NCBI GenBank assembly: GCA_023664305.1 | Contig: JAMPFT010000005.1 | Location: 62,001-126,000, forward strand | Reading direction: 5' to 3' | DNA length: 64,000 nt | DNA from: a bacterium | GTDB taxonomy: Bacteria > Bacillota > Clostridia > Lachnospirales > Lachnospiraceae | Shown: positions 1 to 64,000 of the stretch, piece after piece | Numbering within the stretch: the first letter of the stretch is position 1 | How the letters are laid out: each line of letters starts with the position of its first letter | The notes under the pieces: model-generated | The model's input: the letters and a program-made list of their open reading frames with translations, nothing else | Told to the model about the DNA's origin: nothing | Database searches by the model: none | Translations under genes and position numbers: made by a program

Positions 1-2
1 AG

Positions 3-356
3 GAGCAGGGACGGCTGTTCGAAACCTACAATATCGGCGGGCACAATGAGAAGCAGAACATAGAGATCATTCAGACGATTCTGGAGGTTTTACAGGAGAT
101 GCTGCCGGAGGGGGATCCCAGAAAGGCTTATGTCAACGGGGATCTGATCACCTATGTGGAGGACCGCAAGGGACACGACAGAAGATACGCCATCGCGCCG
201 GATAAGATCAGGAGGGAGATCGGATGGGAGCCGGAGACGATGTTCCGGGAGGGAATCCGCAAAACAATCCGTTGGTATTTTGAGAACGAGGAATGGATGA
301 AAAATATGACCAGCGGCGATTACCAGAAATATTACAGTGAGATGTACGAAAAATAA
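3..356 (+). CDS. rfbB: dTDP-glucose 4,6-dehydratase, C-terminal part (5' end outside window)
   Basis: The reading frame is open from the window edge (first full codon at base 3) to TAA at 354-356, giving the last 117 residues. RfbB converts dTDP-glucose to dTDP-4-keto-6-deoxyglucose, the second step towards dTDP-L-rhamnose, in the cytoplasm. What shows it is the YNIGGHNEKQNI stretch near the start, typical of the C-terminal substrate-binding half of RfbB, then DRKGHDRRYAI and a closing IGWEPE..F..GI..T..WY pattern, standard for this extended-SDR family. The NAD-binding Rossmann half and the catalytic Tyr-Lys lie upstream of the window. rfbA follows after 87 bp and rfbC two genes later, which supports the assignment. 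No rfbD (final reductase) is seen here; I infer that it lies upstream. Confidence 0.95.
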   Translation, partial: EQGRLFETYNIGGHNEKQNIEIIQTILEVLQEMLPEGDPRKAYVNGDLITYVEDRKGHDRRYAIAPDKIRREIGWEPETMFREGIRKTIRWYFENEEWMKNMTSGDYQKYYSEMYEK

Positions 357-369
357 AAAGTAACCGTAA

Positions 370-397
370 AATGGGAACGATAGACGTCGTTCCCATT
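370..397 (+). other. 11-bp perfect hairpin between rfbB and rfbA
   Basis: Bases 370-380 (AATGGGAACGA) pair exactly with 387-397 around a 6-nt loop. No T-run follows, so it is not a classical terminator. It could be an attenuator, an RNA-processing site or a weak terminator between rfbB and rfbA. Confidence 0.5.
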
Positions 398-443
398 CGG
401 CGCGCAAAGAGGGCTGTCTTTCAGGGCCCCAAAAGGAGGAGTT

Positions 444-1313
444 ATGAAGGGAATTATTCTGGCCGGGGGCTCGGGAACAAGGCTGTATCCGTTGACAAAA
501 GCGATTTCCAAGCAGATTATGCCGGTATATGACAAGCCGATGATTTATTATCCGCTTTCCATCCTGATGCTGGCGGGTATCCGGGAAGTGCTGGTTATTT
601 CCACACCCAGAGATCTGCCGGTATTTGAGGAGCTTTTGGGCGACGGTCATCAGCTGGGAATGCAGTTTTCCTACGCCGTGCAGGAAAGCCCCAGAGGGTT
701 GGCGGACGCTTTTATCATCGGGGCGGATTTTATCGGCGACGACAGAGTGGCGCTGGTGTTGGGCGACAATATTTTTTACGGACAGAGCTTTTCCAGGGTG
801 CTGAGAGAGGTGGCGCTGCGGGAAAAGGGAGCGACTATTTTCGGCTATTATGTGCGGGATCCCAGAGAGTACGGCGTTGTAGAGTTTGACGAAAGCGGAA
901 AGGCTGTTTCCATCGAGGAGAAGCCGGAAAATCCCAAAAGTAACTACGCGGTGCCAGGCCTGTATTTTTACGATAACGACGTGGTGGAGATCGCCCGGAA
1001 CGTGAAGCCCTCCGCCAGGGGCGAGATCGAGATCACGGCGGTAAACAACGAATATCTGCGCAGGGGGGATCTTTATGTGGAAACCCTGGGGAGAGGCTTT
1101 GCATGGCTTGACACGGGCAACCATGACGCGTTATTGGATGCCTCGGATTTTGTGGCGGCTTTCCAGAAGAGGCAGGGACTTTATATCTCCTGTATCGAGG
1201 AGATTGCCTATAAGAGGGGATTTATCGACAAGGAACAGCTGATCAGACTGGCGGAGCCGCTGATGAAAACAAATTACGGAAAATATTTGGTTGAGGTAGC
1301 AAATGGACTCTAA
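444..1313 (+). CDS. rfbA: glucose-1-phosphate thymidylyltransferase
   Basis: This enzyme makes dTDP-glucose from dTTP and glucose-1-phosphate, the first committed step to dTDP-L-rhamnose. At 289 residues it has normal length. The N-terminus carries the nucleotidyltransferase signature [18 protein letters not shown], followed by [16 protein letters not shown], and later [16 protein letters not shown] and [20 protein letters not shown], all characteristic of RmlA/RfbA. The ATG is preceded by AAAAGGAGGAGTT, a strong ribosome binding site. The 3' end overlaps the next gene by 11 bp, which suggests translational coupling. Glucose-1-phosphate could be supplied by the phosphoglucomutase at 16891. 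Confidence 0.97.
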
Positions 1314-2559
1314 GCTGCGCTGGATAACGATTCTTTCTTCCATGGCGGTAATTCTTCTGGTGGCCGTTCTCGTCCTTTTCACCAATCGGACGGACGGCGG
1401 AAGGCCGGCGGAATCCGAGACAGAGACTTCGGAGCAGGCGCCGGAGGAGACGGAGGAAGGAAACAACGGACAGATCGGTAATGATCTCTCCGCATTTTTA
1501 AAGGATAATACTTTTTTTGACCGGGAAATCAATCCGATCTTGGAGGCCGCCAGGGATGAGTCGTCAAGACTGTCCCTGATCGTCACCTCTGTCGAGAAGG
1601 ATCTTCGTATCCAGATTGTCAACATAGACGGGGAGCCGGTGACCGGAGAGAGCTTCTTTGTCAGGCTGGACGGCGAAGGGGAGTATAAGGATCTGGATAA
1701 GGATGGCGTCATCTACATCGGAGATCTGGCGGCCGGCGAGTATTATGTGGAGCTGCTGCCGATTTCCGGCTATCGGGTGCCGGTCAACGAGACACGGGTG
1801 AAGGTAAAGGATAAGGTAGAGTATCTTGCCATCGACGATATCTCGCTGCTCATCAAAACGGAGGCGGACATCGACGCGGAGGCGGAGGATACCGCCGTGG
1901 CGGACGCGCTGTCCGACGCGGACAAGTCGGAAATCAAGAAGCTGCAGAATACTACGGGAAACACGAAAGTCGGCATAGACGTTTCCAAATGGAACGGCGA
2001 GATCGATTGGGACAAGGTGCGGAATGCCGGCGTGGAGTATGCGATTATCCGTGCGGGATACCGGGGCTCCGTGACGGGAAGCCTGGTGGAGGATCCGTAT
2101 TTCGCGGCGAACATGAAAGGGGCGGCGGCCAGCGGGCTGCCGGTAGGAGTCTACTTTTTCACCCAGGCGGTAAACGAGGTGGAGGCCGTGGAGGAGGCGT
2201 CCGCAGTCATAAAGCTGGTGAAGGAGTACAAGCTGGACTATCCGATCTTTATCGATACGGAGGGAGCAGGCGGGAACGGGCGCGCAGACGGGCTGGATGC
2301 GGATACCAGAACCCTGGTCTGCGAAGCGTTTTGCAGAACCGTCGAGAACGCGGGCTATGAAGCGGGAGTGTATGCCAGCCGGAACTGGTATAATAATAAT
2401 CTGCACACGAACCGGCTGGATAACGACTACTATATCTGGCTTGCAGAGTACAGAAGTATTCCGCTGTATCAGGGATATTATCAAATGTGGCAGTATACGT
2501 CGAAGGGAAAGGTGGACGGCATCTCCGGAAACGTAGATATGAATATAAGCTACTACTAA
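1303..2559 (+). CDS. membrane-anchored GH25 muramidase with Cna-B-like domain
   Basis: A 418-residue protein. Residues 8-27 form an N-terminal hydrophobic anchor, followed by an acidic Ser/Glu/Thr-rich linker. Residues about 95-180 look like a Cna-B/SpaA-type beta domain (DGEPVTG...[11 protein letters not shown]). From residue 223 on comes a glycoside hydrolase family 25 domain: [22 protein letters not shown], the catalytic-type FIDTEG (Asp-x-Glu) and a terminal WQYTSKG...DMNISYY. Family members cleave the MurNAc-GlcNAc bond of peptidoglycan. It starts inside rfbA (11-bp overlap), so it is probably co-translated with the dTDP-rhamnose genes. Its place inside a polysaccharide operon suggests wall remodelling for attachment or passage of the polymer; that is inference. 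The fold assignment is firm, the physiological role is not. Confidence 0.9.
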
Positions 2560-2565
2560 AAATCA

Positions 2566-2640
2566 GGCGGCTGCGAAGCAGACATTTGATTTTTGAGCTA
2601 CGGCTTGGAGGAAAAGAATCAAGCGGCTGCGAAGCGCGGA
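2566..2640 (+). repeat. short dispersed repeat GCGGCTGCGAAGC, two copies
   Basis: GCGGCTGCGAAGCAGA occurs at 2567-2582, and CAAGCGGCTGCGAAGC at 2620-2635. Both reappear, overlapping, at 16836-16854 in front of the phosphoglucomutase gene. The core CTGC-GAA-GCAG can form a tiny hairpin. All copies lie in gaps of the polysaccharide locus. Confidence 0.6.
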
Positions 2641-2675
2641 AAAAATATTGCGGCAGAAGAGAGGAGAGGGAGAAG

Positions 2676-3224
2676 ATGGGGAAAATAACGGTAGAAACCT
2701 GTGAGATAGAGGGGCTGAAGGTGATCACGCCCGCGGTTCACGGAGACGCCAGGGGGTACTTTTACGAGTCCTATCACTACGAGGCTTATAAGGAGGCGGG
2801 GATTTCGGACATTTTTGTGCAGGATAATCAGTCCGCGTCGAAAAGGGGAGTGCTGAGAGGACTTCATTTTCAGATCGAGCATCCTCAGGCGAAGCTGGTA
2901 CGGGTGATCAAAGGGGAAGTGTTCGATGTGGCGGTTGATCTGCGGAAGGGCTCCGCTACTTACGGGAAGTGGTACGGAGTAATTCTTTCGGAAGAGAACA
3001 AGAAGCAGTTTTATGTGCCGAAAAATTTTGCCCACGGATTTCTCGTGCTTTCGGATTACGCGGAATTTTGTTATAAGTGTACGGAGTTTTATCACCCCGG
3101 AGACGAGGGGGGAATTATTTACAATGACCCGGCCATCGGCGTGGAGTGGCCGATTCCGGAGGGGATGGAACTGATTTTTTCCGAGCGGGACACGAAGTGG
3201 GGCGGAATCGACAGCCTGACGTGA
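2676..3224 (+). CDS. rfbC: dTDP-4-dehydrorhamnose 3,5-epimerase
   Basis: This cupin-fold enzyme epimerises C3 and C5 of dTDP-4-keto-6-deoxyglucose, the third step to dTDP-L-rhamnose. The frame is open further upstream, but the ATG at 2676 is chosen because GAGGAGAGGGAGAAG stands directly before it and the resulting 182 residues match the family length. Visible family motifs are DARGYFYESYH, VQDNQSASKRGVLRGLHFQ (with the catalytic-type His), VRVIKGEVFDVAVDLRKGS, KNFAHGFLVLSD and YNDPAIGVEWP. The 116-bp gap before it carries two copies of a short dispersed repeat. Confidence 0.97.
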   Translation: MGKITVETCEIEGLKVITPAVHGDARGYFYESYHYEAYKEAGISDIFVQDNQSASKRGVLRGLHFQIEHPQAKLVRVIKGEVFDVAVDLRKGSATYGKWYGVILSEENKKQFYVPKNFAHGFLVLSDYAEFCYKCTEFYHPGDEGGIIYNDPAIGVEWPIPEGMELIFSERDTKWGGIDSLT

Positions 3225-3341
3225 GAAAGCGAGTTTCCCTTGCGGGGCAAAGCTTCCTGACAGAGGAAAAGAATCTGCCGAATGGGTTCTTACGGAACGC
3301 CGCGGTATGCGGGACGGCTGTGAAAAGAAACGGGGAGTAGC

Positions 3342-4328
3342 ATGAAGATAAGCAGGAAGAGCGGAACCGCCATATTTTCCCTTTTGGGACTGGCTCTGGC
3401 GGTCATAATCATTGCACATCAGAATACGGCGCCGGATGTGGATCCGCGGCTGGAGCTGATCAAGAAAATTATATCCTGTGCGGCGATTCTGGCTGCCTGC
3501 CTCATCTTTGCGAAGTGGTACGAAAAGTTTACGACGCTTCCGGCGGAACTGTTCCAGAACAGGCATTTGATCTGGAAGCTGGCAAAAAACGATTTTAAGA
3601 AACGGTACGCGGGTTCCTATATGGGGGCGGTGTGGGCCATGGTGCAGCCTGTGGTGACGGTTGCCATGTATTACATTGTCTTTGACAAGATCATGGGGAA
3701 CGGAATCAACCGGGGGACGGGAGAAATCCCCTTTGTGCTTTTTCTGACGGCGGGACTTGTGCCGTGGTTTTATTTCAGCGAGGCGCTGAATAACGGAACC
3801 AACGCCATGCTGGAATACCATTATCTGGTCAAGAAGGTGGTATTTAAGATCAGCATTCTCCCGATTATCAAGATTATTGCCGCCACCTTCATCCATGTGT
3901 TTTTTGTGCTTGTGATGCTGATCGTTGCGGCGTGTTACGGCTATTATCCCACGGTTTATACGCTTCAGATCTTTTATTACAGCGCCTGTCTGTTTGTTTT
4001 TGTTTTGGCTTTGTGCTATACAACCTGTTCTATTGTGGTTTTTTTCAGAGATTTATCCCAGATTATCAACATTGCGCTGCAGATCGGGATGTGGGCGACC
4101 CCCATACTTTGGAACATAGATAATCTGAGCGCCAAATGGGTCGTGATTTTGAAGCTGAACCCGTTGGTGTATATCGTGAACGGATACCGGAGCGCGATCT
4201 GCGAAAAGCAGTGGTTTTTCCAGGATTTTTTCTCCACCATGTATTTCTGGATCGTCACCGTGGTTCTGTTCGGGCTGGGCGCGGCGGTGTTTAAGAGGCT
4301 GAAGGTACATTTTGCGGATGTGCTGTAA
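3342..4328 (+). CDS. wzm: ABC-2 type polysaccharide exporter permease (Wzm-like)
   Basis: A 328-residue membrane protein. Two extra N-terminal hydrophobic segments (residues 9-27 and about 45-62) precede the standard ABC-2 module of about six helices that begins at NRHLIWKLAKNDFKKRYAGSYMGAVWAMVQP. That sequence, with the cytosolic amphipathic helix and Y-x-G-S-x-L/M-G pattern, is typical of Wzm/TagG permeases, which export lipid-linked polysaccharide or teichoic acid across the plasma membrane. The partner ATPase is the gene at 5866, one gene away rather than adjacent. The two extra N-terminal helices are not part of the usual ~260-residue Wzm. The gene downstream starts 13 bp after its stop. 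Confidence 0.92.
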   Translation: MKISRKSGTAIFSLLGLALAVIIIAHQNTAPDVDPRLELIKKIISCAAILAACLIFAKWYEKFTTLPAELFQNRHLIWKLAKNDFKKRYAGSYMGAVWAMVQPVVTVAMYYIVFDKIMGNGINRGTGEIPFVLFLTAGLVPWFYFSEALNNGTNAMLEYHYLVKKVVFKISILPIIKIIAATFIHVFFVLVMLIVAACYGYYPTVYTLQIFYYSACLFVFVLALCYTTCSIVVFFRDLSQIINIALQIGMWATPILWNIDNLSAKWVVILKLNPLVYIVNGYRSAICEKQWFFQDFFSTMYFWIVTVVLFGLGAAVFKRLKVHFADVL

Positions 4329-4341
4329 ACAGGAGGGTATT

Positions 4342-5841
4342 ATGGGAAAAATAAAAAAGGCGGTAAATTGGAAGCCGGATATGCGTCTGGTGGCGGGGCT
4401 CGCGGTGGCAGCGCTTCTGTTGCTGCTGATTCCTCTGCTGCGGATATCAATTTACACGGCGCCCTATTATGACGATTATATACAGGGAAGAATTGTAAAA
4501 GGTTTTTTAAGAGAGGAAAACAGTCTGAGGAGTGTCTGGCGGGGAGCTGTGTATAACGTGCGGACATCCTGGTATGCGTGGCAGGGGACATATTCAGCGA
4601 CTTTCTTTAATTCTCTTGTGCCCGTTGTATGGGGAGAACAGTATTATTTTCTGGGTGCTGTTTTTCTGATTTTGCTCCTTCCGGCGTCTGTTTTTGTGCT
4701 GGTGGGAGTGCTGGTCAGGAGCGTACTGAAGGCAGATCGGGTATCCTGCGTCGCCATGCAGGCTGTTACGGCGGCGACGGTTGTGGTGCTGCTTTATTCG
4801 CCGCAGCAGGGCTTTTACTGGTATGTGGGAGGGATGTGTTATGTGGGAATGCACTCCTTCCTGATGTTGACGACTGCCGCATGGATCAAATTGCTGACGG
4901 GAGCAGGTAAGGTAAAAACAGTGCTATTGTTTCTGTGGACACTGTTAGGGGCGTTGCTGGCGGGAGGCGCTAATTTTGTGACAGGCCTGCAGGGGATTTT
5001 GATCTGTCTGGGGATGGTCGTGTTTGGTGCAATTCTTGGCAGGAAGCGTACTTGGCTGTTGGCTCCGTCTCTCCTGGTTTACGGAGCCGGTTTTTATATG
5101 AACGTATCCGCGCCCGGAAATCAGATCAGGGCGGCTCATTATGTGGGCTGGGGTTATCCGCCCGCGGAAGCTGTCCTGCGTTCTTTTCTGGAAGCGTTTC
5201 GGCATCTGGGAGAATTTTCCGGATGGATCACGGTGGCAGTGATGGTGCTTTTTGCACCGATTATCTGGTATATGCTGGGGAAAACGGAAATTACTTTTCG
5301 TTTTCCGGCGCTTGTGCTTGTCGGATCCTTCTGCCTGTACGCGACGGGCTTTACGCCGACTCTTTACGCCATGGGACACGGAGGATACGGCAGAGTTTTG
5401 AACTGCGTAAAAATCACCTACCAGATTCTTTTGATAATCAATGAAGTCTATTGTCTGGGGTGGCTCAGGGGCTATCTTGCAAAGAGGGGGAAGACAGACT
5501 TCCGGGTGGGCGCGCCCTGGTGGTTTTACGGACTGGTCGGAGCGGGAATGCTGGTTATCTTTGCCTTTTTTTCGCGCAGTCAGGCGGGATGTTATTCTTC
5601 TTACGGCGCGTACTATTTTGTGCATACGGGAGAGGCGTATAATTTCTATCAGGAGTATTTAAACAGAATAGAGACGATTGTAAACGGCGGGGATGATGTA
5701 GTTGTGGAGCCCTACCACTATAAACCCTGGTTCCTTTGCATAGAGGATCTGAGCGATAATCCTGACGCCGAGAAAAACCAGGCCATGGCGCAGTGGTACG
5801 GTAAAAATTCTATCACCTGTGTGGCGGAGGATGCGGAGTAG
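4342..5841 (+). CDS. polytopic membrane protein, DUF6056/GT-C-like, in exporter operon
   Basis: A 499-residue protein with roughly ten hydrophobic segments. The ATG at 4342 is chosen because AGGAGGG lies just upstream; an in-frame ATG at 4312 would overlap wzm. After the first helix comes an exterior loop beginning APYYDDYIQGR, with adjacent acidic residues, then a WQGTYSATFFNSLVP stretch. A conserved acidic pair in the first external loop followed by many helices is the general layout of GT-C glycosyltransferases and of uncharacterised Firmicutes families such as DUF6056. It lies between the permease and the ATPase of the exporter, so I infer that it modifies or elongates the same polymer from a polyprenyl-linked donor. 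I do not recognise a specific enzyme. Confidence 0.65.
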   Translation: MGKIKKAVNWKPDMRLVAGLAVAALLLLLIPLLRISIYTAPYYDDYIQGRIVKGFLREENSLRSVWRGAVYNVRTSWYAWQGTYSATFFNSLVPVVWGEQYYFLGAVFLILLLPASVFVLVGVLVRSVLKADRVSCVAMQAVTAATVVVLLYSPQQGFYWYVGGMCYVGMHSFLMLTTAAWIKLLTGAGKVKTVLLFLWTLLGALLAGGANFVTGLQGILICLGMVVFGAILGRKRTWLLAPSLLVYGAGFYMNVSAPGNQIRAAHYVGWGYPPAEAVLRSFLEAFRHLGEFSGWITVAVMVLFAPIIWYMLGKTEITFRFPALVLVGSFCLYATGFTPTLYAMGHGGYGRVLNCVKITYQILLIINEVYCLGWLRGYLAKRGKTDFRVGAPWWFYGLVGAGMLVIFAFFSRSQAGCYSSYGAYYFVHTGEAYNFYQEYLNRIETIVNGGDDVVVEPYHYKPWFLCIEDLSDNPDAEKNQAMAQWYGKNSITCVAEDAE

Positions 5842-5865
5842 GACAGTTGAAGTTTGGAGGTTAGT

Positions 5866-7353
5866 GTGATTCGAGCGAAAGTACGGGAAATTGATGTCCC
5901 TGCCATTGAGGTTTTAGACGTAGTAAAGATTTATAAGCTGTATGACAGGCCGCGGGACAGGGTAAAGGAAGCCTTCGGGTTCGGGAAAAGGCAGATGTAT
6001 AAGCCGCATTATGCCTTAAACGGCGTCAGTATGTGTATTTTTCGGGGGGAAACGGTAGGGATCATCGGAACCAACGGCTCGGGGAAATCCACAATTCTGA
6101 AGATCATTACAGGAGTCCTGACGCCGACCTCGGGGTCTGTAAATGTGGACGGACGGATCTCGGCGCTTCTGGAGCTGGGAGCAGGCTTTAACCAGGAGTA
6201 TAACGGGATTGAAAATATATACCTGAACGGCACGATGATGGGCTTTTCCGAAAAGGAGATTGACGAAAGACTTCCAGACATTCTGGAGTTTGCCGATATC
6301 GGAGATTATGTCTATCAGCCGGTGAAAACCTATTCCAGCGGCATGTTTGTGCGGCTTGCGTTCGCGGTAGCCATCAATATCGATCCGGAAATCCTGATCG
6401 TGGACGAGGCGCTTTCCGTGGGGGACGTCTTTTTTCAGGCAAAATGCTATCACAAATTTGAGGAGTTTAAGAAGCTGGGAAAGACGATTGTCTTTGTCAG
6501 TCATGACTTGAGCAGCATCAGCAAATACTGCGACAGGGTTTTCCTGCTAAACAAAGGGACGCTTTTGGGCGAGGGATCGCCGAAGGAGATGATCGACGCC
6601 TATAAAAGAGTGCTGGTAGGGCAGTATGAGACGCCGGACGAGCAGGAGAGCGACGGTCTGTTGGAGGATCCGCAGCTGCGGCAGGCAGCCGGGGGCGGCA
6701 GAGGCGGAGTGCAGAAGGCCGGAAATCCTGCGGACGGCACAGGCAGAGGGCAAGGAGCCGGAAGCCCCGTGGGGAAGAGTGCGGATTCTGCGGGCGGCAG
6801 AGGGCAAAGAGCCGGAAGTCCTGCGGGGAAGAGTACGGATTTTGCGAGCGGCAGAGGACAGAAAGTGTGGAGCTCTGCAGGCGGCGCGGAGCGGAAAAAC
6901 CCGGACGCGCTGGAATACGGAACGGGTCAGGCGAGAATAGAGGAGTATTATGTGACGGATGACCGCGGGGTGCGGACGACGGCAGTGATCAAGGGAAGCG
7001 AGTTTACGCTGCACATGCGGGTGAAGTTTCTGGAGCATATCCCGGCGCCGATTTTTGCCTTTTCCGTGAAAAACGTAATCGGAACGGAGATCACGGGGAC
7101 AAATACGATGATTGAGAAAGCTTTTCTGGAGAGCGTGGAGGCCGGGCAGGAAAAGAACATCACCTTTACGCAGAAGATGAGTCTTCAGGGAGGCGAGTAT
7201 CTGCTTTCTCTGGGGGTGACCGGCTATAACGGCGACACGTTTGAGGTATATCACAGACTTTATGACGTCCTGAATATCACGGTGGTTTCGGATAAAAACA
7301 CGGTGGGATATTACGATATGGATTCCGTGGTGACGGTCACGGATGCGAGGTAG
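5866..7353 (+). CDS. wzt: polysaccharide exporter ATPase with C-terminal glycan-binding domain (Wzt-like)
   Basis: A 495-residue ATPase energising Wzm. I take GTG at 5866, with GGAGG five bases upstream, as start; a TTG at 5854 is possible. Residues 1-250 are an ABC domain of the TagH/Wzt kind: Walker A GTNGSGKST (68-76), signature YSSGMFVRLAFAVA, Walker B ILIVDEALSVGD, and FVSHDLSSIS. From about residue 355 to the end lies a Wzt-type beta-sandwich (RIEEYYVTDDRGVRT...GYYDMDSVVTV), which in Gram-negative systems recognises the capped end of the glycan. Between them is a Gly/Arg/Ser-rich linker with an 18-residue repeat. The next gene starts 3 bp downstream and encodes a methyltransferase/kinase-like protein, as expected if the cap is the export signal. 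Confidence 0.93.
   Translation: MIRAKVREIDVPAIEVLDVVKIYKLYDRPRDRVKEAFGFGKRQMYKPHYALNGVSMCIFRGETVGIIGTNGSGKSTILKIITGVLTPTSGSVNVDGRISALLELGAGFNQEYNGIENIYLNGTMMGFSEKEIDERLPDILEFADIGDYVYQPVKTYSSGMFVRLAFAVAINIDPEILIVDEALSVGDVFFQAKCYHKFEEFKKLGKTIVFVSHDLSSISKYCDRVFLLNKGTLLGEGSPKEMIDAYKRVLVGQYETPDEQESDGLLEDPQLRQAAGGGRGGVQKAGNPADGTGRGQGAGSPVGKSADSAGGRGQRAGSPAGKSTDFASGRGQKVWSSAGGAERKNPDALEYGTGQARIEEYYVTDDRGVRTTAVIKGSEFTLHMRVKFLEHIPAPIFAFSVKNVIGTEITGTNTMIEKAFLESVEAGQEKNITFTQKMSLQGGEYLLSLGVTGYNGDTFEVYHRLYDVLNITVVSDKNTVGYYDMDSVVTVTDAR
6742..6861 (+). repeat. 54-bp in-frame tandem repeat in the Wzt linker
   Basis: GGCAGAGG starts at 6742, 6796 and 6850, a period of exactly 54 bp (18 codons). The units encode GRGQ-x-AGSP-x-GKS-x-D-like peptides. 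There are two full copies and the start of a third. As the unit is a multiple of three, copy-number change would alter linker length without a frameshift. Confidence 0.8.
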
Positions 7354-7356
7354 TTT

Positions 7357-9411
7357 ATGGCGGAAGAGATTGGCAGGGTAAAACTGGATTACAGCAGATA
7401 TTCGGGGAAGGATTTTTACAGCGACGGAAGCGTGGAGGATGAGCTTCTGGAGATCGTAAAAACGCATTCTCCCTCGGAGTATGCCGCAGTGATAGAGGAG
7501 CGGAAAAGCTGGCCGGTGCTTTATCATCTGTCGCCTCTTCGGGAGAATATTGTGGACTGGCTTCCCATGAAAAAAACGGACAGGGTATTGGAGGTTGGCA
7601 GCGGCTGTGGCGCGATCACGGGAGCGCTTGCGCGGAAAGCGGGAAGCGTGACCTGTGTGGAGCTTTCGGAGAAGAGAAGTCTGATCAACGCTCACAGGCA
7701 CAGGGATTGCGATAACGTCACGATTCATGTCGGGAATTTCAGGGACATTGAACCGGATCTGGAGAAGGACTATGATTATATTTGTCTGATCGGGGTATTT
7801 GAGTACGCGCAGAGTTATATCGGCGGAGAGACGCCGTTTCATGATTTTATCAGGATCCTGCTTCCACATCTGGCGGAGGGCGGCAGACTCGTCATTGCCA
7901 TCGAAAACAAGTACGGGCTGAAATATTTTGCGGGCTGTAAGGAGGATCATCTCGGCGAGTGGTTTTCCGGCATCGAGAATTATGCGGGCGGCGGAGGCGT
8001 TCGCACCTTCAGCCGCAGGGGGCTGGAAAAGATATTCAAAAGCTGCGGGATAAAGGAAACACATTTTTATTATCCGTATCCGGACTATAAATTTATGACA
8101 TCGCTGTACAGCGACGCCTATCTGCCCGGAAGGGGGGAGCTTACAAATAATCTCCGCAACTTTGACAGGGACAGAATGCTTTTGTTCGACGAGAGCAGCG
8201 CCTTTGACGGTATCCTGGAGGACGAGCTGTTTCCGGTGTTTTCCAATTCTTTTCTGGCGGTGATCGGAGGCGCGTCGGAAATCAAGTATGTGAAATATTC
8301 CAATGACAGGGCCTCGGAGTATTCCGTAAAAACGCAGATCTGCAGGAATGCGGAAAAGGAAATTCAGGTTCGGAAATATCCGATGAGCGAGGCGGCCAGA
8401 GAACATGTGCGCGGGATGGCGCTGGCGTATGAGAGACTTTTGGAAAAATACGCGGGAGGCAGACTGGAAATTAATCAGTGCAGTCTGGCGGAGGAAGGGG
8501 AAAGTGTTTTTGCTCAGTTCCCGTATGTGTACGGGACACCGCTTTCCGAGTTGATGGATAAATGTCTGGAGAAGGACGATCTGGAGGGATTTTACGGATA
8601 TTTCCGGGAGTATGTGGAGCGCATCGGGTATAACAGCGAGTATCCGGCGGCGGATTTTGACCTGATTTTTTCGAATATTCTTGTAAATAAAGATAAATGG
8701 ACGCTGATCGATTACGAATGGACCTTCGGCAAGCCTATCAAGACGGAGGAGCTTGCATTTCGGGCGGTTTACTGTTACCTTTTGGAAAATCCCGCAAGAG
8801 AAAAGATAAATCTTGATCTGATCCTGAAAGAACTGAATTTATCGGAGGAGGACGCGGAGAATTATCGGAATCAGGAACGGGATTTCCAGCAGTTTGTCAC
8901 GGGAAATCATGTACCCATGACGAAAATGCGGGATCTGTTGGGGTATCGGATGACGGTTCCCCAAAAGTGGATCGGGAAGTACGCGGATTCCGGGGATGTG
9001 AACCGTGTGCAGATTTACGAGGACAGGGGAAGCGGTTTTTCGGAGGAAGCGTCTTATTTTGTCCCTGAGGCCTATCAGGGAGAAAACCGGATAGAACTGA
9101 AGCTTTCGGTCAGCGGGGAGGTTCAGACGCTGCGGATTGACCCCTCCTTTGACAGCTGTGCGGTCAGAATCGAGGAGATGACCTTTAACGGAGAGGCAGT
9201 GCCTTTCGACAAAAAGAAGATATTGCAGGTCAACGGCAGAATCGCCCGGCCTGCGACGCTGATTTTTCCGACAGTCGATCCGAATATCTGTATTTCGCTG
9301 CGGGAGCTGAACAGGCAGGCTGAAAATGTGCTTTATGCGCGTATGGAGATCGTGCGGCTTGCCCCTGCCATGGCGCGGGAGATGGCCGACGCGGTAAAAA
9401 AGCTGATTTGA
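7357..9411 (+). CDS. methyltransferase plus kinase-like polysaccharide-capping protein (WbdD-like)
   Basis: A 684-residue cytoplasmic protein. Residues about 60-230 are a SAM-dependent methyltransferase: VLEVGSGCGAITGALA is motif I, followed by VTCVELSEKRS and a YDYICLIGVFEY motif. Residues about 300-500 look like a kinase of the aminoglycoside-phosphotransferase/WbdD type: a QVRKYPM lysine, then FDLIFSNILVN (Asp-x4-Asn catalytic loop) and TLIDYEWTFG (metal-binding Asp, DFG-like). A beta-rich domain fills about 560-684. In E. coli O9a, WbdD phosphorylates and methylates the non-reducing end, stopping growth and marking the chain for Wzt. The same domain order directly beside a Wzt with a C-terminal domain suggests a cap-dependent system here. 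A long coiled-coil ruler as in WbdD is not obvious. Confidence 0.8.
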   Translation: MAEEIGRVKLDYSRYSGKDFYSDGSVEDELLEIVKTHSPSEYAAVIEERKSWPVLYHLSPLRENIVDWLPMKKTDRVLEVGSGCGAITGALARKAGSVTCVELSEKRSLINAHRHRDCDNVTIHVGNFRDIEPDLEKDYDYICLIGVFEYAQSYIGGETPFHDFIRILLPHLAEGGRLVIAIENKYGLKYFAGCKEDHLGEWFSGIENYAGGGGVRTFSRRGLEKIFKSCGIKETHFYYPYPDYKFMTSLYSDAYLPGRGELTNNLRNFDRDRMLLFDESSAFDGILEDELFPVFSNSFLAVIGGASEIKYVKYSNDRASEYSVKTQICRNAEKEIQVRKYPMSEAAREHVRGMALAYERLLEKYAGGRLEINQCSLAEEGESVFAQFPYVYGTPLSELMDKCLEKDDLEGFYGYFREYVERIGYNSEYPAADFDLIFSNILVNKDKWTLIDYEWTFGKPIKTEELAFRAVYCYLLENPAREKINLDLILKELNLSEEDAENYRNQERDFQQFVTGNHVPMTKMRDLLGYRMTVPQKWIGKYADSGDVNRVQIYEDRGSGFSEEASYFVPEAYQGENRIELKLSVSGEVQTLRIDPSFDSCAVRIEEMTFNGEAVPFDKKKILQVNGRIARPATLIFPTVDPNICISLRELNRQAENVLYARMEIVRLAPAMAREMADAVKKLI

Positions 9412-9424
9412 GCAGGAGCGAACG

Positions 9425-11806
9425 GTGGGAATAAAAGAACGGATCAAACAGGTATTGACGGAAAAAGAGGATAGGAGATACGGTCGGCTGTTGGCGGAAA
9501 GGCAGAGGACTTATGAGGCATGGCTTGCCGGGCAGGAAAAGCTTTGGGCGGAAGAGAACGGGGAAGATCGGGGCGAACCGGACAAAGCAGGGAGTGTGGC
9601 CAGGCAGGGGCAGGGTCGGGTTTCGGAAGAGTTTGTGTTGATCCAGTCCTGCGACGGGACCGTTGCTCCGTGGGCCTCGAAAAATATCGAACGTTATTTT
9701 AAAGAAAATCCTGAAGTCCTGGTAGTTTATTGTGACGAGGATGTCAGGACGGCGGAGGGCGAGCCCGGTTTCCCGTGGTTTAAGCCGGACTGGTCTCCCG
9801 ATTTTTTGGACAGCTGCCTGTATTTTGGAGGACTTACGGCGGTGCGGCGAAGCCTGTGGGAGGAGATGAAAAGCCTTTATGGGAGCGCCGGTTCCGGGGA
9901 GCGGCAGACGTGTTTTGAGAAAAAAGAAAACGGACGTTATTTTGTGATCAATAGGGAGGCTTACGAGGAATGGCTGCATCTCTGCGTCGAGGACGGTTAT
10001 AAAAGGGGCAGCGTTTCGATCGGACATATTCCGCAGATTTTGTTTCACGCCGAAAGCCGGGAGGAGCAGGAGCGCTTTCTGGAGGAGTCGGACTATCTGA
10101 GGAGAAAGAGGCGGGGGCTTCTGGAGGATTTTTGCGGCCGTTATACGGGCGCAGCGCGGACGGATGAAGCGCAGGCGGATAGCCGTGGCGAGGACGGAGA
10201 GCAGCCGAACGGCTCGCAGGCAGACAGACCGCAGGAGGGCAGACGGAGCGCAGACGGAGCGCAGACGGGCGGCTGGCAGGCGGGCGAACCGGCGGTGTCG
10301 GTGGTGATTCCCTCGAAAGACCACCCGGATCTTCTACGGCAGTGTGTGGAAAGCGTGAAGGTATCCGGCGAGGGTATTCCGTTGGAGATCATTGTCGTAG
10401 ATAACGGGAGCGGAGCCGACAACAGGGAAATGATAGAAAAGATGCTGCGGGAAGAGGCTGGAGACGGCGCAGGCAGCAGCACGGGCGGAAACAGCTTATC
10501 GATTCAGTATATGTATCAGCCTATGGCCTTTCACTTTTCCCGAATGTGCAATCTGGGCGCGGAAAGGGCAAGGGGAGAACTCCTGTTGTTTTTAAATGAT
10601 GACGTTATATTGAGGGATGCCTGTATTCGGGAGATGGCGGCCCGGGCGTCCAGAGACTATACGGGGGCGGTGGGCTTAAAGCTTTTGTATCCGGAGACGG
10701 AGCGGATCCAACATGCGGGAATTACGAATCTTCCGATGGGGCCGGTACACAAGCTACAGTCCCTGCGGGACGACAGAGATTATTACGGGAAGGCAAATAA
10801 CAGCTGCCGGAATTTTCTGGCGGTGACGGCGGCCTGCCTGATGGTGGAAAGACGGAAATTTGTGGAGGCGGGAGGCTTCTGCGAGGAACTGCCGGTGGCG
10901 TTTAACGATGTGGAGCTTTGCTTTCATCTGTACGAATTGGGATATCATAACGTGTGTTTGAATAATATTCATGCTTATCATTGCGAGTCTGCAAGCCGCG
11001 GGGACGACGAGTCGCCCGAAAAGCTGAGACGGCTGCTGGAAGAGAAAAGGAGGCTGTACGAACGTCATCCTGGGCTGGAGGGAAGGGATCCGTATTATTC
11101 CGTTTTCCTGAACAGGGAGGGGCTGGACGTGAGGATTGAACCTTTCTACAGGACGGCGGGGAACAGAGCGCAGGAAGTTAAACTGTTGAAGCCGGAAACC
11201 GAATGGTCAAAATGCAGACAGGATGAGTGCTTGCTTGTGCGGGTGGAGGATATCCGCGGGGAAAGTATTGTCGGATGGAGTGTTGTACTGGGAGATGATA
11301 ACGCATGTTATGAAAAATGCTTTCTGCTGCGCCGATTAAGGGAAAAGACGGAAGAGCAAAGAACGGAAGAGCAAAGAACGGAAGAGCAAAGAACGGAAGA
11401 ACAAAGAACGGAAGAGCAAAGGCTGGAAGAGCAAAGGCCGGACGAACAGAAATTGGAAGAATATCGTCTGGAAGGGCGGAGAGCGGAAGGACAGAAACTG
11501 GAGGCCCAGGGATTGGAAGGACAAAGATCGGGAAAAGGGCAGGAACGCGCAGGGAAAAACGGCGAAGAGAAAAGCGACGAAGAGAAAAGCGACGGCATTG
11601 TCTACGGAATTGCTCTGGAGGGGCAGCTTCGCCCGGATCTGGAGGAAAATATGCCGGATCAGAAAAATGTGGCGCTGAGCGGGTTTTGGTTAAAGCTGTC
11701 CGCGGACGACCTTCCGTTCGGCAGCTATCGGATCGGGGTAAGCGCCCGCAATCGGGTGACGGGACTAAGGCTGGTAAACTGGAGTAACAGGACGATAGAG
11801 ATATAG
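9425..11806 (+). CDS. large GT2 family glycosyltransferase with low-complexity inserts
   Basis: A 793-residue protein starting at GTG 9425, with AGGAGCG upstream. Residues about 55-240 contain a divergent GT2-like stretch (VLIQSCDGTVAPWASKNIE, VVYCDEDV, FKPDWSPDFLDSCLYFGGL). A Gln/Gly/Ala/Asp-rich linker (about 240-290) leads to a full GT-A domain: VSVVIPSKDHPDLLRQCVESV, IEIIVVDNGSG, ARGELLLFLNDDV (DxD-like), VTAACLMVERRKFVEAGGF and FNDVELCFHLYELGY. It resembles rhamnosyltransferases that build rhamnan chains. Residues about 640-720 are a Glu/Gln/Arg repeat tract (TEEQR units), followed by a small beta-type C-terminal domain. I infer a polymerising or repeat-unit transferase using dTDP-rhamnose or another NDP-sugar; the exact linkage cannot be read from sequence. 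Confidence 0.85.
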   Translation: MGIKERIKQVLTEKEDRRYGRLLAERQRTYEAWLAGQEKLWAEENGEDRGEPDKAGSVARQGQGRVSEEFVLIQSCDGTVAPWASKNIERYFKENPEVLVVYCDEDVRTAEGEPGFPWFKPDWSPDFLDSCLYFGGLTAVRRSLWEEMKSLYGSAGSGERQTCFEKKENGRYFVINREAYEEWLHLCVEDGYKRGSVSIGHIPQILFHAESREEQERFLEESDYLRRKRRGLLEDFCGRYTGAARTDEAQADSRGEDGEQPNGSQADRPQEGRRSADGAQTGGWQAGEPAVSVVIPSKDHPDLLRQCVESVKVSGEGIPLEIIVVDNGSGADNREMIEKMLREEAGDGAGSSTGGNSLSIQYMYQPMAFHFSRMCNLGAERARGELLLFLNDDVILRDACIREMAARASRDYTGAVGLKLLYPETERIQHAGITNLPMGPVHKLQSLRDDRDYYGKANNSCRNFLAVTAACLMVERRKFVEAGGFCEELPVAFNDVELCFHLYELGYHNVCLNNIHAYHCESASRGDDESPEKLRRLLEEKRRLYERHPGLEGRDPYYSVFLNREGLDVRIEPFYRTAGNRAQEVKLLKPETEWSKCRQDECLLVRVEDIRGESIVGWSVVLGDDNACYEKCFLLRRLREKTEEQRTEEQRTEEQRTEEQRTEEQRLEEQRPDEQKLEEYRLEGRRAEGQKLEAQGLEGQRSGKGQERAGKNGEEKSDEEKSDGIVYGIALEGQLRPDLEENMPDQKNVALSGFWLKLSADDLPFGSYRIGVSARNRVTGLRLVNWSNRTIEI
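11348..11530 (+). repeat. 15-bp in-frame tandem repeat (TEEQR units) in the GT gene
   Basis: ACGGAAGAGCAAAGA starts at 11348, 11363, 11378 and 11393, then again with one change at 11408, and decays through 11423 and 11438 into related units up to about 11530. The period of 15 bp equals five codons. The nearly perfect first copies look recent and may vary in number between strains. Confidence 0.9.
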
Positions 11807-11875
11807 CGCCGTGAGCCGGGGGATGCCGCTGGGGATACAGGCCGGAATCGGCTCGTCGGCGGACATGGAGTGAAA

Positions 11876-11901
11876 CCGGCGGATGCGAAAGCATCCGCCG
11901 G
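11876..11901 (+). other. GC-rich 11-bp hairpin with GAAA tetraloop
   Basis: CCGGCGGATGC (11876-11886) pairs perfectly with GCATCCGCCGG (11891-11901) around GAAA, a GNRA-type loop. It sits 24 bp before the next ATG and 70 bp after the previous stop. No T-run follows, so an RNA stability or attenuation role is more likely than termination. Confidence 0.7.
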
Positions 11902-11925
11902 GTCGGGAATCAGACAGGAGAGAAC

Positions 11926-14082
11926 ATGGAGCAGACAGATTACAGGGAAGAATATGAGAGAGAACACCTGAAATGTGCGGAGCTGGCGGGACGTATCGCC
12001 GATTTGGAGGCAAAAAACGAGGAGCTGGAGTGGAAGCTGAACCGTATCAAAAAGAATCCGCTCTGGAGAGCGAGTAAACCGGCGCGGAATGTGATCCACT
12101 GGATGATTCGGCAGCGGGACAGGCTGAAAAACTGCGGCGGCCCGAGGGGTGTGTTGCGCAAGCTGGATTATAAAAAGCGGGAAAGGGAAGCCATGAAGCA
12201 ATTCGGGACGGAAAGCTTCCCCGACGAGGCGCAGGCGGCCAAAGAGCGGGGGACGGTATTCCCGAGGATGGTAAAGATCAGTATCCTTGTGCCCCTTTGG
12301 AACAATCAGCGGCAGTTTCAGATCGAGATGCTGGATTCCGTGATGAATCAGACCTATCAGAACTGGGAGCTTTGTCTGGCGGACGGCTCGGACGAAGAGC
12401 ACGCCTATATCGGCGAGATCTGTCAGGAGTACGCGCAGAAGGCGGGCGGTCGTGTCGTCTATCGGCATTTGGAAAAAAACGAAGGGATTTCCGGCAATAC
12501 CAACGCATGTCTTGCAATGGCCTCGGGGGAATATATCGGTCTGCTGGATCAGGACGATATCCTGCATCCCAGCGTTCTCTACGAGTATGTAAAGGCGATT
12601 AACGAGCAGGGAGCGGATTATTTATATTGTGACGAGACTACCTTTAAGGGCAATGATATCAACCGTATGCTGACCATGCACTTTAAGCCGGATTACGCGC
12701 CGGACAATCTGCGGGCAAATAATTACATCTGTCATTTCAGCGTTTTCCGACGCACATTGCTGGAGGGGAACGAGCTGTTTCGCACAAAGTATGACGGCAG
12801 TCAGGATCATGATATGATACTGCGGCTTACGGACAATGCGGAAAAAATCGTTCATGTGCCCAGGCTGATGTACTATTGGAGGAGTCATTCCGGCAGCACG
12901 GCGGCAGGCATTGAGGCGAAGCCCTATGCCATTGAAGCGGCCAAATCGGCTGTGGCGGAGCATCTTCGCAAGCACGGCTTCGAGCATTTTAAGATCGAGA
13001 GCACACGGGCCTTTGAGACGATCTTTCGGATTCGCTATCAGATGATCGGAACGCCGAAAATTTCTATCGTGATTGCAAATAAAGACCATGCGGAGGATCT
13101 GCGCCGCTGCGTCTCCTCGATTCTGGAAAAGTCAACCTACGACAACTACGAGATTGTCATTGTGGAAAATAACAGCGCTACGAAAGAAATCCGGGACTAT
13201 TACGGCGAGCTGCTGGGAGAAGAGTATCGGGGAGCGGGGGAGAGTATACGGGAGAAGGGTATACAGGAAGAGAGTATTCAGGAGAAGAGAGAAGGGCGGG
13301 AGCCTGAGAAAAATCCGAAAGAGGAGAGAACAAACCGGGACGAAAGCGATCATACCGAAAAGGATACCGACAAGCCGGACGGCGGCGCGCAGCACAGCGC
13401 GGATAATAAAATAACAATCGTTACTTATAAAGGGGATTTCAATTATTCGGCGGTAAACAATCTGGGAGTGCGATATGCCACAGGAGAGTACATCCTGCTT
13501 TTAAATAATGACACGGAAGTCATTACCGTAAACTGGATGGAAGAGCTTTTGATGTATGCTCAGCGGGAAGACGTAGGGGCGGTTGGTGCCAAGCTGTACT
13601 ATGAGGACAGGACAATCCAGCACGCCGGCGTGGTGATCGGGCTGGGAGCCCACAGAACGGCGGGACACACCCATTACAGGCAGCACCGTCAGAACCTGGG
13701 ATATATGGGACGACTGTGCTACGCACAAAACGTAACGGCTGTTACGGGAGCCTGCCTGATGGTGAAAAAGAGCCTGTATGAGGCGGTGGGAGGGCTGGAC
13801 GAGGAGTTTGCCGTCGCGCTGAACGACGTGGATTTCTGCCTGAAGCTGCGGGAGAAAGGACTTCTGAATATCTTTACGCCCTTCGCGGAGCTTTACCATT
13901 ACGAATCCGCCTCCAGAGGCTCGGACATTAATGGGGGAGGAAACGCGGAACGCTATAACCGGGAGAGCGAAAAATTCCGGGAGAAATGGAAGAATCAGCT
14001 GGAGGCGGGCGATCCGTACTATAACCGCAACTTTTCTCTTGACAGAAGCGATTTTTCGCTGAAAGTGACTGACCGGAAATAG
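11926..14082 (+). CDS. double-domain GT2 glycosyltransferase (rhamnan-type)
   Basis: A 718-residue protein with an N-terminal coiled coil (residues about 5-45, ELAGRIADLEAKNEELEWKL) and two GT-A domains. Domain 1 begins KISILVPLWNNQRQFQIEMLDSV, with DQDD as the metal motif. Domain 2 begins KISIVIANKDHAEDLRRCVSSI, with LNNDTEV as the DxD-like motif, and ends with TGACLMVKKSLYEAVGGLDEEF and LNDVDFCLKLREKGL. Tandem GT2 proteins of this kind act in rhamnan and O-antigen assembly, alternating two linkages. A charged Glu/Arg/Lys-rich insert of about 55 residues splits domain 2 between VENNSATKEIRDYYGELL and ITIVTYKGDFNYSAVNNLG, an unusual place for an insertion. The start is preceded by ACAGGAGAGAAC. 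Confidence 0.88.
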   Translation: MEQTDYREEYEREHLKCAELAGRIADLEAKNEELEWKLNRIKKNPLWRASKPARNVIHWMIRQRDRLKNCGGPRGVLRKLDYKKREREAMKQFGTESFPDEAQAAKERGTVFPRMVKISILVPLWNNQRQFQIEMLDSVMNQTYQNWELCLADGSDEEHAYIGEICQEYAQKAGGRVVYRHLEKNEGISGNTNACLAMASGEYIGLLDQDDILHPSVLYEYVKAINEQGADYLYCDETTFKGNDINRMLTMHFKPDYAPDNLRANNYICHFSVFRRTLLEGNELFRTKYDGSQDHDMILRLTDNAEKIVHVPRLMYYWRSHSGSTAAGIEAKPYAIEAAKSAVAEHLRKHGFEHFKIESTRAFETIFRIRYQMIGTPKISIVIANKDHAEDLRRCVSSILEKSTYDNYEIVIVENNSATKEIRDYYGELLGEEYRGAGESIREKGIQEESIQEKREGREPEKNPKEERTNRDESDHTEKDTDKPDGGAQHSADNKITIVTYKGDFNYSAVNNLGVRYATGEYILLLNNDTEVITVNWMEELLMYAQREDVGAVGAKLYYEDRTIQHAGVVIGLGAHRTAGHTHYRQHRQNLGYMGRLCYAQNVTAVTGACLMVKKSLYEAVGGLDEEFAVALNDVDFCLKLREKGLLNIFTPFAELYHYESASRGSDINGGGNAERYNRESEKFREKWKNQLEAGDPYYNRNFSLDRSDFSLKVTDRK

Positions 14083-14091
14083 GAGAGGGCC

Positions 14092-15555
14092 ATGCTTTTT
14101 AATTCTTATGTGTTTATTTTATTTTTTCTGCCTCTGACGCTCCTGCTGTATTATGGACTAAACCGTCATGCTCATTTTGAGCTGGCGAAGGCTGTGCTGA
14201 TCCTGATGTCCTTATGGTTTTACGCTTTTTTTCATTGGAGTTATGTTTTTATTTTGCTGGCGAGTATCCTGCTGAATTACGGCATATCCGCATGGATGCA
14301 GAAAAAGACGGGAAATCCCGGTTTCCGCAGGTTTCTGCTGATTACCGGTATTGTTTTGAATCTGGGAGTGATTGGATATTATAAGTATCTGGATTTCCTG
14401 ATCGGCAATATTAACGGCCTTTTCGGTAAGCAGATTCCGCTTCTTCATATTTTGATGCCGTTGGGAATCAGTTTTTTTACTTTTCAGCAGATTTCCTGGC
14501 TGGTAGATTCCTGGCGGGGAGAAATCGGGCGGCGTTCTTTTACGGATTACGCTCTTTTTGTGACCTTCTTTCCGCAGCTTGTGGCGGGGCCGATCGTAAC
14601 CGCGCAGGAGATGCTGCCGCAGTTTTCGGATCCGGCGAGGAAGCAATTCAGCCAGGAAAAATTGGCTTGGGGGGGATATCTGTTTTCGATCGGCCTGTTC
14701 AAAAAGGTAATTTTGGCGGATACCTTAGGAGCGGGCGTCGATTGGGGATTTGCTGCGCCGGCGAGCCTGTCCGGTCTGGATACGATGATTGTCGCGCTTT
14801 TATATACCCTTCAGCTCTATTTTGATTTCAGCGGCTATTGCGATATGGCCTGCGGAATAGCCGCAATGTTTCATATGGATCTGCCCGTCAATTTTAATTC
14901 TCCCTATAAAGCGGTATCGGCAGCGGATTTTTGGAAGAGATGGCATATGTCTCTGACCCGGTTTCTTACAAGATATGTTTACTATCCCCTTGGAGGCAGC
15001 CGGTGCGGAAAGGCAAGGACATTTTGCAATATTTTTATTGTCTTTTTGCTCAGCGGTTTATGGCATGGCGCTAACTGGACGTTTCTTCTATGGGGAGTGT
15101 TACATGGTATAGCGCAGATTTTGTATAGGATATTTGCGGGGATCTGGGATCGCTTACCCAAAGCCGTCTCCTGGGCCGCTACCTTTCTCTTTTTGAATCT
15201 GAGCTGGATTGTTTTTCGGGCGGATTCCGTTGCGGATGCGATGGTGATGTTCCGCAATATTTTTTCCGGCGGGCCGGGAGGAATCAGCGGTGGATTGCTG
15301 CAATGCTTTGACGTGCTGGAATTTACTTATCTGGAAGAACATGTAGGTTTTTTGGGGAAAATAGCGGATGCGTTGCCCTCGCTGCATCTGTGCATTCTCC
15401 TTGCGGTTTCTCTGGGAATTGTACTGTTTGGAAAAAACTGCTATGAGAAAAAATTTGTTCCCAGTGCGCCGAAAGCGATAGGCTGTATTGTAATGCTGAC
15501 ATGGTCGATACTGTCGTTGTCCGGTTTGTCCAGCTTTCTTTATTTTAACTTCTGA
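14092..15555 (+). CDS. MBOAT family membrane-bound O-acyltransferase (AlgI/DltB-like)
   Basis: A 487-residue protein with about ten membrane segments. FNSYVFILFFLPLTLLLYY at the start, DYALFVTFFPQLVAGPIV, LYFDFSGYCDMACGIAAMF, NFNSPYKAVSAADFWKRWHMSLTRFL and LSGLWHGANWTFLLWGVLHG are classical MBOAT/AlgI landmarks; His325 is the expected catalytic histidine. Relatives pass acetyl groups across the membrane to an extracellular glycan or teichoic acid. The next gene encodes a likely SGNH partner, as in AlgI-AlgJ/X and PatA-PatB pairs. It starts 9 bp after the preceding glycosyltransferase gene, so it is in the same transcription unit. Confidence 0.95.
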   Translation: MLFNSYVFILFFLPLTLLLYYGLNRHAHFELAKAVLILMSLWFYAFFHWSYVFILLASILLNYGISAWMQKKTGNPGFRRFLLITGIVLNLGVIGYYKYLDFLIGNINGLFGKQIPLLHILMPLGISFFTFQQISWLVDSWRGEIGRRSFTDYALFVTFFPQLVAGPIVTAQEMLPQFSDPARKQFSQEKLAWGGYLFSIGLFKKVILADTLGAGVDWGFAAPASLSGLDTMIVALLYTLQLYFDFSGYCDMACGIAAMFHMDLPVNFNSPYKAVSAADFWKRWHMSLTRFLTRYVYYPLGGSRCGKARTFCNIFIVFLLSGLWHGANWTFLLWGVLHGIAQILYRIFAGIWDRLPKAVSWAATFLFLNLSWIVFRADSVADAMVMFRNIFSGGPGGISGGLLQCFDVLEFTYLEEHVGFLGKIADALPSLHLCILLAVSLGIVLFGKNCYEKKFVPSAPKAIGCIVMLTWSILSLSGLSSFLYFNF

Positions 15556-15581
15556 TAATAAAAAAGGTGTGATAGAGTGTT

Positions 15582-16634
15582 ATGAAAGCAAGTGTCTGGA
15601 ATAAAATAGTGTTTGGGGCAACGGGAGGGATTCTGGCTTTGGTGGCGGCAGTCACCGCATGGATCGATCCGTTCCTTCATTATCATGCTCCGCTGGAGGG
15701 ATTGCAATATCCGTTGAAGGACGAACGGTATCAGAACGACGGGATCATGAGAAATTTTTCTTATGATGCGATTATTACGGGGACAAGCATGTGTCAGAAT
15801 TTTCTGGTCTCGGAGTTTGACGAGTTATGGGGGACAACGGCGATCAAGGTTTGTTATTCCGGAGGGAGCTATAAGGAGATAGACGAAAGCGTCAGAAGAG
15901 CGCTGGAATATCAGAATGATGTGAAATATGTGTTGAGAAGCCTGGATAGTAATCGGCTGAATTATCCGGCGGACCAAAATGAATACGAAGGATATCCGAC
16001 CTATTTGTACGACAGGAATCCGTTTAATGATGTAAATTATCTGCTGAATAAAGAAGTGATCCCGAAAACGGTAGCGGTAATCAATTATACCAGATCGGGG
16101 CAGAAGACGCCGGATTGGGACGAATACGGAAGCTGGAGCAGATACCGGACGTTCGGCAGAGAAGAGGTTTTTCGAACCTGGCAGATGTTCGAGGAGCGGG
16201 AAGAGATTTATACTTTGCAGGAGGAAGACTACAGCCGGATTCGGGAGAATATTCAGAGGAATGTTCTGCAGACAGCCCGGGAAAACAGGGACGTGACCTT
16301 TTATCTCTTTTTTCCGCCGTATAGTATCTGCCATTGGAATACTCTGGTGCGGACAAAGCAGCTCGAGGCACAGCTGGATGCGGAGAAATATGCGGTAGAG
16401 CTTTTGCTGAAAGAGGAAAACATACATGTATTTTCCTTTGCGGATCAGATTGATATTATTTCGGATCTCAACAATTATTCGGATGCTCTGCACTATGGAG
16501 AATGGGTCAACTCGGATATCTTGAAATGGATCCGGGAGGGAAAGGGAGAACTGACGGAAGAGAATTATTCCGAATGGTTTCGGCAGATAGGGGAATTTTA
16601 TCGGAACTACGATTTTGCGGAGCTTGCGCAATAA
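15582..16634 (+). CDS. SGNH-like extracellular partner of the MBOAT acyltransferase
   Basis: A 350-residue protein with one N-terminal hydrophobic anchor (residues 8-26); the rest is probably extracytoplasmic. Two motifs mark the SGNH fold: GTSMCQNF with Ser69 in the position of the GDS/GTS nucleophile, and DALHYG with Asp301 and His304 in the DxxH spacing of the catalytic pair. It directly follows the MBOAT gene (26 bp gap, AAAAAGGTG ribosome binding site). I infer that it takes the acyl group from the MBOAT protein and transfers it to the exported polysaccharide, as AlgJ/AlgX or PatB do. The acyl donor and target sugar are unknown. Confidence 0.75.
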   Translation: MKASVWNKIVFGATGGILALVAAVTAWIDPFLHYHAPLEGLQYPLKDERYQNDGIMRNFSYDAIITGTSMCQNFLVSEFDELWGTTAIKVCYSGGSYKEIDESVRRALEYQNDVKYVLRSLDSNRLNYPADQNEYEGYPTYLYDRNPFNDVNYLLNKEVIPKTVAVINYTRSGQKTPDWDEYGSWSRYRTFGREEVFRTWQMFEEREEIYTLQEEDYSRIRENIQRNVLQTARENRDVTFYLFFPPYSICHWNTLVRTKQLEAQLDAEKYAVELLLKEENIHVFSFADQIDIISDLNNYSDALHYGEWVNSDILKWIREGKGELTEENYSEWFRQIGEFYRNYDFAELAQ

Positions 16635-16659
16635 ATCTGTGGCGGACTCAGGAAGAATG

Positions 16660-16668
16660 TGATATAAT
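16660..16668 (+). promoter_or_regulatory. extended -10 promoter element, first of two identical copies
   Basis: TGATATAAT (16660-16668) is a perfect extended -10 (TG-n-TATAAT). An 18-bp stretch TGATATAATAACCGCAAA (16660-16677) recurs unchanged at 16811-16828. No good -35 is visible, which extended -10 promoters tolerate. The predicted start falls at about 16675-16678, exactly where a folded element begins. Confidence 0.6.
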
Positions 16669-16677
16669 AACCGCAAA

Positions 16678-16793
16678 GGGCAGAGTCAAATGATCGAAGA
16701 AGCATCTGCCGTGCTCGCACGAGCAGATGCTTCTTCGGGCATTTGACGAGCGAAGCGACCGCGGAAAACCAACGGTTTTTCGCGGCTCTGCCC
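16678..16793 (+). ncRNA. 116-nt three-way-junction RNA candidate
   Basis: Three nested or adjacent perfect or near-perfect stems can be read. P1 pairs GGGCAGAG (16678-16685) with CTCTGCCC (16786-16793). P2 pairs 16686-16692 with 16740-16746, then 16695-16709 with 16723-16737 (15 bp), then 16110-style inner pairing CGTGC (16710-16714) with GCACG (16717-16721). P3 pairs 16759-16770 with 16774-16785 (12 bp, one G-U). It begins at the predicted start site of the upstream promoter and has no T-run at its end. Alternatively it is a mobile palindromic element. Confidence 0.55.
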
Positions 16794-16810
16794 GGGACTT
16801 GCAGAAACCA

Positions 16811-16819
16811 TGATATAAT
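16811..16819 (+). promoter_or_regulatory. second copy of the extended -10 promoter, before phosphoglucomutase
   Basis: TGATATAAT at 16811-16819, inside the second copy of the 18-bp direct repeat, stands 72 bp before the phosphoglucomutase ATG and would give a leader carrying CTGC-GAA-GCAG and CTGC-GGG-GCAG mini-hairpins. Confidence 0.6.
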
Positions 16820-16890
16820 AACCGCAAAAGAAAAACAAGCGGCTGCGAAGCAGAAATAAGCCCTGCGGGGCAGAAACGAGGTAGAATAAA

Positions 16891-18612
16891 ATGAGCTTTA
16901 TGGACGAATTTAATTTCTGGTTGGAGGACGATTACTTTGACCAGGCGACAAAGGACGAGCTGCTGGCGATCCGCAACGATCAGAAGGAGATCGAGGAGAG
17001 GTTCTACAAGGAACTGGAATTTGGCACCGGCGGATTAAGAGGAGTCATTGGTGCAGGAACGAATCGGATGAATATCTATACCGTCCGTAAGGCGACCCAG
17101 GGACTTGCCAATTTTATCTTAAAGCAGGGAACCCAGGCGAAGGGTGTGGCGATTGCCTACGATTCCAGAAGAATGTCCCCGGAGTTTGCGGATGTGGCGG
17201 GTCTGTGTCTTGCGGCGAACGGGATCAAGGCCTATGTGTTTGAATCCCTCAGACCTACCCCGGAATTATCCTTTGCGCTGCGCACCTTGGGCTGTACCGC
17301 GGGTATCGTCGTGACGGCGAGCCACAACCCGCCGGAATATAACGGCTACAAGGTATACTGGGAGGACGGCGCGCAGGTGACCGCCCCCAAGGATAAGCAG
17401 ATTATCGACGAAGTTAAGGCTATCACGGATTTCCATAACTGCAAAACCATGGATAAGGAAGAGGCCGTCAAGGCAGGACTCTATCAGGTGATTGGCAAGG
17501 AGATCGACGATCAGTATATGGTCGAGCTGAAGAAGCAGATCATCCATCCGGACGTCATTCAGGAGATGGCGGAGGATATCACTGTCGTCTATACGCCTCT
17601 GTGCGGCACCGGCAATCTTCCCGTGAGAAGAGTGCTTTCTGAGCTGGGCTTCAAGAAGGTGTTTGTGGTTCCCGAGCAGGAGAATCCGGATCCGGATTTC
17701 ACGACCCTGGACTATCCGAACCCGGAGGATCCCAAGGCGTTTACCTATGCTCTGCGTCTTGCGAAAGAGAAGGACGCGGATATCGTTTTGGCGACGGATC
17801 CGGATGCGGATCGGTTGGGCGTCTATGCGAAGGATACGAAGACGGGCGAATACGTCTCCTTTACGGGAAATATGTCCGGTATGCTGATTGCCGAGTACAT
17901 CCTGCGGGAAAGAACCGCTACCGGAACCATGCCTGCTGATCCGGCGCTGGTGACCACGATCGTGACCACCAATATGACCAGACCCATCACGGCGGCTTAC
18001 GGCGTAAAGCTGATCGAGGTTTTGACCGGCTTTAAGTTCATCGGCGAGCAGATCAAGCTGTTTGAGCAGACCGGGAGCAATCATTATGTGTTCGGACTGG
18101 AGGAGAGCTACGGCTGTCTGGCGGGAACCCACGCGAGGGATAAGGACGCCATCGTGGCGGTAATGTGCCTCTGCGAGGTGGCGGCTTACTGCAAGAAGCA
18201 CGGAAAGACGCTTTGGGACATGATGTTGGATACCTATGAAAAATACGGTTATTATAAAGAGGGGCAGTATACGATTACCATGAAGGGAATCGACGGGGCG
18301 AGACAGATCGCGGAGATCATGGATAAGCTGCGCAGCAATCCGCCTAAGGCTTTCGGCGCAAGGAAGGTTTTGAAGTTCCGGGATTATCAGACGGACAAGA
18401 TTGTGGATATGGAAACGGGAGAAGAGTCCGGAACCGGTCTGCCGAAGTCCAACGTGCTCTACTTTGAGCTGCCGGATGACGAGTGGTGCTGTGCGCGTCC
18501 CTCCGGCACGGAGCCCAAGATCAAATTTTATATGGGTGTCAAGGGAAGCAGCCTCGAGGACGCAAAAGCGCGGCTGGAGCAGCTGACCGAGGATGTGAAG
18601 GCGGAGCTGTAA
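16891..18612 (+). CDS. pgcA: alpha-phosphoglucomutase / phosphomannomutase family
   Basis: This enzyme interconverts glucose-6-phosphate and glucose-1-phosphate, feeding dTDP-glucose and UDP-glucose synthesis. Its 573 residues are the usual length for the Gram-positive PgcA type. Motifs: FGTGGLRGVIGAGTNRMN near the N-terminus, the phosphoserine loop TASHNPPEYNGYKVYW, the metal-binding DPDADRLG, GEESYGC in the sugar-binding loop and RPSGTEPKIKFY in the C-terminal phosphate-binding domain. ATG 16891 starts the family's normal N-terminus (MSFMDEFNFWLEDDYFD). It has its own likely promoter at 16811-16819. Its codon use is more conserved-gene-like than that of the neighbouring glycosyltransferases. 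Confidence 0.96.
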   Translation: MSFMDEFNFWLEDDYFDQATKDELLAIRNDQKEIEERFYKELEFGTGGLRGVIGAGTNRMNIYTVRKATQGLANFILKQGTQAKGVAIAYDSRRMSPEFADVAGLCLAANGIKAYVFESLRPTPELSFALRTLGCTAGIVVTASHNPPEYNGYKVYWEDGAQVTAPKDKQIIDEVKAITDFHNCKTMDKEEAVKAGLYQVIGKEIDDQYMVELKKQIIHPDVIQEMAEDITVVYTPLCGTGNLPVRRVLSELGFKKVFVVPEQENPDPDFTTLDYPNPEDPKAFTYALRLAKEKDADIVLATDPDADRLGVYAKDTKTGEYVSFTGNMSGMLIAEYILRERTATGTMPADPALVTTIVTTNMTRPITAAYGVKLIEVLTGFKFIGEQIKLFEQTGSNHYVFGLEESYGCLAGTHARDKDAIVAVMCLCEVAAYCKKHGKTLWDMMLDTYEKYGYYKEGQYTITMKGIDGARQIAEIMDKLRSNPPKAFGARKVLKFRDYQTDKIVDMETGEESGTGLPKSNVLYFELPDDEWCCARPSGTEPKIKFYMGVKGSSLEDAKARLEQLTEDVKAEL

Positions 18613-18635
18613 CCGGAAAACAGAGGATGATATAC

Positions 18636-18701
18636 GGATTCCCTGCCTGATCTGCAGGACGGATGTTTTGCACCGCTGTATGCAGATCGGGCAGGGAATC
18701 C
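18636..18701 (+). terminator. long inverted repeat, likely terminator after phosphoglucomutase
   Basis: GGATTCCCTGCCTGATCTGCA-type arm at 18636-18656 pairs with 18681-18701, 21 bp with a single G-U. The tail TGCTGTTTGCTTTTGC is T-rich rather than a clean T-run. It begins 23 bp after the stop codon, which fits a terminator or 3'-stabilising hairpin. Confidence 0.65.
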
Positions 18702-18850
18702 TGCTGTTTGCTTTTGCGGACAATGCGGGAGTATCGCGGCATCTGTGCGTATTGTGTTTCGGAGCAGATGTTTTGAAGGAATGGAATCGAAAGGCTTCTG
18801 CGCTCTTATGCCGTATTGCGGCGCTGCCGTGAGTTGATAGGGGAGGGTCG

Positions 18851-20212
18851 ATGGGAAAAATTAGCATCGCCAATCTGAAAAAAACGATATATTATCTGAG
18901 GCGCAACGGGCTCACAAAAACGGTGTGCGCCGCTGGCGAGCGCCTGCGGGGGACGGGAGAGAAGGATTATCGGTGGGAACCTGTTCCGAAGGAAATTCTG
19001 GAGAGCCAGAGAGAACAGGCGGCGGAGCTTTCGCGCGTTCGTTTCAGCATTGTCGTCCCGGCATACCGCACTCCGCCGGAATATCTTGCAAAGATGCTGG
19101 AGTCCGTTCTGAGTCAGACTTATCCGAACTGGGAACTGTTGTTGACGGATGCGACAGAGGATGACAGCGTAAAAACGGTGGTTGACAGCTTCGGCGATTG
19201 CCGCGTCAGATACTGCCGTCTGCCGAAAAACAACGGAATCGCCGAAAATACAAACGCGGGAATCGAGCTGGCGGAGGGGGACTATATCGCCCTGCTTGAC
19301 CATGACGACATGTTGACGGAGAATGCATTGTTTGAAATGGCTTCGGCTGTCGAAAAGGCGCGCGGGCAGGGGACGGAGCTTCAGCTGATGTATTCGGATG
19401 AAGACAAGTGCGACGGCGGGGGAAAGAATTATTATGATCCCCACAGAAAAGAGAAATTTAACCTTGATTTGTTGCTGAGTAACAATTACATTTGTCATTT
19501 TATGGCAATGAAGAGAGAACTGATGCAGGAGCTGAGGCTCCGGCAGGAGTACGACGGAGCGCAGGACTATGATCTGGCGCTGCGCGCGGCGGGAAGGCTG
19601 ATGGAAAGGGAAGAGGAGATCGCCCATATCCCGCTGGTGCTCTATCATTGGAGAAGCCATTCCCTCTCCACGGCCGAAAATCCGCAGAGCAAAAGGTATG
19701 CCTACGACGCGGGACGCCGGGCGGTTCAGGCTTTCGCGGATGCGCGGGGCTGGAAGGCAAAGGTGACGGATACGGAGCATCTTGGTTTTTATCGGCTGGA
19801 ATATGCCGAAAACCCGCTGAAAATGCGGGCTGACCTGGGAGCGGCGGGAGGACGGCTGGTCGCGGGAGGAAGAATCACAGGCGGAAGGATGACGAAGGAC
19901 GGACAGGCGCCGGATAAGGGGCTGCCCGTATCCTTTAGCGGCTACATGCACCGCGCCGTGCTGCAGCAGGATGCAGAAGCGCTGGATATCCGCAATATGG
20001 AGGTAAGAGAAGAATTGTACGGCCTGTTTGAGGAAACGCTGGGAGCGCCTTATGTGACGGTTCCGGGAACAGGGGTTTTTGACGCGTCCTCCCTTCCGGA
20101 GGGGACGGATTATATCGAAGAAAGCAGAAAGATCAGCAGCGCCCTGCGGCAGAAAGGGTATCGGCTGTTATTTATCCCGGAACTTACACGAAATACGGCC
20201 ACAGGAAAGTAA
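18851..20212 (+). CDS. GT2 family glycosyltransferase
   Basis: A 453-residue cytoplasmic glycosyltransferase with GGGGAGGGTCG before the ATG. After a short basic N-terminal stretch, the GT-A domain starts at about residue 58 (FSIVVPAYRTPPEYLAKMLESVLSQTYPNWELL), with NNGIAENTNAGIELA, ALLDHDD as the metal motif, YSDEDK and YDGAQDYDLALRAA. This is the same subfamily as domain 1 of the protein at 11926. Residues about 330-355 form a Gly/Arg-rich insert (GGRLVAGGRITGGRM). The C-terminal ~80 residues are not conserved by eye. The acceptor is unknown. The next gene starts 10 bp downstream. Confidence 0.88.
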   Translation: MGKISIANLKKTIYYLRRNGLTKTVCAAGERLRGTGEKDYRWEPVPKEILESQREQAAELSRVRFSIVVPAYRTPPEYLAKMLESVLSQTYPNWELLLTDATEDDSVKTVVDSFGDCRVRYCRLPKNNGIAENTNAGIELAEGDYIALLDHDDMLTENALFEMASAVEKARGQGTELQLMYSDEDKCDGGGKNYYDPHRKEKFNLDLLLSNNYICHFMAMKRELMQELRLRQEYDGAQDYDLALRAAGRLMEREEEIAHIPLVLYHWRSHSLSTAENPQSKRYAYDAGRRAVQAFADARGWKAKVTDTEHLGFYRLEYAENPLKMRADLGAAGGRLVAGGRITGGRMTKDGQAPDKGLPVSFSGYMHRAVLQQDAEALDIRNMEVREELYGLFEETLGAPYVTVPGTGVFDASSLPEGTDYIEESRKISSALRQKGYRLLFIPELTRNTATGK

Positions 20213-20222
20213 AGGAGCGGAA

Positions 20223-21200
20223 ATGCCAGAAATAACAGTTGTTATACCAAACTACAACGGGATTGCGTTTTTGGAAGACTGCCTAAATTCTGTCCTTGCG
20301 CAGGAGCCGGGGACGCCGGAGTATGATGTGCTGGTGGTCGATAACGGCTCGAAGGACGGGAGCCGGGAGCTGGTGACAGAGCGTTATCCGCAGATACGGC
20401 TGCATGAGCTGCCGGAAAACACAGGCTTCTGCCATGCCGTAAATATCGGGATCAGGCAGGTGGATTCTCCTTATGTCATACTCCTCAACAATGACACAAA
20501 GGTCAGGGCCGGTTTTGTAAAAAATCTTTTTCGGGCCATAGAAGAGCGGGAAAAAGCTTTTTCCGTCAGCGCTGCGATGCTGATGTGGGACAACCCGGAA
20601 CTGTTGGACGACGCGGGGGACAGATACTGTGTCCTCGGCTGGGCCTTTGCCAGGGGAAAGGGGCGGCAGGCCAGGCTTTATTCACGGCCCTGCGAGATTT
20701 TTTCCGCCTGCGGGGGCGCGGCGATTTACCGAAAAGCCGTGTTTGAAGAGATCGGCTGCTTTGACGAGGAGCATTTTGCTTATCTGGAGGATCTGGATAT
20801 CGGATACCGTGCGAAAATTTACGGATATCACAATTATTATGAACCCGCCGCCGAGGTAATTCATTACGGCAGCGCGTCCAGCGGCTCCAGGTACAATGAA
20901 TGGAAAACGTCCCTCGCGGCGGCGAACAGCGTTTATGTGATCGGGAAAAATATGCCTCTGCTGCAGTGGTTCTGGAATCTGCCGTTCCTGGCCGTCGGTT
21001 TTTTGGTGAAATTCCTGTTTTTTACCCGAAAAAGGATGGGGAAGATTTACCTCAGGGGCTTGAAGGACGGATTCCGAAAGCTGTTTTCCGAGGCGGGGAA
21101 AGCGCATAAAGTGTACTTTCGCCCTAAGCATTTGGGCAGCTGTTTTGCCATACAATGGCAGCTTTACCTGAACCTCTTTCGATTCCTTAAGAAATATTAA
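20223..21200 (+). CDS. GT2 family glycosyltransferase (rhamnosyltransferase-like)
   Basis: A 325-residue protein. ATG 20223 is chosen since AAAGGAGCGGAA precedes it and it gives a clean GT2 N-terminus (MPEITVVIPNYNGIAFLEDCLNSVL); the longer frame would overlap the previous gene. Motifs are VDNGSKDGS, LNNDTKV as DxD-like, CGGAAIYRKAVFEEIGCFDEEHFAYLEDLDIGYRAKIYGY, and a C-terminal hydrophobic segment (FWNLPFLAVGFLVKFLFF), which suggests membrane association. It resembles WbbL/RfbF-type rhamnosyltransferases. No hairpin is seen after the stop. Confidence 0.88.
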   Translation: MPEITVVIPNYNGIAFLEDCLNSVLAQEPGTPEYDVLVVDNGSKDGSRELVTERYPQIRLHELPENTGFCHAVNIGIRQVDSPYVILLNNDTKVRAGFVKNLFRAIEEREKAFSVSAAMLMWDNPELLDDAGDRYCVLGWAFARGKGRQARLYSRPCEIFSACGGAAIYRKAVFEEIGCFDEEHFAYLEDLDIGYRAKIYGYHNYYEPAAEVIHYGSASSGSRYNEWKTSLAAANSVYVIGKNMPLLQWFWNLPFLAVGFLVKFLFFTRKRMGKIYLRGLKDGFRKLFSEAGKAHKVYFRPKHLGSCFAIQWQLYLNLFRFLKKY

Positions 21201-21234
21201 GAATTAGCTTCATAATTTCATAAGTTGTTCTCTG

Positions 21235-21240
21235 TATAAT
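21235..21240 (+). promoter_or_regulatory. possible -10 box before the polyprenyl sugar transferase
   Basis: TATAAT (21235-21240) lies in an AT-rich stretch after the previous stop, about 100 bp before the next ATG. No -35 at 16-18 bp spacing is convincing, so only the -10 is called. Confidence 0.35.
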
Positions 21241-21324
21241 AAAATCTGTCAGACGCACGGGATACTGTGCTGCCGCATGAAAATCGGAGCGGGACGGTCG
21301 CTGGCATGATGCTTGGGTGCCATG

Positions 21325-21339
21325 AATTGCGGAGCAATT
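21325..21339 (+). promoter_or_regulatory. hairpin with GGA loop covering the ribosome binding site
   Basis: AATTGC (21325-21330) pairs with GCAATT (21334-21339) around GGA. The ATG follows at 21341, and the GGAG used as ribosome binding site is inside the loop and stem. Translation of the sugar transferase could thus depend on opening this hairpin. Confidence 0.55.
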
Positions 21340-21340
21340 T

Positions 21341-22747
21341 ATGATAAGGGATAATCAGAAGATATTTAACAGATTAATGGTGATTATCGATGCTGCCATT
21401 ATGGTGGTGTCCTTCATGTTGGCGTATTTCTTTAAGTTCTATGTGCTGAATCACGGACCCGGCCCGGGCGTTCTTCCGGCGGAGACGTATTTCGGACTCC
21501 TGATTTTCATCGTGCCCATCTATATTTTTGTTTATTATGTGAACGGAGTGTACGCTCCCAAGAGAACGGTGCGCCGCCGCTTTGAGATTTTTGGAATCGT
21601 AAAGGCGAACACGATCGGGATCATTGCGCTGATCATTCTTTTGTACATGGTTATCCGGGAATTTAATGTCTCCCGGTCCGTGGTAGGATTTTTTTATTTC
21701 TTTAATATTTTTATTACCTCCGGCTTCCGCATCTGTCTGAGAAAGGGACTGAGGGTCATCCGAAGCAAGGGATATAACCTGAAGCATATTCTGCTGGTGG
21801 GCTATTCCAGGGCGGCGGAGGAATATATCGACCGTCTGAACGATAATCCTCAGTGGGGGTATGCGGCGGTAGGCATCCTGGACAATAATATACCGGCGGG
21901 CACGCTGTACCGGGGCGTAAAGGTGCTGGGAAGTCTGGGTAATCTCGAGGTCATTCTGCCGGAGAACAAGCTGGACGAGATCGCGATTACGCTGCCGCTG
22001 AACGATTACGAATATCTGGAGGATATCGTAAGAATCTGTGAAAAGTCAGGCGTGCATACGAAATTTATTCCGGATTATAACAGACTGATACCGAGTAAAC
22101 CGTATACGGAGGATCTGCAGGGACTCCCGGTGATCAATATCCGTTACGTTCCTCTGACGAATACGGGGAATATCATGATGAAGCGGGCGGTGGATATCGC
22201 GGGATCTCTGTTCGGCATTATAATCACTTCGCCGGTGATGCTTTTGGCGGCGGTTCTGGTAAAACTGACCAGCCCCGGACCGGTGATTTTCAAGCAGGAA
22301 CGCGTAGGACTGCATAACAAGCCCTTTTACATGTATAAATTCCGGAGCATGGAACAGCAAAAGCCCACGGACGAAAAAAAGGCGTGGACGGTGCGCAACG
22401 ACCCGAGAGTCACCGCTGTGGGAAAAGTGTTAAGACGTACAAGCCTGGACGAACTGCCTCAGCTGTTTAACATTCTGCGGGGTGATATGAGTTTGGTGGG
22501 GCCGAGGCCGGAGCGTCCGCTGTTCGTGGAAAAATTCCGTGAGGAAATACCGCGTTATATGGTAAAGCATCAGGTAAGACCCGGGCTGACCGGCTGGGCG
22601 CAGGTGAACGGGCTGCGCGGAGATACTTCCATCCGCAAACGGATCGAATACGATATTTACTATATTGAAAACTGGACATTAAGCTTTGACATCAGGATTA
22701 TTATCATGACCTTTTTTACAGGTTTTATCAACAAAAATGCATACTGA
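21341..22747 (+). CDS. undecaprenyl-phosphate sugar-1-phosphate transferase (WbaP/CpsE-like)
   Basis: This initiating enzyme loads a sugar-1-phosphate onto undecaprenyl phosphate and so starts repeat-unit or polymer synthesis at the inner membrane face. Its 468 residues contain four N-terminal helices, a Rossmann-like CoA-binding_3 region (HILLVGYSRAAEEYIDRLN), a fifth hydrophobic segment at about 288-310 (MMKRAVDIAGSLFGIIITSPVMLLAAVLVKLTSPGPVIF) and the bac_transf catalytic core: FKQERVGLHNKPFYMYKFRSM, LRRTSLDELPQLFNILRGDMSLVGPRPERP and VRPGLTGWAQVNGLRG. These are complete. The presence of such an enzyme with Wzm/Wzt is in line with ABC-dependent glycans started on a lipid carrier. The ATG is partly hidden in a hairpin. 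Confidence 0.95.
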   Translation: MIRDNQKIFNRLMVIIDAAIMVVSFMLAYFFKFYVLNHGPGPGVLPAETYFGLLIFIVPIYIFVYYVNGVYAPKRTVRRRFEIFGIVKANTIGIIALIILLYMVIREFNVSRSVVGFFYFFNIFITSGFRICLRKGLRVIRSKGYNLKHILLVGYSRAAEEYIDRLNDNPQWGYAAVGILDNNIPAGTLYRGVKVLGSLGNLEVILPENKLDEIAITLPLNDYEYLEDIVRICEKSGVHTKFIPDYNRLIPSKPYTEDLQGLPVINIRYVPLTNTGNIMMKRAVDIAGSLFGIIITSPVMLLAAVLVKLTSPGPVIFKQERVGLHNKPFYMYKFRSMEQQKPTDEKKAWTVRNDPRVTAVGKVLRRTSLDELPQLFNILRGDMSLVGPRPERPLFVEKFREEIPRYMVKHQVRPGLTGWAQVNGLRGDTSIRKRIEYDIYYIENWTLSFDIRIIIMTFFTGFINKNAY

Positions 22748-22762
22748 TAAGGAGAAAGTATT

Positions 22763-23890
22763 ATGGCGGAAAATCAAAAACGTACCAATGCATCGGGAAA
22801 TTCCGGAAAGAAGGGCCAGACGGCGCAGAAGCGCAAAAGCAGCAAACGGAAAATGATTGTCTTCGGGGTAGAGCTGGTGGTAATTCTGGCCATGGTGGGC
22901 GTGCTGTATCTGGTTATGAACACATCCACCGCGGGTCCCAAGGTTACCGTGCTGGATCCCGAAGATCTGGCGATTCCGGAGGAGATCCAGCAGGCGAAGG
23001 AGGAGGATCCCGAGAACAAGATGCGGGGCTATGTGAACATTGCGCTTTTCGGCGTGGACGCCCGCACCGATAAGCAGCTTCTGAAGGGGAGCCGCAGCGA
23101 CAGCACAATGATTGCAAGCATCAATCTGGATACCGGAGATATTAAGCTGGTCAGTATCTATCGCGATACTTATCTTAACACCGGCAATAAATATACGAAA
23201 TGTAACGCCGCGTACTCTTACGGCGGGGCGGAGCAGGCGATCAAGATGCTGAATATGAATCTGGATATGGATATCGAGAATTTCGTGACGGTGGGCTACA
23301 AGGGGCTGAGCGAGGTGATCGACGGTCTCGGAGGCGTGTACATCGATGTGGACTCAGCGGAGTTAAAGCATATCAATAATTACCAGATCGATGTCGCAAA
23401 GGTCCTGGGCTGCGACTATATCCCGGTGAAGGATACAGGCTATCAGCTGTTAAACGGCTTACAGGCAACCGCATACTGCAGAATCCGTTACACCAAAGGC
23501 GATGACTTCAAGCGTACCGCAAGACAGCGCGAGGTGATTAAGGCGATCGAGGAGCAGGCGAAGAAGGCGGATCTGGCTTCGCTGCAAAGCGCGTTCAACG
23601 GCGCAATCGACGATATTTATACCAGTCTGGATACGGACACGATTCTGGAATTACTGGGCCATATTGCGGAGTACCGCATCGTGGAGGAGGCAGGATTCCC
23701 CCATGAAGACATGCGCACCGTCGCAAACGTCGGAGCCGTGGGAAGCAGTATCATACCGACGGATCTGGAGTCAAACGTGATATGGCTGCATCAATTTTTG
23801 TTTGACGATGAAGACTACACCGTTACAAACAGCGTGCGGGAGTACGGGGCCAAGATCGCGTCTGATACGGAACCGTACATTAAGGACTGA
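22763..23890 (+). CDS. LytR-CpsA-Psr (LCP) family glycopolymer ligase
   Basis: LCP proteins move lipid-linked glycopolymers onto peptidoglycan at the outer membrane face of Gram-positives. This 375-residue protein has a basic cytosolic N-terminus, one transmembrane segment (residues about 30-50) and an extracellular LCP domain: NIALFGVDAR, RSDSTMIASINLDTGDIKLVSIYRDTYL, GLSEVIDGLGGVYIDVD and LNGLQATAYCRIRYTKGDDFKRTARQREVIKAI. The arginine and aspartate residues that bind the pyrophosphate are present in these motifs. It follows the sugar transferase by 15 bp with an AAGGAGAAAG site. This gene is the best hint that the polymer ends up covalently on the wall. Confidence 0.95.
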   Translation: MAENQKRTNASGNSGKKGQTAQKRKSSKRKMIVFGVELVVILAMVGVLYLVMNTSTAGPKVTVLDPEDLAIPEEIQQAKEEDPENKMRGYVNIALFGVDARTDKQLLKGSRSDSTMIASINLDTGDIKLVSIYRDTYLNTGNKYTKCNAAYSYGGAEQAIKMLNMNLDMDIENFVTVGYKGLSEVIDGLGGVYIDVDSAELKHINNYQIDVAKVLGCDYIPVKDTGYQLLNGLQATAYCRIRYTKGDDFKRTARQREVIKAIEEQAKKADLASLQSAFNGAIDDIYTSLDTDTILELLGHIAEYRIVEEAGFPHEDMRTVANVGAVGSSIIPTDLESNVIWLHQFLFDDEDYTVTNSVREYGAKIASDTEPYIKD

Positions 23891-23999
23891 CGGAGACAGT
23901 AAACGGAACGCCGAAGGGGGGCTGAATGCTCCCCTTTTCCCTGTAAACGGGAGGATTTCGGTATCATATATTCGGAATACGAGGGAAGGATGAAAGACA

Positions 24000-24929
24000 T
24001 TGAAGACGGACGTGATCATTCCCACCTACAAGCCGGGAAGAGAGCTGTTCGAACTGTTGGACGCTCTCAAAAACCAGACGGCGGCCGTCGGGAAAATAAT
24101 TCTCATGAATACGGAAAAAAAGTTTTTTGAGGAACTTGTCGGGGAACGCGAATTTGAGGAGAAATATCCTGATGTGGAAGTGCATCATCTGTCCAAGGCA
24201 GAATTTGACCACGGCGGGACAAGACATAAGGCCGTAGGGTATTCTGAGAGCGACGTGTTTGTACTTATGACACAGGACGCCATGCCTGCGGATGAATTTC
24301 TGATTGAGAAGCTGACGGCCCGGCTTACCGGAAAGGCGGCGGTGGCGTACGGAAGGCAGCTGCCTGCGCCGGACAGCAGAGAGACGGAAAAGATATCCCG
24401 GTATTTCAACTATCCGGAGCAATCCTGCGTCAAGACGCGGGAGGACATAGAGAAAATGGGGATCAAGGCCTTTTTCTGTTCAAATGTCTGCGCCGCCTAC
24501 AGACGAGACGTCTATGAGGAATCGGGAGGATTCCTTCGTCATACTATATTTAATGAGGACATGATCTATGCGGCCAAAGCGCTGAAAGCCGGCCATGAGA
24601 TTATCTATGAGGCGGAGGCGAAGGTGTTCCATTCGCATAACTACACGAATTTGCAGCAGTTTCGGAGGAACTTCGATCTCGGAGTCTCTCAGGCCGCGCA
24701 CCCGGAGATCTTTCGGGATGTGCCCTCCGAGGCGGAGGGAAAAAAGCTTGTGAAAGCCGCGTGGGATCACCTGAGGCGGGAAAAAAAGCGGCGGCTTTTT
24801 CCCGGCTTCTGTGTGCAGTGCGGATTTAAATACGCCGGATACCTTTTGGGAAAAAGCTATGAGAGACTGCCGGAAAAGTGGATTATGAGGTTTACGGATA
24901 ACAGAGACTATTGGAAGAGCGGTTCGTGA
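24000..24929 (+). CDS. GT2 family glycosyltransferase (rhamnosyltransferase-like)
   Basis: A 309-residue protein. TTG 24000 is the start in the GT2 frame (MKTDVIIPTYKPGRELFELLDALKNQT); the nearby ATG at 23990 is out of frame. GAGGGAAGGA precedes it. Motifs are FDHGGTRHKAVGYSESDVFVLMTQDAMP, which matches the pattern of RgpB/WbbL-like rhamnosyltransferases (HGGTR...MTQDA), FFCSNVCAAYRRDVYEESGGF and FNEDMIYAAKAL. HGGTR with MTQDA is typical of enzymes that add L-rhamnose from dTDP-rhamnose, which fits the rfb genes at the start of the window. It is 109 bp downstream of the LCP gene. Confidence 0.88.
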   Translation: MKTDVIIPTYKPGRELFELLDALKNQTAAVGKIILMNTEKKFFEELVGEREFEEKYPDVEVHHLSKAEFDHGGTRHKAVGYSESDVFVLMTQDAMPADEFLIEKLTARLTGKAAVAYGRQLPAPDSRETEKISRYFNYPEQSCVKTREDIEKMGIKAFFCSNVCAAYRRDVYEESGGFLRHTIFNEDMIYAAKALKAGHEIIYEAEAKVFHSHNYTNLQQFRRNFDLGVSQAAHPEIFRDVPSEAEGKKLVKAAWDHLRREKKRRLFPGFCVQCGFKYAGYLLGKSYERLPEKWIMRFTDNRDYWKSGS

Positions 24930-24984
24930 CGGCGCGCTGCCCGTCATGAGGCAATAGCAAAGCGGCGCGGAAATGAGGGAGAAT

Positions 24985-26811
24985 ATGTGCGGTATCGTAG
25001 GCTATATCGGAAAAGAACAGGCGGCTCCGATCGTTCTGGACGGGCTTTCGAAGCTGGAGTACAGAGGGTATGATTCTGCGGGTATGGCAGTGTTTGACGG
25101 GGAAAAAATAGTGACGCAGAAGGCGATTGGCCGCCTGAAGGTGCTGGAAAATCTGACGAGAGGCGGGGAGACCGTTCCGGGAAACGCCGGGATCGGCCAT
25201 ACGAGATGGGCCACCCACGGCGCGCCCAGCGATAAAAATGCTCATCCGCATACCAATGAGAAAGGCACCATTGCGGTGGTACACAACGGAATTATAGAAA
25301 ATTATATTCCGCTGAAGAAAAAAATGGCGGACAAAGGATATTCCTTTGTATCTGAGACGGATACGGAGGTACTGGCGCATCTTCTGGATTATTACTATAA
25401 AGGTAATCCGCTGGAGGCCGTCACCAAAGTGCTTCACAGAGTGGAGGGGTCTTATGCGCTGGGAATTATGTTTGCGGATCATCCGGATGTGCTCTACGCC
25501 GCCAGAAAAGACTGTCCTCTGATCGTAGGGCAAAATAAGGACGGATGCTTTATTGCATCCGATGTTCCCGCAATCTTGCGATATACCAGAAGTGTATATT
25601 ACATGGAGAACCAGGAGGTGGCCGTGCTGCGGGCGGACGGCCTGCAGTTCTTCTCGGTGGACGAGGAGGCTGTGGAAAAGAAGGCCGTGACCATAGACTG
25701 GGATGCGGATGCCGCGGAAAAGGCGGGCTATGAGCACTTTATGCTGAAGGAGATGTATGAGCAGCCCAAGACGGTGGCGGACACTATTTCCCCCAGGATC
25801 CGGGACAATGATATTGTGATCGAAGAACTGAAGATGACGGATGAGGAACTGCGTGCCGTGCGAAAAATCTATATTGTGGGATGCGGCTCCGCCTACCATA
25901 CCGGCGTCACCGGGAAATATGTGCTGGAGGGGCTCGCGAGGGTTCCCGTGGAAGTGGATGTGGCCAGCGAGTTCCGTTACCGCGACCCTATTCTGGAAGA
26001 AAACAGTATGGTAATCGTCATCAGCCAGTCGGGAGAGACGGCGGATACGCTTGCGGCATTGCGGGAATCCAGGGCCCGCGGCTTTAAAGTGCTGGGAATC
26101 GTCAATGTCGTCGGAAGCTCCATTGCAAGGGAGGCTGACGCCTGTCTGTATACCTGGGCGGGACCGGAGATCGCCGTGGCAACCACGAAAGCCTACAGCG
26201 CCCAGCTGACGGCTCTCTACATACTGGCCATGAAAATGGCGAAGGTCAGGGGAACGGTTGACGAAGAGCAGTTTGGGCGTCTGCTGGCCGAACTGAGGTG
26301 TCTCCCCGACCAGATTGAGCTTCTTTTGGGACAGAAGCAGAAAATTCAGCATTTTGCCAGCCGTTATCTGGGAGCAAGGGACATTTTCTTTATCGGAAGA
26401 GGGATCGACTATGCGATTTCGCTGGAGGGTTCGCTGAAGCTGAAGGAGATATCGTATATCCATTCCGAGGCTTACGCTGCAGGAGAACTCAAGCACGGCA
26501 CCATCTCCCTGATTGAGGATGGGACGCTGGTAGTGGCGCTTTCCACCCAGCCTGCGCTCTTTCAGAAGACAATCAGCAACATGGTGGAGGTAAAGGCCAG
26601 GGGAGCCTTTGTCATGGCGGTGACGATTGAAGGAAATACGGCCATCGAAAAGGCGTCGGATTATGTGGTCTATATCCCGGAGAGCAGTCCTTATTTTGCG
26701 AACTCTCTGGCGATCATTCCTCTGCAGCTGTTCGCCTATTACATTGCGGTGGGAAGGGGCTGCGACGTGGATAAGCCCAGAAATCTGGCCAAATCCGTCA
26801 CGGTGGAATAA
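24985..26811 (+). CDS. glmS: glutamine-fructose-6-phosphate aminotransferase (isomerizing)
   Basis: GlmS makes glucosamine-6-phosphate, the entry to UDP-GlcNAc, peptidoglycan and amino-sugar glycans. I start it at ATG 24985, not 24973, because Cys2 (MCGIVGYIG) must become the N-terminal nucleophile of the glutaminase domain; GAGGGAG lies just before it. 608 residues is the family length. Motifs: GHTRWATHGAPS, HNGIIENY and SETDTEVLAHLL in the glutaminase half; GCGSAYHTG, ISQSGETADTL, ATTKAYSAQL, HSEAYAAGELKHGTISLIE and the C-terminal KSVTVE in the isomerase half. Only 55 bp separate it from the upstream stop, so there is no room for a glmS ribozyme. Confidence 0.98.
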   Translation: MCGIVGYIGKEQAAPIVLDGLSKLEYRGYDSAGMAVFDGEKIVTQKAIGRLKVLENLTRGGETVPGNAGIGHTRWATHGAPSDKNAHPHTNEKGTIAVVHNGIIENYIPLKKKMADKGYSFVSETDTEVLAHLLDYYYKGNPLEAVTKVLHRVEGSYALGIMFADHPDVLYAARKDCPLIVGQNKDGCFIASDVPAILRYTRSVYYMENQEVAVLRADGLQFFSVDEEAVEKKAVTIDWDADAAEKAGYEHFMLKEMYEQPKTVADTISPRIRDNDIVIEELKMTDEELRAVRKIYIVGCGSAYHTGVTGKYVLEGLARVPVEVDVASEFRYRDPILEENSMVIVISQSGETADTLAALRESRARGFKVLGIVNVVGSSIAREADACLYTWAGPEIAVATTKAYSAQLTALYILAMKMAKVRGTVDEEQFGRLLAELRCLPDQIELLLGQKQKIQHFASRYLGARDIFFIGRGIDYAISLEGSLKLKEISYIHSEAYAAGELKHGTISLIEDGTLVVALSTQPALFQKTISNMVEVKARGAFVMAVTIEGNTAIEKASDYVVYIPESSPYFANSLAIIPLQLFAYYIAVGRGCDVDKPRNLAKSVTVE

Positions 26812-26822
26812 GATTCTCACAC

Positions 26823-26867
26823 TTTTCACAATACAAACACAGTTTCTTCACAATTGCCGGATATACT
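26823..26867 (+). promoter_or_regulatory. TTTTCACA-type direct repeats and -10 before htrA
   Basis: TTTTCACA (26823-26830) and TCTTCACA (26845-26852) are spaced 22 bp apart, with a weaker AACACA in phase between them (26836-26841). TATACT (26862-26867) is a plausible -10. In Bacillus subtilis, octamers of the form TTTTCACA stand in htrA-type promoters controlled by the CssRS secretion-stress system. An OmpR-family regulator binding here is an inference; no cssRS genes are in the window. Confidence 0.55.
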
Positions 26868-26901
26868 GAGTGCATAAGTTTCAGGAAGAGAGGTAACTGT
26901 T

Positions 26902-28269
26902 ATGTACGAAAATGAGATTTATTCTGAAGATCATACCGGGAAGAATGACAAGAGCCCCTATTTTGATTATACGGCCTGTTCCGAGGAGGATCTGGCGCGG
27001 GCGGCGCAGACAGGAGACGGGAAGGAAGACAGGAAAAAGCAGAAGCGGCAGAAACAGCCGGGAGCAAAGATGGGAACCTTCCGAAAAGTAGTTCTCTGCA
27101 TGGGGCTGGGGCTGTGCTTCGGTATTTTTGCCGGGCTGGGTTTTTATGCGGTACAGCTCGGTACGGGGCAGCTGAATCAGACGAACGGCAGCGACAGTGT
27201 GATCGCGGAGCTGCCCTCCGACATGGTGAAAGCGCCGTTGGAGACAGAGCCCAAATACATCACCTATGTGCATGACGATATTTCCGATATGGTAGAAGAA
27301 GTGATGCCTGCAATGGTATCGATTGTGAACAACTATGTGACGACAGGCAGAGACTGGTGGGGACAGAAGTACAGCCAGCCGGGCACGGGAAGCGGCTCGG
27401 GTATCATAGTAGGCGAGACGGAGGATGAACTGCTGATCGTCACGAACTATCATGTGGTGGAAGACTATACTTCGCTGGAAGTGACCTTTATCGACGAAAG
27501 CACGGCCGAGGCGGTTGTCAAGGGAGCGGATTCCGATATGGATCTGGCGGTGATAGCGGTATCGATTTCCGGACTGGATGAGGAGACCCGGAACGCGATT
27601 ACCGTGGCGCAGCTGGGCGACAGCGATCATCTGAAGCTCGGCGAGCCGGTGGTGGCTATCGGCAATGCGCTGGGATACGGACAGTCCGTGACGAACGGGA
27701 TTATAAGCGCCCTGAACCGTGAGATGACGACGGAGGACGGCTCCACCGGTATTTACATTCAGACCAATGCGGCGATCAATCACGGAAATTCCGGCGGAGC
27801 GCTGTTGAACATCAACGGCGAGGTGATCGGAATCAACGCGGCGAGGATTGACGGAAGCACTGTGGAAGGAATGGGTTATGCCATCCCCATCAGCGCCGCA
27901 AGTCCCATCATTGCCGAGCTGATGGAGCGCCGGACAAGGACGGATAAGGTGGATGAAAGCGAGATCGGTTATATGGGAATCAGTATGCAGGCGGTGACGG
28001 ATGAGCTTGCAAGCCTGTATGATATTCCCAAGGGCGTCTTTGTGCGCGAGGTCATGGAGGGAAGCGCCGCGGAAGCCGCGGGAATCCTGAAAGGGGACAT
28101 CATCGTTAAGTTTGACGGACAGAGGATCGTCAGCAACTCGGATCTCCAGGAAACGCTGCAGTATTTCAGAGCGGGCGAGACGGCTGTTGTGACGGTGAAG
28201 CGCGCCGTAAACGGCGAATATGATACCCTGAATCTGGAAATAACGTTAGGAAAGAAACCTACAGAATGA
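26902..28269 (+). CDS. htrA: HtrA/DegP-type membrane-anchored serine protease
   Basis: A 455-residue protein that degrades or refolds misfolded exported proteins. It has a cytosolic Lys/Gln-rich N-terminus, one transmembrane helix (residues about 63-85, VVLCMGLGLCFGIFAGLGFYAV), a trypsin-like protease domain with His184 (TNYHVVEDY), Asp214 (DSDMDLAVIAV) and Ser297 (NHGNSGGALLN), and a single C-terminal PDZ domain (about 355-450, GYMGISMQAVTDELASLYDIPKGVFVREV). The domain order is that of Gram-positive HtrA. The promoter region has CssR-like octamers. An intrinsic terminator follows directly at 28287-28322. Confidence 0.95.
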   Translation: MYENEIYSEDHTGKNDKSPYFDYTACSEEDLARAAQTGDGKEDRKKQKRQKQPGAKMGTFRKVVLCMGLGLCFGIFAGLGFYAVQLGTGQLNQTNGSDSVIAELPSDMVKAPLETEPKYITYVHDDISDMVEEVMPAMVSIVNNYVTTGRDWWGQKYSQPGTGSGSGIIVGETEDELLIVTNYHVVEDYTSLEVTFIDESTAEAVVKGADSDMDLAVIAVSISGLDEETRNAITVAQLGDSDHLKLGEPVVAIGNALGYGQSVTNGIISALNREMTTEDGSTGIYIQTNAAINHGNSGGALLNINGEVIGINAARIDGSTVEGMGYAIPISAASPIIAELMERRTRTDKVDESEIGYMGISMQAVTDELASLYDIPKGVFVREVMEGSAAEAAGILKGDIIVKFDGQRIVSNSDLQETLQYFRAGETAVVTVKRAVNGEYDTLNLEITLGKKPTE

Positions 28270-28286
28270 TTCCGCAGATAATATGC

Positions 28287-28322
28287 GCCCCGGACAAACT
28301 TCGGTTTTCCGGGGCACTTTTT
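28287..28322 (+). terminator. intrinsic terminator after htrA
   Basis: GCCCCGG (28287-28293) pairs with CCGGGGC (28309-28315). Inside, AAAC-TTCG-GTTT forms a second stem capped by a stable UUCG loop. TTTTT ends at 28322, where the 107-bp repeat array begins. Confidence 0.88.
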
Positions 28323-28687
28323 GAGCTTAGCATTTGTTGCGTGCCGCCCTGAATGCAAACATGCCTTCGGCCAGGCCCAGATTCCTCTGCGGACCGTAAA
28401 GGCACATCGGCGCTTGGCGAGGTCTTTTCGAGCTTAGCGTCCGCTGTGTGCCGCCCTGAATGCAAACATGCCTTCGGCCAGGCCCAGATTCCTCTGCGGA
28501 CCGTAAAGGCACATCGGCGCTTGGCGAGGTCCTTTCGAGCTTAGCGTCCGTTATGTGCCGCCCCGAATGTAAACATGCCTTTGGCCAGGCCCAGGTTCTT
28601 CTGCGGACCGTAAAGGCACATCGGCGCTTGGCGAGGTCCTTTCGAGCTTAGCGTCCGTTATGTGCCGACCCGAGTGCAAACGTGTCC
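28323..28687 (+). repeat. 107-bp tandem repeat array, three copies plus a truncated fourth
   Basis: GAGCTTAG starts at 28323, 28430, 28537 and 28644, a period of exactly 107 bp. The first two units are almost identical, the third has several transitions, and the fourth breaks off after about 40 bp. Each unit contains GGCCAGGCCCAGATTCCTCTGCGGA and a TGCCTT...AAGGCA pairing. Since 107 is not a multiple of three, reading frames shift from copy to copy, so the short open frames on both strands here are not credible genes. I see no similarity to a known mobile element. The array lies between the htrA terminator and the clpX promoter. Confidence 0.9.
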
Positions 28688-28709
28688 GCAGAGGAATCTG
28701 GGCCTGGCC
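28685..28709 (-). repeat. inverted copy of the repeat core at the array end
   Basis: The 25 bp 28685-28709 are the exact reverse complement of 28369-28393 in the first repeat unit (and of the second unit). The array therefore ends in an inverted copy and can fold back as a large stem-loop. Confidence 0.85.
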
Positions 28710-28765
28710 TGAGCCTCACCCTTAGGCACTCGCCCCCCCTGATTTGCGTTTTAGAAAAAGTTCAC

Positions 28766-28794
28766 TTGTCTATAAACGATTTTTCCAGTATACT
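28766..28794 (+). promoter_or_regulatory. sigma-A-type promoter for clpX
   Basis: TTGTCT (28766-28771), a 17-bp spacer and TATACT (28789-28794), in an AT-rich stretch, 127 bp before the chosen clpX start. Confidence 0.65.
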
Positions 28795-28920
28795 CATATT
28801 GGGAATACAGGAAACGCAAAGCTTGAGGAAAACGAGACGGAAGGCAGACGGCGGAGCCGGGTTCGGCAAAGAAGAGTCCTGTGGAAGGGACACCGGGATG
28901 TCTGCAGAAATGAGGAGAGA

Positions 28921-30582
28921 ATGTCTGATTTATACAGGGAAACGGAAGAAAACACAGAGGAAAGGCCGGACGGGGTAAAAGAGCCGGAAAACCGCAAGGT
29001 TGCCGTGGAAAAAGAAGAGCCGCAAAGACATTTTGACGGGGAAGGAAACGGAGCGGAGTCTGACGGCGGGGACCGGCAGGGAGCGCAGGATTCCGCCGAC
29101 GGAGAAAAGGATTCGGGAAAAGACCGTACCGGTTCTTCCGGGACCGGGAAAAGCGGAAAGAGCGGAAAGAGCGACAACAGCGAGTACGAGGATGTCTGCT
29201 TTATGTGCCGCAGGCCGGAGAGCCGGGCAGGCAAGATGTTTAAGCTGCCCAATAACATCTGTGTCTGCGACGACTGTATGCACAGAGTCATGGATATGGT
29301 GGGGCAGTTTGATTATCAGGGAATGCTGAATAATCCGCGCTTTCAGAAGGAAATGGACGATTTTTCCCGTCAGGGCGGATTCCCCAATATCAGTTTCGTG
29401 AACCTGGCGGATCTGCAGGGGGACGGCGGGATCCCCAACAAACAGAAGCTGAAGAAAAAGAACAGGAAGGAAAACGCCGCCCCGGTCTTAAACATCCGGG
29501 ATATCCCCGCGCCGCATAAGATCAAGGCCAGCCTGGACGAATATGTAGTGGGTCAGGAGTATGCGAAGAAGGTGATCTCCGTGGCAGTGTACAACCATTA
29601 CAAGCGGGTAGCCACCGATACCATGGATAACATCGAGATCGAAAAGTCCAATATGCTGATGATCGGCCCCACGGGATGCGGAAAGACATATCTTGTCAAG
29701 ACTCTGGCGAGACTGCTGGATGTTCCCTTAGCCATTGCGGACGCAACCTCTCTGACGGAGGCCGGGTATATCGGCGACGATATTGAGTCCGTGGTCTCCA
29801 AGCTGCTGGCGGCAGCGGATAACGATGTGGAAAAGGCCGAGAGGGGGATCATCTTTATCGACGAGATCGATAAGATTGCAAAGAAGAAGAATACCAACAC
29901 CAGAGACGTCAGCGGGGAGAGCGTACAGCAGGGAATGCTGAAGCTTTTGGAGGGCGCGGAGGTGGAGGTGCCGGTAGGCGCGAACAGCAAAAACGCCATG
30001 GTTCCCCTGACGACGGTGAATACCAGGAATATCCTGTTTATCTGCGGCGGAGCTTTTCCCGATCTGGAGGATATTATCAAGGAGCGCCTGACAAAGACGG
30101 CGTCGATCGGATTTAACTCCGAGCTGAAGGACAAGTACGACAAGGATAAAAATATTCTGTCAAAGGTGACGGTGGAGGATATCCGTAAATTCGGCATGAT
30201 TCCTGAATTTATCGGGCGTCTGCCCATCATTTATACGCTGGACGGTCTCACGGAGGAGATGATGGTTAAAATCCTGAAGGAGCCGAAGAACGCCATTCTC
30301 AAGCAGTATCAGAAGCTGCTGGAGTTGGATGAAGTGAAGCTGGAATTTACCGACGACGCCTTAAAGGCCATAGCGGAGAAGGCCATGAAGCGCGATACCG
30401 GGGCGAGAGCCCTGCGTTCTGTCATCGAGGACTTCATGCTGGATATCATGTATGAGATTCCCAAGGATGACAATATCGGGCGCGTCACCATCACCAGAGA
30501 ATATATTGAAGGTACGGGCGGCCCCCTGATCGATATCCGGGGAAGCCAGCTGCTGGAGGATAAGGGCGGCGCAGGAAAATGA
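28921..30582 (+). CDS. clpX: ClpX-type unfoldase with long acidic N-terminal extension
   Basis: ClpX is a hexameric AAA+ unfoldase that feeds substrates to ClpP. ATG 28921 is chosen for its GAGGAGAGA site and MSDLY start; an upstream open stretch is unlikely to be coding. The protein has 553 residues instead of about 420-440, because about 90 acidic, Gly/Ser/Asp-rich residues precede the zinc-binding domain (Cys93-x2-Cys96 ... CVCDDC). The AAA+ core is complete: GPTGCGKTYLVKTLA Walker A, IIFIDEIDKIA Walker B, the ClpP-docking IGF in KTASIGFNSE, FIGRLPIIYTL and DTGARALRSVIE. No clpP, tig or lon is next to it, so it may be a paralogue or a relocated copy. Terminator-like hairpin at 30605. Confidence 0.93.
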   Translation: MSDLYRETEENTEERPDGVKEPENRKVAVEKEEPQRHFDGEGNGAESDGGDRQGAQDSADGEKDSGKDRTGSSGTGKSGKSGKSDNSEYEDVCFMCRRPESRAGKMFKLPNNICVCDDCMHRVMDMVGQFDYQGMLNNPRFQKEMDDFSRQGGFPNISFVNLADLQGDGGIPNKQKLKKKNRKENAAPVLNIRDIPAPHKIKASLDEYVVGQEYAKKVISVAVYNHYKRVATDTMDNIEIEKSNMLMIGPTGCGKTYLVKTLARLLDVPLAIADATSLTEAGYIGDDIESVVSKLLAAADNDVEKAERGIIFIDEIDKIAKKKNTNTRDVSGESVQQGMLKLLEGAEVEVPVGANSKNAMVPLTTVNTRNILFICGGAFPDLEDIIKERLTKTASIGFNSELKDKYDKDKNILSKVTVEDIRKFGMIPEFIGRLPIIYTLDGLTEEMMVKILKEPKNAILKQYQKLLELDEVKLEFTDDALKAIAEKAMKRDTGARALRSVIEDFMLDIMYEIPKDDNIGRVTITREYIEGTGGPLIDIRGSQLLEDKGGAGK

Positions 30583-30604
30583 GAGGATAGGACGTTATAG
30601 AGAG

Positions 30605-30644
30605 CATGAGAACGGGAGCGGAGCAATCTGCTCCCGTTCTCATG
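30605..30644 (+). terminator. 15-bp inverted repeat after clpX
   Basis: CATGAGAACGGGAGC (30605-30619) pairs perfectly with 30630-30644 around a 10-nt loop, 22 bp after the clpX stop. There is no T-run, so it may stop transcription weakly or protect the 3' end. Confidence 0.55.
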
Positions 30645-30812
30645 AAGTCAATAACCCTGCTGTAAGCAGCGAGGCATTCGTCAAATATCCATGTAAGCAG
30701 GACTGTTTTCCTTATTGCTCGCGGGAATAAATACCGGTGAGCACCACAGAAAAGTAAAGCAGTCGTCAGATTGTAATCAGATTGTAATCTGCAGAAAATA
30801 TTCATAAAGGTC
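30645..30812. other. non-coding gap upstream of the metal operon
   Basis: I see nothing firm here apart from ATTGTAATC at 30771-30779 repeated directly at 30781-30789 (GATTGTAATC at about 30770 and 30780), which could be a further regulator site. No gene is likely. Confidence 0.3.
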
Positions 30813-30840
30813 TTGACAATCGCAAAATATATGGTAATAT
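30813..30840 (+). promoter_or_regulatory. strong promoter of the metal-efflux operon
   Basis: TTGACA (30813-30818), a 16-bp spacer and TAATAT (30835-30840) with an extended TGG just before the -10. It drives the HMA protein and P-type ATPase genes. Confidence 0.85.
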
Positions 30841-30844
30841 AAAC

Positions 30845-30866
30845 ATATGAACAGTTATTCAAATGT
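30845..30866 (+). promoter_or_regulatory. SmtB/ArsR-family operator
   Basis: ATATGAACAGTTATTCAAATGT is an imperfect 12-2-12-type inverted repeat (TGAACA...TATTCA) very close to the classical smt operator and to sites of NmtR/CzrA-type sensors. It lies just downstream of the -10, over the transcription start, where a repressor released by metal would block transcription. No ArsR-family gene is in the window. Confidence 0.8.
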
Positions 30867-30898
30867 TCAAAACAAACGTTTAAAAGGAGAGACAAGAT

Positions 30899-31120
30899 AT
30901 GAAGAAGACGTACAAAATTGAAGTAGACTGCGCAAACTGCGCGCTGAAGATGGAAGAGGCGACGAAGAAGGTGGCGGGCGTAGCGGACGCCGCGGTAAGC
31001 TTTATGACGCAGAAGATGAAGGTGGAATTTGCGGAAGGAGCGGATGAGGGAAGTGTGATGCAGGAGGTTGTAAAGGCCTGCAAAAAGGTTGAGGATGACT
31101 GCGAGATCTTTCTTGACTGA
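30899..31120 (+). CDS. HMA-domain metallochaperone
   Basis: A 73-residue single HMA domain, MKKTYKIEVDCANCALKMEE..., with the Cys-x-x-Cys metal site CANC (Cys12, Cys15), KVAGVADAAVSFMTQKMKVEF in the usual beta-alpha-beta arrangement and several extra Asp/Glu/Cys near the C-terminus (KVEDDCEIFLD). It is thought to hand a soft metal ion to the ATPase encoded 81 bp downstream. AAAAGGAGAGACAAGAT precedes the ATG. The DCANC form, rather than GMxCxxC of copper chaperones, agrees with a Zn/Cd/Pb-type system. Regulation is most likely by an ArsR/SmtB repressor. Confidence 0.92.
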   Translation: MKKTYKIEVDCANCALKMEEATKKVAGVADAAVSFMTQKMKVEFAEGADEGSVMQEVVKACKKVEDDCEIFLD

Positions 31121-31201
31121 AATGTTCTTTTGCGGGAAGGCGGATTTCTGCCGCCGGCTCGGGCTGCATGAAATACAAGCGGTACGAGGGGAGGGATCAG
31201 T

Positions 31202-33139
31202 TTGACAAAGAAACAAAAAAAGGTTTTATATCGTATTATCGCGGCGGCGGTGTTGATGGTGGTTCTTTATTTTGTGCCTGTGGAGGGGTATCTGAGATTT
31301 GTTCTGTACCTGATTCCCTATGGAATCATCGGCTACGATATCCTGCGCAAGGCCGCGCTGGGAATTGTACACGGGGAGGTTTTCGACGAGAATTTCCTGA
31401 TGGCGGTGGCTACGGTAGGAGCTATGCTGCTGGGCGTCTATAACGAGGCCATAGGACAGGAGGGAGAGTTTGCCGAGGGCGTGGCCGTGATGCTGTTTTA
31501 CCAGATCGGCGAGCTGTTTCAGGCGGTGGCAGTGGGAAAGAGCCGCAAAAATATCACGGCGCTGATGGATATCCGGCCGGATTACGCCAATCTTGAGTCG
31601 CCGGACGGCAGTCTGGAGCAGGTGGATCCCGACGATGTGGAGACGGGAACTGTTATTGTGGTAAGACCCGGGGAGAAGATTCCCATCGACGGCGTGGTGC
31701 TGGAGGGAAGCTCTACCCTCAATACCGCGGCGCTGACCGGCGAGAGCGCTCCGAGAGAGGTGGAGACAGGCGATCAGGTGATCAGCGGATGCGTGAATCT
31801 TAACGGCCTGCTGAAAATCAGAACCACAAAGGAGTTCGGGGAGTCTACGGTATCCAAGATTCTGGATCTGGTGGAAAACTCCAGTATGAAAAAATCCAGA
31901 TCGGAGAACTTTATCACCAAGTTTGCCAGATATTATACCCCGGCGGTCTGCTACAGCGCGCTGGCATTGGCGGTAATCCCCTCCGCGGTAAACTGGATTA
32001 CGGGTAATCCGGTACAGTGGAGTACCTGGGTGATCCGCGCCCTGACATTCCTTGTCATCAGCTGCCCCTGCGCGCTCGTCATATCGATTCCCTTAAGCTT
32101 TTTCGGAGGAATCGGGGGAGCCAGCTCCTGCGGTATTCTGGTAAAAGGATCCAATTATCTGGAGGCGCTGTCCCAGACCAAATATGTCGTGTTTGACAAA
32201 ACAGGCACCCTGACGAAGGGAGTTTTCAAGGTCACACAGATCTGTCCGTCCCGGGAGTTTGCGGGAAGCGGAGAGGGAGCGGAGGAGATGGCGAGGAGGC
32301 GGCTTTTGGAGTACGCGGCCTACGCGGAGAGCTATTCCGGACATCCGATTTCCGGAAGCCTGCGGGAAGCCTACGGAGCACAGATCGATCAGACAAAGGT
32401 GACCGGTGTGGAAGAGATCGGCGGCCATGGCGTGACGGCCGCGGTGGACGGCGTTTCGGTAGCGGCGGGCAACGACAGGCTGATGAAAAAGCTGGGACTA
32501 AGCTGTGAAGAAAATACGGGCGTCGGTACGGTGGTACACCTTGCGGTGGACGGCAGATATGCGGGCTATATCCTGATATCCGATGTGGTGAAGGACAACG
32601 CGGCGAAAGCCATAGCGGAGCTGAAGGCTGCGAGGGTGAAAAAGACGGTGATGCTCACTGGAGACAGCAGAGCGGTGGCGGAGCATGTTGCCGCGCAGCT
32701 GGGGCTGGACGAGGTAAAAAGCGAGCTGCTTCCCGGGGATAAGGTGGATGCGGTGGAGGCATTGCTTCGGGAAAAGGATTCAAAGGAAATGCTTGCCTTT
32801 GTGGGAGACGGCGTAAACGATGCGCCGGTGCTCTCCAGAGCGGACATCGGCGTGGCGATGGGAGCCCTTGGGTCGGATGCGGCGATCGAGGCCGCGGACA
32901 TTGTCTTGATGGACGACGATCCGATGAAGCTGGCGCTTGCCATGCGGATATCCCGGAAATGTATGCGCATTGTCTACGAAAATATTGTGTTTGCGCTTGC
33001 GATAAAGGCGGTCTGCCTGATCCTGGGAGCCGTCGGTAAGGCCGGAATGTGGCTGGCGATTTTCGCGGACGTGGGAGTCATGGTGCTGGCGGTGCTGAAC
33101 GCGATCCGGTGCCTGAGGGTGCGTGAGAAAAATTTCTAA
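31202..33139 (+). CDS. P1B-type heavy-metal ATPase (Zn/Cd/Pb type)
   Basis: A 645-residue efflux ATPase starting at TTG 31202 with GGGGAGGGATCAG upstream. It lacks the usual N-terminal HMA domain, which is instead the separate gene just before. Landmarks: TGES in the actuator domain (AALTGESAPRE), the membrane CPC motif (Cys288-Pro-Cys290), phosphorylation site DKTGT with Asp332, GHP (YSGHPISGSL), GDGVNDAPVLSRADIGVAM. In the last helix pair a Lys (ALAIKAVCL) and an Asp (AIFADVGVMVLAVLNAIR) match P1B-2 pumps such as ZntA and CadA, so Zn2+, Cd2+ or Pb2+ is the probable cargo rather than copper. Confidence 0.95.
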   Translation: MTKKQKKVLYRIIAAAVLMVVLYFVPVEGYLRFVLYLIPYGIIGYDILRKAALGIVHGEVFDENFLMAVATVGAMLLGVYNEAIGQEGEFAEGVAVMLFYQIGELFQAVAVGKSRKNITALMDIRPDYANLESPDGSLEQVDPDDVETGTVIVVRPGEKIPIDGVVLEGSSTLNTAALTGESAPREVETGDQVISGCVNLNGLLKIRTTKEFGESTVSKILDLVENSSMKKSRSENFITKFARYYTPAVCYSALALAVIPSAVNWITGNPVQWSTWVIRALTFLVISCPCALVISIPLSFFGGIGGASSCGILVKGSNYLEALSQTKYVVFDKTGTLTKGVFKVTQICPSREFAGSGEGAEEMARRRLLEYAAYAESYSGHPISGSLREAYGAQIDQTKVTGVEEIGGHGVTAAVDGVSVAAGNDRLMKKLGLSCEENTGVGTVVHLAVDGRYAGYILISDVVKDNAAKAIAELKAARVKKTVMLTGDSRAVAEHVAAQLGLDEVKSELLPGDKVDAVEALLREKDSKEMLAFVGDGVNDAPVLSRADIGVAMGALGSDAAIEAADIVLMDDDPMKLALAMRISRKCMRIVYENIVFALAIKAVCLILGAVGKAGMWLAIFADVGVMVLAVLNAIRCLRVREKNF

Positions 33140-33149
33140 GTTACACACT

Positions 33150-33178
33150 GAAGAATGCCCAAAATGCGGGCATTCTTC
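33150..33178 (+). terminator. hairpin after the ATPase gene
   Basis: GAAGAATGCCC (33150-33160) pairs perfectly with GGGCATTCTTC (33168-33178). The downstream TAGATTTACAGCGATTGT closely matches the sequence after another hairpin at 46110, so this may be a member of a dispersed hairpin family as well as a terminator. Confidence 0.6.
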
Positions 33179-33372
33179 TAGATTTACAGCGATTGTTTGT
33201 GCCGCCGGAGGCGGCATGACGGGAAGTGAGAGGGAAAGGGAGAGGCGTGCGGCCTCTCTCTTTCGCATTATTTGGCTCTGAACGCCCGCGAACCGCGAAA
33301 TATTCTTCGAAGCGAATGCAGTTCGCTTTGGGAGTGACAGACATACTTTGCGGGCAGACTCCAGCATCCGTG
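33179..33372. other. non-coding gap with two more hairpins
   Basis: TGCCGCC-GGA-GGCGGCA (33200-33216) and AAGCGAA...TTCGCTT (about 33311-33329) can fold. The stretch ATTCTTCGAAGCG at about 33301 also occurs at about 46952. No open frame looks like a gene. Confidence 0.5.
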
Positions 33373-33401
33373 TTGACACGATTTTAAAAGTAGGATAAGA
33401 T
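33373..33401 (+). promoter_or_regulatory. sigma-A promoter of the membrane-protein trio
   Basis: TTGACA (33373-33378), 17-bp spacer, TAAGAT (33396-33401). It stands 60 bp before the first start codon of the operon 33462-38893. Confidence 0.8.
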
Positions 33402-33461
33402 ACAAGCAGGGTCATGCCGCCCAGGCGTATGAGATTTGCGGGCGGACAGAGGGAAGCGATT

Positions 33462-35729
33462 ATGTTGATGCGGAATTTGCGGGAATTGAAGCTGTGGAAA
33501 AGGAGACCGGTTCAGATACTGGGCTTACTTTATGTTGGGCTCATTTTGTTCTGCATTATAAGGATTGCCATTCCCTGTAAGGTATATCAATATAGCGGTG
33601 AAAGAAGCTTTGCCGGGACGGCCGCGGGACAGTCGGATCTTTATACGGGCATTCAGCTTCCGCCGGGCGTCTATCGGGTTGAGCTTTCGTATTCCACGGA
33701 CAGCAATCTGCAGAGTGTATGCAGTGTGGCGGATGACACGGTGCTTTCAGGGGCGCTGCTGTCTAACGGGGAACCGCTGTACAGCGGTCTTGCTGCCACA
33801 AGCTTTGATATGTGGCTTTTTGAGGGAACGGACAGTCTCAGAGTACAGATCGCCTACGGCGGGCAGGAAAGTCTGACGACGGGAAATCTGACGGTTTATG
33901 AGACAAACGGTCTGTGGACGATGCTTTTGACGGTTCTGCTTATGTCGGGGATAGTGCTGGCGGCAGCCTTGGCCTTTTATGATTATGACAGGATGTTTTC
34001 GGTGGATCGCGGGAAAAAGCTGGCCTTTTTGTTTGTGACGGCAATCGGCTTGGCTGCCTCGACGCCCTATCTGTGCGGGTACAGCCTGGCCGGGGCGGAT
34101 TTGACTTATCACCTGCTGCGAATTGAGGGCGTGAAGGACGGGCTTTTGAACGGTTATTTTCCGGTAAGACTGGAGCCGGAGTGGCTGTACGGGCACGGGT
34201 ATGCCAACGGGATTTTTTACTGCAACGCTCTTTTGTACTTTCCTGCGGTGCTGCGGCTGTTGGGATTCACGGTGACGGCAAGCTATAATTTTTACTGTGT
34301 GGCTTTAAATCTTGCGGCCGCCTGGATCGCGTACCATTGCTTTTATAAAATACTTCGCAGCCGGACGACGGGAATCCTTTGCAGCGGTCTTTATGTGCTG
34401 TCTGTCCAGCGGATTTACAAACTGGTGATAATCGGCGCCACGGGGGAGGGAAGCGCGATGACCTTTCTGCCCCTGGTGCTTTACGGATTATACAGAGTGT
34501 TTACGGAGGATGCGGACAGCAGGGAGTACAGGACAGCCTGGCTGCCGCTGGCTGCAGGGGTTGCCGGTCTCGCGCAGACACATGTGCTTACCTGTGAGGT
34601 GACGGTGCTGGTGATTCTCTTGTTTTGTGCGGCCAATCTGCGGCGGCTGTTTCGGAAGAGAACGATGTTGGAGTTAGTCAAGGCCGCGGCTGCGGCGGTT
34701 GGGGCCAGTCTGTGGTTTTTGGTTCCTTTCGCGGACTATTATCTGACACAGAACGTCAGAATCAAACATGCATCGGCGAGAACCATTCAGGACAGGGGGC
34801 TCTACCCGGCACAGCTGGCGTTCCAATTCTGGAGGGACGGAAGTTCTGTTCCTCAGGGAAACAACGGTATGCAGCACTCTCATCCGATGGGAGTGGGAGT
34901 GGCGTTGGCTGTGGGTTTGGGGATTTTTCTGATTCTGTGGTTTTCCGGGAAATTTCACGGTGAAGGGGATAAGCATCTTCCTTTTATTAAAAAGACGGCG
35001 GTGATCGGGAGTATTCTGTTATTCATGAGTCTGAACATGTTTCCCTGGGACCGTATTCAGAGCCTGAACGCTGTCACGGCAGCCCTTGTGAGCAGCCTGC
35101 AGTTTACAAATCGCTTATTGGGCTGGGCAACCGTATGTCTGGTTCTGGTATTTGGTTATTGTCTCCGGTATTTCAGGGAACGCCGCGAAATTCTGTATCA
35201 GGGAGCTGTTCTGGTGGCGATAGTGGGTGTGGCAACATCCGGCATATATCTTCTCGATGATATCAACGAGGAGCAGGATCGCTTTTGGCTATATAATGAA
35301 GAAGCTATGGGGGTAGGCTACATTTCCGGGGCGGAGTATCTGATCGAGGGAACGGACAGTGAGAGCATCACCTACACAGGGCCGAAAGCGGGGGAGGATG
35401 TGGAGATTCTGTCGTATGAAAAGGGCGCGCTCCGGGCTCGGGTGAGATGCCGCAATCAGGGAGACGGTGAGAGCTTTGTGGAGGTTCCGTTGCTGCTGTA
35501 TAAGGGGTACCGCGCCTTGGATACGGACACGGGGGAGAAACTGAAGGTGACGGCAGGGAACAACAATGTGGTCAGAGTCCTGCTTCCCCCGGGCTATGCG
35601 GGAGAGGCGGATATCCGCTTTGTGTCCCCTTTCTATTGGCGGATTGGCGAGTGGATCAGCGTGTTTACGCTTTTGTTTTTGGCGGTGCGTTGGAGGAGAG
35701 ATCGGAGGGCGGAACATGTTCGGGACTAA
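33462..35729 (+). CDS. polytopic membrane protein, YfhO/PTPS-related family (first of three)
   Basis: A 755-residue protein. I start at ATG 33462 because GAGGGAAGCGATT stands before it; the frame is open from 33414. One helix (residues about 20-40) is followed by an extracytoplasmic beta-rich domain of about 110 residues, then about eleven helices, and a C-terminal soluble beta domain anchored by a last helix. The loop TYHLLRIEGVKDGLLNGYFPVRLEPEWLYGHGYANGIFYCNALLYFPAVLRLLGF is a hallmark of the 6-pyruvoyl-tetrahydropterin-synthase-related/YfhO membrane proteins, which have a GT-C-like layout and are tied to glycosylation of wall polymers. Exact activity is unknown. The next gene overlaps it by 14 bp. 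Confidence 0.8.
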   Translation: MLMRNLRELKLWKRRPVQILGLLYVGLILFCIIRIAIPCKVYQYSGERSFAGTAAGQSDLYTGIQLPPGVYRVELSYSTDSNLQSVCSVADDTVLSGALLSNGEPLYSGLAATSFDMWLFEGTDSLRVQIAYGGQESLTTGNLTVYETNGLWTMLLTVLLMSGIVLAAALAFYDYDRMFSVDRGKKLAFLFVTAIGLAASTPYLCGYSLAGADLTYHLLRIEGVKDGLLNGYFPVRLEPEWLYGHGYANGIFYCNALLYFPAVLRLLGFTVTASYNFYCVALNLAAAWIAYHCFYKILRSRTTGILCSGLYVLSVQRIYKLVIIGATGEGSAMTFLPLVLYGLYRVFTEDADSREYRTAWLPLAAGVAGLAQTHVLTCEVTVLVILLFCAANLRRLFRKRTMLELVKAAAAAVGASLWFLVPFADYYLTQNVRIKHASARTIQDRGLYPAQLAFQFWRDGSSVPQGNNGMQHSHPMGVGVALAVGLGIFLILWFSGKFHGEGDKHLPFIKKTAVIGSILLFMSLNMFPWDRIQSLNAVTAALVSSLQFTNRLLGWATVCLVLVFGYCLRYFRERREILYQGAVLVAIVGVATSGIYLLDDINEEQDRFWLYNEEAMGVGYISGAEYLIEGTDSESITYTGPKAGEDVEILSYEKGALRARVRCRNQGDGESFVEVPLLLYKGYRALDTDTGEKLKVTAGNNNVVRVLLPPGYAGEADIRFVSPFYWRIGEWISVFTLLFLAVRWRRDRRAEHVRD

Positions 35730-37692
35730 ACGCGGACGAATTGTGGTGTTGCTGGAGTTTTTGATGCTTGCCGTGCTCTTGATGGGATGTTTTCGGAAAG
35801 AAGAGACTGTGTACCGTTTTGACGGCGGGACGGCGGGAACGGTCCGGGAGACGGAGGGCGGTCTGGAGCTTACGGGCAGTCCGATGGAGTTGAAGCCGGG
35901 TGTGTATCAGATCCGGTTGGACGCCGCTCTGCAGGAAGGTCAGAGCATCTTTGCTCAGATTAAGTGCGAAAATGCGTATTTTAAAGCTTTGCGGAATAAC
36001 GGGGCCTATGTCCGGTCGGGGAGAGAGTCGCTTTCCTTACAGGTCTATGTGACGGACAGGATATCTGACGCCTATGTATACGGTCTGTTTTCTGGCGCAG
36101 ACGAGGAAAATCTGCTCCGGCTGGAGGTTGTCCGCACGGCAATGGGAAGTCGGATAGCACTTTTTACCGCGACGGTTTTCTTTACAGTTTTGGATTTTCT
36201 GGTGCTGTTCCGCAGGAGGATTCTGACGGGAAAGATCACGGGGAAGCGGCAGATTGCGTTTTGGGGATTGACTGCCGGTGTGCTGACGGCGTATTTTCCC
36301 TATCTGACGGATCATTTCAATCTGGGGGAGGAAAGTATTTTCCATTTAAGGCGTATTGACTACTTGCGGCAGGCTCTTTCTCAGGGAGGACTTTCCGAAG
36401 CCTGGCAGCTGGGGAACTGGCTTCGGGGAGAGGGCTATACTGCTACACTGTTTTACGGGGATCTTTTTCTGTATCTGCCTGCGGCGTTGATGCTTTTGGG
36501 GTTTTCGGTTATGACGGCCTATAAGCTGTTTTTGTTTGTAATGTTGATCTTGTCTGCGGGGATAGCCTGGCATTGCTTTTACGGCTGTGTGAAAGAGGAG
36601 TATGCTGCACTGTGCGGCAGTCTGCTGTATCTGTGGAATCCGTACTATCTCTATCTGATCTACAGCCGGGCGGCGGTGGGAGAGTATCTTGCCATGGCTT
36701 TTCTGCCTCTTTTGTGTTACGGTGTATATCTGCTGTATACCGGGGAGGTTTCTTCCGACGGGTATAAAAGGGCTAAGTGGTATTTGATTTTGGGGATGTC
36801 CGGTATCCTGCAGAGCCACCTGATCGCGGCGGGAATGGCAGCAGTATTCGTGGCTCTGACGTGTGCAGTGTTTTGGAGAAAGACGTTTCGGAAAGGCGCC
36901 GCCCAGCAGCTGGCGGAAGCATTGGGGATCACGCTGGCGGTCAATGCGGGCTTTTTATTGCCGCGTCTCAGGCTGGCCGCCGCAGGCATTTTCGATTCGG
37001 CGTATCTGACCGTGGGAGGAGATCCACGGGCGGGAATTGACTTTGGGTCACTTTTTCAGCTGTTGCCCCATTGGGGCGGAGCGCAGGCGGACATGTGGAG
37101 CGGCGAGCCTGTTCAGCCGGGCGTGGGAATACTGCTTTTACTGCTTTTGTACCTTCTGTGGAGATACAAAGGTCATAGAACGGAAAGTGCCTGCGGGATT
37201 TTGGCGGCGTATACCTGGCTGGCCGTCGTTCTTGCCATGGAATTTGCGGCATCGGACAGAATAACGGGTATTCCCGTTTTGGGACAGGCTGTAGGGCTGC
37301 TTCTGTTTTCTGCCCGTTTTCTGGCGCCCGCCGCCGTGCTCGGAGCCATGTTCGGCGCATTCTTTTTCCGGGAGGTTTTGCGGAGCGGAAGTATGCGGTT
37401 GAAATTTTTTGCAGGTGTCACGGCGCTGACCGCCGTGTTTGCGGCGATATATCTGGTCGATGATTATGCCTTTGAACTGGCTCCCTGTTACCTGTATAAT
37501 GTAGAAAATCTGGGAATTGCAGGGGAGTTAAGCACAGAAGCCCTGCTGCCCGGCAGGACTGTTTCCGGCCTTGGGAGCAGCGCCGCCGCAGGCAGCGCAA
37601 TTTCTGCCGTCAGTGTGGCGGTGATCGCGTGCAGAGGATGGTATTTGAATAGAAAGAGAGTGCGGGATGAGAGAACGGGTGAAGAGGAATAA
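35716..37692 (+). CDS. polytopic membrane protein, PTPS-related family (second of three)
   Basis: A 658-residue paralogue of the preceding protein. ATG 35716 overlaps the upstream stop by 14 bp and has GGAGGGCGGAAC before it. The N-terminus (LLEFLMLAVLLMGC) resembles a lipoprotein signal, with Cys at residue 22 or so; an extracytoplasmic beta domain and about eleven helices follow. The loop SIFHLRRIDYLRQALSQGGL...WLRGEGYTATLFYGDLFLYLPAALMLLGF aligns with the same loop of the first gene, and YLWNPYYLYLIYSRAAVGEYLAMAFLPL aligns with YVLSVQRIYKLVIIGATGEGSAMTFLPL. Unlike the first protein it has no long C-terminal beta domain. Function unknown, probably related to glycan transfer. Confidence 0.78.
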   Translation: MFGTKRGRIVVLLEFLMLAVLLMGCFRKEETVYRFDGGTAGTVRETEGGLELTGSPMELKPGVYQIRLDAALQEGQSIFAQIKCENAYFKALRNNGAYVRSGRESLSLQVYVTDRISDAYVYGLFSGADEENLLRLEVVRTAMGSRIALFTATVFFTVLDFLVLFRRRILTGKITGKRQIAFWGLTAGVLTAYFPYLTDHFNLGEESIFHLRRIDYLRQALSQGGLSEAWQLGNWLRGEGYTATLFYGDLFLYLPAALMLLGFSVMTAYKLFLFVMLILSAGIAWHCFYGCVKEEYAALCGSLLYLWNPYYLYLIYSRAAVGEYLAMAFLPLLCYGVYLLYTGEVSSDGYKRAKWYLILGMSGILQSHLIAAGMAAVFVALTCAVFWRKTFRKGAAQQLAEALGITLAVNAGFLLPRLRLAAAGIFDSAYLTVGGDPRAGIDFGSLFQLLPHWGGAQADMWSGEPVQPGVGILLLLLLYLLWRYKGHRTESACGILAAYTWLAVVLAMEFAASDRITGIPVLGQAVGLLLFSARFLAPAAVLGAMFGAFFFREVLRSGSMRLKFFAGVTALTAVFAAIYLVDDYAFELAPCYLYNVENLGIAGELSTEALLPGRTVSGLGSSAAAGSAISAVSVAVIACRGWYLNRKRVRDERTGEEE

Positions 37693-37693
37693 G

Positions 37694-38893
37694 ATGGATT
37701 CGGGCCGCATTATTTGTGTGCTGACCGCGGCTGTGACGTTGTTCCCCGTAAGCTGCGGTTATATTATGAGCGGCGGTATTGCGGCGGAGTGGGTTGCCAG
37801 GATACAGGAGCTGGCGCAGGGGATGCAAAACGGCAGTCTCTGCTTTTTCCCCGGAGCGGAGCCTCTGTTGGCTGTGGGAATCACTGAAAATGCGGCAGAC
37901 TCTAACCTATGGTTTCTTCTGCCGGGGATCTTGTATGCGGTTACGGATAATATGCTGCTTTCCTATAGGATTTTTATGCTGCTTCTGCAGGCGGCGACCC
38001 TGATGTCCGCAGTTTTGTGCTTTCGCAGGATATTTGCGCAGGAGGCACCCGCAGGAATCTGTGTCGGCGTTGTACTGTATCTGACAAACCCCTACAGAAT
38101 ATATATCTGCTACGATCGTGCGGATCTTTCCCAGGCGGCAGCCTGGATGCTTCTTCCCCTGTATGTTTGGGCGGTTTTTGGACTTTTGACTTCGGAGAAG
38201 AAACGATTTCGGGATTTGACTGTTGCTGCTCTGGCTTTGGCCGGAATCGGCTACGCTGACACGGTTTTCTTCCTGATTTTGGCGGGATGTACTCTGGCGG
38301 CAGGAGCCTTTCGAAGGAAAATGCTTCTCTGGGCCGGGGTCGCTGCGGGAAGTGTAATCTTTTTACCCGGTTTCTGTCGGCTGACGCAATTCCTTTTTGA
38401 AGGAGAAGTATACTTCCTTGGCGTGACGGCGCAGCCCCTCATGCAAAAGGGTTACCGTCTGGGGCAGTATTTTAGCTGTTTTGCGTTTCGAGGTCAAAAG
38501 CCGGGTCTGGGTCTGGGGATGCTGATCTGTCTTATGGCTGTTTGCTGGCTTGGAATTGTACAGAGGGAAAAGGCGTTTCAAAAACCGTCAGGAGGTTTTG
38601 CGGCGTTTGCAGCGTTTTTGGTTCTTTTGTCTCATGCCTGGTTCCCTTGGGATCTGTTAAACCGTTTGGGCGTATGGGCAATCGGTCTGGCGCATCTGAT
38701 CAATACTCCCGAGGTGTTTTTTGGCATGAGCTTTGCCGCTTTCAGCGTCCCGGCGGCATCATGTGTACAGCGTCTGGCCGGACGGGAAGAAAGGGCGGCG
38801 CAGTTTTTGCCGGCAGCGGTGATTCTGGCTTGTGTAGGGATTTGTATTTATCAGTGCAATATGTTGACCCTTACAGGACAGCCCCTGTATTGA
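37694..38893 (+). CDS. polytopic membrane protein, PTPS-related family, shortened (third of three)
   Basis: A 399-residue protein from ATG 37694, 1 bp after the previous stop, with AAGAGGAATAAG before it; ATG 37667 in the same frame is possible and would overlap the upstream gene. It keeps the membrane core (YLTNPYRIYICYDRADLSQAAAWMLLPLYVWAVFGLL aligns with the equivalent loops of the two genes before) but lacks both the N-terminal beta domain and the HxxRI loop motif. It may be a degenerate or accessory paralogue working with the other two. Signal-like start LTAAVTLFPVSCG. No terminator is obvious after it. Confidence 0.7.
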   Translation: MDSGRIICVLTAAVTLFPVSCGYIMSGGIAAEWVARIQELAQGMQNGSLCFFPGAEPLLAVGITENAADSNLWFLLPGILYAVTDNMLLSYRIFMLLLQAATLMSAVLCFRRIFAQEAPAGICVGVVLYLTNPYRIYICYDRADLSQAAAWMLLPLYVWAVFGLLTSEKKRFRDLTVAALALAGIGYADTVFFLILAGCTLAAGAFRRKMLLWAGVAAGSVIFLPGFCRLTQFLFEGEVYFLGVTAQPLMQKGYRLGQYFSCFAFRGQKPGLGLGMLICLMAVCWLGIVQREKAFQKPSGGFAAFAAFLVLLSHAWFPWDLLNRLGVWAIGLAHLINTPEVFFGMSFAAFSVPAASCVQRLAGREERAAQFLPAAVILACVGICIYQCNMLTLTGQPLY

Positions 38894-38998
38894 GCCGTCT
38901 AAGTCTTTGCGCCGGCGGCGAAGCATGTTCGGAAGGCAAAAATTTAGTGTCACAGCCGACGCAAAAGTGAATATGATAGTGTAAGAGGTGTAGACTGC

Positions 38999-39775
38999 AT
39001 GAAAGAAATTGCGATAATAGGCATTCCCTTTTTGGGGACGGCGCTGGGCTCCGCCATGGTCTTCTTCATGCGCAGGAAAATGCGGCCCGGATTGGAGAAG
39101 CTGCTTTTGGGATTTGCCTCCGGCGTTATGATCGCGGCGTCAATATGGTCGCTTTTAATACCGGCCATCGAGCTTTCGGAAGAACAGGGGAAAGCCGCCT
39201 GGCTCCCTGCCTCAGCTGGATTTCTGCTGGGCATGGGGTTTCTTCTTCTGCTCGACAGTTTTGTGCCGCATATTCATATAGACAGCGAAAAGCCGGAGGG
39301 CGTAAAGAGCGGCCTGAAAAAGACTTCCATGCTTGTGCTGGCGGTGACGCTGCATAATCTGCCGGAGGGAATGGCGGTAGGCGTGACCTTTGCGGGAGCC
39401 ATGCTGGGGAATACGGGGATTACCGTGGCGGGAGCATTGACGCTTTCCGTGGGTATCGCCATCCAGAATTTCCCGGAGGGAGCGATTATTTCCATGCCCC
39501 TGTGCGGCGCGGGGGCAACGAAGCGCAAGGCGTTTCTTTACGGCCTGCTCTCGGGAGCGGTCGAGCCGGTCGGGTCGATTCTTACGATCCTGTTGGCGTC
39601 CCGGGTAGTACCTGTGCTGCCCTATCTGCTGGCTTTCGCCGCGGGCGCCATGATCTATGTGGTGGTGGAGGAGCTGATTCCCGAATCACAGTCGGGGGAG
39701 CATACCAATATCGGCACCGTCGGAGTGGCGGCGGGCTTTGTGCTGATGATGATTCTGGATGTGGCGTTGGGATAA
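38999..39775 (+). CDS. ZIP family metal transporter
   Basis: A 258-residue protein with about eight helices that brings Zn2+ or related divalent metals into the cytosol. The binuclear metal-site motifs are clear: HNLPEGMAVGVTFAGA (helix 4) and IQNFPEGAIISMPL (helix 5), and EELIPES near the end. A short cytosolic loop (HIHIDSEKPEGVKSG) carries two His that could bind metal, as in many ZIPs. It lies a few kb downstream of the metal-efflux pair at 30899-33139, but no SmtB-type operator is visible here. AAGAGGTG precedes the ATG at a slightly long distance. Confidence 0.93.
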   Translation: MKEIAIIGIPFLGTALGSAMVFFMRRKMRPGLEKLLLGFASGVMIAASIWSLLIPAIELSEEQGKAAWLPASAGFLLGMGFLLLLDSFVPHIHIDSEKPEGVKSGLKKTSMLVLAVTLHNLPEGMAVGVTFAGAMLGNTGITVAGALTLSVGIAIQNFPEGAIISMPLCGAGATKRKAFLYGLLSGAVEPVGSILTILLASRVVPVLPYLLAFAAGAMIYVVVEELIPESQSGEHTNIGTVGVAAGFVLMMILDVALG

Positions 39776-39857
39776 TAATGCGGGAAGAGATTTGAAAGAC
39801 ATTCCGCTGCAGGATGAAATACCGTGAAACGGTAAAGTACGAAGGGGAGGTAACTGC

Positions 39858-40583
39858 ATGAGATTGATTATTGTACGGCACGGGGATCCGGATTACGCTG
39901 TGGATTCCCTGACAGAAAAGGGCTGGCGGGAGGCCGGACTTTTGGCGGAGCGGCTTGCCGGGCTGGAAGTGAAGGAGTTTTATGTATCTCCGCTGGGCCG
40001 CGCCAGGGATACAGCGTCTTTGACGTTAAAAAAAGTCGGACGCAGCGCGGTGGAATGCGACTGGCTGCGGGAATTTCCCTCCCAGATCAACCGGCCGGAT
40101 GCTCCCGACCGCAAAAGTATCGCCTGGGACTGGCTGCCGGAGGACTGGACTGCGGACGCAAGATATTTTGACCGAAAAGAATGGTGCGAGACTCCGATTA
40201 TGAAAGAGGGCGGCGCGGACCGGATGTACCGCTATGTGACGGAGAGCTTTGACGCTCTTTTGGCAGAGCACGGTTATGTCCGCGAGGGCGAACTTTATCG
40301 CGCCGAGAAGGCCAACCGTGACACGTTGGTGTTTTTCTGTCACTTCGGGGTGGAATGCGTGCTGCTGGCACATTTGATGAATGTCTCCCCGATGACGCTC
40401 TGGCACGGCACCTGCGCGGCGCCCACGGCGGTGACTGTCGTTTATACCGAGGAGCGCAGAAAGGGCAAGGCTTCCTTTCGGGTGAACAGCTTCGGAGATC
40501 TCTCCCATCTGTACGTCGCAGGGGAAGAACCGGCCTTTGCGGCCCGGTTCTGCGAAACCTTTGACGGAGACGAGAGACATTAA
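39858..40583 (+). CDS. histidine phosphatase superfamily protein
   Basis: A 241-residue phosphoglycerate-mutase-like phosphatase. The phosphate-binding histidine sits in LIIVRHGDPDY near the N-terminus, the arginine in SPLGRARDTA, and the second histidine in VFFCHFGVECVLLAHLM. These are the RHG, R and H residues that define the family. Substrate cannot be predicted; relatives dephosphorylate sugar phosphates, phosphoserine or nucleotide derivatives. GGGGAGGTAACTGC is a good ribosome binding site. Its 3' end overlaps the convergent membrane-protein gene by 4 bp. Confidence 0.9.
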   Translation: MRLIIVRHGDPDYAVDSLTEKGWREAGLLAERLAGLEVKEFYVSPLGRARDTASLTLKKVGRSAVECDWLREFPSQINRPDAPDRKSIAWDWLPEDWTADARYFDRKEWCETPIMKEGGADRMYRYVTESFDALLAEHGYVREGELYRAEKANRDTLVFFCHFGVECVLLAHLMNVSPMTLWHGTCAAPTAVTVVYTEERRKGKASFRVNSFGDLSHLYVAGEEPAFAARFCETFDGDERH

Positions 40584-41131
40584 TCCGACGCGGCGCTTTT
40601 TCGGAGCAGAAGTGTGAAAACTGTCCGGATGAGAGGCTGGATGAAAAACAGCTGGCTGAAGAACGCGAAGGGCAGATTCAGGCATACCAGCTTCACCCAG
40701 TTGGCAAGAAGCGTCAGGATGTGAAAGCCCGCGTAGTAAGGATAGTACATCCAGGCGGCCAGAAAACTCATGGCGGGACACATGATACCTACGGTGGCAC
40801 AGATTACGGCAGTTTCAAAAAACACCGGGTGAACCTCGTCCGGCTTGAAGTTTGCGAGGGCAAGCCGGAAAGAGGCGGGCTGTCCCAGGATAATTTCCAG
40901 ACAGTAGGCGCATGCAAACTCGATCAGCACGATAGTCCAAACGGGCAGCATGTGTCCGAACATCATAACGCCGCCCTGCGCGTTGATGGCCGCCAGGACG
41001 CTTGCTTCGCCTGTAAGCGCCAGAAAGGCGCTTCCGTTGACTACATAAAGACTGTAGAAAACGTAGGCATGAACGGTGACAAGAACGGTGAGGAAGGCGA
41101 AAACCATCCTCTGAAACTGATTTTTCGGCAT
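40580..41131 (-). CDS. four-helix membrane protein, DUF2798-like
   Basis: The only gene on the minus strand. From its start at 41131 (MPKNQFQRMVFAF..., with AAGGAG upstream on that strand; a longer frame to 41242 is less likely) it encodes 183 residues with four hydrophobic segments. The FQRMVFAFLTVLVTVHAYVFYSLYV opening and the ICPAMSFLAAW-type segment resemble DUF2798-type small membrane proteins of Firmicutes that are of unknown function. A clear promoter on the minus strand is not seen. It is convergent with the histidine phosphatase gene. Confidence 0.75.
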   Translation of the reverse strand: MPKNQFQRMVFAFLTVLVTVHAYVFYSLYVVNGSAFLALTGEASVLAAINAQGGVMMFGHMLPVWTIVLIEFACAYCLEIILGQPASFRLALANFKPDEVHPVFFETAVICATVGIMCPAMSFLAAWMYYPYYAGFHILTLLANWVKLVCLNLPFAFFSQLFFIQPLIRTVFTLLLRKSAASD

Positions 41132-41425
41132 ATTATTTCTCCTTTTCCACAGATACTCCGGGAGACTCTTAAGTTGGAGGTTTCCCGGAAAATGAGCGCA
41201 AAAAAACACAGGCCCGCGCCGTCGGGCGTAAATTTCTGACATGGGTTCCGTAATCAGATTTACGCGCGGAGCGCTACTTGTGTCGTTTCTGCAGCCTATT
41301 CAATTTCCTTTGATAATTTATCACATCAAAATTTTTTTTTCAAATATTTTTTCCGAAAAATTTCCCGTAAAATATTCCGAAAAGAAGCGTCCGCCATAAA
41401 GCGGGAAAATAATCCCTGTCATAAA
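41132..41425. other. intergenic region with AT-rich tract
   Basis: Divergent region between the minus-strand membrane gene and the SDR gene. 41330-41375 is a poly-T/A-rich tract that could act as an UP element for the promoter at 41426. GCGC-GGA-GCGC (41264-41274) is a small hairpin. No gene is likely. Confidence 0.4.
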
Positions 41426-41454
41426 TTGACTTGTCCGGAAGATTCTCTTATAAT
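41426..41454 (+). promoter_or_regulatory. near-consensus sigma-A promoter
   Basis: TTGACT (41426-41431), 17-bp spacer, TATAAT (41449-41454), with an AT-rich tract upstream. The start would fall at about 41461, giving a 70-nt leader to the SDR gene. Confidence 0.88.
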
Positions 41455-41531
41455 GGAGAGGTAGGAAAAAAGTGTCCGCCGTCAGGCGGCGTTGCAGAGC
41501 AGCGGGAGCGCTGCGGAAGATGGAGGAGAAC

Positions 41532-42278
41532 ATGGAATTAAAGGACAGGGTTGCGATCGTAACCGGCGGAAGCCGCGGAATCGGGTTTGCCACTGTGGAG
41601 GCTTTTGTGAAGGAGGGCGCGGCAGTGGTGCTGTGCGCAAGCCGTCAGGAAACGGCGGACAAGGCCGTTGCGCAGCTGAAGGAAAAGTATCCCGAGGCGA
41701 AGGTGGAAGGGATCTGGCCCGACTTGAGCAGTTTTGAGGCCGTACAGGCGGCATTTGACGAAGTGACGGAAAAGTACGGCAGAATAGATATTCTCGTGAA
41801 CAACGCGGGAATTTCGGAAAATACGCCTTTTTCGAACTATACGGAGGCGACCTTTGAAAAGGTGATGGATTTGAATGTGAAGGGAATGTTTAACTGTTCC
41901 AAAGCGGCAGCCACGGCGATGGAAAAGCAGGGCGGAGGCGTGATCTTAAATACCTCTTCCATGGTCAGCATTTCCGGACAGCCCAGCGGCGTGGCTTATC
42001 CCACCTCCAAATTTGCGGTAAACGGATTTACGCTTTCCCTGGCGAGAGAACTGGGACCGAAGGGAATCCGTGTAAACGCGGTGGCTCCCGGGATTACGGA
42101 GACCGATATGATGAAGGCCGTCCCCAGGGAGGTCATCGAGCCGATGATCGCGCGGATTCCGCTGCGCCGTCTGGGACTGCCGGAGGATATCGCCAATGCC
42201 TTTGTATTTTTGGCTTCCGACAAGGCGTCCTATATCAGCGGCGTAGTGCTGAGCGTGGACGGACTGATGAGAAGCTAA
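41532..42278 (+). CDS. short-chain dehydrogenase/reductase (FabG-like)
   Basis: A 248-residue classical SDR. ATG 41532 is chosen since GGAGGAGAAC precedes it and MELKDRVAIVTGGSRGIG is the normal N-terminus. The cofactor motif TGGSRGIGFA, NNAGISENTPF, the catalytic Ser in NTSSMVSI and YPTSK (Tyr-x3-Lys) are complete, and the C-terminus IANAFVFLASDKASYISGVVLSVDG is typical. The Arg after the Gly motif and the CASRQ pair after beta-2 suggest NADP(H). FabG function in fatty-acid synthesis is possible but no fab genes are near; a sugar or hydroxysteroid substrate is equally open. It shares a promoter with the GH20 gene 33 bp downstream. Confidence 0.92.
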   Translation: MELKDRVAIVTGGSRGIGFATVEAFVKEGAAVVLCASRQETADKAVAQLKEKYPEAKVEGIWPDLSSFEAVQAAFDEVTEKYGRIDILVNNAGISENTPFSNYTEATFEKVMDLNVKGMFNCSKAAATAMEKQGGGVILNTSSMVSISGQPSGVAYPTSKFAVNGFTLSLARELGPKGIRVNAVAPGITETDMMKAVPREVIEPMIARIPLRRLGLPEDIANAFVFLASDKASYISGVVLSVDGLMRS

Positions 42279-42311
42279 AATTGCAGGCTGCGGAAAGGTG
42301 CGGTTATTAAA

Positions 42312-44183
42312 ATGATCATTCTTCCAAAACCGCAGGAGCTTATGTACGGAGAAGGCTGCTTTGAGTGCTGCTTCCGGACAAATATCGTCTGTGAGGCGGG
42401 CGCGGAGTCTGTGGCCGCAAGGCTGCTGCAGGACTGTATAATGCAATGGACGGGACTGAAGCTGCCCGTGATCAGAGGAAAGGCGGGGCGGGGAGATATT
42501 GCCCTCGCCCCGGATTCGAAGCAGGGGGCGCAGGAATATACGCTGGCGGTGCAGGAGGACGGCATCCGGATTCTCGGCGGAGACGGGGCCGGGCTTTTGT
42601 ACGGCGCGCAGACCCTTTGTCAGATAGTGGAGCAATGCGGCGCGCTTGTGCCGGCGGTGACGGTAAAGGATTTCCCGGCGATTGAAAGAAGAGGGTATTA
42701 TCTGGATCAGACCAGAGGTTGCGTCCTGAAGCTTGACGGGCTGAAGCGGGTGGCGGACAGACTCTGCAGATACAAAATCAATGAATTTCAGCTTTATGTG
42801 GAGCATACCTACCTGTTTCGGGGACTGTCCGAGATGTGGCGGGATACCACGCCGCTTACGGCGCAGGAGATCATGGAGCTGGACGAATACTGCGCGCAGC
42901 GGCATATCGACCTTGTGCCTTCCCTTGCAAGCTTCGGACATCTTTATACCCTTCTCGGCACCAAAAGCCATGAAGAACTGTGCGAGCTTCCGGATTCTTC
43001 TTCTCAGCCTTTTTCCTTCTGGGATCGGATGCGCCATCACACCGTCAATGTGTCCGACGACAGAGTGCTGCCGCTGATCAAGGGGATGCTGGAGGAGTAT
43101 ATGGCGCTTTTCAGGTCCGAACGGTTTAATATTTGCGCGGACGAAACCTTTGACCTGGGAAAGGGAAGATCGAAACGGCTTGCGGAGCAGAAGGGCGTTC
43201 ACAGGATCTATACGGATTATCTGAAGGAGCTTTGCGTATTCTTAAAGGAGCATGGCAAGACGCCTATGTTCTGGGGAGACATTATCTGCGAGGAACCGGA
43301 GCTGGCAAAGGAGCTTCCGGAGGGAACGGTCTGTCTTACCTGGGGATACGCGCCCGACCAGCGGGAGGACGAGAGCCGGAAAATGGCGGCTGCCGGGATC
43401 AAACAGTACCTCTGTCCCGGGGTCAGCGGCTGGAATCAATGGATGAATCAGATTGCCGACAGCTACGAAAACATTACAAGGATGTGTTCCTACGCGGTAA
43501 AGTACCGGGCGGAGGGCGTTCTGAATACGGACTGGGGCGATTTCGGCCACATCAACCGGACGGAGCACTCTGTTCCCGGCCTGATTTACGGAGCGGCGTT
43601 TTCCTGGAATGAGACGGCGATCCCCAGAGAAGAGATGAACCGTCGGATCTCTGTGCTGGAATACAGGGACGGCAGCGGACGGCTGGTGTCGCTGCTGGAA
43701 GGGCTCGCGGCCTGTATCGGTTTCGGCTGGTACGATGCGGTGATGTTCTATGAGCTGACGGAATTGGGAGAGCCGGGGACGGAGCCGCCTGATCTGAGCA
43801 GGCTGGCCAAGAAACGCGGGATCGGACGGGAAGAGATGCGGGAGGCATCGGAAACGCTGAAAAATCTGCGCCGGGAACTAAAAAAGACGGTGGCGGGGAT
43901 TGACAGCGCGAAAAGAGGACTGACGCATGATCTGGACGTGACGGCGGAGGGCATCGATATCTGGAATCAGACGGGCTTGCTGCTTTCGGAAGGGGCGGCG
44001 GAAAGCGCCGATGCTTTTGCCTTGGCGGAACGGCTGGAAAACTGGTTTATGGTCTACAAAGAATTATGGCGGGAAGACTGTAAGGAAGGGGAGCTGCACC
44101 GTATCGCGGAGATCGTATTCTGGTATGCGGATCTGCTGCGGGGCAGAAAGAGAAAGAGCCGGAGATCTGGGCGTTCAGCATAG
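42312..44183 (+). CDS. GH20 family beta-N-acetylhexosaminidase-like protein
   Basis: A 623-residue cytoplasmic enzyme (no signal peptide). Residues about 1-110 are a GH20b-type alpha/beta domain (IAL..DSKQGAQEYTLAVQEDGIRILGGDGAGLLYGAQTLCQIV). The barrel follows: RRGYYLDQTRGCVLKLDGLKRVADRLCRYKINEFQLYVEHTYLFRG, and the catalytic-type Asp277-Glu278 pair in NICADETFDLGKG. The C-terminal third is helical. In GH20 the Asp positions the substrate acetamido group and the Glu is the acid. The lack of a signal suggests it works on imported oligosaccharides, such as chitobiose- or peptidoglycan-derived fragments; that is inference. Co-transcribed with the SDR gene. Confidence 0.88.
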   Translation: MIILPKPQELMYGEGCFECCFRTNIVCEAGAESVAARLLQDCIMQWTGLKLPVIRGKAGRGDIALAPDSKQGAQEYTLAVQEDGIRILGGDGAGLLYGAQTLCQIVEQCGALVPAVTVKDFPAIERRGYYLDQTRGCVLKLDGLKRVADRLCRYKINEFQLYVEHTYLFRGLSEMWRDTTPLTAQEIMELDEYCAQRHIDLVPSLASFGHLYTLLGTKSHEELCELPDSSSQPFSFWDRMRHHTVNVSDDRVLPLIKGMLEEYMALFRSERFNICADETFDLGKGRSKRLAEQKGVHRIYTDYLKELCVFLKEHGKTPMFWGDIICEEPELAKELPEGTVCLTWGYAPDQREDESRKMAAAGIKQYLCPGVSGWNQWMNQIADSYENITRMCSYAVKYRAEGVLNTDWGDFGHINRTEHSVPGLIYGAAFSWNETAIPREEMNRRISVLEYRDGSGRLVSLLEGLAACIGFGWYDAVMFYELTELGEPGTEPPDLSRLAKKRGIGREEMREASETLKNLRRELKKTVAGIDSAKRGLTHDLDVTAEGIDIWNQTGLLLSEGAAESADAFALAERLENWFMVYKELWREDCKEGELHRIAEIVFWYADLLRGRKRKSRRSGRSA

Positions 44184-44259
44184 GAATACTCTGCGGTAAT
44201 TATGTGCCTGTCCGCGGCCGGCGTTATAAACTGTAAAAGACTTCTTAATCAATATAAGC

Positions 44260-44423
44260 AGACAAGAGCCGAGGACAGGGAGAAAGGCATATACCATCTG
44301 GCTGGGGATAAAGCGGTGCAGATACCAAGGGCAGCAAAACAGGGAGCATTATAACCGCAGAGCGGCATGGCTAATGAAAAGCTATCACAGATTACCCAAG
44401 AGGGAAACTGTGATAGCTTTTTT
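44260..44423 (+). ncRNA. candidate structured ncRNA ending in an intrinsic terminator
   Basis: The stretch after the GH20 gene has no open frame but many conserved-looking, foldable segments: AGCC (44267-44270) with GGCT (44300-44303), ATCTG (44296-44300) with CAGAT (44319-44323) as an alternative, and a nested hairpin CATTA (44347-44351)/TAATG (44372-44376) enclosing CCGC/GCGG (44355-44358/44362-44365). It then runs into a strong terminator. Length, setting and lineage would suit a known clostridial ncRNA such as the raiA motif, but I cannot confirm that. Boundaries are approximate. No clear promoter. Confidence 0.5.
44376..44423 (+). terminator. strong intrinsic terminator
   Basis: AAAAGCTATCACAG (44377-44390) pairs perfectly with CTGTGATAGCTTTT (44408-44421) around a 17-nt loop, continuing into T residues to 44423. 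It ends the candidate ncRNA and separates the GH20 operon from the kinase gene. Confidence 0.88.
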
Positions 44424-44627
44424 ATATGTCAAATTATAGACGGAGAGTGAAGCGGCAGATAGTAAATCTTGTAATGGCAAAGAAAGGGTATCGAAACGGC
44501 AAAAGAAATCTGATAGAGTTATACAGGAAGATGTGGTAAAATAGTCTCAGCAAGAGCAGCCGAGTTATGCAAATTGCTGTTTATGTCAAAATTGTACCTG
44601 ATTGGTGCTATATATGAGGGATAATAT
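44424..44627. other. leader region of the histidine kinase gene
   Basis: A 204-bp non-coding stretch. TAAAAT at 44537-44542 is a possible -10 with a poor -35. No ACGT-type LytTR repeats are visible, unlike upstream of the two genes that follow. No gene is likely. Confidence 0.35.
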
Positions 44628-45947
44628 ATGGAACGGGTAATAATTGAAAGCGTCTTTAGCTTTTTTGAAATGTTGATATCATTATTTTTTGCCGCTGGTA
44701 TTTTCCGAAAAAAGATTCGGGGGGAAACGGGGATTGCCTGTTATCTTTTGTTCGCTGTTTTCGGGGCGGCTCTTTTAACGCTCCGGGAATATGTATTCCT
44801 GTGGATTCCCGATTTTTTCCCGGCAGTGCTTATTTTTACAGTATACGCCATTGCTGTCTGCAGGGCGAAATGGTGGGCAGCGGTATCCTGGGCCTTGGTA
44901 AATTACCTGTTCATAGGCATTGTGACGATAGGCACCGGCTATATCCTGGGAATGCGTCCGGGGCAGGCTGCAGGGGCGGATGAACGGGAGGTATACCTGT
45001 GGCTGGCTGCCCGCATCCTTACACGGATGGGGCAATTCCTTTTGTCAGTCATTATTTTGCGTATCTGGAAACGGTTCCCGGAATCTGCAATGGTTCACCG
45101 TGGAAGCCGGAAAATTATGATCGTTTCTTCCGCCAGTATTATTTTACTCTGGATTCTTTTGGGAAAGGGTTCTGATAGGAATGAGGAAGTCCTGTATTCC
45201 AACAGCCTGGTCTGCCTGCTGGTATTGGCGGTCAATCTGGCATTCCTTATTTTTGATGAGATCCTTGCGAAAGAGAAATATGTGGAGGAAGAACTAAGGG
45301 CGCAGAACCAGATGGCGGCTCTGCAGATACGCAGCCAGACAGAAGTAAACCATATGTACCAGGGCATACAGTCCTTAAAGCATGATATGAACAACCATCT
45401 GCATACGATATCAGGTTACATACAGATCGGGGAATATGGAAAAGCCCAGGAATATGTGGAAAGGATAGCGGGGGAAATAAGCCGTGTGGAGTCGTTCCAC
45501 TCAGGGAATCCTACGGTTGACGTACTGATCGGGAGCAAGACGGCGCTGGCCCGGATGAGCGGCATTGTAGTGGAGGCGGAATGCCAGGTGCCGCCTGAAC
45601 TGAAGATAGCAGACAGGGACCTGACCGTGTTGATCGGCAATCTGTACGACAATGCCATTGACGCAAATCTGAAAATCGCGGATACGGACAGCCGTTTTAT
45701 CCACATAAAGATCCTATTTGATACAGGGAACCTGTTGCTGTTGTTTGAAAATGCCACACCGGAGGACAGCAGGACAGGGGGATCTGACAAATGGGCCACA
45801 ACAAAAGAGGATAATTCCCTGCATGGATTCGGGATAAAAAATATTGACAGGATTTTGCAGGCATATGGGGGATATTGCGAAAGAGAGATAAAGGATCACG
45901 TTTTCCGCTGCAGGATAAGGATACCAGACCCGGCATTTCACGTCTGA
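44628..45947 (+). CDS. AgrC-like GHKL sensor histidine kinase
   Basis: A 439-residue membrane kinase. The N-terminal half has six or seven helices (residues about 1-210), then a coiled linker (DEILAKEKYVEEELRAQNQMAALQIRSQTEV). The H-box LKHDMNNHLHTISGYIQIGEY is that of AgrC/ComD/NatK-type kinases (HDxxNHL) and NLYDNAIDAN is the N-box of the GHKL ATPase; GFGIKNIDRIL is the G-box. Such kinases sense peptides or small molecules and signal to LytTR regulators. The LytTR gene follows 205 bp downstream, but with its own promoter. No AgrB/AgrD-like peptide genes are in the window, so the signal is unknown. Confidence 0.92.
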   Translation: MERVIIESVFSFFEMLISLFFAAGIFRKKIRGETGIACYLLFAVFGAALLTLREYVFLWIPDFFPAVLIFTVYAIAVCRAKWWAAVSWALVNYLFIGIVTIGTGYILGMRPGQAAGADEREVYLWLAARILTRMGQFLLSVIILRIWKRFPESAMVHRGSRKIMIVSSASIILLWILLGKGSDRNEEVLYSNSLVCLLVLAVNLAFLIFDEILAKEKYVEEELRAQNQMAALQIRSQTEVNHMYQGIQSLKHDMNNHLHTISGYIQIGEYGKAQEYVERIAGEISRVESFHSGNPTVDVLIGSKTALARMSGIVVEAECQVPPELKIADRDLTVLIGNLYDNAIDANLKIADTDSRFIHIKILFDTGNLLLLFENATPEDSRTGGSDKWATTKEDNSLHGFGIKNIDRILQAYGGYCEREIKDHVFRCRIRIPDPAFHV

Positions 45948-45974
45948 AATGTGGAAATTCACGTTTAAGATGTG
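45937..45974 (+). promoter_or_regulatory. predicted LytTR binding site: two 17-bp direct repeats, 21-bp period
   Basis: TTCACGTCTGAAATGTG (45937-45953) and TTCACGTTTAAGATGTG (45958-45974) are direct repeats 21 bp apart, the two-helical-turn spacing used by LytTR regulators such as AgrA. They end just upstream of the -10 at 45994-45999. The first copy overlaps the kinase stop codon. Confidence 0.75.
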
Positions 45975-45993
45975 TTTTTGCTGGATATTGCAG

Positions 45994-45999
45994 TATACT
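45994..45999 (+). promoter_or_regulatory. -10 box of the LytTR regulator promoter
   Basis: TATACT, 33 bp after the start of the second core ACGTTTAAG. The -35 (about 45971-45976, TGTGTT) is poor, as expected of an activator-dependent promoter. The predicted start is at about 46005. Confidence 0.65.
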
Positions 46000-46004
46000 G
46001 AAAA

Positions 46005-46110
46005 GTGTGCAAAGATTTTCTAAGCCAGTAAAGTACACTGGCTAAGAAAATCTACGATTCCGCTTTGCGGAATCTATGCACACGGAAGAATCCGCAGGGC
46101 GGATTCTTCC
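46005..46110 (+). ncRNA. structured 5' leader: three-way junction plus hairpin
   Basis: P1 pairs GTGTGCA (46005-46011) with TGCACAC (46077-46083). Inside are P2 (46013-46029 with 46037-46053, 17 bp with one mismatch) and P3 GATTCCGC (46056-46063) with GCGGAATC (46067-46074). A further hairpin GGAAGAATCCGC (46084-46095) with its complement (46099-46110) follows. The whole lies between the predicted transcription start and the regulator gene and ends 25 nt before the ribosome binding site AAAAGGAG. Confidence 0.65.
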
Positions 46111-46152
46111 AGATTTGCAGCAATTGTATATGAAAAGGAGTGTTGTCAGAGT

Positions 46153-46860
46153 ATGAGGATAGCCATTTGTGAGGACAACAGGGAACATACGGAGATCCTG
46201 GAAAATATGGCAAAACGCTGGGCAGGGGAAGCGGGGGAACAGATAGTGGTCAGGTGTTATCAGTCTGCGGAGCAGTTCCTTTTCTGTATGAAAGATGAAC
46301 CGCCGTATGACCTTGCCTTTCTGGATATCCAGATGTCGGAAACAGACGGTTTGCAGTTGGCAAGGAAGATCAGGGAAGAAGATAAGCTGATTTTTATCGT
46401 GTTTACGACAGCTTTGAAAAAATATGCACCCAAAGGATATGAAGTATCCGCTTTCCGGTATTTGGTCAAGCCTTTGCAGGAGAAAGAAGTTTTCCAGGCG
46501 CTGACCGAGGCGGGCCGGATGATCAGGGAACGGAAAAGGGAGACAGTCATCGTGACCAGGGGTGACGAGTCCCGCCGGATCTTTAAGGATGATATTTATT
46601 ATATCGAGGTAGACAACCATCATATCATCCTGCATTTAAGGGAAGAAGCCATCCGGTTTAAGGCAAAGCTGAAAGAATTCGAGATGCAGTTTAAGGAGCC
46701 ACAGTTTTGTAAATGCCACCGCTCTTACATTGTAAACTTGAAATACACGGGTAAAATTTCACGGGAGGGCGTGGAGATTGACGGTAATGGGACGCTGCCC
46801 ATAAGTAAATCCCGGTGGGATGCCCTGAACCATTGTTATATGGAATATTATTTGACATAA
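46153..46860 (+). CDS. LytTR family response regulator
   Basis: A 235-residue regulator. The receiver domain (residues 1-120) has MRIAICEDN acidic residues, the phospho-acceptor Asp in DLAFLDIQMSETDG, a Thr in FTTAL and Lys in LVKPL. Residues about 135-235 are a LytTR DNA-binding domain: RIFKDDIYYIEVDNHHIILHL, KLKEFEMQF, FCKCHRSYIVNLKYTGKI and LPISKSRWDAL. It is the partner of the kinase at 44628. Predicted LytTR sites occur upstream of this gene itself (45937) and of the lipoprotein gene (47004), suggesting autoregulation and control of the downstream operon. Confidence 0.95.
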   Translation: MRIAICEDNREHTEILENMAKRWAGEAGEQIVVRCYQSAEQFLFCMKDEPPYDLAFLDIQMSETDGLQLARKIREEDKLIFIVFTTALKKYAPKGYEVSAFRYLVKPLQEKEVFQALTEAGRMIRERKRETVIVTRGDESRRIFKDDIYYIEVDNHHIILHLREEAIRFKAKLKEFEMQFKEPQFCKCHRSYIVNLKYTGKISREGVEIDGNGTLPISKSRWDALNHCYMEYYLT

Positions 46861-46882
46861 AAAGAGAATAGCATTGCGGACG

Positions 46883-46907
46883 AAAGCATCCTGGCGGGAT
46901 GCTTTTT
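46883..46907 (+). terminator. intrinsic terminator after the LytTR gene
   Basis: AAAGCATCC (46883-46891) pairs with GGATGCTTT (46897-46905) around TGGCG, followed by TT. It starts 23 bp after the stop codon. Confidence 0.85.
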
Positions 46908-46937
46908 GCTTATATAAGAAATTCTGCCGTGGTTGGG

Positions 46938-46958
46938 GAAGAATGCGGAGCATTCTTC
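46938..46958 (+). other. hairpin with GGA loop
   Basis: GAAGAATGC (46938-46946) pairs with GCATTCTTC (46950-46958) around GGA, followed by a weaker AAGCG/CGCTT stem. It shares GAAGAAT...ATTCTTC with hairpins at 33150 and 46085. Confidence 0.55.
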
Positions 46959-46981
46959 GAAGCGTTACGAAGAGACGCTTT

Positions 46982-47003
46982 GTGTCGCTTGCGGCACTTT
47001 TTT
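46982..47003 (+). terminator. second small terminator-like hairpin
   Basis: GTGTCG (46982-46987) pairs with CGGCAC (46992-46997, one G-U) around CTTG, followed by six T (46998-47003). It ends exactly where the next regulator site begins and would insulate that promoter. Confidence 0.65.
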
Positions 47004-47064
47004 ACGTCCGAAAATGTACTATTGACGTTCCTTTTGGTTTTGGACGTAAAATTGTTGGTACAAT
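47004..47064 (+). promoter_or_regulatory. predicted LytTR-controlled promoter of the lipoprotein operon
   Basis: ACGTCCGAA (47004-47012) and ACGTTCCTT (47025-47033) are 21 bp apart, matching the ACGTCTGAA/ACGTTTAAG pair upstream of the LytTR gene. TACAAT (47059-47064) is the -10, 34 bp after the second core, against 33 bp in the other promoter. The -35 is weak in both. Confidence 0.7.
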
Positions 47065-47140
47065 GTCTGCATACCATGGTACAGATAATTTTGGCACATC
47101 AAAATGTGCCGATAAAAGGTGATGAAAAGGAGAAACTATT

Positions 47141-47662
47141 ATGAGAAAAAAATGTGTATTGGCCATAATAATGGTTATGGTAATGGGGATGTGCGCCTGT
47201 TCTTTCGGGACGGATGAGGGAACAGGGGAGGCAGGTGAGGCTTTCGGATCAGGAACGACCCAGACGAAAGAACGGGGAACAACACCATCAGATACTGAGC
47301 CTGTAAGTACAGAAGTTACAAATGCGGACCCAACAAATGCAACCCCCACAAGTACGGAACCCTCTGGAACAAAAGTTGCTGAAAGTAACGAAAAAGAGGA
47401 TCCAAATATAACAGAGGTCCCGCAGGGTGATCCCATTGTGGCGCTTGTTGACAGTTATGAGGATAATATCATCGTGCTTAGGGACTTGGATGATGAGGAT
47501 ATTATTTATTATTTTTCCACGCAGGATGCCGAGTTGATAGAGGGAGATTCCCCTATTGCCGCCGGTGATATAGTAGAGATCACATATCAGGGTATGCAGG
47601 GCAACAAGGAACATCCGGGCACGGCAGTAAAAGTTGTAGCCGAATCTGAGATGTACAAGTAA
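47141..47662 (+). CDS. small lipoprotein of unknown function
   Basis: A 173-residue secreted lipoprotein. The signal ends in GMCAC with Cys20 as the likely lipidated residue. A Thr/Glu/Ser/Pro-rich linker (about 25-95, with TEPVSTEVTNADPTNATPTSTEPSG-like runs) precedes a compact beta-rich domain of about 75 residues (IVALVDSYEDNIIVLRDLDDEDIIYYFS..., GDIVEITYQG), similar in layout to small OB-like lipoprotein domains. I do not recognise the family. AAAAGGAGAAACT precedes the ATG. It is the first gene behind the second predicted LytTR promoter and is followed 34 bp later by the large lipoprotein gene. Confidence 0.8.
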   Translation: MRKKCVLAIIMVMVMGMCACSFGTDEGTGEAGEAFGSGTTQTKERGTTPSDTEPVSTEVTNADPTNATPTSTEPSGTKVAESNEKEDPNITEVPQGDPIVALVDSYEDNIIVLRDLDDEDIIYYFSTQDAELIEGDSPIAAGDIVEITYQGMQGNKEHPGTAVKVVAESEMYK

Positions 47663-47696
47663 GGATGCTGCTGCTTGCAGGGATAGGTGAGACAAA

Positions 47697-50051
47697 ATGG
47701 TAAAGAAAGCTATATTATTTATATATGGGTTTATTCTTGTCCTGGGTATGGCATCCTGTTCGGCCGCACACTATTCCAATGAACACTGTTCTTACGAACA
47801 GGAAAAAAATGGGGATTCTGCCAGCAAAGAAGAAACACAGGATGCCGGAACCAGTATGCAGCCCCAGGCCGGTGCGGATAAGGAAACGGCAGCGCAATAT
47901 GCGTATTCCAGCACCATCATGGATTTTACGGAATATGGCAGTGATGTTGTAGTCCATGATATTGCAGGCCAGGGGGAACAGATCTACGTCCTGTTGGAAG
48001 TACGGGAGTGGGGGCCTGAACCGGAGGATCCCATTCAAAAGCAGGAGTATACAAGCTATTACCAGGTATTTCATTGTCTGGCTGACGGGAGTGGGAAAGA
48101 AGTGTCCGGCAAAATAGACCTGTCAGGGGACAGTGGATATGTGAATTCGGTACAGTTATCTGACGATGGCAGTGTGGCAGCTCTATTTTACTCCGACACA
48201 GGGGACTTTGTGGATCTTATATTTTGGGACGGATTCCGGAATAACCATTGGGAGAAAAAAATAGCGGCGGGAGGATATCTGTTTTGGGGAGAAGATGGCT
48301 TTGTAATCCTTGTAAAGAGCGGGGACGGGCGAGTGGCAGATACTTATGATCTCCAAGGAGAACCTACAGGCAGTGTGAAACTGGATGAGGATATTTTCAG
48401 CAGTTTTGAAAACTGTTTTTACGCATCGGATAAGGGTTTCTTTCTGGTGAAAACAGACAGCGGGGGAACCCCCTATGGTGAGTTTTATGACCTGAAAGCC
48501 GGCAAGGGAGAGCGGAGCAAGCTGCCGGAGAATTTATTGCAATATCGGGTCTTCCAGGGAACGGTAGATGATATTCTGCTATGTGACCATATGGGGATCC
48601 TTGGATTAGATGTCAGCAAAACTGCTCCCGTGGAGTTGTTGTCTTATGTGGATGCTGGTCTGGATGTTAGCGGCTTTCAACTGGCATGGCAGATAGATGA
48701 AACGCGGCTGGCAGGGATATTCAGTGATGGCGGGATAACAAAGCTGGGCATATTTGAACGGACCAGGGTTCCTGCAGGGTTACAAAAAGAGACTGTGGTG
48801 CTGGGAACCATGGGTGAACTGAATGCAATCTTAAGGAGCCGCATCATAGAATTTAACCAGGAGAGCAGCAGGTACAGGATCACCGTAAAACAGTATGCCA
48901 CCTACGACGAGGAACTGGATGCCCTCACGCAGCTGAATACGGATATCCTGTCAGGGAAAATGCCGGATATCCTGTTAATTGATAGTAAGATTCCCCTGCA
49001 AAGTTACATTTCAAAAGGGCTGCTGGCGGATGTCGGGAAACTTTTGGAGGAGGACGGGGAACTTGGCAGCGGGCAGTTTATGGAGAATGTTCTGGATGCG
49101 TTCCGTGTGGACGGAAAGCTGTATTATGTGATCCCTTCTTTTTTCGTGGATACTCTTGTGGCAAAGCAGTCCAAGGTGGGGGAACTGACCGGCTGGAACC
49201 AGGAGGAATTTTCTGCGGTGATGACAAGGCTCCCCGAAGAAACGCAAGCTGTATCTGAAATTTCCCGATATGATTATTTGAATGAATATATGAGGGTATG
49301 TGGCAGGGAATATGTGGACACAGACCAGGGGGAATGCAATTTCCAGTCAGAGGATTTTGTGGCAGCGCTTAAGTTTGCGGCAACGCTGCCGGAGTATGCG
49401 GAAAGTCCCGGCTATAAAAATAATTCTGGTTATGAAGAAAATTCGTATGGCTCACAGTATCTTGAGGACAGGGCGCTGCTCCAGCCGGTGACAATCCGCT
49501 ATATCCCACAGCTGGCTCAGCAGATCTATGGATGCATAGGGGAAGATATTGCCTATGTTGGGTATCCTTCTGAGATAAGACAAGGTTCCTGCATCCGTAT
49601 GGGCGATATGTGTTTTGTCCTGTCCGCCAAAAGCAGCAATCTGGAAGGAGCAAGCTCCTTGGCAGGAGAAAGCTCCCTGCAAGGAGCTTGGGAGTTTGTA
49701 AGATATTTTCTCACAGCAGATTTCCAGAGGGACAGACTGTATGAGACAGAGGGGAACGGAATGCCCAGCCGACGGGATATTTTTTATGAGAAAGCGCAGA
49801 CGGCGTCTGCACAGAAAAGTTATTGTTTTATAAATGATGAGTACGTCCCGCTGCCGCCTATGACGCAGACACAAATTGACCAGGCAACTGACTTTATCGG
49901 GGGGCTGCGTAATGCGGCATTCGAGGATGAAGTAATCAGGAGCATTATTTGTGAAGAGGCTGAAAGTTTTTTTCAGGGGCAAAAAACGGCGGAAGATGCG
50001 GCTAAGCTGATCCAGAACAGGGTGCAGCTTTATCTTAGTGAGGGGATGTAG
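47697..50051 (+). CDS. large lipoprotein: beta-propeller-like region fused to solute-binding domain
   Basis: A 784-residue protein. The signal GMASCSAA marks Cys21 or so as the lipidated residue. Residues about 60-360 consist of repeated short beta-strand blocks (VVHDIAGQGEQIYVLLEV, GYVNSVQLSDDGSVAALFY, EDGFVILVKSGDGRVADTYDLQG) as in beta-propellers. Residues about 365-780 form an extracellular solute-binding protein of family 1: ETVVLGTMGELNAILRSRIIEFNQESSRYRITVKQYATYDEELDALTQLNTDILSGKMPDILLID, and GDMCFVLSAKS. No permease genes are next to it, so a sensing or ligand-presenting role with the nearby AgrC/LytTR pair is an option; that is inference. Confidence 0.8.
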   Translation: MVKKAILFIYGFILVLGMASCSAAHYSNEHCSYEQEKNGDSASKEETQDAGTSMQPQAGADKETAAQYAYSSTIMDFTEYGSDVVVHDIAGQGEQIYVLLEVREWGPEPEDPIQKQEYTSYYQVFHCLADGSGKEVSGKIDLSGDSGYVNSVQLSDDGSVAALFYSDTGDFVDLIFWDGFRNNHWEKKIAAGGYLFWGEDGFVILVKSGDGRVADTYDLQGEPTGSVKLDEDIFSSFENCFYASDKGFFLVKTDSGGTPYGEFYDLKAGKGERSKLPENLLQYRVFQGTVDDILLCDHMGILGLDVSKTAPVELLSYVDAGLDVSGFQLAWQIDETRLAGIFSDGGITKLGIFERTRVPAGLQKETVVLGTMGELNAILRSRIIEFNQESSRYRITVKQYATYDEELDALTQLNTDILSGKMPDILLIDSKIPLQSYISKGLLADVGKLLEEDGELGSGQFMENVLDAFRVDGKLYYVIPSFFVDTLVAKQSKVGELTGWNQEEFSAVMTRLPEETQAVSEISRYDYLNEYMRVCGREYVDTDQGECNFQSEDFVAALKFAATLPEYAESPGYKNNSGYEENSYGSQYLEDRALLQPVTIRYIPQLAQQIYGCIGEDIAYVGYPSEIRQGSCIRMGDMCFVLSAKSSNLEGASSLAGESSLQGAWEFVRYFLTADFQRDRLYETEGNGMPSRRDIFYEKAQTASAQKSYCFINDEYVPLPPMTQTQIDQATDFIGGLRNAAFEDEVIRSIICEEAESFFQGQKTAEDAAKLIQNRVQLYLSEGM

Positions 50052-50090
50052 TCATAGACATTGACTAAGAAAATTTCACGAAAAATCCAG

Positions 50091-50119
50091 TTTTCAAAAG
50101 CCATTGTCCGATGTATAAT
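50091..50119 (+). promoter_or_regulatory. promoter of the Rpn-family gene
   Basis: TTTTCA (50091-50096), 17-bp spacer, TATAAT (50114-50119). Confidence 0.6.
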
Positions 50120-50168
50120 AGTACTTAGATAACAGGGTTCGCGAAGCGGTTCCTGTTATAGAATTTAG

Positions 50169-50198
50169 ACAATAGAATCGTTTTTTCGATTCTATTGT
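50169..50198 (+). other. 12-bp perfect hairpin in the Rpn leader
   Basis: ACAATAGAATCG (50169-50180) pairs with CGATTCTATTGT (50187-50198) around six T. A smaller TAACAGG/CCTGTTA stem lies upstream (about 50131-50158). It could act as an attenuator in front of the nuclease gene. Confidence 0.55.
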
Positions 50199-50215
50199 AG
50201 TGATGAGAGAGGGTG

Positions 50216-51031
50216 ATGTTTTTGAATACGACAGAGCAGACACACCAACAGGATTTAGAGCGTCTGAGATCGTTCCGCTATATGGATGACGATTTTATGA
50301 CCGCCTGCCTTGCGGATAATTTTGAGGGTATTGAACTGATACTGCGGATTGTCTTAAGGAAAAAGGGCATAAAGATTAAATCGGTTCGGACGCAGGAGGT
50401 GTTGAAGAACTTACAGGGGCGTTCCGCTACGTTAGATGTCCATGCGGTGGACAGTGACAAAAAAGAGTTTGACGTTGAAATTCAGAGGAAAGACTCAGGG
50501 GCAGGCGCAAAAAGGGCAAGGCATAACAGCAGCTTATTGGACGCACATATATTAAAGCCCGGAGAAGAAACGGATGATATTCCCGACAGCTACGTTATTT
50601 TTATAACCGAAAACGATGTAATGAAAGGGAACCAGCCAATTTATCCGGTAGAGAGATATGTTACCATCGGGGAAAAGAAAGTATTGTTTGGTGACGGATC
50701 ACATATAATATATGTCAATGGTAAATATAGGGGCGATGACGAAATTGGTAAGTTAATGCACGATTTTTCATGCACCGATCCCGATGATATGAATTATGAG
50801 GCTCTTGCTAAAAAAGCGAGGTACTTCAAGCAGGACGAGAAAGGAGTAAAAGCCATGTGCAAAATGCTGGAGGATATGAGGAATGAGGCGGAATTGAAGA
50901 ATGCGAGAGAAACCGCAGAAAGATTGATTAAGAAAGGTAAAATGTCACTTGAAGATATTGCGGATTGTATCCCGATTCTATCATTAGATGAATTAAAAAA
51001 ACTTGAATCTAAAGTTATGCAGTTAGTATAA
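50216..51031 (+). CDS. Rpn family PD-(D/E)XK nuclease / transposase-like protein
   Basis: A 271-residue protein; ATG 50216 (after GAGAGGGTG) is preferred to the GTG one codon earlier. It belongs to the PD-(D/E)XK 'transposase' group: DDDFMTACLADNFEGIELILRIVLRK, then the catalytic pattern SATLDVHAVDSDKKEFDVEIQRKDSG (Asp...Glu-x-Gln), KRARHNSSLLDAHIL and YVIFITENDVMKG, with NARETAERLIKKGKMSLEDIADCIPILSLDELKKLE at the C-terminus. Members such as RpnA cut DNA and promote recombination; many clostridial genomes hold dozens of copies. No inverted repeats of an insertion sequence flank it. GC content looks lower than that of its neighbours, which suggests acquisition. Confidence 0.9.
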   Translation: MFLNTTEQTHQQDLERLRSFRYMDDDFMTACLADNFEGIELILRIVLRKKGIKIKSVRTQEVLKNLQGRSATLDVHAVDSDKKEFDVEIQRKDSGAGAKRARHNSSLLDAHILKPGEETDDIPDSYVIFITENDVMKGNQPIYPVERYVTIGEKKVLFGDGSHIIYVNGKYRGDDEIGKLMHDFSCTDPDDMNYEALAKKARYFKQDEKGVKAMCKMLEDMRNEAELKNARETAERLIKKGKMSLEDIADCIPILSLDELKKLESKVMQLV

Positions 51032-51096
51032 TTGACTGATTGGGAAAAAAATCAATATCACAATAACATTGCGTCTGTAAGACGCATTGGTAAAGA

Positions 51097-51133
51097 CGCA
51101 TGGAACAGTAAATGTAAACCATGCGCCTTTTTT
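51097..51133 (+). terminator. intrinsic terminator after the Rpn gene
   Basis: CGCATGG (51097-51103) pairs with CCATGCG (51119-51125) and is followed by six T (51128-51133). Confidence 0.75.
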
Positions 51134-51189
51134 GCGTCCAAAAGGAATATGAGCAAATCCGATAAAGTGATAAATTTGCAGGAAATCGA

Positions 51190-51218
51190 TTGACAGGCAG
51201 CAGACAATATGCTAATCT
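51190..51218 (+). promoter_or_regulatory. promoter of the PadR operon
   Basis: TTGACA (51190-51195), 17-bp spacer, extended TGC-TAATCT (-10 at 51213-51218). Confidence 0.75.
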
Positions 51219-51229
51219 ATGTTTACGGA

Positions 51230-51256
51230 CGACATGTCGAGTCTCGACATGTCGAG
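51230..51256 (+). promoter_or_regulatory. double palindromic operator, probably for PadR
   Basis: CGACATGTCGAG occurs twice (51230-51241 and 51245-51256) separated by TCT; each copy contains the palindrome CGACATGTCG, and the pair forms a larger inverted repeat ACATGTCGAG-T-CTCGACATGT. It sits just behind the -10, in the position for autorepression by the PadR protein encoded downstream. Confidence 0.75.
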
Positions 51257-51383
51257 CCGAAACACAAAAGGGAAGACAGGAAAAAGCGCAAAAATGAGCG
51301 GAAGAACGGAAAAAGAGACACAGTGCAGAAAATGAGAGGCGCCGTCCGAACAGGGCGCAGCACAGAAAACAGGAGGGAAATGC

Positions 51384-51722
51384 ATGGAGGAAGGCTTGCT
51401 GAAAAAGTATATCCCCATGACGGAGACGACCTATTATACGCTCCTGGCGGTGACCGTTCCGCGTCACGGCTATGCGATTATGCAGTATGTCAGCGAACTG
51501 ACAAAGGGGCGGATCGTTCTGGGGACGGGTACGTTATACACTATGGTGGGCAGGCTTGCGGCGGATGGGATTATCGCCACGGTTCCGGGCGGAGAAAAGA
51601 AAGCCTACCTTATCACGGAGGCGGGGATGGAGCTTTTGAAAACGGAGACGGTCAGGCTGAATAAGCAGCTGGCGGACGGAGAATATGTTTTAAGCCGTGG
51701 GGGGGGCAGAGAGAATGAGTAA
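51384..51722 (+). CDS. PadR family transcriptional regulator
   Basis: A 112-residue regulator starting MEEGLLKKYIPMTETTYYTLLAV. The winged helix reads YYTLLAVTVPRHGYAIMQYVSELTKGRIVLGTGTLYTMVGRLAADGIIATVPGGEKKAYLITEAGMELLKTE, the exact PadR signature (HGYxI, GTLYxxLxRLxxxGxI, KxYxxTxxG). PadR repressors control efflux and ABC genes in response to drugs or cell-envelope stress. It is the first gene of an operon with a DUF2812 protein, an ABC ATPase and an ABC-2 permease. Its stop overlaps the DUF2812 start by 8 bp. A 165-nt leader separates it from its promoter. Confidence 0.95.
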   Translation: MEEGLLKKYIPMTETTYYTLLAVTVPRHGYAIMQYVSELTKGRIVLGTGTLYTMVGRLAADGIIATVPGGEKKAYLITEAGMELLKTETVRLNKQLADGEYVLSRGGGRENE

Positions 51723-52815
51723 GGAAAAAATCAGAAAATGCAGACTGATTTTCGGTTTTCAGCGGGAGAAGGCATGGCTGGAGGAGATGGCGCTTCAGGG
51801 ATGGTTTCTGGAAAATATATCCCTTGGAATAATCTATACCTTTACGAAGGGGGAACCGAAAAGAATACTGTATGACATTGACATGTTTGTCCCCTCGAAA
51901 AAGCCGACGCTGGAGGAAATCAGGCATAAGGAAATGTTTCTGGAAATGGCGCAGGAGCTGGGCTGGCAGGAGGTAACGCATTCGGAGGACATGACTTATT
52001 ATTTTGCCAAAAAGTATGAGGAGGGCGGGATTAACGAGCTGCATAACGATCCGGAGTCCAGGAGGGTTCGGGCGTCAAAATTCCGCGACTTCTCGCTGGG
52101 CAAGGCCAGACAGATGGTGTTCTGGTCTGCGGTGGTTGCGGGAACGACCCTTGCGGTCGAAGCGATGGGGCTGATAAAAGGGATAGATCTGCAGCTGAAA
52201 TGGTTCCAGTGGTTTGCGCTGATCTATGTTCTCCTCACAAATTCCGAGGCGCTGTATCTTTGGCGGCATGGCGTCCGCGCGGAGAAGGAGCTGTCTTTGA
52301 GCAGGCAGGAATGGGAGGAGGCGACGGATCCCGCCTCCCGGAAGACAGTCCGGAAGCTGATTTTGACCAACAAGGGACTAAACAGATTTCTTCGGGAGCA
52401 GGAGAGGCAGGGATGGCTTTTGACATCCGTGACACCCACAAAATACTTTTTTGAAAAGAGTCAGGGCGCAAGCCAGATTTATACCATGGACTGTAAAAGA
52501 CTGACCAACCGGCGCAGGAAAGCGGAGAAACAGGAGAAATTCGGGGACGGTAAGGACTGGATCGGTATCAACAACGATTGGGAGATACAAAGCGTTCGGG
52601 ACGCCGAGGCGAAAGGATGGTCCTTTGTCTGCGCGTTGGAGAACCGGGCGGTGATCTACCGCGGGGAACCGGACAAGGTACAGCCCTTGAATGACGCCAA
52701 ATATGACAACAGTCTCAGATGGATATCCCTGATCGGGGAGTACGGATTTTATATGCTCTGCTGCGGCGCTTTGGGAGCCGTGATCGGATTTATCGCCGGC
52801 CTATACAAATTTTAG
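51715..52815 (+). CDS. DUF2812 domain membrane protein
   Basis: A 366-residue protein. ATG 51715 gives the usual start MSKEKIRKCRLIFGFQREKAWLEEMALQGWFLENI. DUF2812 repeats occur twice: the first at residues about 5-110, the second at about 215-310 (KGLNRFLREQERQGWLLTSVTPTKYFFEKSQG..., EIQSVRDAEAKGWSFVCALENRAVIYR). Between and after them lie three hydrophobic segments (about 140-162, 167-185 and 342-362). These proteins are routinely coupled with PadR regulators in Firmicutes and are thought to help sense or relay the inducing signal. Function unproven. It overlaps padR by 8 bp. Confidence 0.88.
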   Translation: MSKEKIRKCRLIFGFQREKAWLEEMALQGWFLENISLGIIYTFTKGEPKRILYDIDMFVPSKKPTLEEIRHKEMFLEMAQELGWQEVTHSEDMTYYFAKKYEEGGINELHNDPESRRVRASKFRDFSLGKARQMVFWSAVVAGTTLAVEAMGLIKGIDLQLKWFQWFALIYVLLTNSEALYLWRHGVRAEKELSLSRQEWEEATDPASRKTVRKLILTNKGLNRFLREQERQGWLLTSVTPTKYFFEKSQGASQIYTMDCKRLTNRRRKAEKQEKFGDGKDWIGINNDWEIQSVRDAEAKGWSFVCALENRAVIYRGEPDKVQPLNDAKYDNSLRWISLIGEYGFYMLCCGALGAVIGFIAGLYKF

Positions 52816-52851
52816 GGAATGAAAGGCAGAGAATGACGGGAAGGAAAGCGG

Positions 52852-52962
52852 TCGGCGAGAAATCTGCGGACAGCGGAAAGAAGAGAAATCGGCAAGAAAC
52901 CTGCAGACAGTGGAAAGAAGAGAAATCAGCGAAAAATCTGCGGGCGGCAGAAAAAGAAAGGA
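52852..52962 (+). repeat. 37-bp tandem repeat, three copies, purine-rich
   Basis: Units start at 52852, 52889 and 52926 with a 37-bp period (TCGGCGAGAAATCTGCGGAC..., TCGGCAAGAAACCTGCAGAC..., TCAGCGAAAAATCTGCGGGC...). Copies 1 and 2 differ at four or five bases, copy 3 is more degraded. The array fills the gap between the DUF2812 gene and the ABC ATPase gene, and its period rules out a conserved reading frame. Confidence 0.85.
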
Positions 52963-52972
52963 AACAAACGCC

Positions 52973-53887
52973 ATGAAACTGGAAGTGAAAAATATTCGGA
53001 AGAGCTTTGGAGAAAAGGAGGTGCTCCACGGAGTCAGTTTTTCCGTGGAAAGCGGAAAAGCGCTGGGACTTTTGGGACGAAACGGCGCGGGCAAGACGAC
53101 GACGATCCGCATCCTGATGGACGTGTTCCATGCAAACAGCGGCGAAATCCTCATGGACGGGAAAAAATTTGTTCCCGCCAGGTTTCAGATCGGCTATCTG
53201 CCGGAGGAGAGAGGGCTGTATCCTAAGCGGACGGTGCTGGATCAGATGGTTTATCTGGGCAGCCTGCGGGGGATGCGGGGAAAGGAAGCCCGGGAGAGCG
53301 CCGAGAGATGGCTGAAGCGGCTGGAGGTGGCGGAGTACAGGGATAAAAAGCTGGAGACTCTTTCCAAGGGAAATCAGCAGAAGGTGCAGCTGGCGGCGAC
53401 GTTGGTGGCCAACCCGGATATTGTGATCCTGGATGAGCCGTTCAGCGGTCTGGATCCGGTAAACTCACAGATCTTAAAGGACGTGGTGGGAGAACTGATC
53501 GCGGAGGGCAGGATCGTAATCTTTTCCAGCCATCAGATGAGCTATGTGGAGGAGTTCTGCGATAACATTGCCATCATCGACCGGGGCGAGGTGGTGCTGG
53601 ACGGAAGGCTGAAGGAGATCAAAAAGGAATACGGCCGCAACAGGCTGGTGCTGTCGGCGGCTGATATCGGTCAGGAAGCGCTGGAACAAAAGATGGCGCA
53701 GGAGTTGGCCGGTATCGCCGCGGTCAGCGGCAGAAAGAAGGAGTTTCTGATCCTGGAGCTGGCGGAAGGCCATGACAAAAAGGAACTGCTGGAATATCTG
53801 GCAGACTCGAATCTGGACGTAGAGAGGTTCGGCAGCTATGAGCCTTCCCTGAACGATATCTTTGTGGCGAGAGTCGGCGAAGAGTGA
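52973..53887 (+). CDS. ABC transporter ATPase (drug/Na+-type, DUF4162 C-terminus)
   Basis: A 304-residue ATPase. ATG 52973 yields the typical MKLEVKNIRKSFGEKEVLHGVSFSV start (AAAGGAAACAAACGCC upstream). Walker A LLGRNGAGKTTTIRILM, Q-loop YLPEERGLY, signature LSKGNQQKVQLAATLVA, Walker B DIVILDEPFSGLDPV, and H-loop SSHQM. The C-terminal ~75 residues resemble the DUF4162 domain of NatA/EcsA-type exporters. It pairs with the permease 86 bp downstream. An export of drugs, peptides or Na+ under PadR control is the usual picture for this gene set. Confidence 0.94.
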   Translation: MKLEVKNIRKSFGEKEVLHGVSFSVESGKALGLLGRNGAGKTTTIRILMDVFHANSGEILMDGKKFVPARFQIGYLPEERGLYPKRTVLDQMVYLGSLRGMRGKEARESAERWLKRLEVAEYRDKKLETLSKGNQQKVQLAATLVANPDIVILDEPFSGLDPVNSQILKDVVGELIAEGRIVIFSSHQMSYVEEFCDNIAIIDRGEVVLDGRLKEIKKEYGRNRLVLSAADIGQEALEQKMAQELAGIAAVSGRKKEFLILELAEGHDKKELLEYLADSNLDVERFGSYEPSLNDIFVARVGEE

Positions 53888-53901
53888 AAATTTGATTGGT
53901 A

Positions 53902-53918
53902 TGCGCGCGGAGCGCGCA
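53902..53918 (+). other. 7-bp hairpin with GGA loop between ABC genes
   Basis: TGCGCGC (53902-53908) pairs with GCGCGCA (53912-53918) around GGA, 14 bp after the ATPase stop and 55 bp before the permease start. Confidence 0.5.
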
Positions 53919-53973
53919 AAGGGATATGGGAATGAAAGAATTTTGCCCGCAGAACGGGGCTGGAGGTAACGGA

Positions 53974-55221
53974 ATGCGTAAATTCGGGATTGTATTGAAG
54001 TATGAGTTAAAGGAATATCTGAAGAGCAAGGGGTTTGTGGCGGTCACGCTGGCGCTCGCGGTTTTGGGAGCCGTGCTGCTTTTTCTGCCGCGGTTCGTGG
54101 ATCTGTCGGGCTTTACCGGGGTGAAGATCGTGGGGAATCAGGCTTCGGAGGAAGACGGGGAGGAAGAGGAGCTGCAAAGCTTCGCTTATCTTGACCTGAC
54201 GGAGTCCGCCATGCTGGAGGAGCTTTTGCAGCGGATTCCCGGCGCAAAATGGTTGAAAACGGATGACCGGGAACAGCTGGAAAAGGCAGTCAGGGCGGGC
54301 TATGACGGCGGCTTTGTGATAACGGGCCCCACGGAATACGAATACATTGTGTTTAACAAATCCATGACGGATCATAGCACGGTGTTGTTTGACGAGGTCC
54401 TGCGGCAGCTGTACCGCATCGATTATTGCGCGGAAAACGGACTTGCCCTGGATGAAATTACACAGATGTACAATGTGCCGATCACGGTGAACGAGCGGAT
54501 TTTGAATAAGGACACGGGAAGCAACTACTGGTATTGCTATGTGCTGGTAATCGCGGTATTCATGCTGATTACGCTTTACGGTCAGATGATCGCCGTTGCC
54601 GTCACCAACGAAAAAAGCAACCGCGCCATTGAGGTTCTGGTTACCAGCACTACTCCTAACAGCCTGCTGTTCGGCAAGGTGCTCGCGGGAGCCGTCAGCA
54701 GTCTGGCGCAGGTAGGGCTGATCCTGGGGGCTGTCCTGATCTCCTATCAGGTGAACAGGCAGCAGTGGGGCGGTATGCTGGATATGTTCCTTCATATCCC
54801 GGCAGAGGTGCTTGTGGCGTTCGCCTTTTTCGGATTGGGCGGCTATTTGTTTTACGCCTTTCTCTACGGCGCATTGGGAGCGCTGGTCAGCAAGACCGAG
54901 GATATCAGTAAGACGGTCAGCGGCCTGATGGTCATCATCATGATTGTGTATTTCTTCTCCCTGTTACAGCTGACCAATGTGGACGGCCCGATTATCAAGG
55001 TATTGTCCTTCCTGCCTGTCAGCTCCTACAGCACCATGTTTGCCCGAATCGCCATGGGGACGGTGGCGCCCTGGGAGCCGGTGGTGTCCTTCCTGATTCT
55101 GGCGGCCTCCATCGTCGGAGCCGGTATGCTGGGGGCGAAAATTTACCGGATGGGCACCCTGCGCTATGGGAATCCCATCAAGCTGACTGCGGCCCTGAAG
55201 GATTTGAAGAAGAGCGAATAA
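53974..55221 (+). CDS. ABC-2 family permease (NatB-like)
   Basis: A 415-residue permease. ATG 53974 follows GGAGGTAACGGA and gives MRKFGIVLKYELKEYLKSKGFVAVTLALAVLGAVLLF, the usual first helix of NatB/YhaP-type permeases. A large extracytoplasmic domain (residues about 45-180) precedes five or six C-terminal helices, with VTNEKSNRAIEVLVTSTTPNSLLFGKVLAGAVSSLAQVGLIL as the conserved cytosolic coupling region and SYSTMFARIAMGTVAPWEPVVSF near the end. It is the partner of the ATPase encoded just upstream. Last gene of the PadR operon. Confidence 0.93.
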   Translation: MRKFGIVLKYELKEYLKSKGFVAVTLALAVLGAVLLFLPRFVDLSGFTGVKIVGNQASEEDGEEEELQSFAYLDLTESAMLEELLQRIPGAKWLKTDDREQLEKAVRAGYDGGFVITGPTEYEYIVFNKSMTDHSTVLFDEVLRQLYRIDYCAENGLALDEITQMYNVPITVNERILNKDTGSNYWYCYVLVIAVFMLITLYGQMIAVAVTNEKSNRAIEVLVTSTTPNSLLFGKVLAGAVSSLAQVGLILGAVLISYQVNRQQWGGMLDMFLHIPAEVLVAFAFFGLGGYLFYAFLYGALGALVSKTEDISKTVSGLMVIIMIVYFFSLLQLTNVDGPIIKVLSFLPVSSYSTMFARIAMGTVAPWEPVVSFLILAASIVGAGMLGAKIYRMGTLRYGNPIKLTAALKDLKKSE

Positions 55222-55338
55222 GGTTATGCTGGAAATATCTTCCCTTTTGTTATAGAATGTTTTATGACAGGAGATTTGATGCCGGGAGTCCGCCGCCTGG
55301 CGGCGCGGCAGAAACAGTGCATGGAAGGGAGAAGGAAT

Positions 55339-55590
55339 ATGTTGGAATTTAAGTATGACACACAGCTTTTGATCGAAGGGCAGGATCTGGACGAGGACGA
55401 GATCAGCGACTATTTTACGGAGCATTTTCAGGGCGACTGCCTTTTGGCGGTGGGCGACGACGAGCTGATTAAGATTCATTTTCACACCAACGAACCCTGG
55501 AAGGTGCTGGAGTACTGCGCGACCCTGGGCGAAATCTATGATATCGTGGTGGAAGACATGGACAGGCAGGCGCGGGGACTGCACGGCTGA
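55339..55590 (+). CDS. small FakA/DAK-like domain protein
   Basis: An 83-residue protein starting at ATG 55339 (GAAGGAGAAGGAAT upstream). MLEFKYDTQLLIEGQDLDEDEISDYFTEHFQGDCLLAVGDDELIKIHFHTNEPWKVLEYCATLGEIYDIVVEDMDRQ corresponds to the GDSxVVVGDDxxVKVHxHTxxPGxVL stretch of the DhaK-related domain of fatty-acid kinase FakA (YloV) and similar kinases, here as a stand-alone domain. It lacks the DhaL kinase part, so it cannot be a kinase by itself. It could bind acyl chains or regulate a full-length FakA; that is inference. I have seen such stand-alone domains only as unannotated small proteins. Confidence 0.75.
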   Translation: MLEFKYDTQLLIEGQDLDEDEISDYFTEHFQGDCLLAVGDDELIKIHFHTNEPWKVLEYCATLGEIYDIVVEDMDRQARGLHG

Positions 55591-55641
55591 GACACAAAAG
55601 GGCCGGTCTTTGCTGTAATCCGAAAAAACAGGAACAGAACA

Positions 55642-55686
55642 CCCTCCTTCCGCGTAGGATAAAGAAAGCGGAAGGAGGGGCTTTTT
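55642..55686 (+). promoter_or_regulatory. hairpin plus T-run that buries the subtilase ribosome binding site
   Basis: CCCTCCTTCCGC (55642-55653) pairs perfectly with GCGGAAGGAGGG (55668-55679), which contains the ribosome binding site; CTTTTT follows and runs straight into ATG 55687. It looks like an intrinsic terminator for the upstream gene and at the same time hides the ribosome binding site of the next gene when transcription reads through. Confidence 0.8.
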
Positions 55687-57408
55687 ATGCCTGTAAGCTG
55701 CAAGGAAAGGATTCTTTCCGAAGATTATTACGATGCGATTACGGATTTTCCGGTGGAGACAATGTGGGGGATGAGAGAGGATATGTGTACGGTCAGTATC
55801 GACGGCCTGTACAATGTAATTTATTTTAACCGCAGAATGCTGAAGGACGATCAGGATTACTTTTTTTCCTACAGGAGCGTGCCGAAGCTTTTCGGGCTGA
55901 TGCAGGAGGGCGGCGGGATCGGGGGGTTTGATCCCAACAGTCTGATTGCCAGCGGAATCACCCAGGTGCAGCGGGAACCCTTAAGCCTTACCGGAAAGGG
56001 AGTGGTAATCTGCTTTATCGATACGGGCATCGATTACACCAGCCCTGTCTTCCAAAACCCGGACGGAACCAGCCGCATTCTGGCCATCTGGGATCAGACC
56101 GACCAGACGGGTAATCCGCCGGAGGGCTTTTTATACGGGACGGAATATACCGGGGCGCAGATCAACGAGGCTCTGCGGTCGGAGGATCCTTATTCCGTTG
56201 TGCCCAGCAGGGATGAAATCGGGCACGGCAGTTCTCTGGCGTCCGCGGCGGCGGGTAGCAGGCTCGGCGGCGGCTACGGCTTTCAGGGCGCGGCTCCCGA
56301 TGCGGAAATCGTGGTGGTAAAGCTGAAAGAGTGCAAGGAATATCTCAGACAGTTTTTCATGGTGCCCCGGGAAGTCCCCGCTTATCAGGAAAACGATATC
56401 ATGATGGCGGTGCAGTACGCGGATACCTTCGCGGAGCCTTTGAGCAGACCGGTAGTAATCTGCCTGGGGATGGGCACCAATTACGGCGATCACACCGGAA
56501 GCGCGCCGTTGGGAAGATATTTAAACGCCATTGCGGTGAAACGCAGCAGAGCCGTGGTGGTGGCGGGAGGAAACGAAGGAAATGCGGCTCATCATTACTA
56601 CGGCCACCTGAACAATCTGGGCGGGAGCGGCGAAAACATAGACGCGGTAGAGGTTCGGGTAGAGAGAGGGGCGGAGGGCTTCTTTCTGGAGCTTTGGGGC
56701 AGTCTGCCGGATGTCTTTACGGTGTCTGTCCGAACGCCGGGAGGAGAAACCATCCCCACGGTGAGACTCGGGCTGGAAGACGCCATCACCTACAGCTTTA
56801 TCTATGAAAGGACCCGGGTGTCTTTAGCGGGCTTCATCGTGGAGCCGGCCTCCGGGGAGGAACTGATCGTACTGCGGGTACAGGATCCCACGCCGGGAAT
56901 CTGGACCTTCCGGGTGGAGGCCGCCGGGGAGATTCACAACGGCGAGTTTAACATCTGGCTTCCCATCAGCCAGTTTTTATCGGCGCCGGTGTATTTTCTG
57001 GAATCCTCCCCCTATATTACCCTGACGGAGCCGGCCATGGCTTCCAGCGTGATCGGCGTCTCGACTTACGATGCGGCGAACAACAGCTTTTACACCACCT
57101 CCGGGAGAGGATATTCCAGGTGCGGAACCGTCCGCCCGGACTTTGCGGCTCCCGGCGTCAACGTATCCACCATAAACGGCAGGGAATCCGAGAGCTCCCT
57201 GGCGGCGGCGATCACGGCGGGGGCTGTTGCCCAGTTCATGCAGTGGGCGGTGGTGGAGCGCAACAATGCTGTGGTGGAGAGCCGGGAGATCAAAAACTAT
57301 TTTATCCGAGGCGCATCCAGAAGCTTCGACATGACGTATCCCAACAGGGAGTGGGGCTACGGGCGGCTGAACATGGTGGGGACGTTTGATGCGCTGATTG
57401 GGGTGTAG
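55687..57408 (+). CDS. S8 family subtilase, CspC-like
   Basis: A 573-residue serine protease without signal peptide, of the clostridial Csp-like subtilase group. The catalytic triad can be traced: Asp112 in VICFIDTGIDYTSPVFQ, His180 in DEIGHGSSLASAAAG, and Ser504 in ESESSLAAAITAGAVA. The oxyanion Asn is in VVVVAGGNEGNAAHHYYG. The usual GTS before the Ser is ESS here and HGTH is HGSS, so activity may be altered. The insertion between Asn and Ser holds a jelly-roll-like domain (about 315-430) as in Csp proteins, which act in spore germination in Clostridia. Whether this one does is open; related copies exist in many Lachnospiraceae. Confidence 0.9.
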   Translation: MPVSCKERILSEDYYDAITDFPVETMWGMREDMCTVSIDGLYNVIYFNRRMLKDDQDYFFSYRSVPKLFGLMQEGGGIGGFDPNSLIASGITQVQREPLSLTGKGVVICFIDTGIDYTSPVFQNPDGTSRILAIWDQTDQTGNPPEGFLYGTEYTGAQINEALRSEDPYSVVPSRDEIGHGSSLASAAAGSRLGGGYGFQGAAPDAEIVVVKLKECKEYLRQFFMVPREVPAYQENDIMMAVQYADTFAEPLSRPVVICLGMGTNYGDHTGSAPLGRYLNAIAVKRSRAVVVAGGNEGNAAHHYYGHLNNLGGSGENIDAVEVRVERGAEGFFLELWGSLPDVFTVSVRTPGGETIPTVRLGLEDAITYSFIYERTRVSLAGFIVEPASGEELIVLRVQDPTPGIWTFRVEAAGEIHNGEFNIWLPISQFLSAPVYFLESSPYITLTEPAMASSVIGVSTYDAANNSFYTTSGRGYSRCGTVRPDFAAPGVNVSTINGRESESSLAAAITAGAVAQFMQWAVVERNNAVVESREIKNYFIRGASRSFDMTYPNREWGYGRLNMVGTFDALIGV

Positions 57409-57496
57409 TTGATTTTCGGATTGGCGGCTGAGTTTTGCACAGAGTAAATAATTTCGAAAAGGATGTCCGTAGGAAAGAAACAGGAGGGAAACCGGG

Positions 57497-57533
57497 AAAG
57501 GGAGCGGCCAAAGGAAACGGCAGGCTCCCTTTT
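57497..57533 (+). terminator. intrinsic terminator after the subtilase gene
   Basis: AAAGGGAGC (57497-57505) pairs with GCTCCCTTT (57524-57532), with a small GCC/GGC inner stem, ending in T residues. Confidence 0.65.
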
Positions 57534-57594
57534 GAAATATAAAAATACCGCAATCAACTTATGCAAAATCTCCATTTTTGGAAAGGTAACAGTG

Positions 57595-57603
57595 TGCTAT
57601 ACT
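57595..57603 (+). promoter_or_regulatory. extended -10 promoter of the YesM-type operon
   Basis: TGCTATACT (57595-57603) is an extended -10. The -35 region is T-rich (TTTTTG at 57575-57580) and weak. It is 57 bp before the kinase start. Confidence 0.55.
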
Positions 57604-57659
57604 AAGAGTAGGCATAAACAGGCGTTTTGTTGTTTTTCGGTGTGGACGGATACGAATTT

Positions 57660-59393
57660 ATGAAGAATACAAAATCGTTTTTTAAAATGAGCATCCGCAG
57701 GCAGATGAAACTGATTTTTATTGCTGTCCTCGCGTTATTTGTGTTGTTATGCGGGCTGATCAGCAGGCGGATCCAACAACTGGTATATCAAAACGAGGAT
57801 GAGCATATGCAGGTTACTGCCCTGCGTCTGTATAACCAGATCAGTCTGAATCGTGACAAGATAGAGAATTTCTGTATTAATATCAGCGAGAATGAAGAAG
57901 TCCGCGCGTTCATGTCAAGCGATTATCCGCAGATGGCGGGTACGATTGACGGCGCGACGAAATGCCTGACCAGGCACATGATTCTGGAACCCATGATCAA
58001 GGATATCGCGCTGGTGAATGATAAAATCCACTACTCCAACGTTTATAGCGGGAGCGAGCTGGATGAAATCCGGTTAAAGGTGAAAGGGGTTCCCTTCGCA
58101 TGGCTGGGATTCCGCAGCCGCAGCTTTGTGGCGGAATCCGGGAAAGCGGACATGATGGTGTATGCGGGGGATATCATCGTCGGCACGGAGAACCTGGGAA
58201 CGATTGTCCTTTCGGTAGATCCGACGGATTTTTTCCCGGAAAGCGATGAAGAGACAAACCAGATGTATTTTCTTGCGTCGGAGGATAAGATCCTGTTTGT
58301 CCCGGATCAGGAGGAACAGGCGGAGGAGGCGTACCGCCTTTGGCTTGAGGCCGGAGAAAGGGAGTCTCTCCGGACAGGGGATTACGGTATACGAAGCTAT
58401 TATCTCCGAAATATGGACTGTTATCTGATCAGTGTGTTGGATATTCGAAGCACGGGGGAAGGGACGGAACAGATCCGGCTTTTGATATGGGGATGCGTCC
58501 TGCAGTCGGCGGTGTTCTGCGCCCTGTTCCTTGTCATGCTGACCAGGGGGATTGTCCGCCCGCTTCGTCAGTTCCATGAGACGATCCTGCAGATCAGGCA
58601 GTCGAACCAGAGGAGTCTGGAATCGGATTTGCATCTGGAAGGATGCGCCGAAATCGTGGAATTAGGAGACGAATTTACCGGAATGCTGAATGATATCGAG
58701 AAGCTGAACCGGAAAATTTTTCAGTCGGCGATGGATCTCTATGAGGTGAAGGTACAGAAACAGGAGGCGGAGCTGGCTTATATGCGCAGCCAGGTGGATC
58801 CGCATTTCCTGTACAATACGTTGGAAGTAATCCGAAAGATGGCGCTGGAGAAGCAGTCGCCGGAAATTGCTCAGATGGCGGTAGATATGGGCAATATATT
58901 CCGGTACAGCGCGAAGGGTGAGGATGAAGTTACTCTGGGCGAGGAGATTGCGATCGTCAAATCCTATATCCGGCTCCAGCAGATGAGATTTGCCGGAAAG
59001 ATTGAGGTGTTCTACTTTGTGCCTGAGGAGGTACAGCAGCTGCGCGTGATGAAAATGCTGCTGCAGCCCATTGTAGAAAATTCCGTTTTCCACGGGCTGG
59101 AGCCAAAGAAGCAGAAAGGCAGCCTGTATCTTGGGGCAAGGCTGGAGAAGGAGAATCTTGTGATATCGGTGAAGGACGACGGCGTCGGTATCGGGAAAGA
59201 AGAACTGGAGCGGCTCCGAAGAGACCTGGAAGCGGAAAGCGCAGATACCAGAGGACATGTGGGAATACGGAATACGAATGCCAGAATCCGGCTTTATTAC
59301 GGAGAAGAGTACGGGCTTTCCATAGAGAGTTGTCCGGAGGATGGGACGACGGTCATTTTGAGACTTCCGGCGAAAGTGTGCAAAGAAGCATGA
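57660..59393 (+). CDS. YesM-type sensor histidine kinase
   Basis: A 577-residue membrane kinase. ATG 57660 is taken because a TTG at 57627 has no ribosome binding site; MKNTKSFFKMSIRRQMKLIF leads into the first helix (residues about 18-37). An extracellular sensor (about 40-270, with four cysteine-free alpha/beta blocks) ends at a second helix (about 280-300), then a HAMP segment. The His_kinase domain reads MRSQVDPHFLYNTLEVIRKMALEK, with the phospho-acceptor His in DPHFLYNTL, and LQPIVENSVFHGLEPKK, then DDGVGIG in the ATPase. YesM kinases sense extracellular sugars or polysaccharide fragments. The regulator follows 39 bp downstream. Confidence 0.94.
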   Translation: MKNTKSFFKMSIRRQMKLIFIAVLALFVLLCGLISRRIQQLVYQNEDEHMQVTALRLYNQISLNRDKIENFCINISENEEVRAFMSSDYPQMAGTIDGATKCLTRHMILEPMIKDIALVNDKIHYSNVYSGSELDEIRLKVKGVPFAWLGFRSRSFVAESGKADMMVYAGDIIVGTENLGTIVLSVDPTDFFPESDEETNQMYFLASEDKILFVPDQEEQAEEAYRLWLEAGERESLRTGDYGIRSYYLRNMDCYLISVLDIRSTGEGTEQIRLLIWGCVLQSAVFCALFLVMLTRGIVRPLRQFHETILQIRQSNQRSLESDLHLEGCAEIVELGDEFTGMLNDIEKLNRKIFQSAMDLYEVKVQKQEAELAYMRSQVDPHFLYNTLEVIRKMALEKQSPEIAQMAVDMGNIFRYSAKGEDEVTLGEEIAIVKSYIRLQQMRFAGKIEVFYFVPEEVQQLRVMKMLLQPIVENSVFHGLEPKKQKGSLYLGARLEKENLVISVKDDGVGIGKEELERLRRDLEAESADTRGHVGIRNTNARIRLYYGEEYGLSIESCPEDGTTVILRLPAKVCKEA

Positions 59394-59432
59394 AAAGGTG
59401 GGTTCGAATGGCGATTAAGAAAGGGGAATATT

Positions 59433-60815
59433 ATGTTTCGTGTATTGATTGCGGATGACGAGGATTCCGTCGTACAGTCGCTGCTTTGTTCTATTCCGTG
59501 GGAGGAGATGAACCTGGAGGTGGCGGGAACCGTTTCGGACGGCAGCGCGGCGCTTGCGCTTGCGGAAAAGGAAGAAATTGATGTTGCCATTCTGGATATC
59601 CGTATGCCGGGAATAAACGGGTTGGAGCTCTGCAATCAGCTCAGGAGGAGAAATGAGAGGATACAGCTGATCATAGCCAGCGGCTACGCGGAGTTCGCCT
59701 ATGCGGAAAAGGCAATTCAGTACGGGGTGATCGGGTATTGCCTGAAGCCGTTGGATTATAATCAGCTGACCCGCTTCCTGCGCAGGGCAGTGCAAAATCT
59801 GGCAAGGGTCAGGCCGCTTCCCGGCAGAGAGGATCTGATGGAGATTCTGGAGAGGCAGGAGGAAGACGAGATTCGGGAATATATGTCGCATTTCGGTTTC
59901 TGTCAGGAGCGGTTTTATGTAGCGGTATCCAGCGGGGAGCGGAAGCTGGAGCCTCTGGAGGCAGGGGGGATATCCCTGCGGCTGGGACGGAGAGAATGGG
60001 GCTATATCATGAAAACAAACCGGGTTCGGCAGCTCGGCGACGACATCTTCGGGATAGAGGGCTGGCAGGGACTTGGATATATTGCGCAGGCTGTGTCCGG
60101 AGGAATGATTTACGGGGCCTTTGAGGAATGCACGACGAGGGCGTTTCAGTATTTTGTGGATCGGGAAAGCAGGCTCTGTTCACAGCTGGAGGAATGGAAG
60201 GCGAACCGCTGGCTGGACGGCATTCAGGCGAAGGTACAGGCGGAGCAGTGGGAAAAGGTAAAGAAAGCCCTGGCGGAAATCAGGGAGAAGGGTACGGAAG
60301 ATTTTACGATTCGCAGCGCCCTGAAGCTGTGCAACCTGATCTTTTCTCACTCCCTTTTTCGGGACGAGGAGAACGACTATTATATTTACAGCATTGAACA
60401 GCTTGCGGATACCTATGAGGATTTCCCGGAAATGCTGACGAAGCTGCAGTCCTTTCTGGACGAAAATATCGGGGGCGAAGAGAGCGGACAGGATTTTACC
60501 AATGCGACTTTTATGAAGCTGATGAAGTACATTAATGAAAACTATAAAGGTGAGATATCCCTGACGGGAGCGGCGCAGGCGATGAATATGAATTCCAACT
60601 ATATCAGCCAGCTTTTCAAAAAAGAAACGGGAATTACTTTTGTGCGTTATATTACGCAGAAGAGGCTTGACGATGCGAAGGAGCTTCTGGAGACAACGAA
60701 GAAGCCGTTGACGGATATCGCGCTGGAGGTTGGTTTCAACGATATTTTTTATTTTATCAAAACCTTTAAGAAGTTTACGGGGATGACGCCCGGACAGTAC
60801 CGGACGAGTCAGTGA
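59433..60815 (+). CDS. YesN-type response regulator with AraC-family HTH
   Basis: A 460-residue regulator. Residues 1-120 form the receiver: FRVLIADDEDSVVQSLL, the phospho-acceptor Asp in VAILDIRMPGINGL, and YCLKPLDYNQL. A linker region of about 220 residues of unknown fold follows, and the C-terminal ~100 residues are an AraC/XylS double helix-turn-helix: INENYKGEISLTGAAQAMNMNSNYISQLFKKETGITFVRYITQKRLDDAKELLETTKKPLTDIALEVGFNDIFYFIKTFKKFTGMTPGQYR. It should switch on the solute-binding protein gene 12 bp downstream and probably the lipoprotein gene at 62638. Binding sites cannot be read with confidence. Confidence 0.95.
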   Translation: MFRVLIADDEDSVVQSLLCSIPWEEMNLEVAGTVSDGSAALALAEKEEIDVAILDIRMPGINGLELCNQLRRRNERIQLIIASGYAEFAYAEKAIQYGVIGYCLKPLDYNQLTRFLRRAVQNLARVRPLPGREDLMEILERQEEDEIREYMSHFGFCQERFYVAVSSGERKLEPLEAGGISLRLGRREWGYIMKTNRVRQLGDDIFGIEGWQGLGYIAQAVSGGMIYGAFEECTTRAFQYFVDRESRLCSQLEEWKANRWLDGIQAKVQAEQWEKVKKALAEIREKGTEDFTIRSALKLCNLIFSHSLFRDEENDYYIYSIEQLADTYEDFPEMLTKLQSFLDENIGGEESGQDFTNATFMKLMKYINENYKGEISLTGAAQAMNMNSNYISQLFKKETGITFVRYITQKRLDDAKELLETTKKPLTDIALEVGFNDIFYFIKTFKKFTGMTPGQYRTSQ

Positions 60816-60827
60816 GGATGAAAGCAA

Positions 60828-62369
60828 ATGAAAAAGCAGATGGCAGTTGTGGCGGCGCTTACACTGGGACTTACGGGATGCGCGCAGTATACGGATACAG
60901 ACCGCGTTCAGGAAGACGGGTCGGGCGAGAGGATGAAAATCTCCGTCGCTTTTTGGAACGCGGAGGAGGCGTTGGCGGGAGACGGGGTGCTGGATGCCAT
61001 TGAGGAAAAATTTCAGGTAGAACTGGAGCCCTTCAATATGACCTGGAACGATTATTATCAGAAGGTGGATCGCTGGGCGTCAACCGACAGCTTACCGGAC
61101 TTGTTTGTCGGGGATTTCAGAAATTCCAAGGCGTACTACCAATGGATCCAGCAGGGGCTGTTATGCGCTGTCCCGAAGGATTTGTCGGATTATCCGAACC
61201 TGGAAAGCTATCTTGACGGTATGGAGGAGACACAGAGCCTGCTTGTGGACGGAATGCTGTACTGCATCCCGAGGCAGACTTATCCTGCGCAGGAATGGAC
61301 GAGCATTGACCGGGTGTTGGTTTACCGCTGGGATCTGGCGCAGAGGGCGGGAATCCGGAAAGAGCCGGAGAACTGGGAAGAATTTCAGAAGATGATACTG
61401 GCGATCGTGGAGACGGATCCGGAGGGGAAAGGGATTCAGGGGATGACGGCGGGAAGCGCGGGGATGCTTACCGGGTGGCTCCTTCCTTACGCGTCTTCCA
61501 TTGCAGCCAGCAACGACAGCGGCTTTTACTGGAAAAAGGACGAGGACGGTATCTGTAAGCCCGCCTACTTTGTGGATGATATGACCGCCGCTTTTCAACT
61601 GGCGAGGGATATGTATGAGGCGGGAGTGATCGAGAGAGATATCATTCAGGAGACGGAAAACGGCGCAAGAGAGAAATTTCTGCAGGGGGAATATGCGGCA
61701 ATCCTTTACTCAGGAGGCTTTGGCACTGTATACAACAATGTAGGGAAATATTGGGAGGAGGTTCATGGCAGAGGGTTCACGGAGGATGTGAGGGCTCTGG
61801 GGCTGATGCCGGATGTGAACGGCAACAAGGCTTATCCGATCTGGGGATACGCGTGGAGCGAGTCCTACATCAGCTCTAAGGTGGAGGAGGATAAGCTGGA
61901 TAAAATACTGCAGATTTACGATTATCTGTTAAGCGAGGAAGGGGCTTTTTTCGCAGCCTACGGTCCGGAGGGAGAGTTTTATGAGATCGAGGACGGCAGG
62001 GCGCGGCTGTGCGATTCGGAAGCGGATGTGACGGCGCGGTATCCCTCCTGCGCCATGCTTTCCACGCTGGTTCGCTGGGATATCAGCCTTTATGACGACA
62101 GATTTCCTTCTACGATTCCGGAAGACTGTGTTCAGGTAAATTATGAGCTGTTTCAGGAGGCGAGGGAAGCGCCGATTCCGGAATATGAGCCGGAGTGCAG
62201 GCGCATTATGAGGGAGGAGCAGATTGAGTTCTCGCTTGATCTGAATAATGATTTTCTGAGTATTATGACGGGAACGAGGCCGGTAGAAGAGATGTGGGAG
62301 GAAATTAAAAGAGGATATGAAGAGAAGGGCCTGCAGGAGATGATCGATACCGTGAACAGCAGGCTATAG
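60828..62369 (+). CDS. family 1 extracellular solute-binding lipoprotein
   Basis: A 513-residue sugar-binding lipoprotein. The signal ends LTLGLTGCAQY with Cys18 or so as the lipid anchor. Mature sequence: MKISVAFWNAEEALAGDGVLDAIEEKFQVELEPFNMTWNDYYQKVDRWASTDSLPDLFVGD, then EWTSIDRVLVYRWDLAQRAGIRKEPENWEEFQKMI and FLQGEYAAILYSGGF, which are family-1 SBP features of the LplA/YtcQ kind. Its gene sits directly behind the YesMN-type pair, the usual place, but the LplB/YtcP-type permease genes that normally follow are absent; an intrinsic terminator stands 30 bp after the stop. It may use a permease encoded elsewhere. Confidence 0.93.
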   Translation: MKKQMAVVAALTLGLTGCAQYTDTDRVQEDGSGERMKISVAFWNAEEALAGDGVLDAIEEKFQVELEPFNMTWNDYYQKVDRWASTDSLPDLFVGDFRNSKAYYQWIQQGLLCAVPKDLSDYPNLESYLDGMEETQSLLVDGMLYCIPRQTYPAQEWTSIDRVLVYRWDLAQRAGIRKEPENWEEFQKMILAIVETDPEGKGIQGMTAGSAGMLTGWLLPYASSIAASNDSGFYWKKDEDGICKPAYFVDDMTAAFQLARDMYEAGVIERDIIQETENGAREKFLQGEYAAILYSGGFGTVYNNVGKYWEEVHGRGFTEDVRALGLMPDVNGNKAYPIWGYAWSESYISSKVEEDKLDKILQIYDYLLSEEGAFFAAYGPEGEFYEIEDGRARLCDSEADVTARYPSCAMLSTLVRWDISLYDDRFPSTIPEDCVQVNYELFQEAREAPIPEYEPECRRIMREEQIEFSLDLNNDFLSIMTGTRPVEEMWEEIKRGYEEKGLQEMIDTVNSRL

Positions 62370-62399
62370 GGTATTTTGCAGAGATGTATTTTGTACAAA

Positions 62400-62428
62400 G
62401 GGCAATCCGCGGCGGATTGCCCTTTTTT
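62400..62428 (+). terminator. intrinsic terminator after the solute-binding protein gene
   Basis: GGGCAATCC (62400-62408) pairs with GGATTGCCC (62414-62422) around GCGGC, followed by six T (62423-62428). Confidence 0.92.
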
Positions 62429-62506
62429 GATGTACCTGAAAAAAAGACAAGGGCGAGGGCGGGGCATATGTAATTTTGACAAAAAACAGAAAGATTTGCT
62501 TCATAG

Positions 62507-62600
62507 GCTTTGTGAAAGCTTTTCTTTATAATAAAAGACAAAAGGAATTGGGCAGACTGTACAAGGGAAACGGTATTTTGCCGGAGACGCTTTGTGAAAG
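62507..62600 (+). promoter_or_regulatory. promoter region with repeated GCTTTGTGAAAG before the GH43-like lipoprotein
   Basis: GCTTTGTGAAAG occurs at 62507-62518 and 62589-62600. TATAAT at 62527-62532 is a possible -10 just after the first copy; a TTGACA at 62476-62481 has no matching -10. An AraC-type or catabolite regulator could bind the repeats; this is speculative. Confidence 0.4.
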
Positions 62601-62637
62601 TCGTAAAGCGGGAGATGGCAGGCGAGTGGGGGAAGAG

Positions 62638-64000
62638 ATGAAAATCGGAACATTCCGCAGGATGTTTACATTATTTTTGACAGGAAGCTTACTTGTTTTC
62701 GCAGCCGCCTGCGGCAGCGGAGAAGAGCTGTCTGAGGAGAGAGGACAGGAAAGCCGGCCGGATGCTTTCGGCGGACAGAACAATGCGGAGGCAGCCGCAG
62801 ACTGGACGACGGAGCAGCTGCTGGAAGCGGATTTCATCCTTTACAACGTGGACTGTGCCTCGGAAGAACCCGCCGTCTTTGCGGAGGGGCAGATATGCGG
62901 TCTGTACCAGTCGGTCAGCGACCAGCCCGGCGGGACGGATCCGGGAACCGGAAAAAACTGGGGATATCGGCAGGCGGATTACATGATAGGGGAGCGGGAC
63001 ACTCTGGGCGAGGGTATCACAGCCAACAAGTGGAATATTTCGGAAGAGCTTTACCCGGGAGGAGAAGAAGGCGCATTCTGTTATGACTTTCAGCTTCCCA
63101 AAGGAGACTACCGGGTGACGGTAGGCTTTTACGACCCCTTCGGCCCCCGAAAGATCGATGTGGACTGCGAGGGAGAGCGGATGGTGGAAGCGGAAAAGAT
63201 TCTCCGTTTCCGGCTTACGGAAAAGCAGTTTGATATCACGGTAGAGGACGGGGAACTGAACCTGAAGGTATTTAATGCGGAGGGGAAAAGAGCTATGGAT
63301 ATCCCGATCCTGAGTTATATCCGGATCGCGGCTGTCCCCCGATATGACAGGGAGCTTCTTGCGCTGGCATTACAGAAGTATGCGGCGGAGGGAGGAGAGG
63401 ATGTCTATACGGCGGATTCCTATGAAAGGTACAGCCGGGCTGTGGCGGAGGCGGAAGAGCTGTTGGGAGAGGAGAATCCGGAGAAGGAAGACTGCGAAAG
63501 GATATTTCGGCAATTAAAGGAGGGCAGCGAAATGCTGGCGGAGAAATACAGGTATGACTCCTTCCGGCCGGGAGAGCAGTGGAGGGATACGGAAAACAAT
63601 CTGATCCAGGCTCACGGCGGGCAGGTACAGCGGTTGACCTACCGTGAGGAAGACACAGGAGAGCCGGTTACGAAATGGGTCTGGGTAGGGGAAGACAAGA
63701 CCGCGGGCAATAAGGGCGGCATCCGGGCTTACAGCTCGGAGGATCTGTATAACTGGCAGTTCGAAGGCATTATCCTTCGCAATGTCCCGTCCCGGGAAGC
63801 GCTGGAGACGGAGGAATATTTTAAAGAGGTATACGGGGATTACACGGCGGAACAGTTGGATAACGTATTCCGCAGCCTGGATGCGAACAGCGCTATTATC
63901 GAGCGCCCCAAGCTGATTTATAACGAGAAAACGGAAACGTATGTGCTTTGGTTTCACGCGGACGGGCCTACGGAAACCAGCGACAGCAGCTATGCGGCGG
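62638..64000 (+). CDS. lipoprotein with FIVAR-like and GH43-like domains (3' end outside window)
   Basis: The frame opens at ATG 62638 (GGGGAAGAG upstream) and stays open to the window edge, giving at least 454 residues. The signal LTGSLLVFAAACGSG has its Cys at about residue 23. An extracellular beta-sandwich-like region (about 60-225) is followed by a three-helix FIVAR-like segment (about 245-300, YTADSYERYSRAVAEAEELLG). Then comes WRDTENNLIQAHGGQVQRLTY, KWVWVGEDKTAGN, IRAYSSEDLYNWQFEGIIL and IERPKLIYNEKTETYVLWFHADG, the blade motifs of GH43 enzymes of the exo-beta-1,3-galactanase subgroup. It probably degrades an arabinogalactan-like plant glycan at the cell surface and fits the YesMN/SBP cluster. 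Confidence 0.82.
   Translation, partial: MKIGTFRRMFTLFLTGSLLVFAAACGSGEELSEERGQESRPDAFGGQNNAEAAADWTTEQLLEADFILYNVDCASEEPAVFAEGQICGLYQSVSDQPGGTDPGTGKNWGYRQADYMIGERDTLGEGITANKWNISEELYPGGEEGAFCYDFQLPKGDYRVTVGFYDPFGPRKIDVDCEGERMVEAEKILRFRLTEKQFDITVEDGELNLKVFNAEGKRAMDIPILSYIRIAAVPRYDRELLALALQKYAAEGGEDVYTADSYERYSRAVAEAEELLGEENPEKEDCERIFRQLKEGSEMLAEKYRYDSFRPGEQWRDTENNLIQAHGGQVQRLTYREEDTGEPVTKWVWVGEDKTAGNKGGIRAYSSEDLYNWQFEGIILRNVPSREALETEEYFKEVYGDYTAEQLDNVFRSLDANSAIIERPKLIYNEKTETYVLWFHADGPTETSDSSYAA

What the first reader, a model, noticed from the sequence alone, without database searches (positions are those of the whole stretch)
5866..9411. Cap-dependent ABC polysaccharide export (Wzt C-domain plus WbdD-like capper) in a Gram-positive
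Seen: a Wzt-like ATPase with a C-terminal beta domain lies 3 bp from a protein with a methyltransferase motif (VLEVGSGCGAITG) and a kinase-like catalytic loop (FDLIFSNILVN, IDYEW). Known: in E. coli O8/O9a, WbdD caps the chain by methylation/phosphorylation, and the Wzt C-terminal domain reads the cap. Inferred: the same termination-export logic operates here with a wall-attached rhamnan-type glycan, as LCP and MBOAT/SGNH genes are also present. The capper's C-terminal beta domain replaces the coiled-coil ruler of WbdD.
Basis: partly seen in the sequence, partly recalled or inferred. Interest (0 to 1): 0.72.

Follow-up and report, generated by a model that had tools for sequence, protein, structure and literature searches.

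The report
Glycan-capping export operon in gut Lachnospiraceae
A Gram-positive gut bacterium carries the kind of sugar-chain capping enzyme and cap-reading export pump known from one Klebsiella O-antigen, which suggests that many gut Lachnospiraceae end and export a rhamnose-containing surface sugar chain by adding a phosphate-type cap.

Summary
The genes are there: a Wzt ATPase with a glycan-binding-type C-terminal domain lies 3 bp before a 684-aa methyltransferase-kinase. The protein is not WbdD-like: profile comparison with E. coli WbdD finds only a methyltransferase patch. It is homologous over about 550 columns to a Gram-negative protein of the Klebsiella O7 ORF6 type, whose methyltransferase and unusual kinase cap rhamnose with methyl-phosphate. 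Its last domain sits where ORF6-O7 has a carbohydrate-binding module. The coiled coil is not replaced: it is at the start of a downstream dual-GT2 protein (11926-14082), homologous to the polymerase half of the O7-type protein. One relative (L083) has these modules in one chain. In 200 sampled family genomes, 96 of 100 strong Wzt_C domains lie within 5 kb of a capper match, against 1 of 36 weaker ones. Relatives split or fuse methyltransferase, kinase, coiled coil and glycosyltransferases. Cap chemistry, gating and wall attachment are inferred. Gram-positive precedents exist (Geobacillus WsaE; the C. difficile Ox247 cyclophosphate cap), so this is a new variant of a known kind.

The parts
5866..7353 (+). 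wzt: ABC-transporter ATPase with a C-terminal Wzt_C carbohydrate-binding-type domain (about 6877-7350); longest frame from TTG 5854
   Evidence: Pfam ABC_tran and Wzt_C E=5.6e-41; profile of 20 C-domains hits 2r5o and other Wzt-type chains in PDB; GGAGG before GTG 5866
7357..9411 (+). capper (proposed chain terminator): methyltransferase (residues 1 to about 300), O7-type kinase (about 301-530), C-terminal domain at the place of the ORF6-O7 CBM (about 531-684)
   Evidence: Pfam methyltransferases; hhalign to Gram-negative O7-type proteins P0004 and P0003; residue conservation
8257..8946 (+). kinase domain within the capper; K340, D435, N440, D452 (codons starting 8374, 8659, 8674, 8710)
   Evidence: 22-member alignment A3 with the D435 and N440 columns invariant; free-standing kinase ORFs in relatives
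8947..9408 (+). C-terminal domain of the capper, collinear with the CBM-position region of the O7-type protein; fold not verified
   Evidence: alignment with P0004 566-688 (0.6% alone); no PDB match; a coiled coil in the last 170 residues of 0 of 78 cappers
3342..4328 (+). wzm: ABC-2 membrane subunit
   Evidence: Pfam ABC2_membrane E=4.3e-15; present in 70 of 70 loci with enough upstream DNA, window included
4342..5841 (+). DUF6056 protein between wzm and wzt (longest frame from TTG 4312)
   Evidence: Pfam DUF6056 E=2.9e-11; in 34 of 70 loci
9425..11806 (+). GT2 glycosyltransferase (GTa)
   Evidence: Pfam Glycos_transf_2 E=7.4e-16; the next long + strand ORF after the capper is a GT in 56 of 66 loci
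11926..14082 (+). GTb: N-terminal coiled coil (residues 1-45) then two GT2 modules (motifs DQDD at 208 and NND at 527); proposed polymerase carrying the ruler
   Evidence: coiled-coil scan; Pfam GT2; 33% identity over 608 aligned columns with the GT2-GT2 half of P0004, E=1e-96; motifs
14092..15555 (+). MBOAT O-acyltransferase
   Evidence: Pfam MBOAT E=5.6e-33
15582..16634 (+). unassigned protein behind MBOAT, at the place of an acyltransferase partner
   Evidence: no Pfam match
444..1313 (+). rfbA-type nucleotidyltransferase
   Evidence: Pfam NTP_transferase E=6.7e-76
1..356 (+). 3' end of an rfbB-like gene that begins upstream of the window (L031:19274)
   Evidence: read directly; not run against Pfam on its own
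2676..3224 (+). rfbC-type dTDP-4-dehydrorhamnose 3,5-epimerase (longest frame from GTG 2487)
   Evidence: Pfam dTDP_sugar_isom E=3.6e-71
21341..22747 (+). polyprenyl-phosphate sugar-1-phosphate transferase (initiation)
   Evidence: Pfam Bac_transf E=8.4e-73
22763..23890 (+). LCP (LytR-CpsA-Psr) glycopolymer ligase
   Evidence: Pfam LytR_cpsA_psr E=1.3e-32

Best explanation
The operon makes and exports a capped, lipid-linked, rhamnose-containing glycan. A Bac_transf enzyme starts the chain on a lipid carrier (inferred). GT2 enzymes, above all GTb with its coiled coil and two GT2 modules, polymerise it with dTDP-rhamnose (inferred from homology to the rhamnosyltransferase half of the O7-type protein). 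The 684-aa protein, a free-standing version of the ORF6-O7 terminator half, phosphorylates the non-reducing end and methylates the phosphate, stopping growth (inferred). The Wzt C-terminal domain binds the capped end so that Wzm/Wzt exports only finished chains (inferred). LCP may then fix the chain to peptidoglycan (weakly inferred). Shown by computation: gene order, homology, conserved catalytic residues, co-occurrence, and the modular split and fusion of the same parts.
For: Homology: hhalign of the 55-member capper profile against the Pseudomonas asturiensis plasmid protein P0004, 100% over 553 columns, E=1.3e-39, and against Citrobacter braakii P0003, 99.9% over 463 columns. P0004 has Y28, Y66, G91, G93, E112 and Y158, the six SAM-pocket residues named for ORF6-O7 (PMC11231755), at the same numbers, and its kinase Asp at 443 against the published D441. 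The matching capper residues Y21, Y56, G81, G83, Y150, D435, N440 and D452 are the same in 55 of 55; E102 is E in 17 and D in 38. Architecture: L083 fuses capper, coiled coil and GTb in one ORF; split and fused forms beside wzt. Polymerase: GTb is 33% identical to the GT2-GT2 half of P0004, E=1e-96, with the DXDD and NXD motifs of ORF6-O7. Coupling: 96 of 100 strong Wzt_C domains lie within 5 kb of a capper match against 1 of 36 weaker ones (window's own genome included; Fisher p=7.6e-27); 99 of the 103 genomes with a capper place printed carry a strong Wzt_C. The Wzt_C profile hits 2r5o, 8dku and 5hno in PDB. Rhamnose: rfbA and rfbC here, an RmlD homologue elsewhere in the genome, E=4.3e-109; on the Citrobacter plasmid four genes annotated rffG, rfbA, rfbC and rfbD precede ABC permease, ABC ATPase, capper, GT, GT.
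Against: No ORF6-O7 sequence was available, so the link rests on P0004, P0003 and residue numbers. The kinase has no Pfam match and only weak PDB matches (best E=0.054 for the kinase profile A3; GCN2 0.0053 for the whole profile A1). The capper C-domain has no PDB match, only 0.6% hhalign probability with P0004 when taken alone, and does not resemble Wzt_C (0.1%). The Citrobacter protein seems to lack that domain: its match ends at residue 543 of 649. The scan found no coiled coil in P0004. In P0003 the DFG-type Asp is Glu. Terminator and coiled coil are on different chains here, so a ruler would need a complex. Four strong Wzt_C genes lack a listed capper place within 5 kb. Nothing but an LCP gene in the cluster speaks for wall attachment.
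Confidence: 0.72

Rival explanations
1. The methyltransferase-kinase decorates the glycan (or another cytoplasmic sugar-lipid) at internal or several places, with no termination role, and export is not gated by the modification.
For: Acceptor and position cannot be read from sequence; the cluster also has MBOAT decoration.
Against: Tight linkage to the strong Wzt_C class (96 of 100 against 1 of 36), fusion to the polymerase through a coiled coil in L083, and homology to a family whose studied member is a terminator needed for export (PMC11231755).
Confidence: 0.15
2. The cap is another phosphate chemistry (plain phosphate or a cyclic phosphate) or separate O-methyl and phosphate groups; the logic is the same.
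For: C. difficile Ox247 S-layer glycan ends in 2,3-cyclophosphoryl-rhamnose (PMC6254364, passages); some relatives carry methyltransferase and kinase as separate proteins.
Against: Methyltransferase SAM residues are conserved and the studied family member makes methyl-phosphate.
Confidence: 0.2
3. As first proposed: a WbdD-family capper.
For: Same domain order, methyltransferase then kinase, and same place beside wzt as the 708-aa protein of E. coli HS, which I take to be WbdD by its length and place.
Against: BLASTP finds nothing significant; hhalign matches only 83 methyltransferase columns and no kinase.
Confidence: 0.03
4. The Wzt tail is a structural or regulatory domain, and the transporter is an ordinary teichoic-acid-type exporter.
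For: The ATPase half scores with teichoic-acid exporter models (E=1.7e-78 and 6.6e-65, both below their curated cut-offs).
Against: The tail profile hits solved Wzt C-domains and E. coli HS O9-family Wzt, 98% over 146 columns; all 77 loci with enough upstream DNA keep the tail.
Confidence: 0.08

Closest known systems
Klebsiella pneumoniae O7 ORF6 terminator half (ORF6-O7-N; PMC11231755)
   Same: Methyltransferase, unannotated APH-like kinase, then an extra domain (CBM in ORF6-O7); same SAM and kinase residues by way of P0004; rhamnose; a GT2-GT2 polymerase with DXDD and NXD. The plasmid relatives sit behind an ABC permease and a tailed ABC ATPase
   Different: Here the terminator ends after the extra domain; the coiled coil and GT2-GT2 form a separate protein two genes downstream; the host is Gram-positive with LCP. 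A ribofuranosyltransferase, present in O7, was not looked for
E. coli O9/O9a WbdD
   Same: Methyltransferase-kinase next to wzt with a tail; capping logic
   Different: No sequence relation in the kinase; WbdD carries its own C-terminal coiled coil (PMC3482155, part of section 4)
Geobacillus stearothermophilus WsaE with Wzm/Wzt (PMC2943079, passages)
   Same: Gram-positive rhamnan; methyltransferase with two rhamnosyltransferase modules; ABC export; cap recognition by Wzt predicted
   Different: Cap is 2-O-methyl and no kinase is mentioned in the passages read; glycan goes to an S-layer protein. Its sequence was not compared here
C. difficile Ox247 S-layer glycan (PMC6254364, passages)
   Same: Gram-positive, ABC export, terminal phosphate cap on rhamnose; authors suggested the O9a-like role
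   Different: Cyclophosphate cap, protein-linked; the capping enzyme is not named in the passages read
Ruminococcus gnavus glucorhamnan (review PMC12413058, passages)
   Same: Gut rhamnose-rich polysaccharide said to appear anchored to peptidoglycan by phosphodiester; that R. gnavus is Lachnospiraceae is recalled
   Different: No cap or terminator mentioned in the passages read; its cluster was not examined here

Membership tests
O7-type (ORF6-O7-N) methyltransferase-kinase terminator | Full-length homology to the family | tested here: met
   hhalign 100% over 553 columns with P0004 and 99.9% over 463 with P0003; P0004 placed in the family by six of six SAM residues at the same numbers; ORF6-O7 itself not available
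O7-type (ORF6-O7-N) methyltransferase-kinase terminator | SAM residues Y, Y, G, G, E, Y | tested here: met
   Five invariant in 55 of 55, the sixth E in 17 and D in 38
O7-type (ORF6-O7-N) methyltransferase-kinase terminator | Kinase catalytic Asp (D441 in ORF6-O7) | tested here: met
   D435 in 55 of 55 and in 22 of 22 of A3
O7-type (ORF6-O7-N) methyltransferase-kinase terminator | APH/AmiN-like fold of the kinase | not testable with these tools
   Structure prediction switched off
O7-type (ORF6-O7-N) methyltransferase-kinase terminator | Ig-like CBM after the kinase | tested here: inconclusive
   A domain is in place and collinear with P0004 but matches nothing by profile
O7-type (ORF6-O7-N) methyltransferase-kinase terminator | Coiled coil in the same protein | tested here: not met
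   0 of 78 cappers have one in the last 170 residues; it is ahead of the GT2 modules of GTb (55 of 59). One fused relative, L083, has both on one chain
O7-type (ORF6-O7-N) methyltransferase-kinase terminator | Adds methyl-phosphate to terminal rhamnose | not testable with these tools
   needs an enzyme assay
WbdD family | Sequence homology in methyltransferase and kinase | tested here: not met
   methyltransferase patch only
Wzt with cap-reading CBM | Wzt_C domain fused to the ATPase | tested here: met
   E=5.6e-41; PDB 2r5o E=4.7e-15
Wzt with cap-reading CBM | Specific binding of the capped end | not testable with these tools
   needs a binding assay
LCP-attached wall glycan | Transfer of this glycan to peptidoglycan | not testable with these tools
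   only an LCP gene in the cluster

The most novel reading that the evidence does not exclude
About half of the 200 family genomes sampled (mostly one per genus) would make a phosphate-capped, ABC-exported surface glycan by an O7-type terminator. Terminator, kinase, coiled coil and polymerase are freely split and fused modules, and in the window the length-setting coiled coil has moved to the polymerase. The cap would act as a release ticket before attachment to a Gram-positive wall.
Probability: 0.45. Interest if true: 0.7.

Novelty: new variant of a known kind. Interest (0 to 1): 0.56.

Why it matters
It would extend a checkpoint known from Gram-negative O antigens to a large group of gut Gram-positives, and give a genetic handle on the chain length and display of their rhamnose-containing surface glycans. 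The natural splits and fusions also offer a way to test whether terminator and ruler must be on one chain.

Tried and rejected
WbdD membership was tested and rejected. Pfam gave no kinase, and none is among the 25 of 39 NCBIfam families shown for the capper. Capper C-domain: no PDB match, no resemblance to Wzt_C. The Citrobacter permease-ATPase-capper stretch has no near (megablast) match in the E. coli collection, so no named serotype came from there. The terminator census by Mann et al. 2019 (Glycobiology; seen only as a reference in PMC11231755) is not held and may list Firmicutes cases. Paper searches listed no paper that I recognised from title and abstract start as an O7-type terminator in Gram-positives; most listed papers were not opened.
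Full report
What is there. The window is contig C40:62001-126000 of a 3.58 Mb genome. The nearest relatives of the 684-aa protein in the named genome collection are mostly in records titled Lachnospiraceae or Acetatifactor, with 92% identity to one MAG titled Roseburia sp. and 67% to Acetatifactor muris DSM 23669. On one strand lie an rfbB-like gene (begins upstream), rfbA, a GH25 muramidase, rfbC, wzm, a DUF6056 protein, wzt, the 684-aa capper, GTa, GTb, MBOAT, an unassigned protein, a phosphoglucomutase, two GT2 enzymes, a Bac_transf initiating enzyme, LCP and another GT2. An RmlD homologue sits elsewhere in the genome.

The Wzt tail. Pfam Wzt_C matches at E=5.6e-41. A profile of 20 tails (A5) hits PDB 2r5o (E=4.7e-15), 8dku and 7k2t (4.3e-10), 6o14 (4.1e-9) and 5hno (2.1e-4); the only other match was a ribosomal protein at E=0.07. 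That 2r5o is the E. coli O9a domain, 8dku an Aquifex transporter and 5hno the O12 domain is recalled; the call names them only as ABC-transporter components. The E. coli HS O9-family Wzt matches the profile at 98% over 146 columns.

The capper. Pfam sees only the methyltransferase. The A1 profile gives a weak PDB kinase match over 302-447 (GCN2, E=0.0053). tblastn in 72,556 plasmid records finds three: Pseudomonas asturiensis (27.6% over 21-596, E=5e-40), Citrobacter braakii (27.9% over 21-475, E=2e-31), and a Deinococcus match over the methyltransferase only. Both good hits lie directly behind an ABC permease and an ABC ATPase, whose ATPases match the window Wzt from end to end, tail included. 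The Citrobacter stretch reads rffG, rfbA, rfbC, rfbD, (a transposase gene on the other strand), permease, ATPase, capper, GT, GT. hhalign confirms the homology over nearly the whole chain for P0004 (553 columns) and over methyltransferase and kinase for P0003 (463 columns). The 708-aa WbdD of E. coli HS does not match outside a methyltransferase patch.

Which family. Kelly et al. 2024 (PMC11231755; outline, section 10, section 11 in full, first part of section 13 and some passages read) describe K. pneumoniae O7 ORF6: methyltransferase, a 223-residue kinase domain that was unannotated, an Ig-like CBM, a coiled coil and two GT2 rhamnosyltransferase modules; it adds methyl-phosphate to position 3 of a terminal rhamnose, and D441A abolishes phosphorylation in vitro and surface O antigen in vivo. 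P0004 carries the six SAM residues at exactly the published numbers and a kinase Asp two positions off, and ends in two GT2 modules. I therefore place the capper in this family; the step from P0004 to ORF6-O7 itself is an inference.

The ruler. A coiled-coil scan with recalled COILS parameters found segments at 473-517 and 556-594 of WbdD, inside its published coiled-coil region (PMC3482155), and gave some segment in 6 and 5 of 50 shuffles of the whole capper and GTb. It finds a coiled coil at residues 1-45 of GTb; in 55 of 59 GTb orthologues within the 115 residues ahead of the first GT2 module; and in the last 170 residues of 0 of 78 cappers. A weaker segment at 480-512 of the capper lies in the kinase part. 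Against expectation it found none in P0004, although ORF6-O7 is described as having one. GTb is 33% identical to the GT2-GT2 half of P0004 and has DQDD and NND where ORF6-O7 has DXDD and NXD. In L083 the capper (residues 1-689) runs into a segment of the GTb N-terminal type and GTb itself (714-1362) in one ORF, 63% and 76% identical to the window proteins. So the window has the ORF6-O7 chain cut between its extra domain and coiled coil, with GTa between.

Module shuffling. I fetched 20 regions with capper matches, 18 of them from more distant family members. In 19 of 20 a tailed Wzt, a methyltransferase and a kinase are found together; in 16 of these the methyltransferase follows wzt directly, in 3 (L124, L130, L132) a GT gene lies between; L128 has neither wzt nor kinase. 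The forms seen are methyltransferase-kinase, separate methyltransferase and kinase, methyltransferase plus kinase fused to GTs, and all fused (1238-1890 aa). The regions were picked by their capper matches, so this shows forms, not frequency.

Linkage. Among 200 family genomes, 130 have a capper match at E<=0.001, a good part of them weak and probably generic methyltransferases. Wzt_C is in 121. Of 100 Wzt_C domains at 130 bits or more, 96 lie within 5 kb of a listed capper match (86 within 1.5 kb); of 36 weaker ones above the family cut-off, 1 does (p=7.6e-27). The exceptions are in G034, G081, G116 and G066. In close relatives, chosen for their capper and so not independent, 77 of 77 loci with enough upstream DNA have the tailed Wzt (72 of 77 immediately upstream), 70 of 70 have wzm, 34 of 70 DUF6056, and 56 of 66 a GT next. 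In a phylum-wide sample it is rare: 13 of 398 genomes at E<=1e-10, four of them in the window's own family; the nine others match mostly over the methyltransferase half.

What is known already. Capped, ABC-exported rhamnan was proposed in a Gram-positive for Geobacillus WsaE (2-O-methyl; PMC2943079, passages), and a phosphate cap was found on the C. difficile Ox247 S-layer glycan, with an O9a-like role suggested (PMC6254364, passages). New here, as far as the searches named under Tried and rejected show, are the O7-type terminator in Lachnospiraceae, its spread, the split ruler and the LCP context.

Verdict. Observation confirmed; logic likely right; family and ruler statements corrected; chemistry and wall attachment open.

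Noticed in passing
L031:2354-3418 and 3558-4688 (G000:C40, upstream of the window): A NeuB-family synthase (Pfam E=9.2e-90) next to a gene that looks by eye like PseG, so a nonulosonic acid pathway may lie about 16 kb upstream of rfbB; whether it feeds this glycan is unknown.
   Followed up: partly
window about 6680-6890, 11324-11435 and 13207-13395: Low-complexity inserts in three neighbouring genes: Gly/Ser-rich repeats in the Wzt linker, EEQRT repeats in GTa, and a charged insert in GTb that P0004 lacks.
   Followed up: no
window 6547-8406, minus strand: A 619-aa open frame antisense to wzt and the capper; probably a by-product of codon use, not tested.
   Followed up: no
window 1303-2559 and L031:15532-18969: Two GH25 muramidase-like proteins flank the rhamnose genes; the window one is confirmed by Pfam, the other was read by eye.
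   Followed up: partly
L108:6301-9933 (also L106, L109): A 1211-1221 aa protein lies between wzt and the capper; in L108 it is a GT-like half followed by a full GTb, another arrangement of the same modules.
   Followed up: partly
L128:6558-8825: A 756-aa protein with a weak match to the capper methyltransferase beside GTs but no wzt match in the fetched stretch; perhaps a different use of the domain.
   Followed up: no
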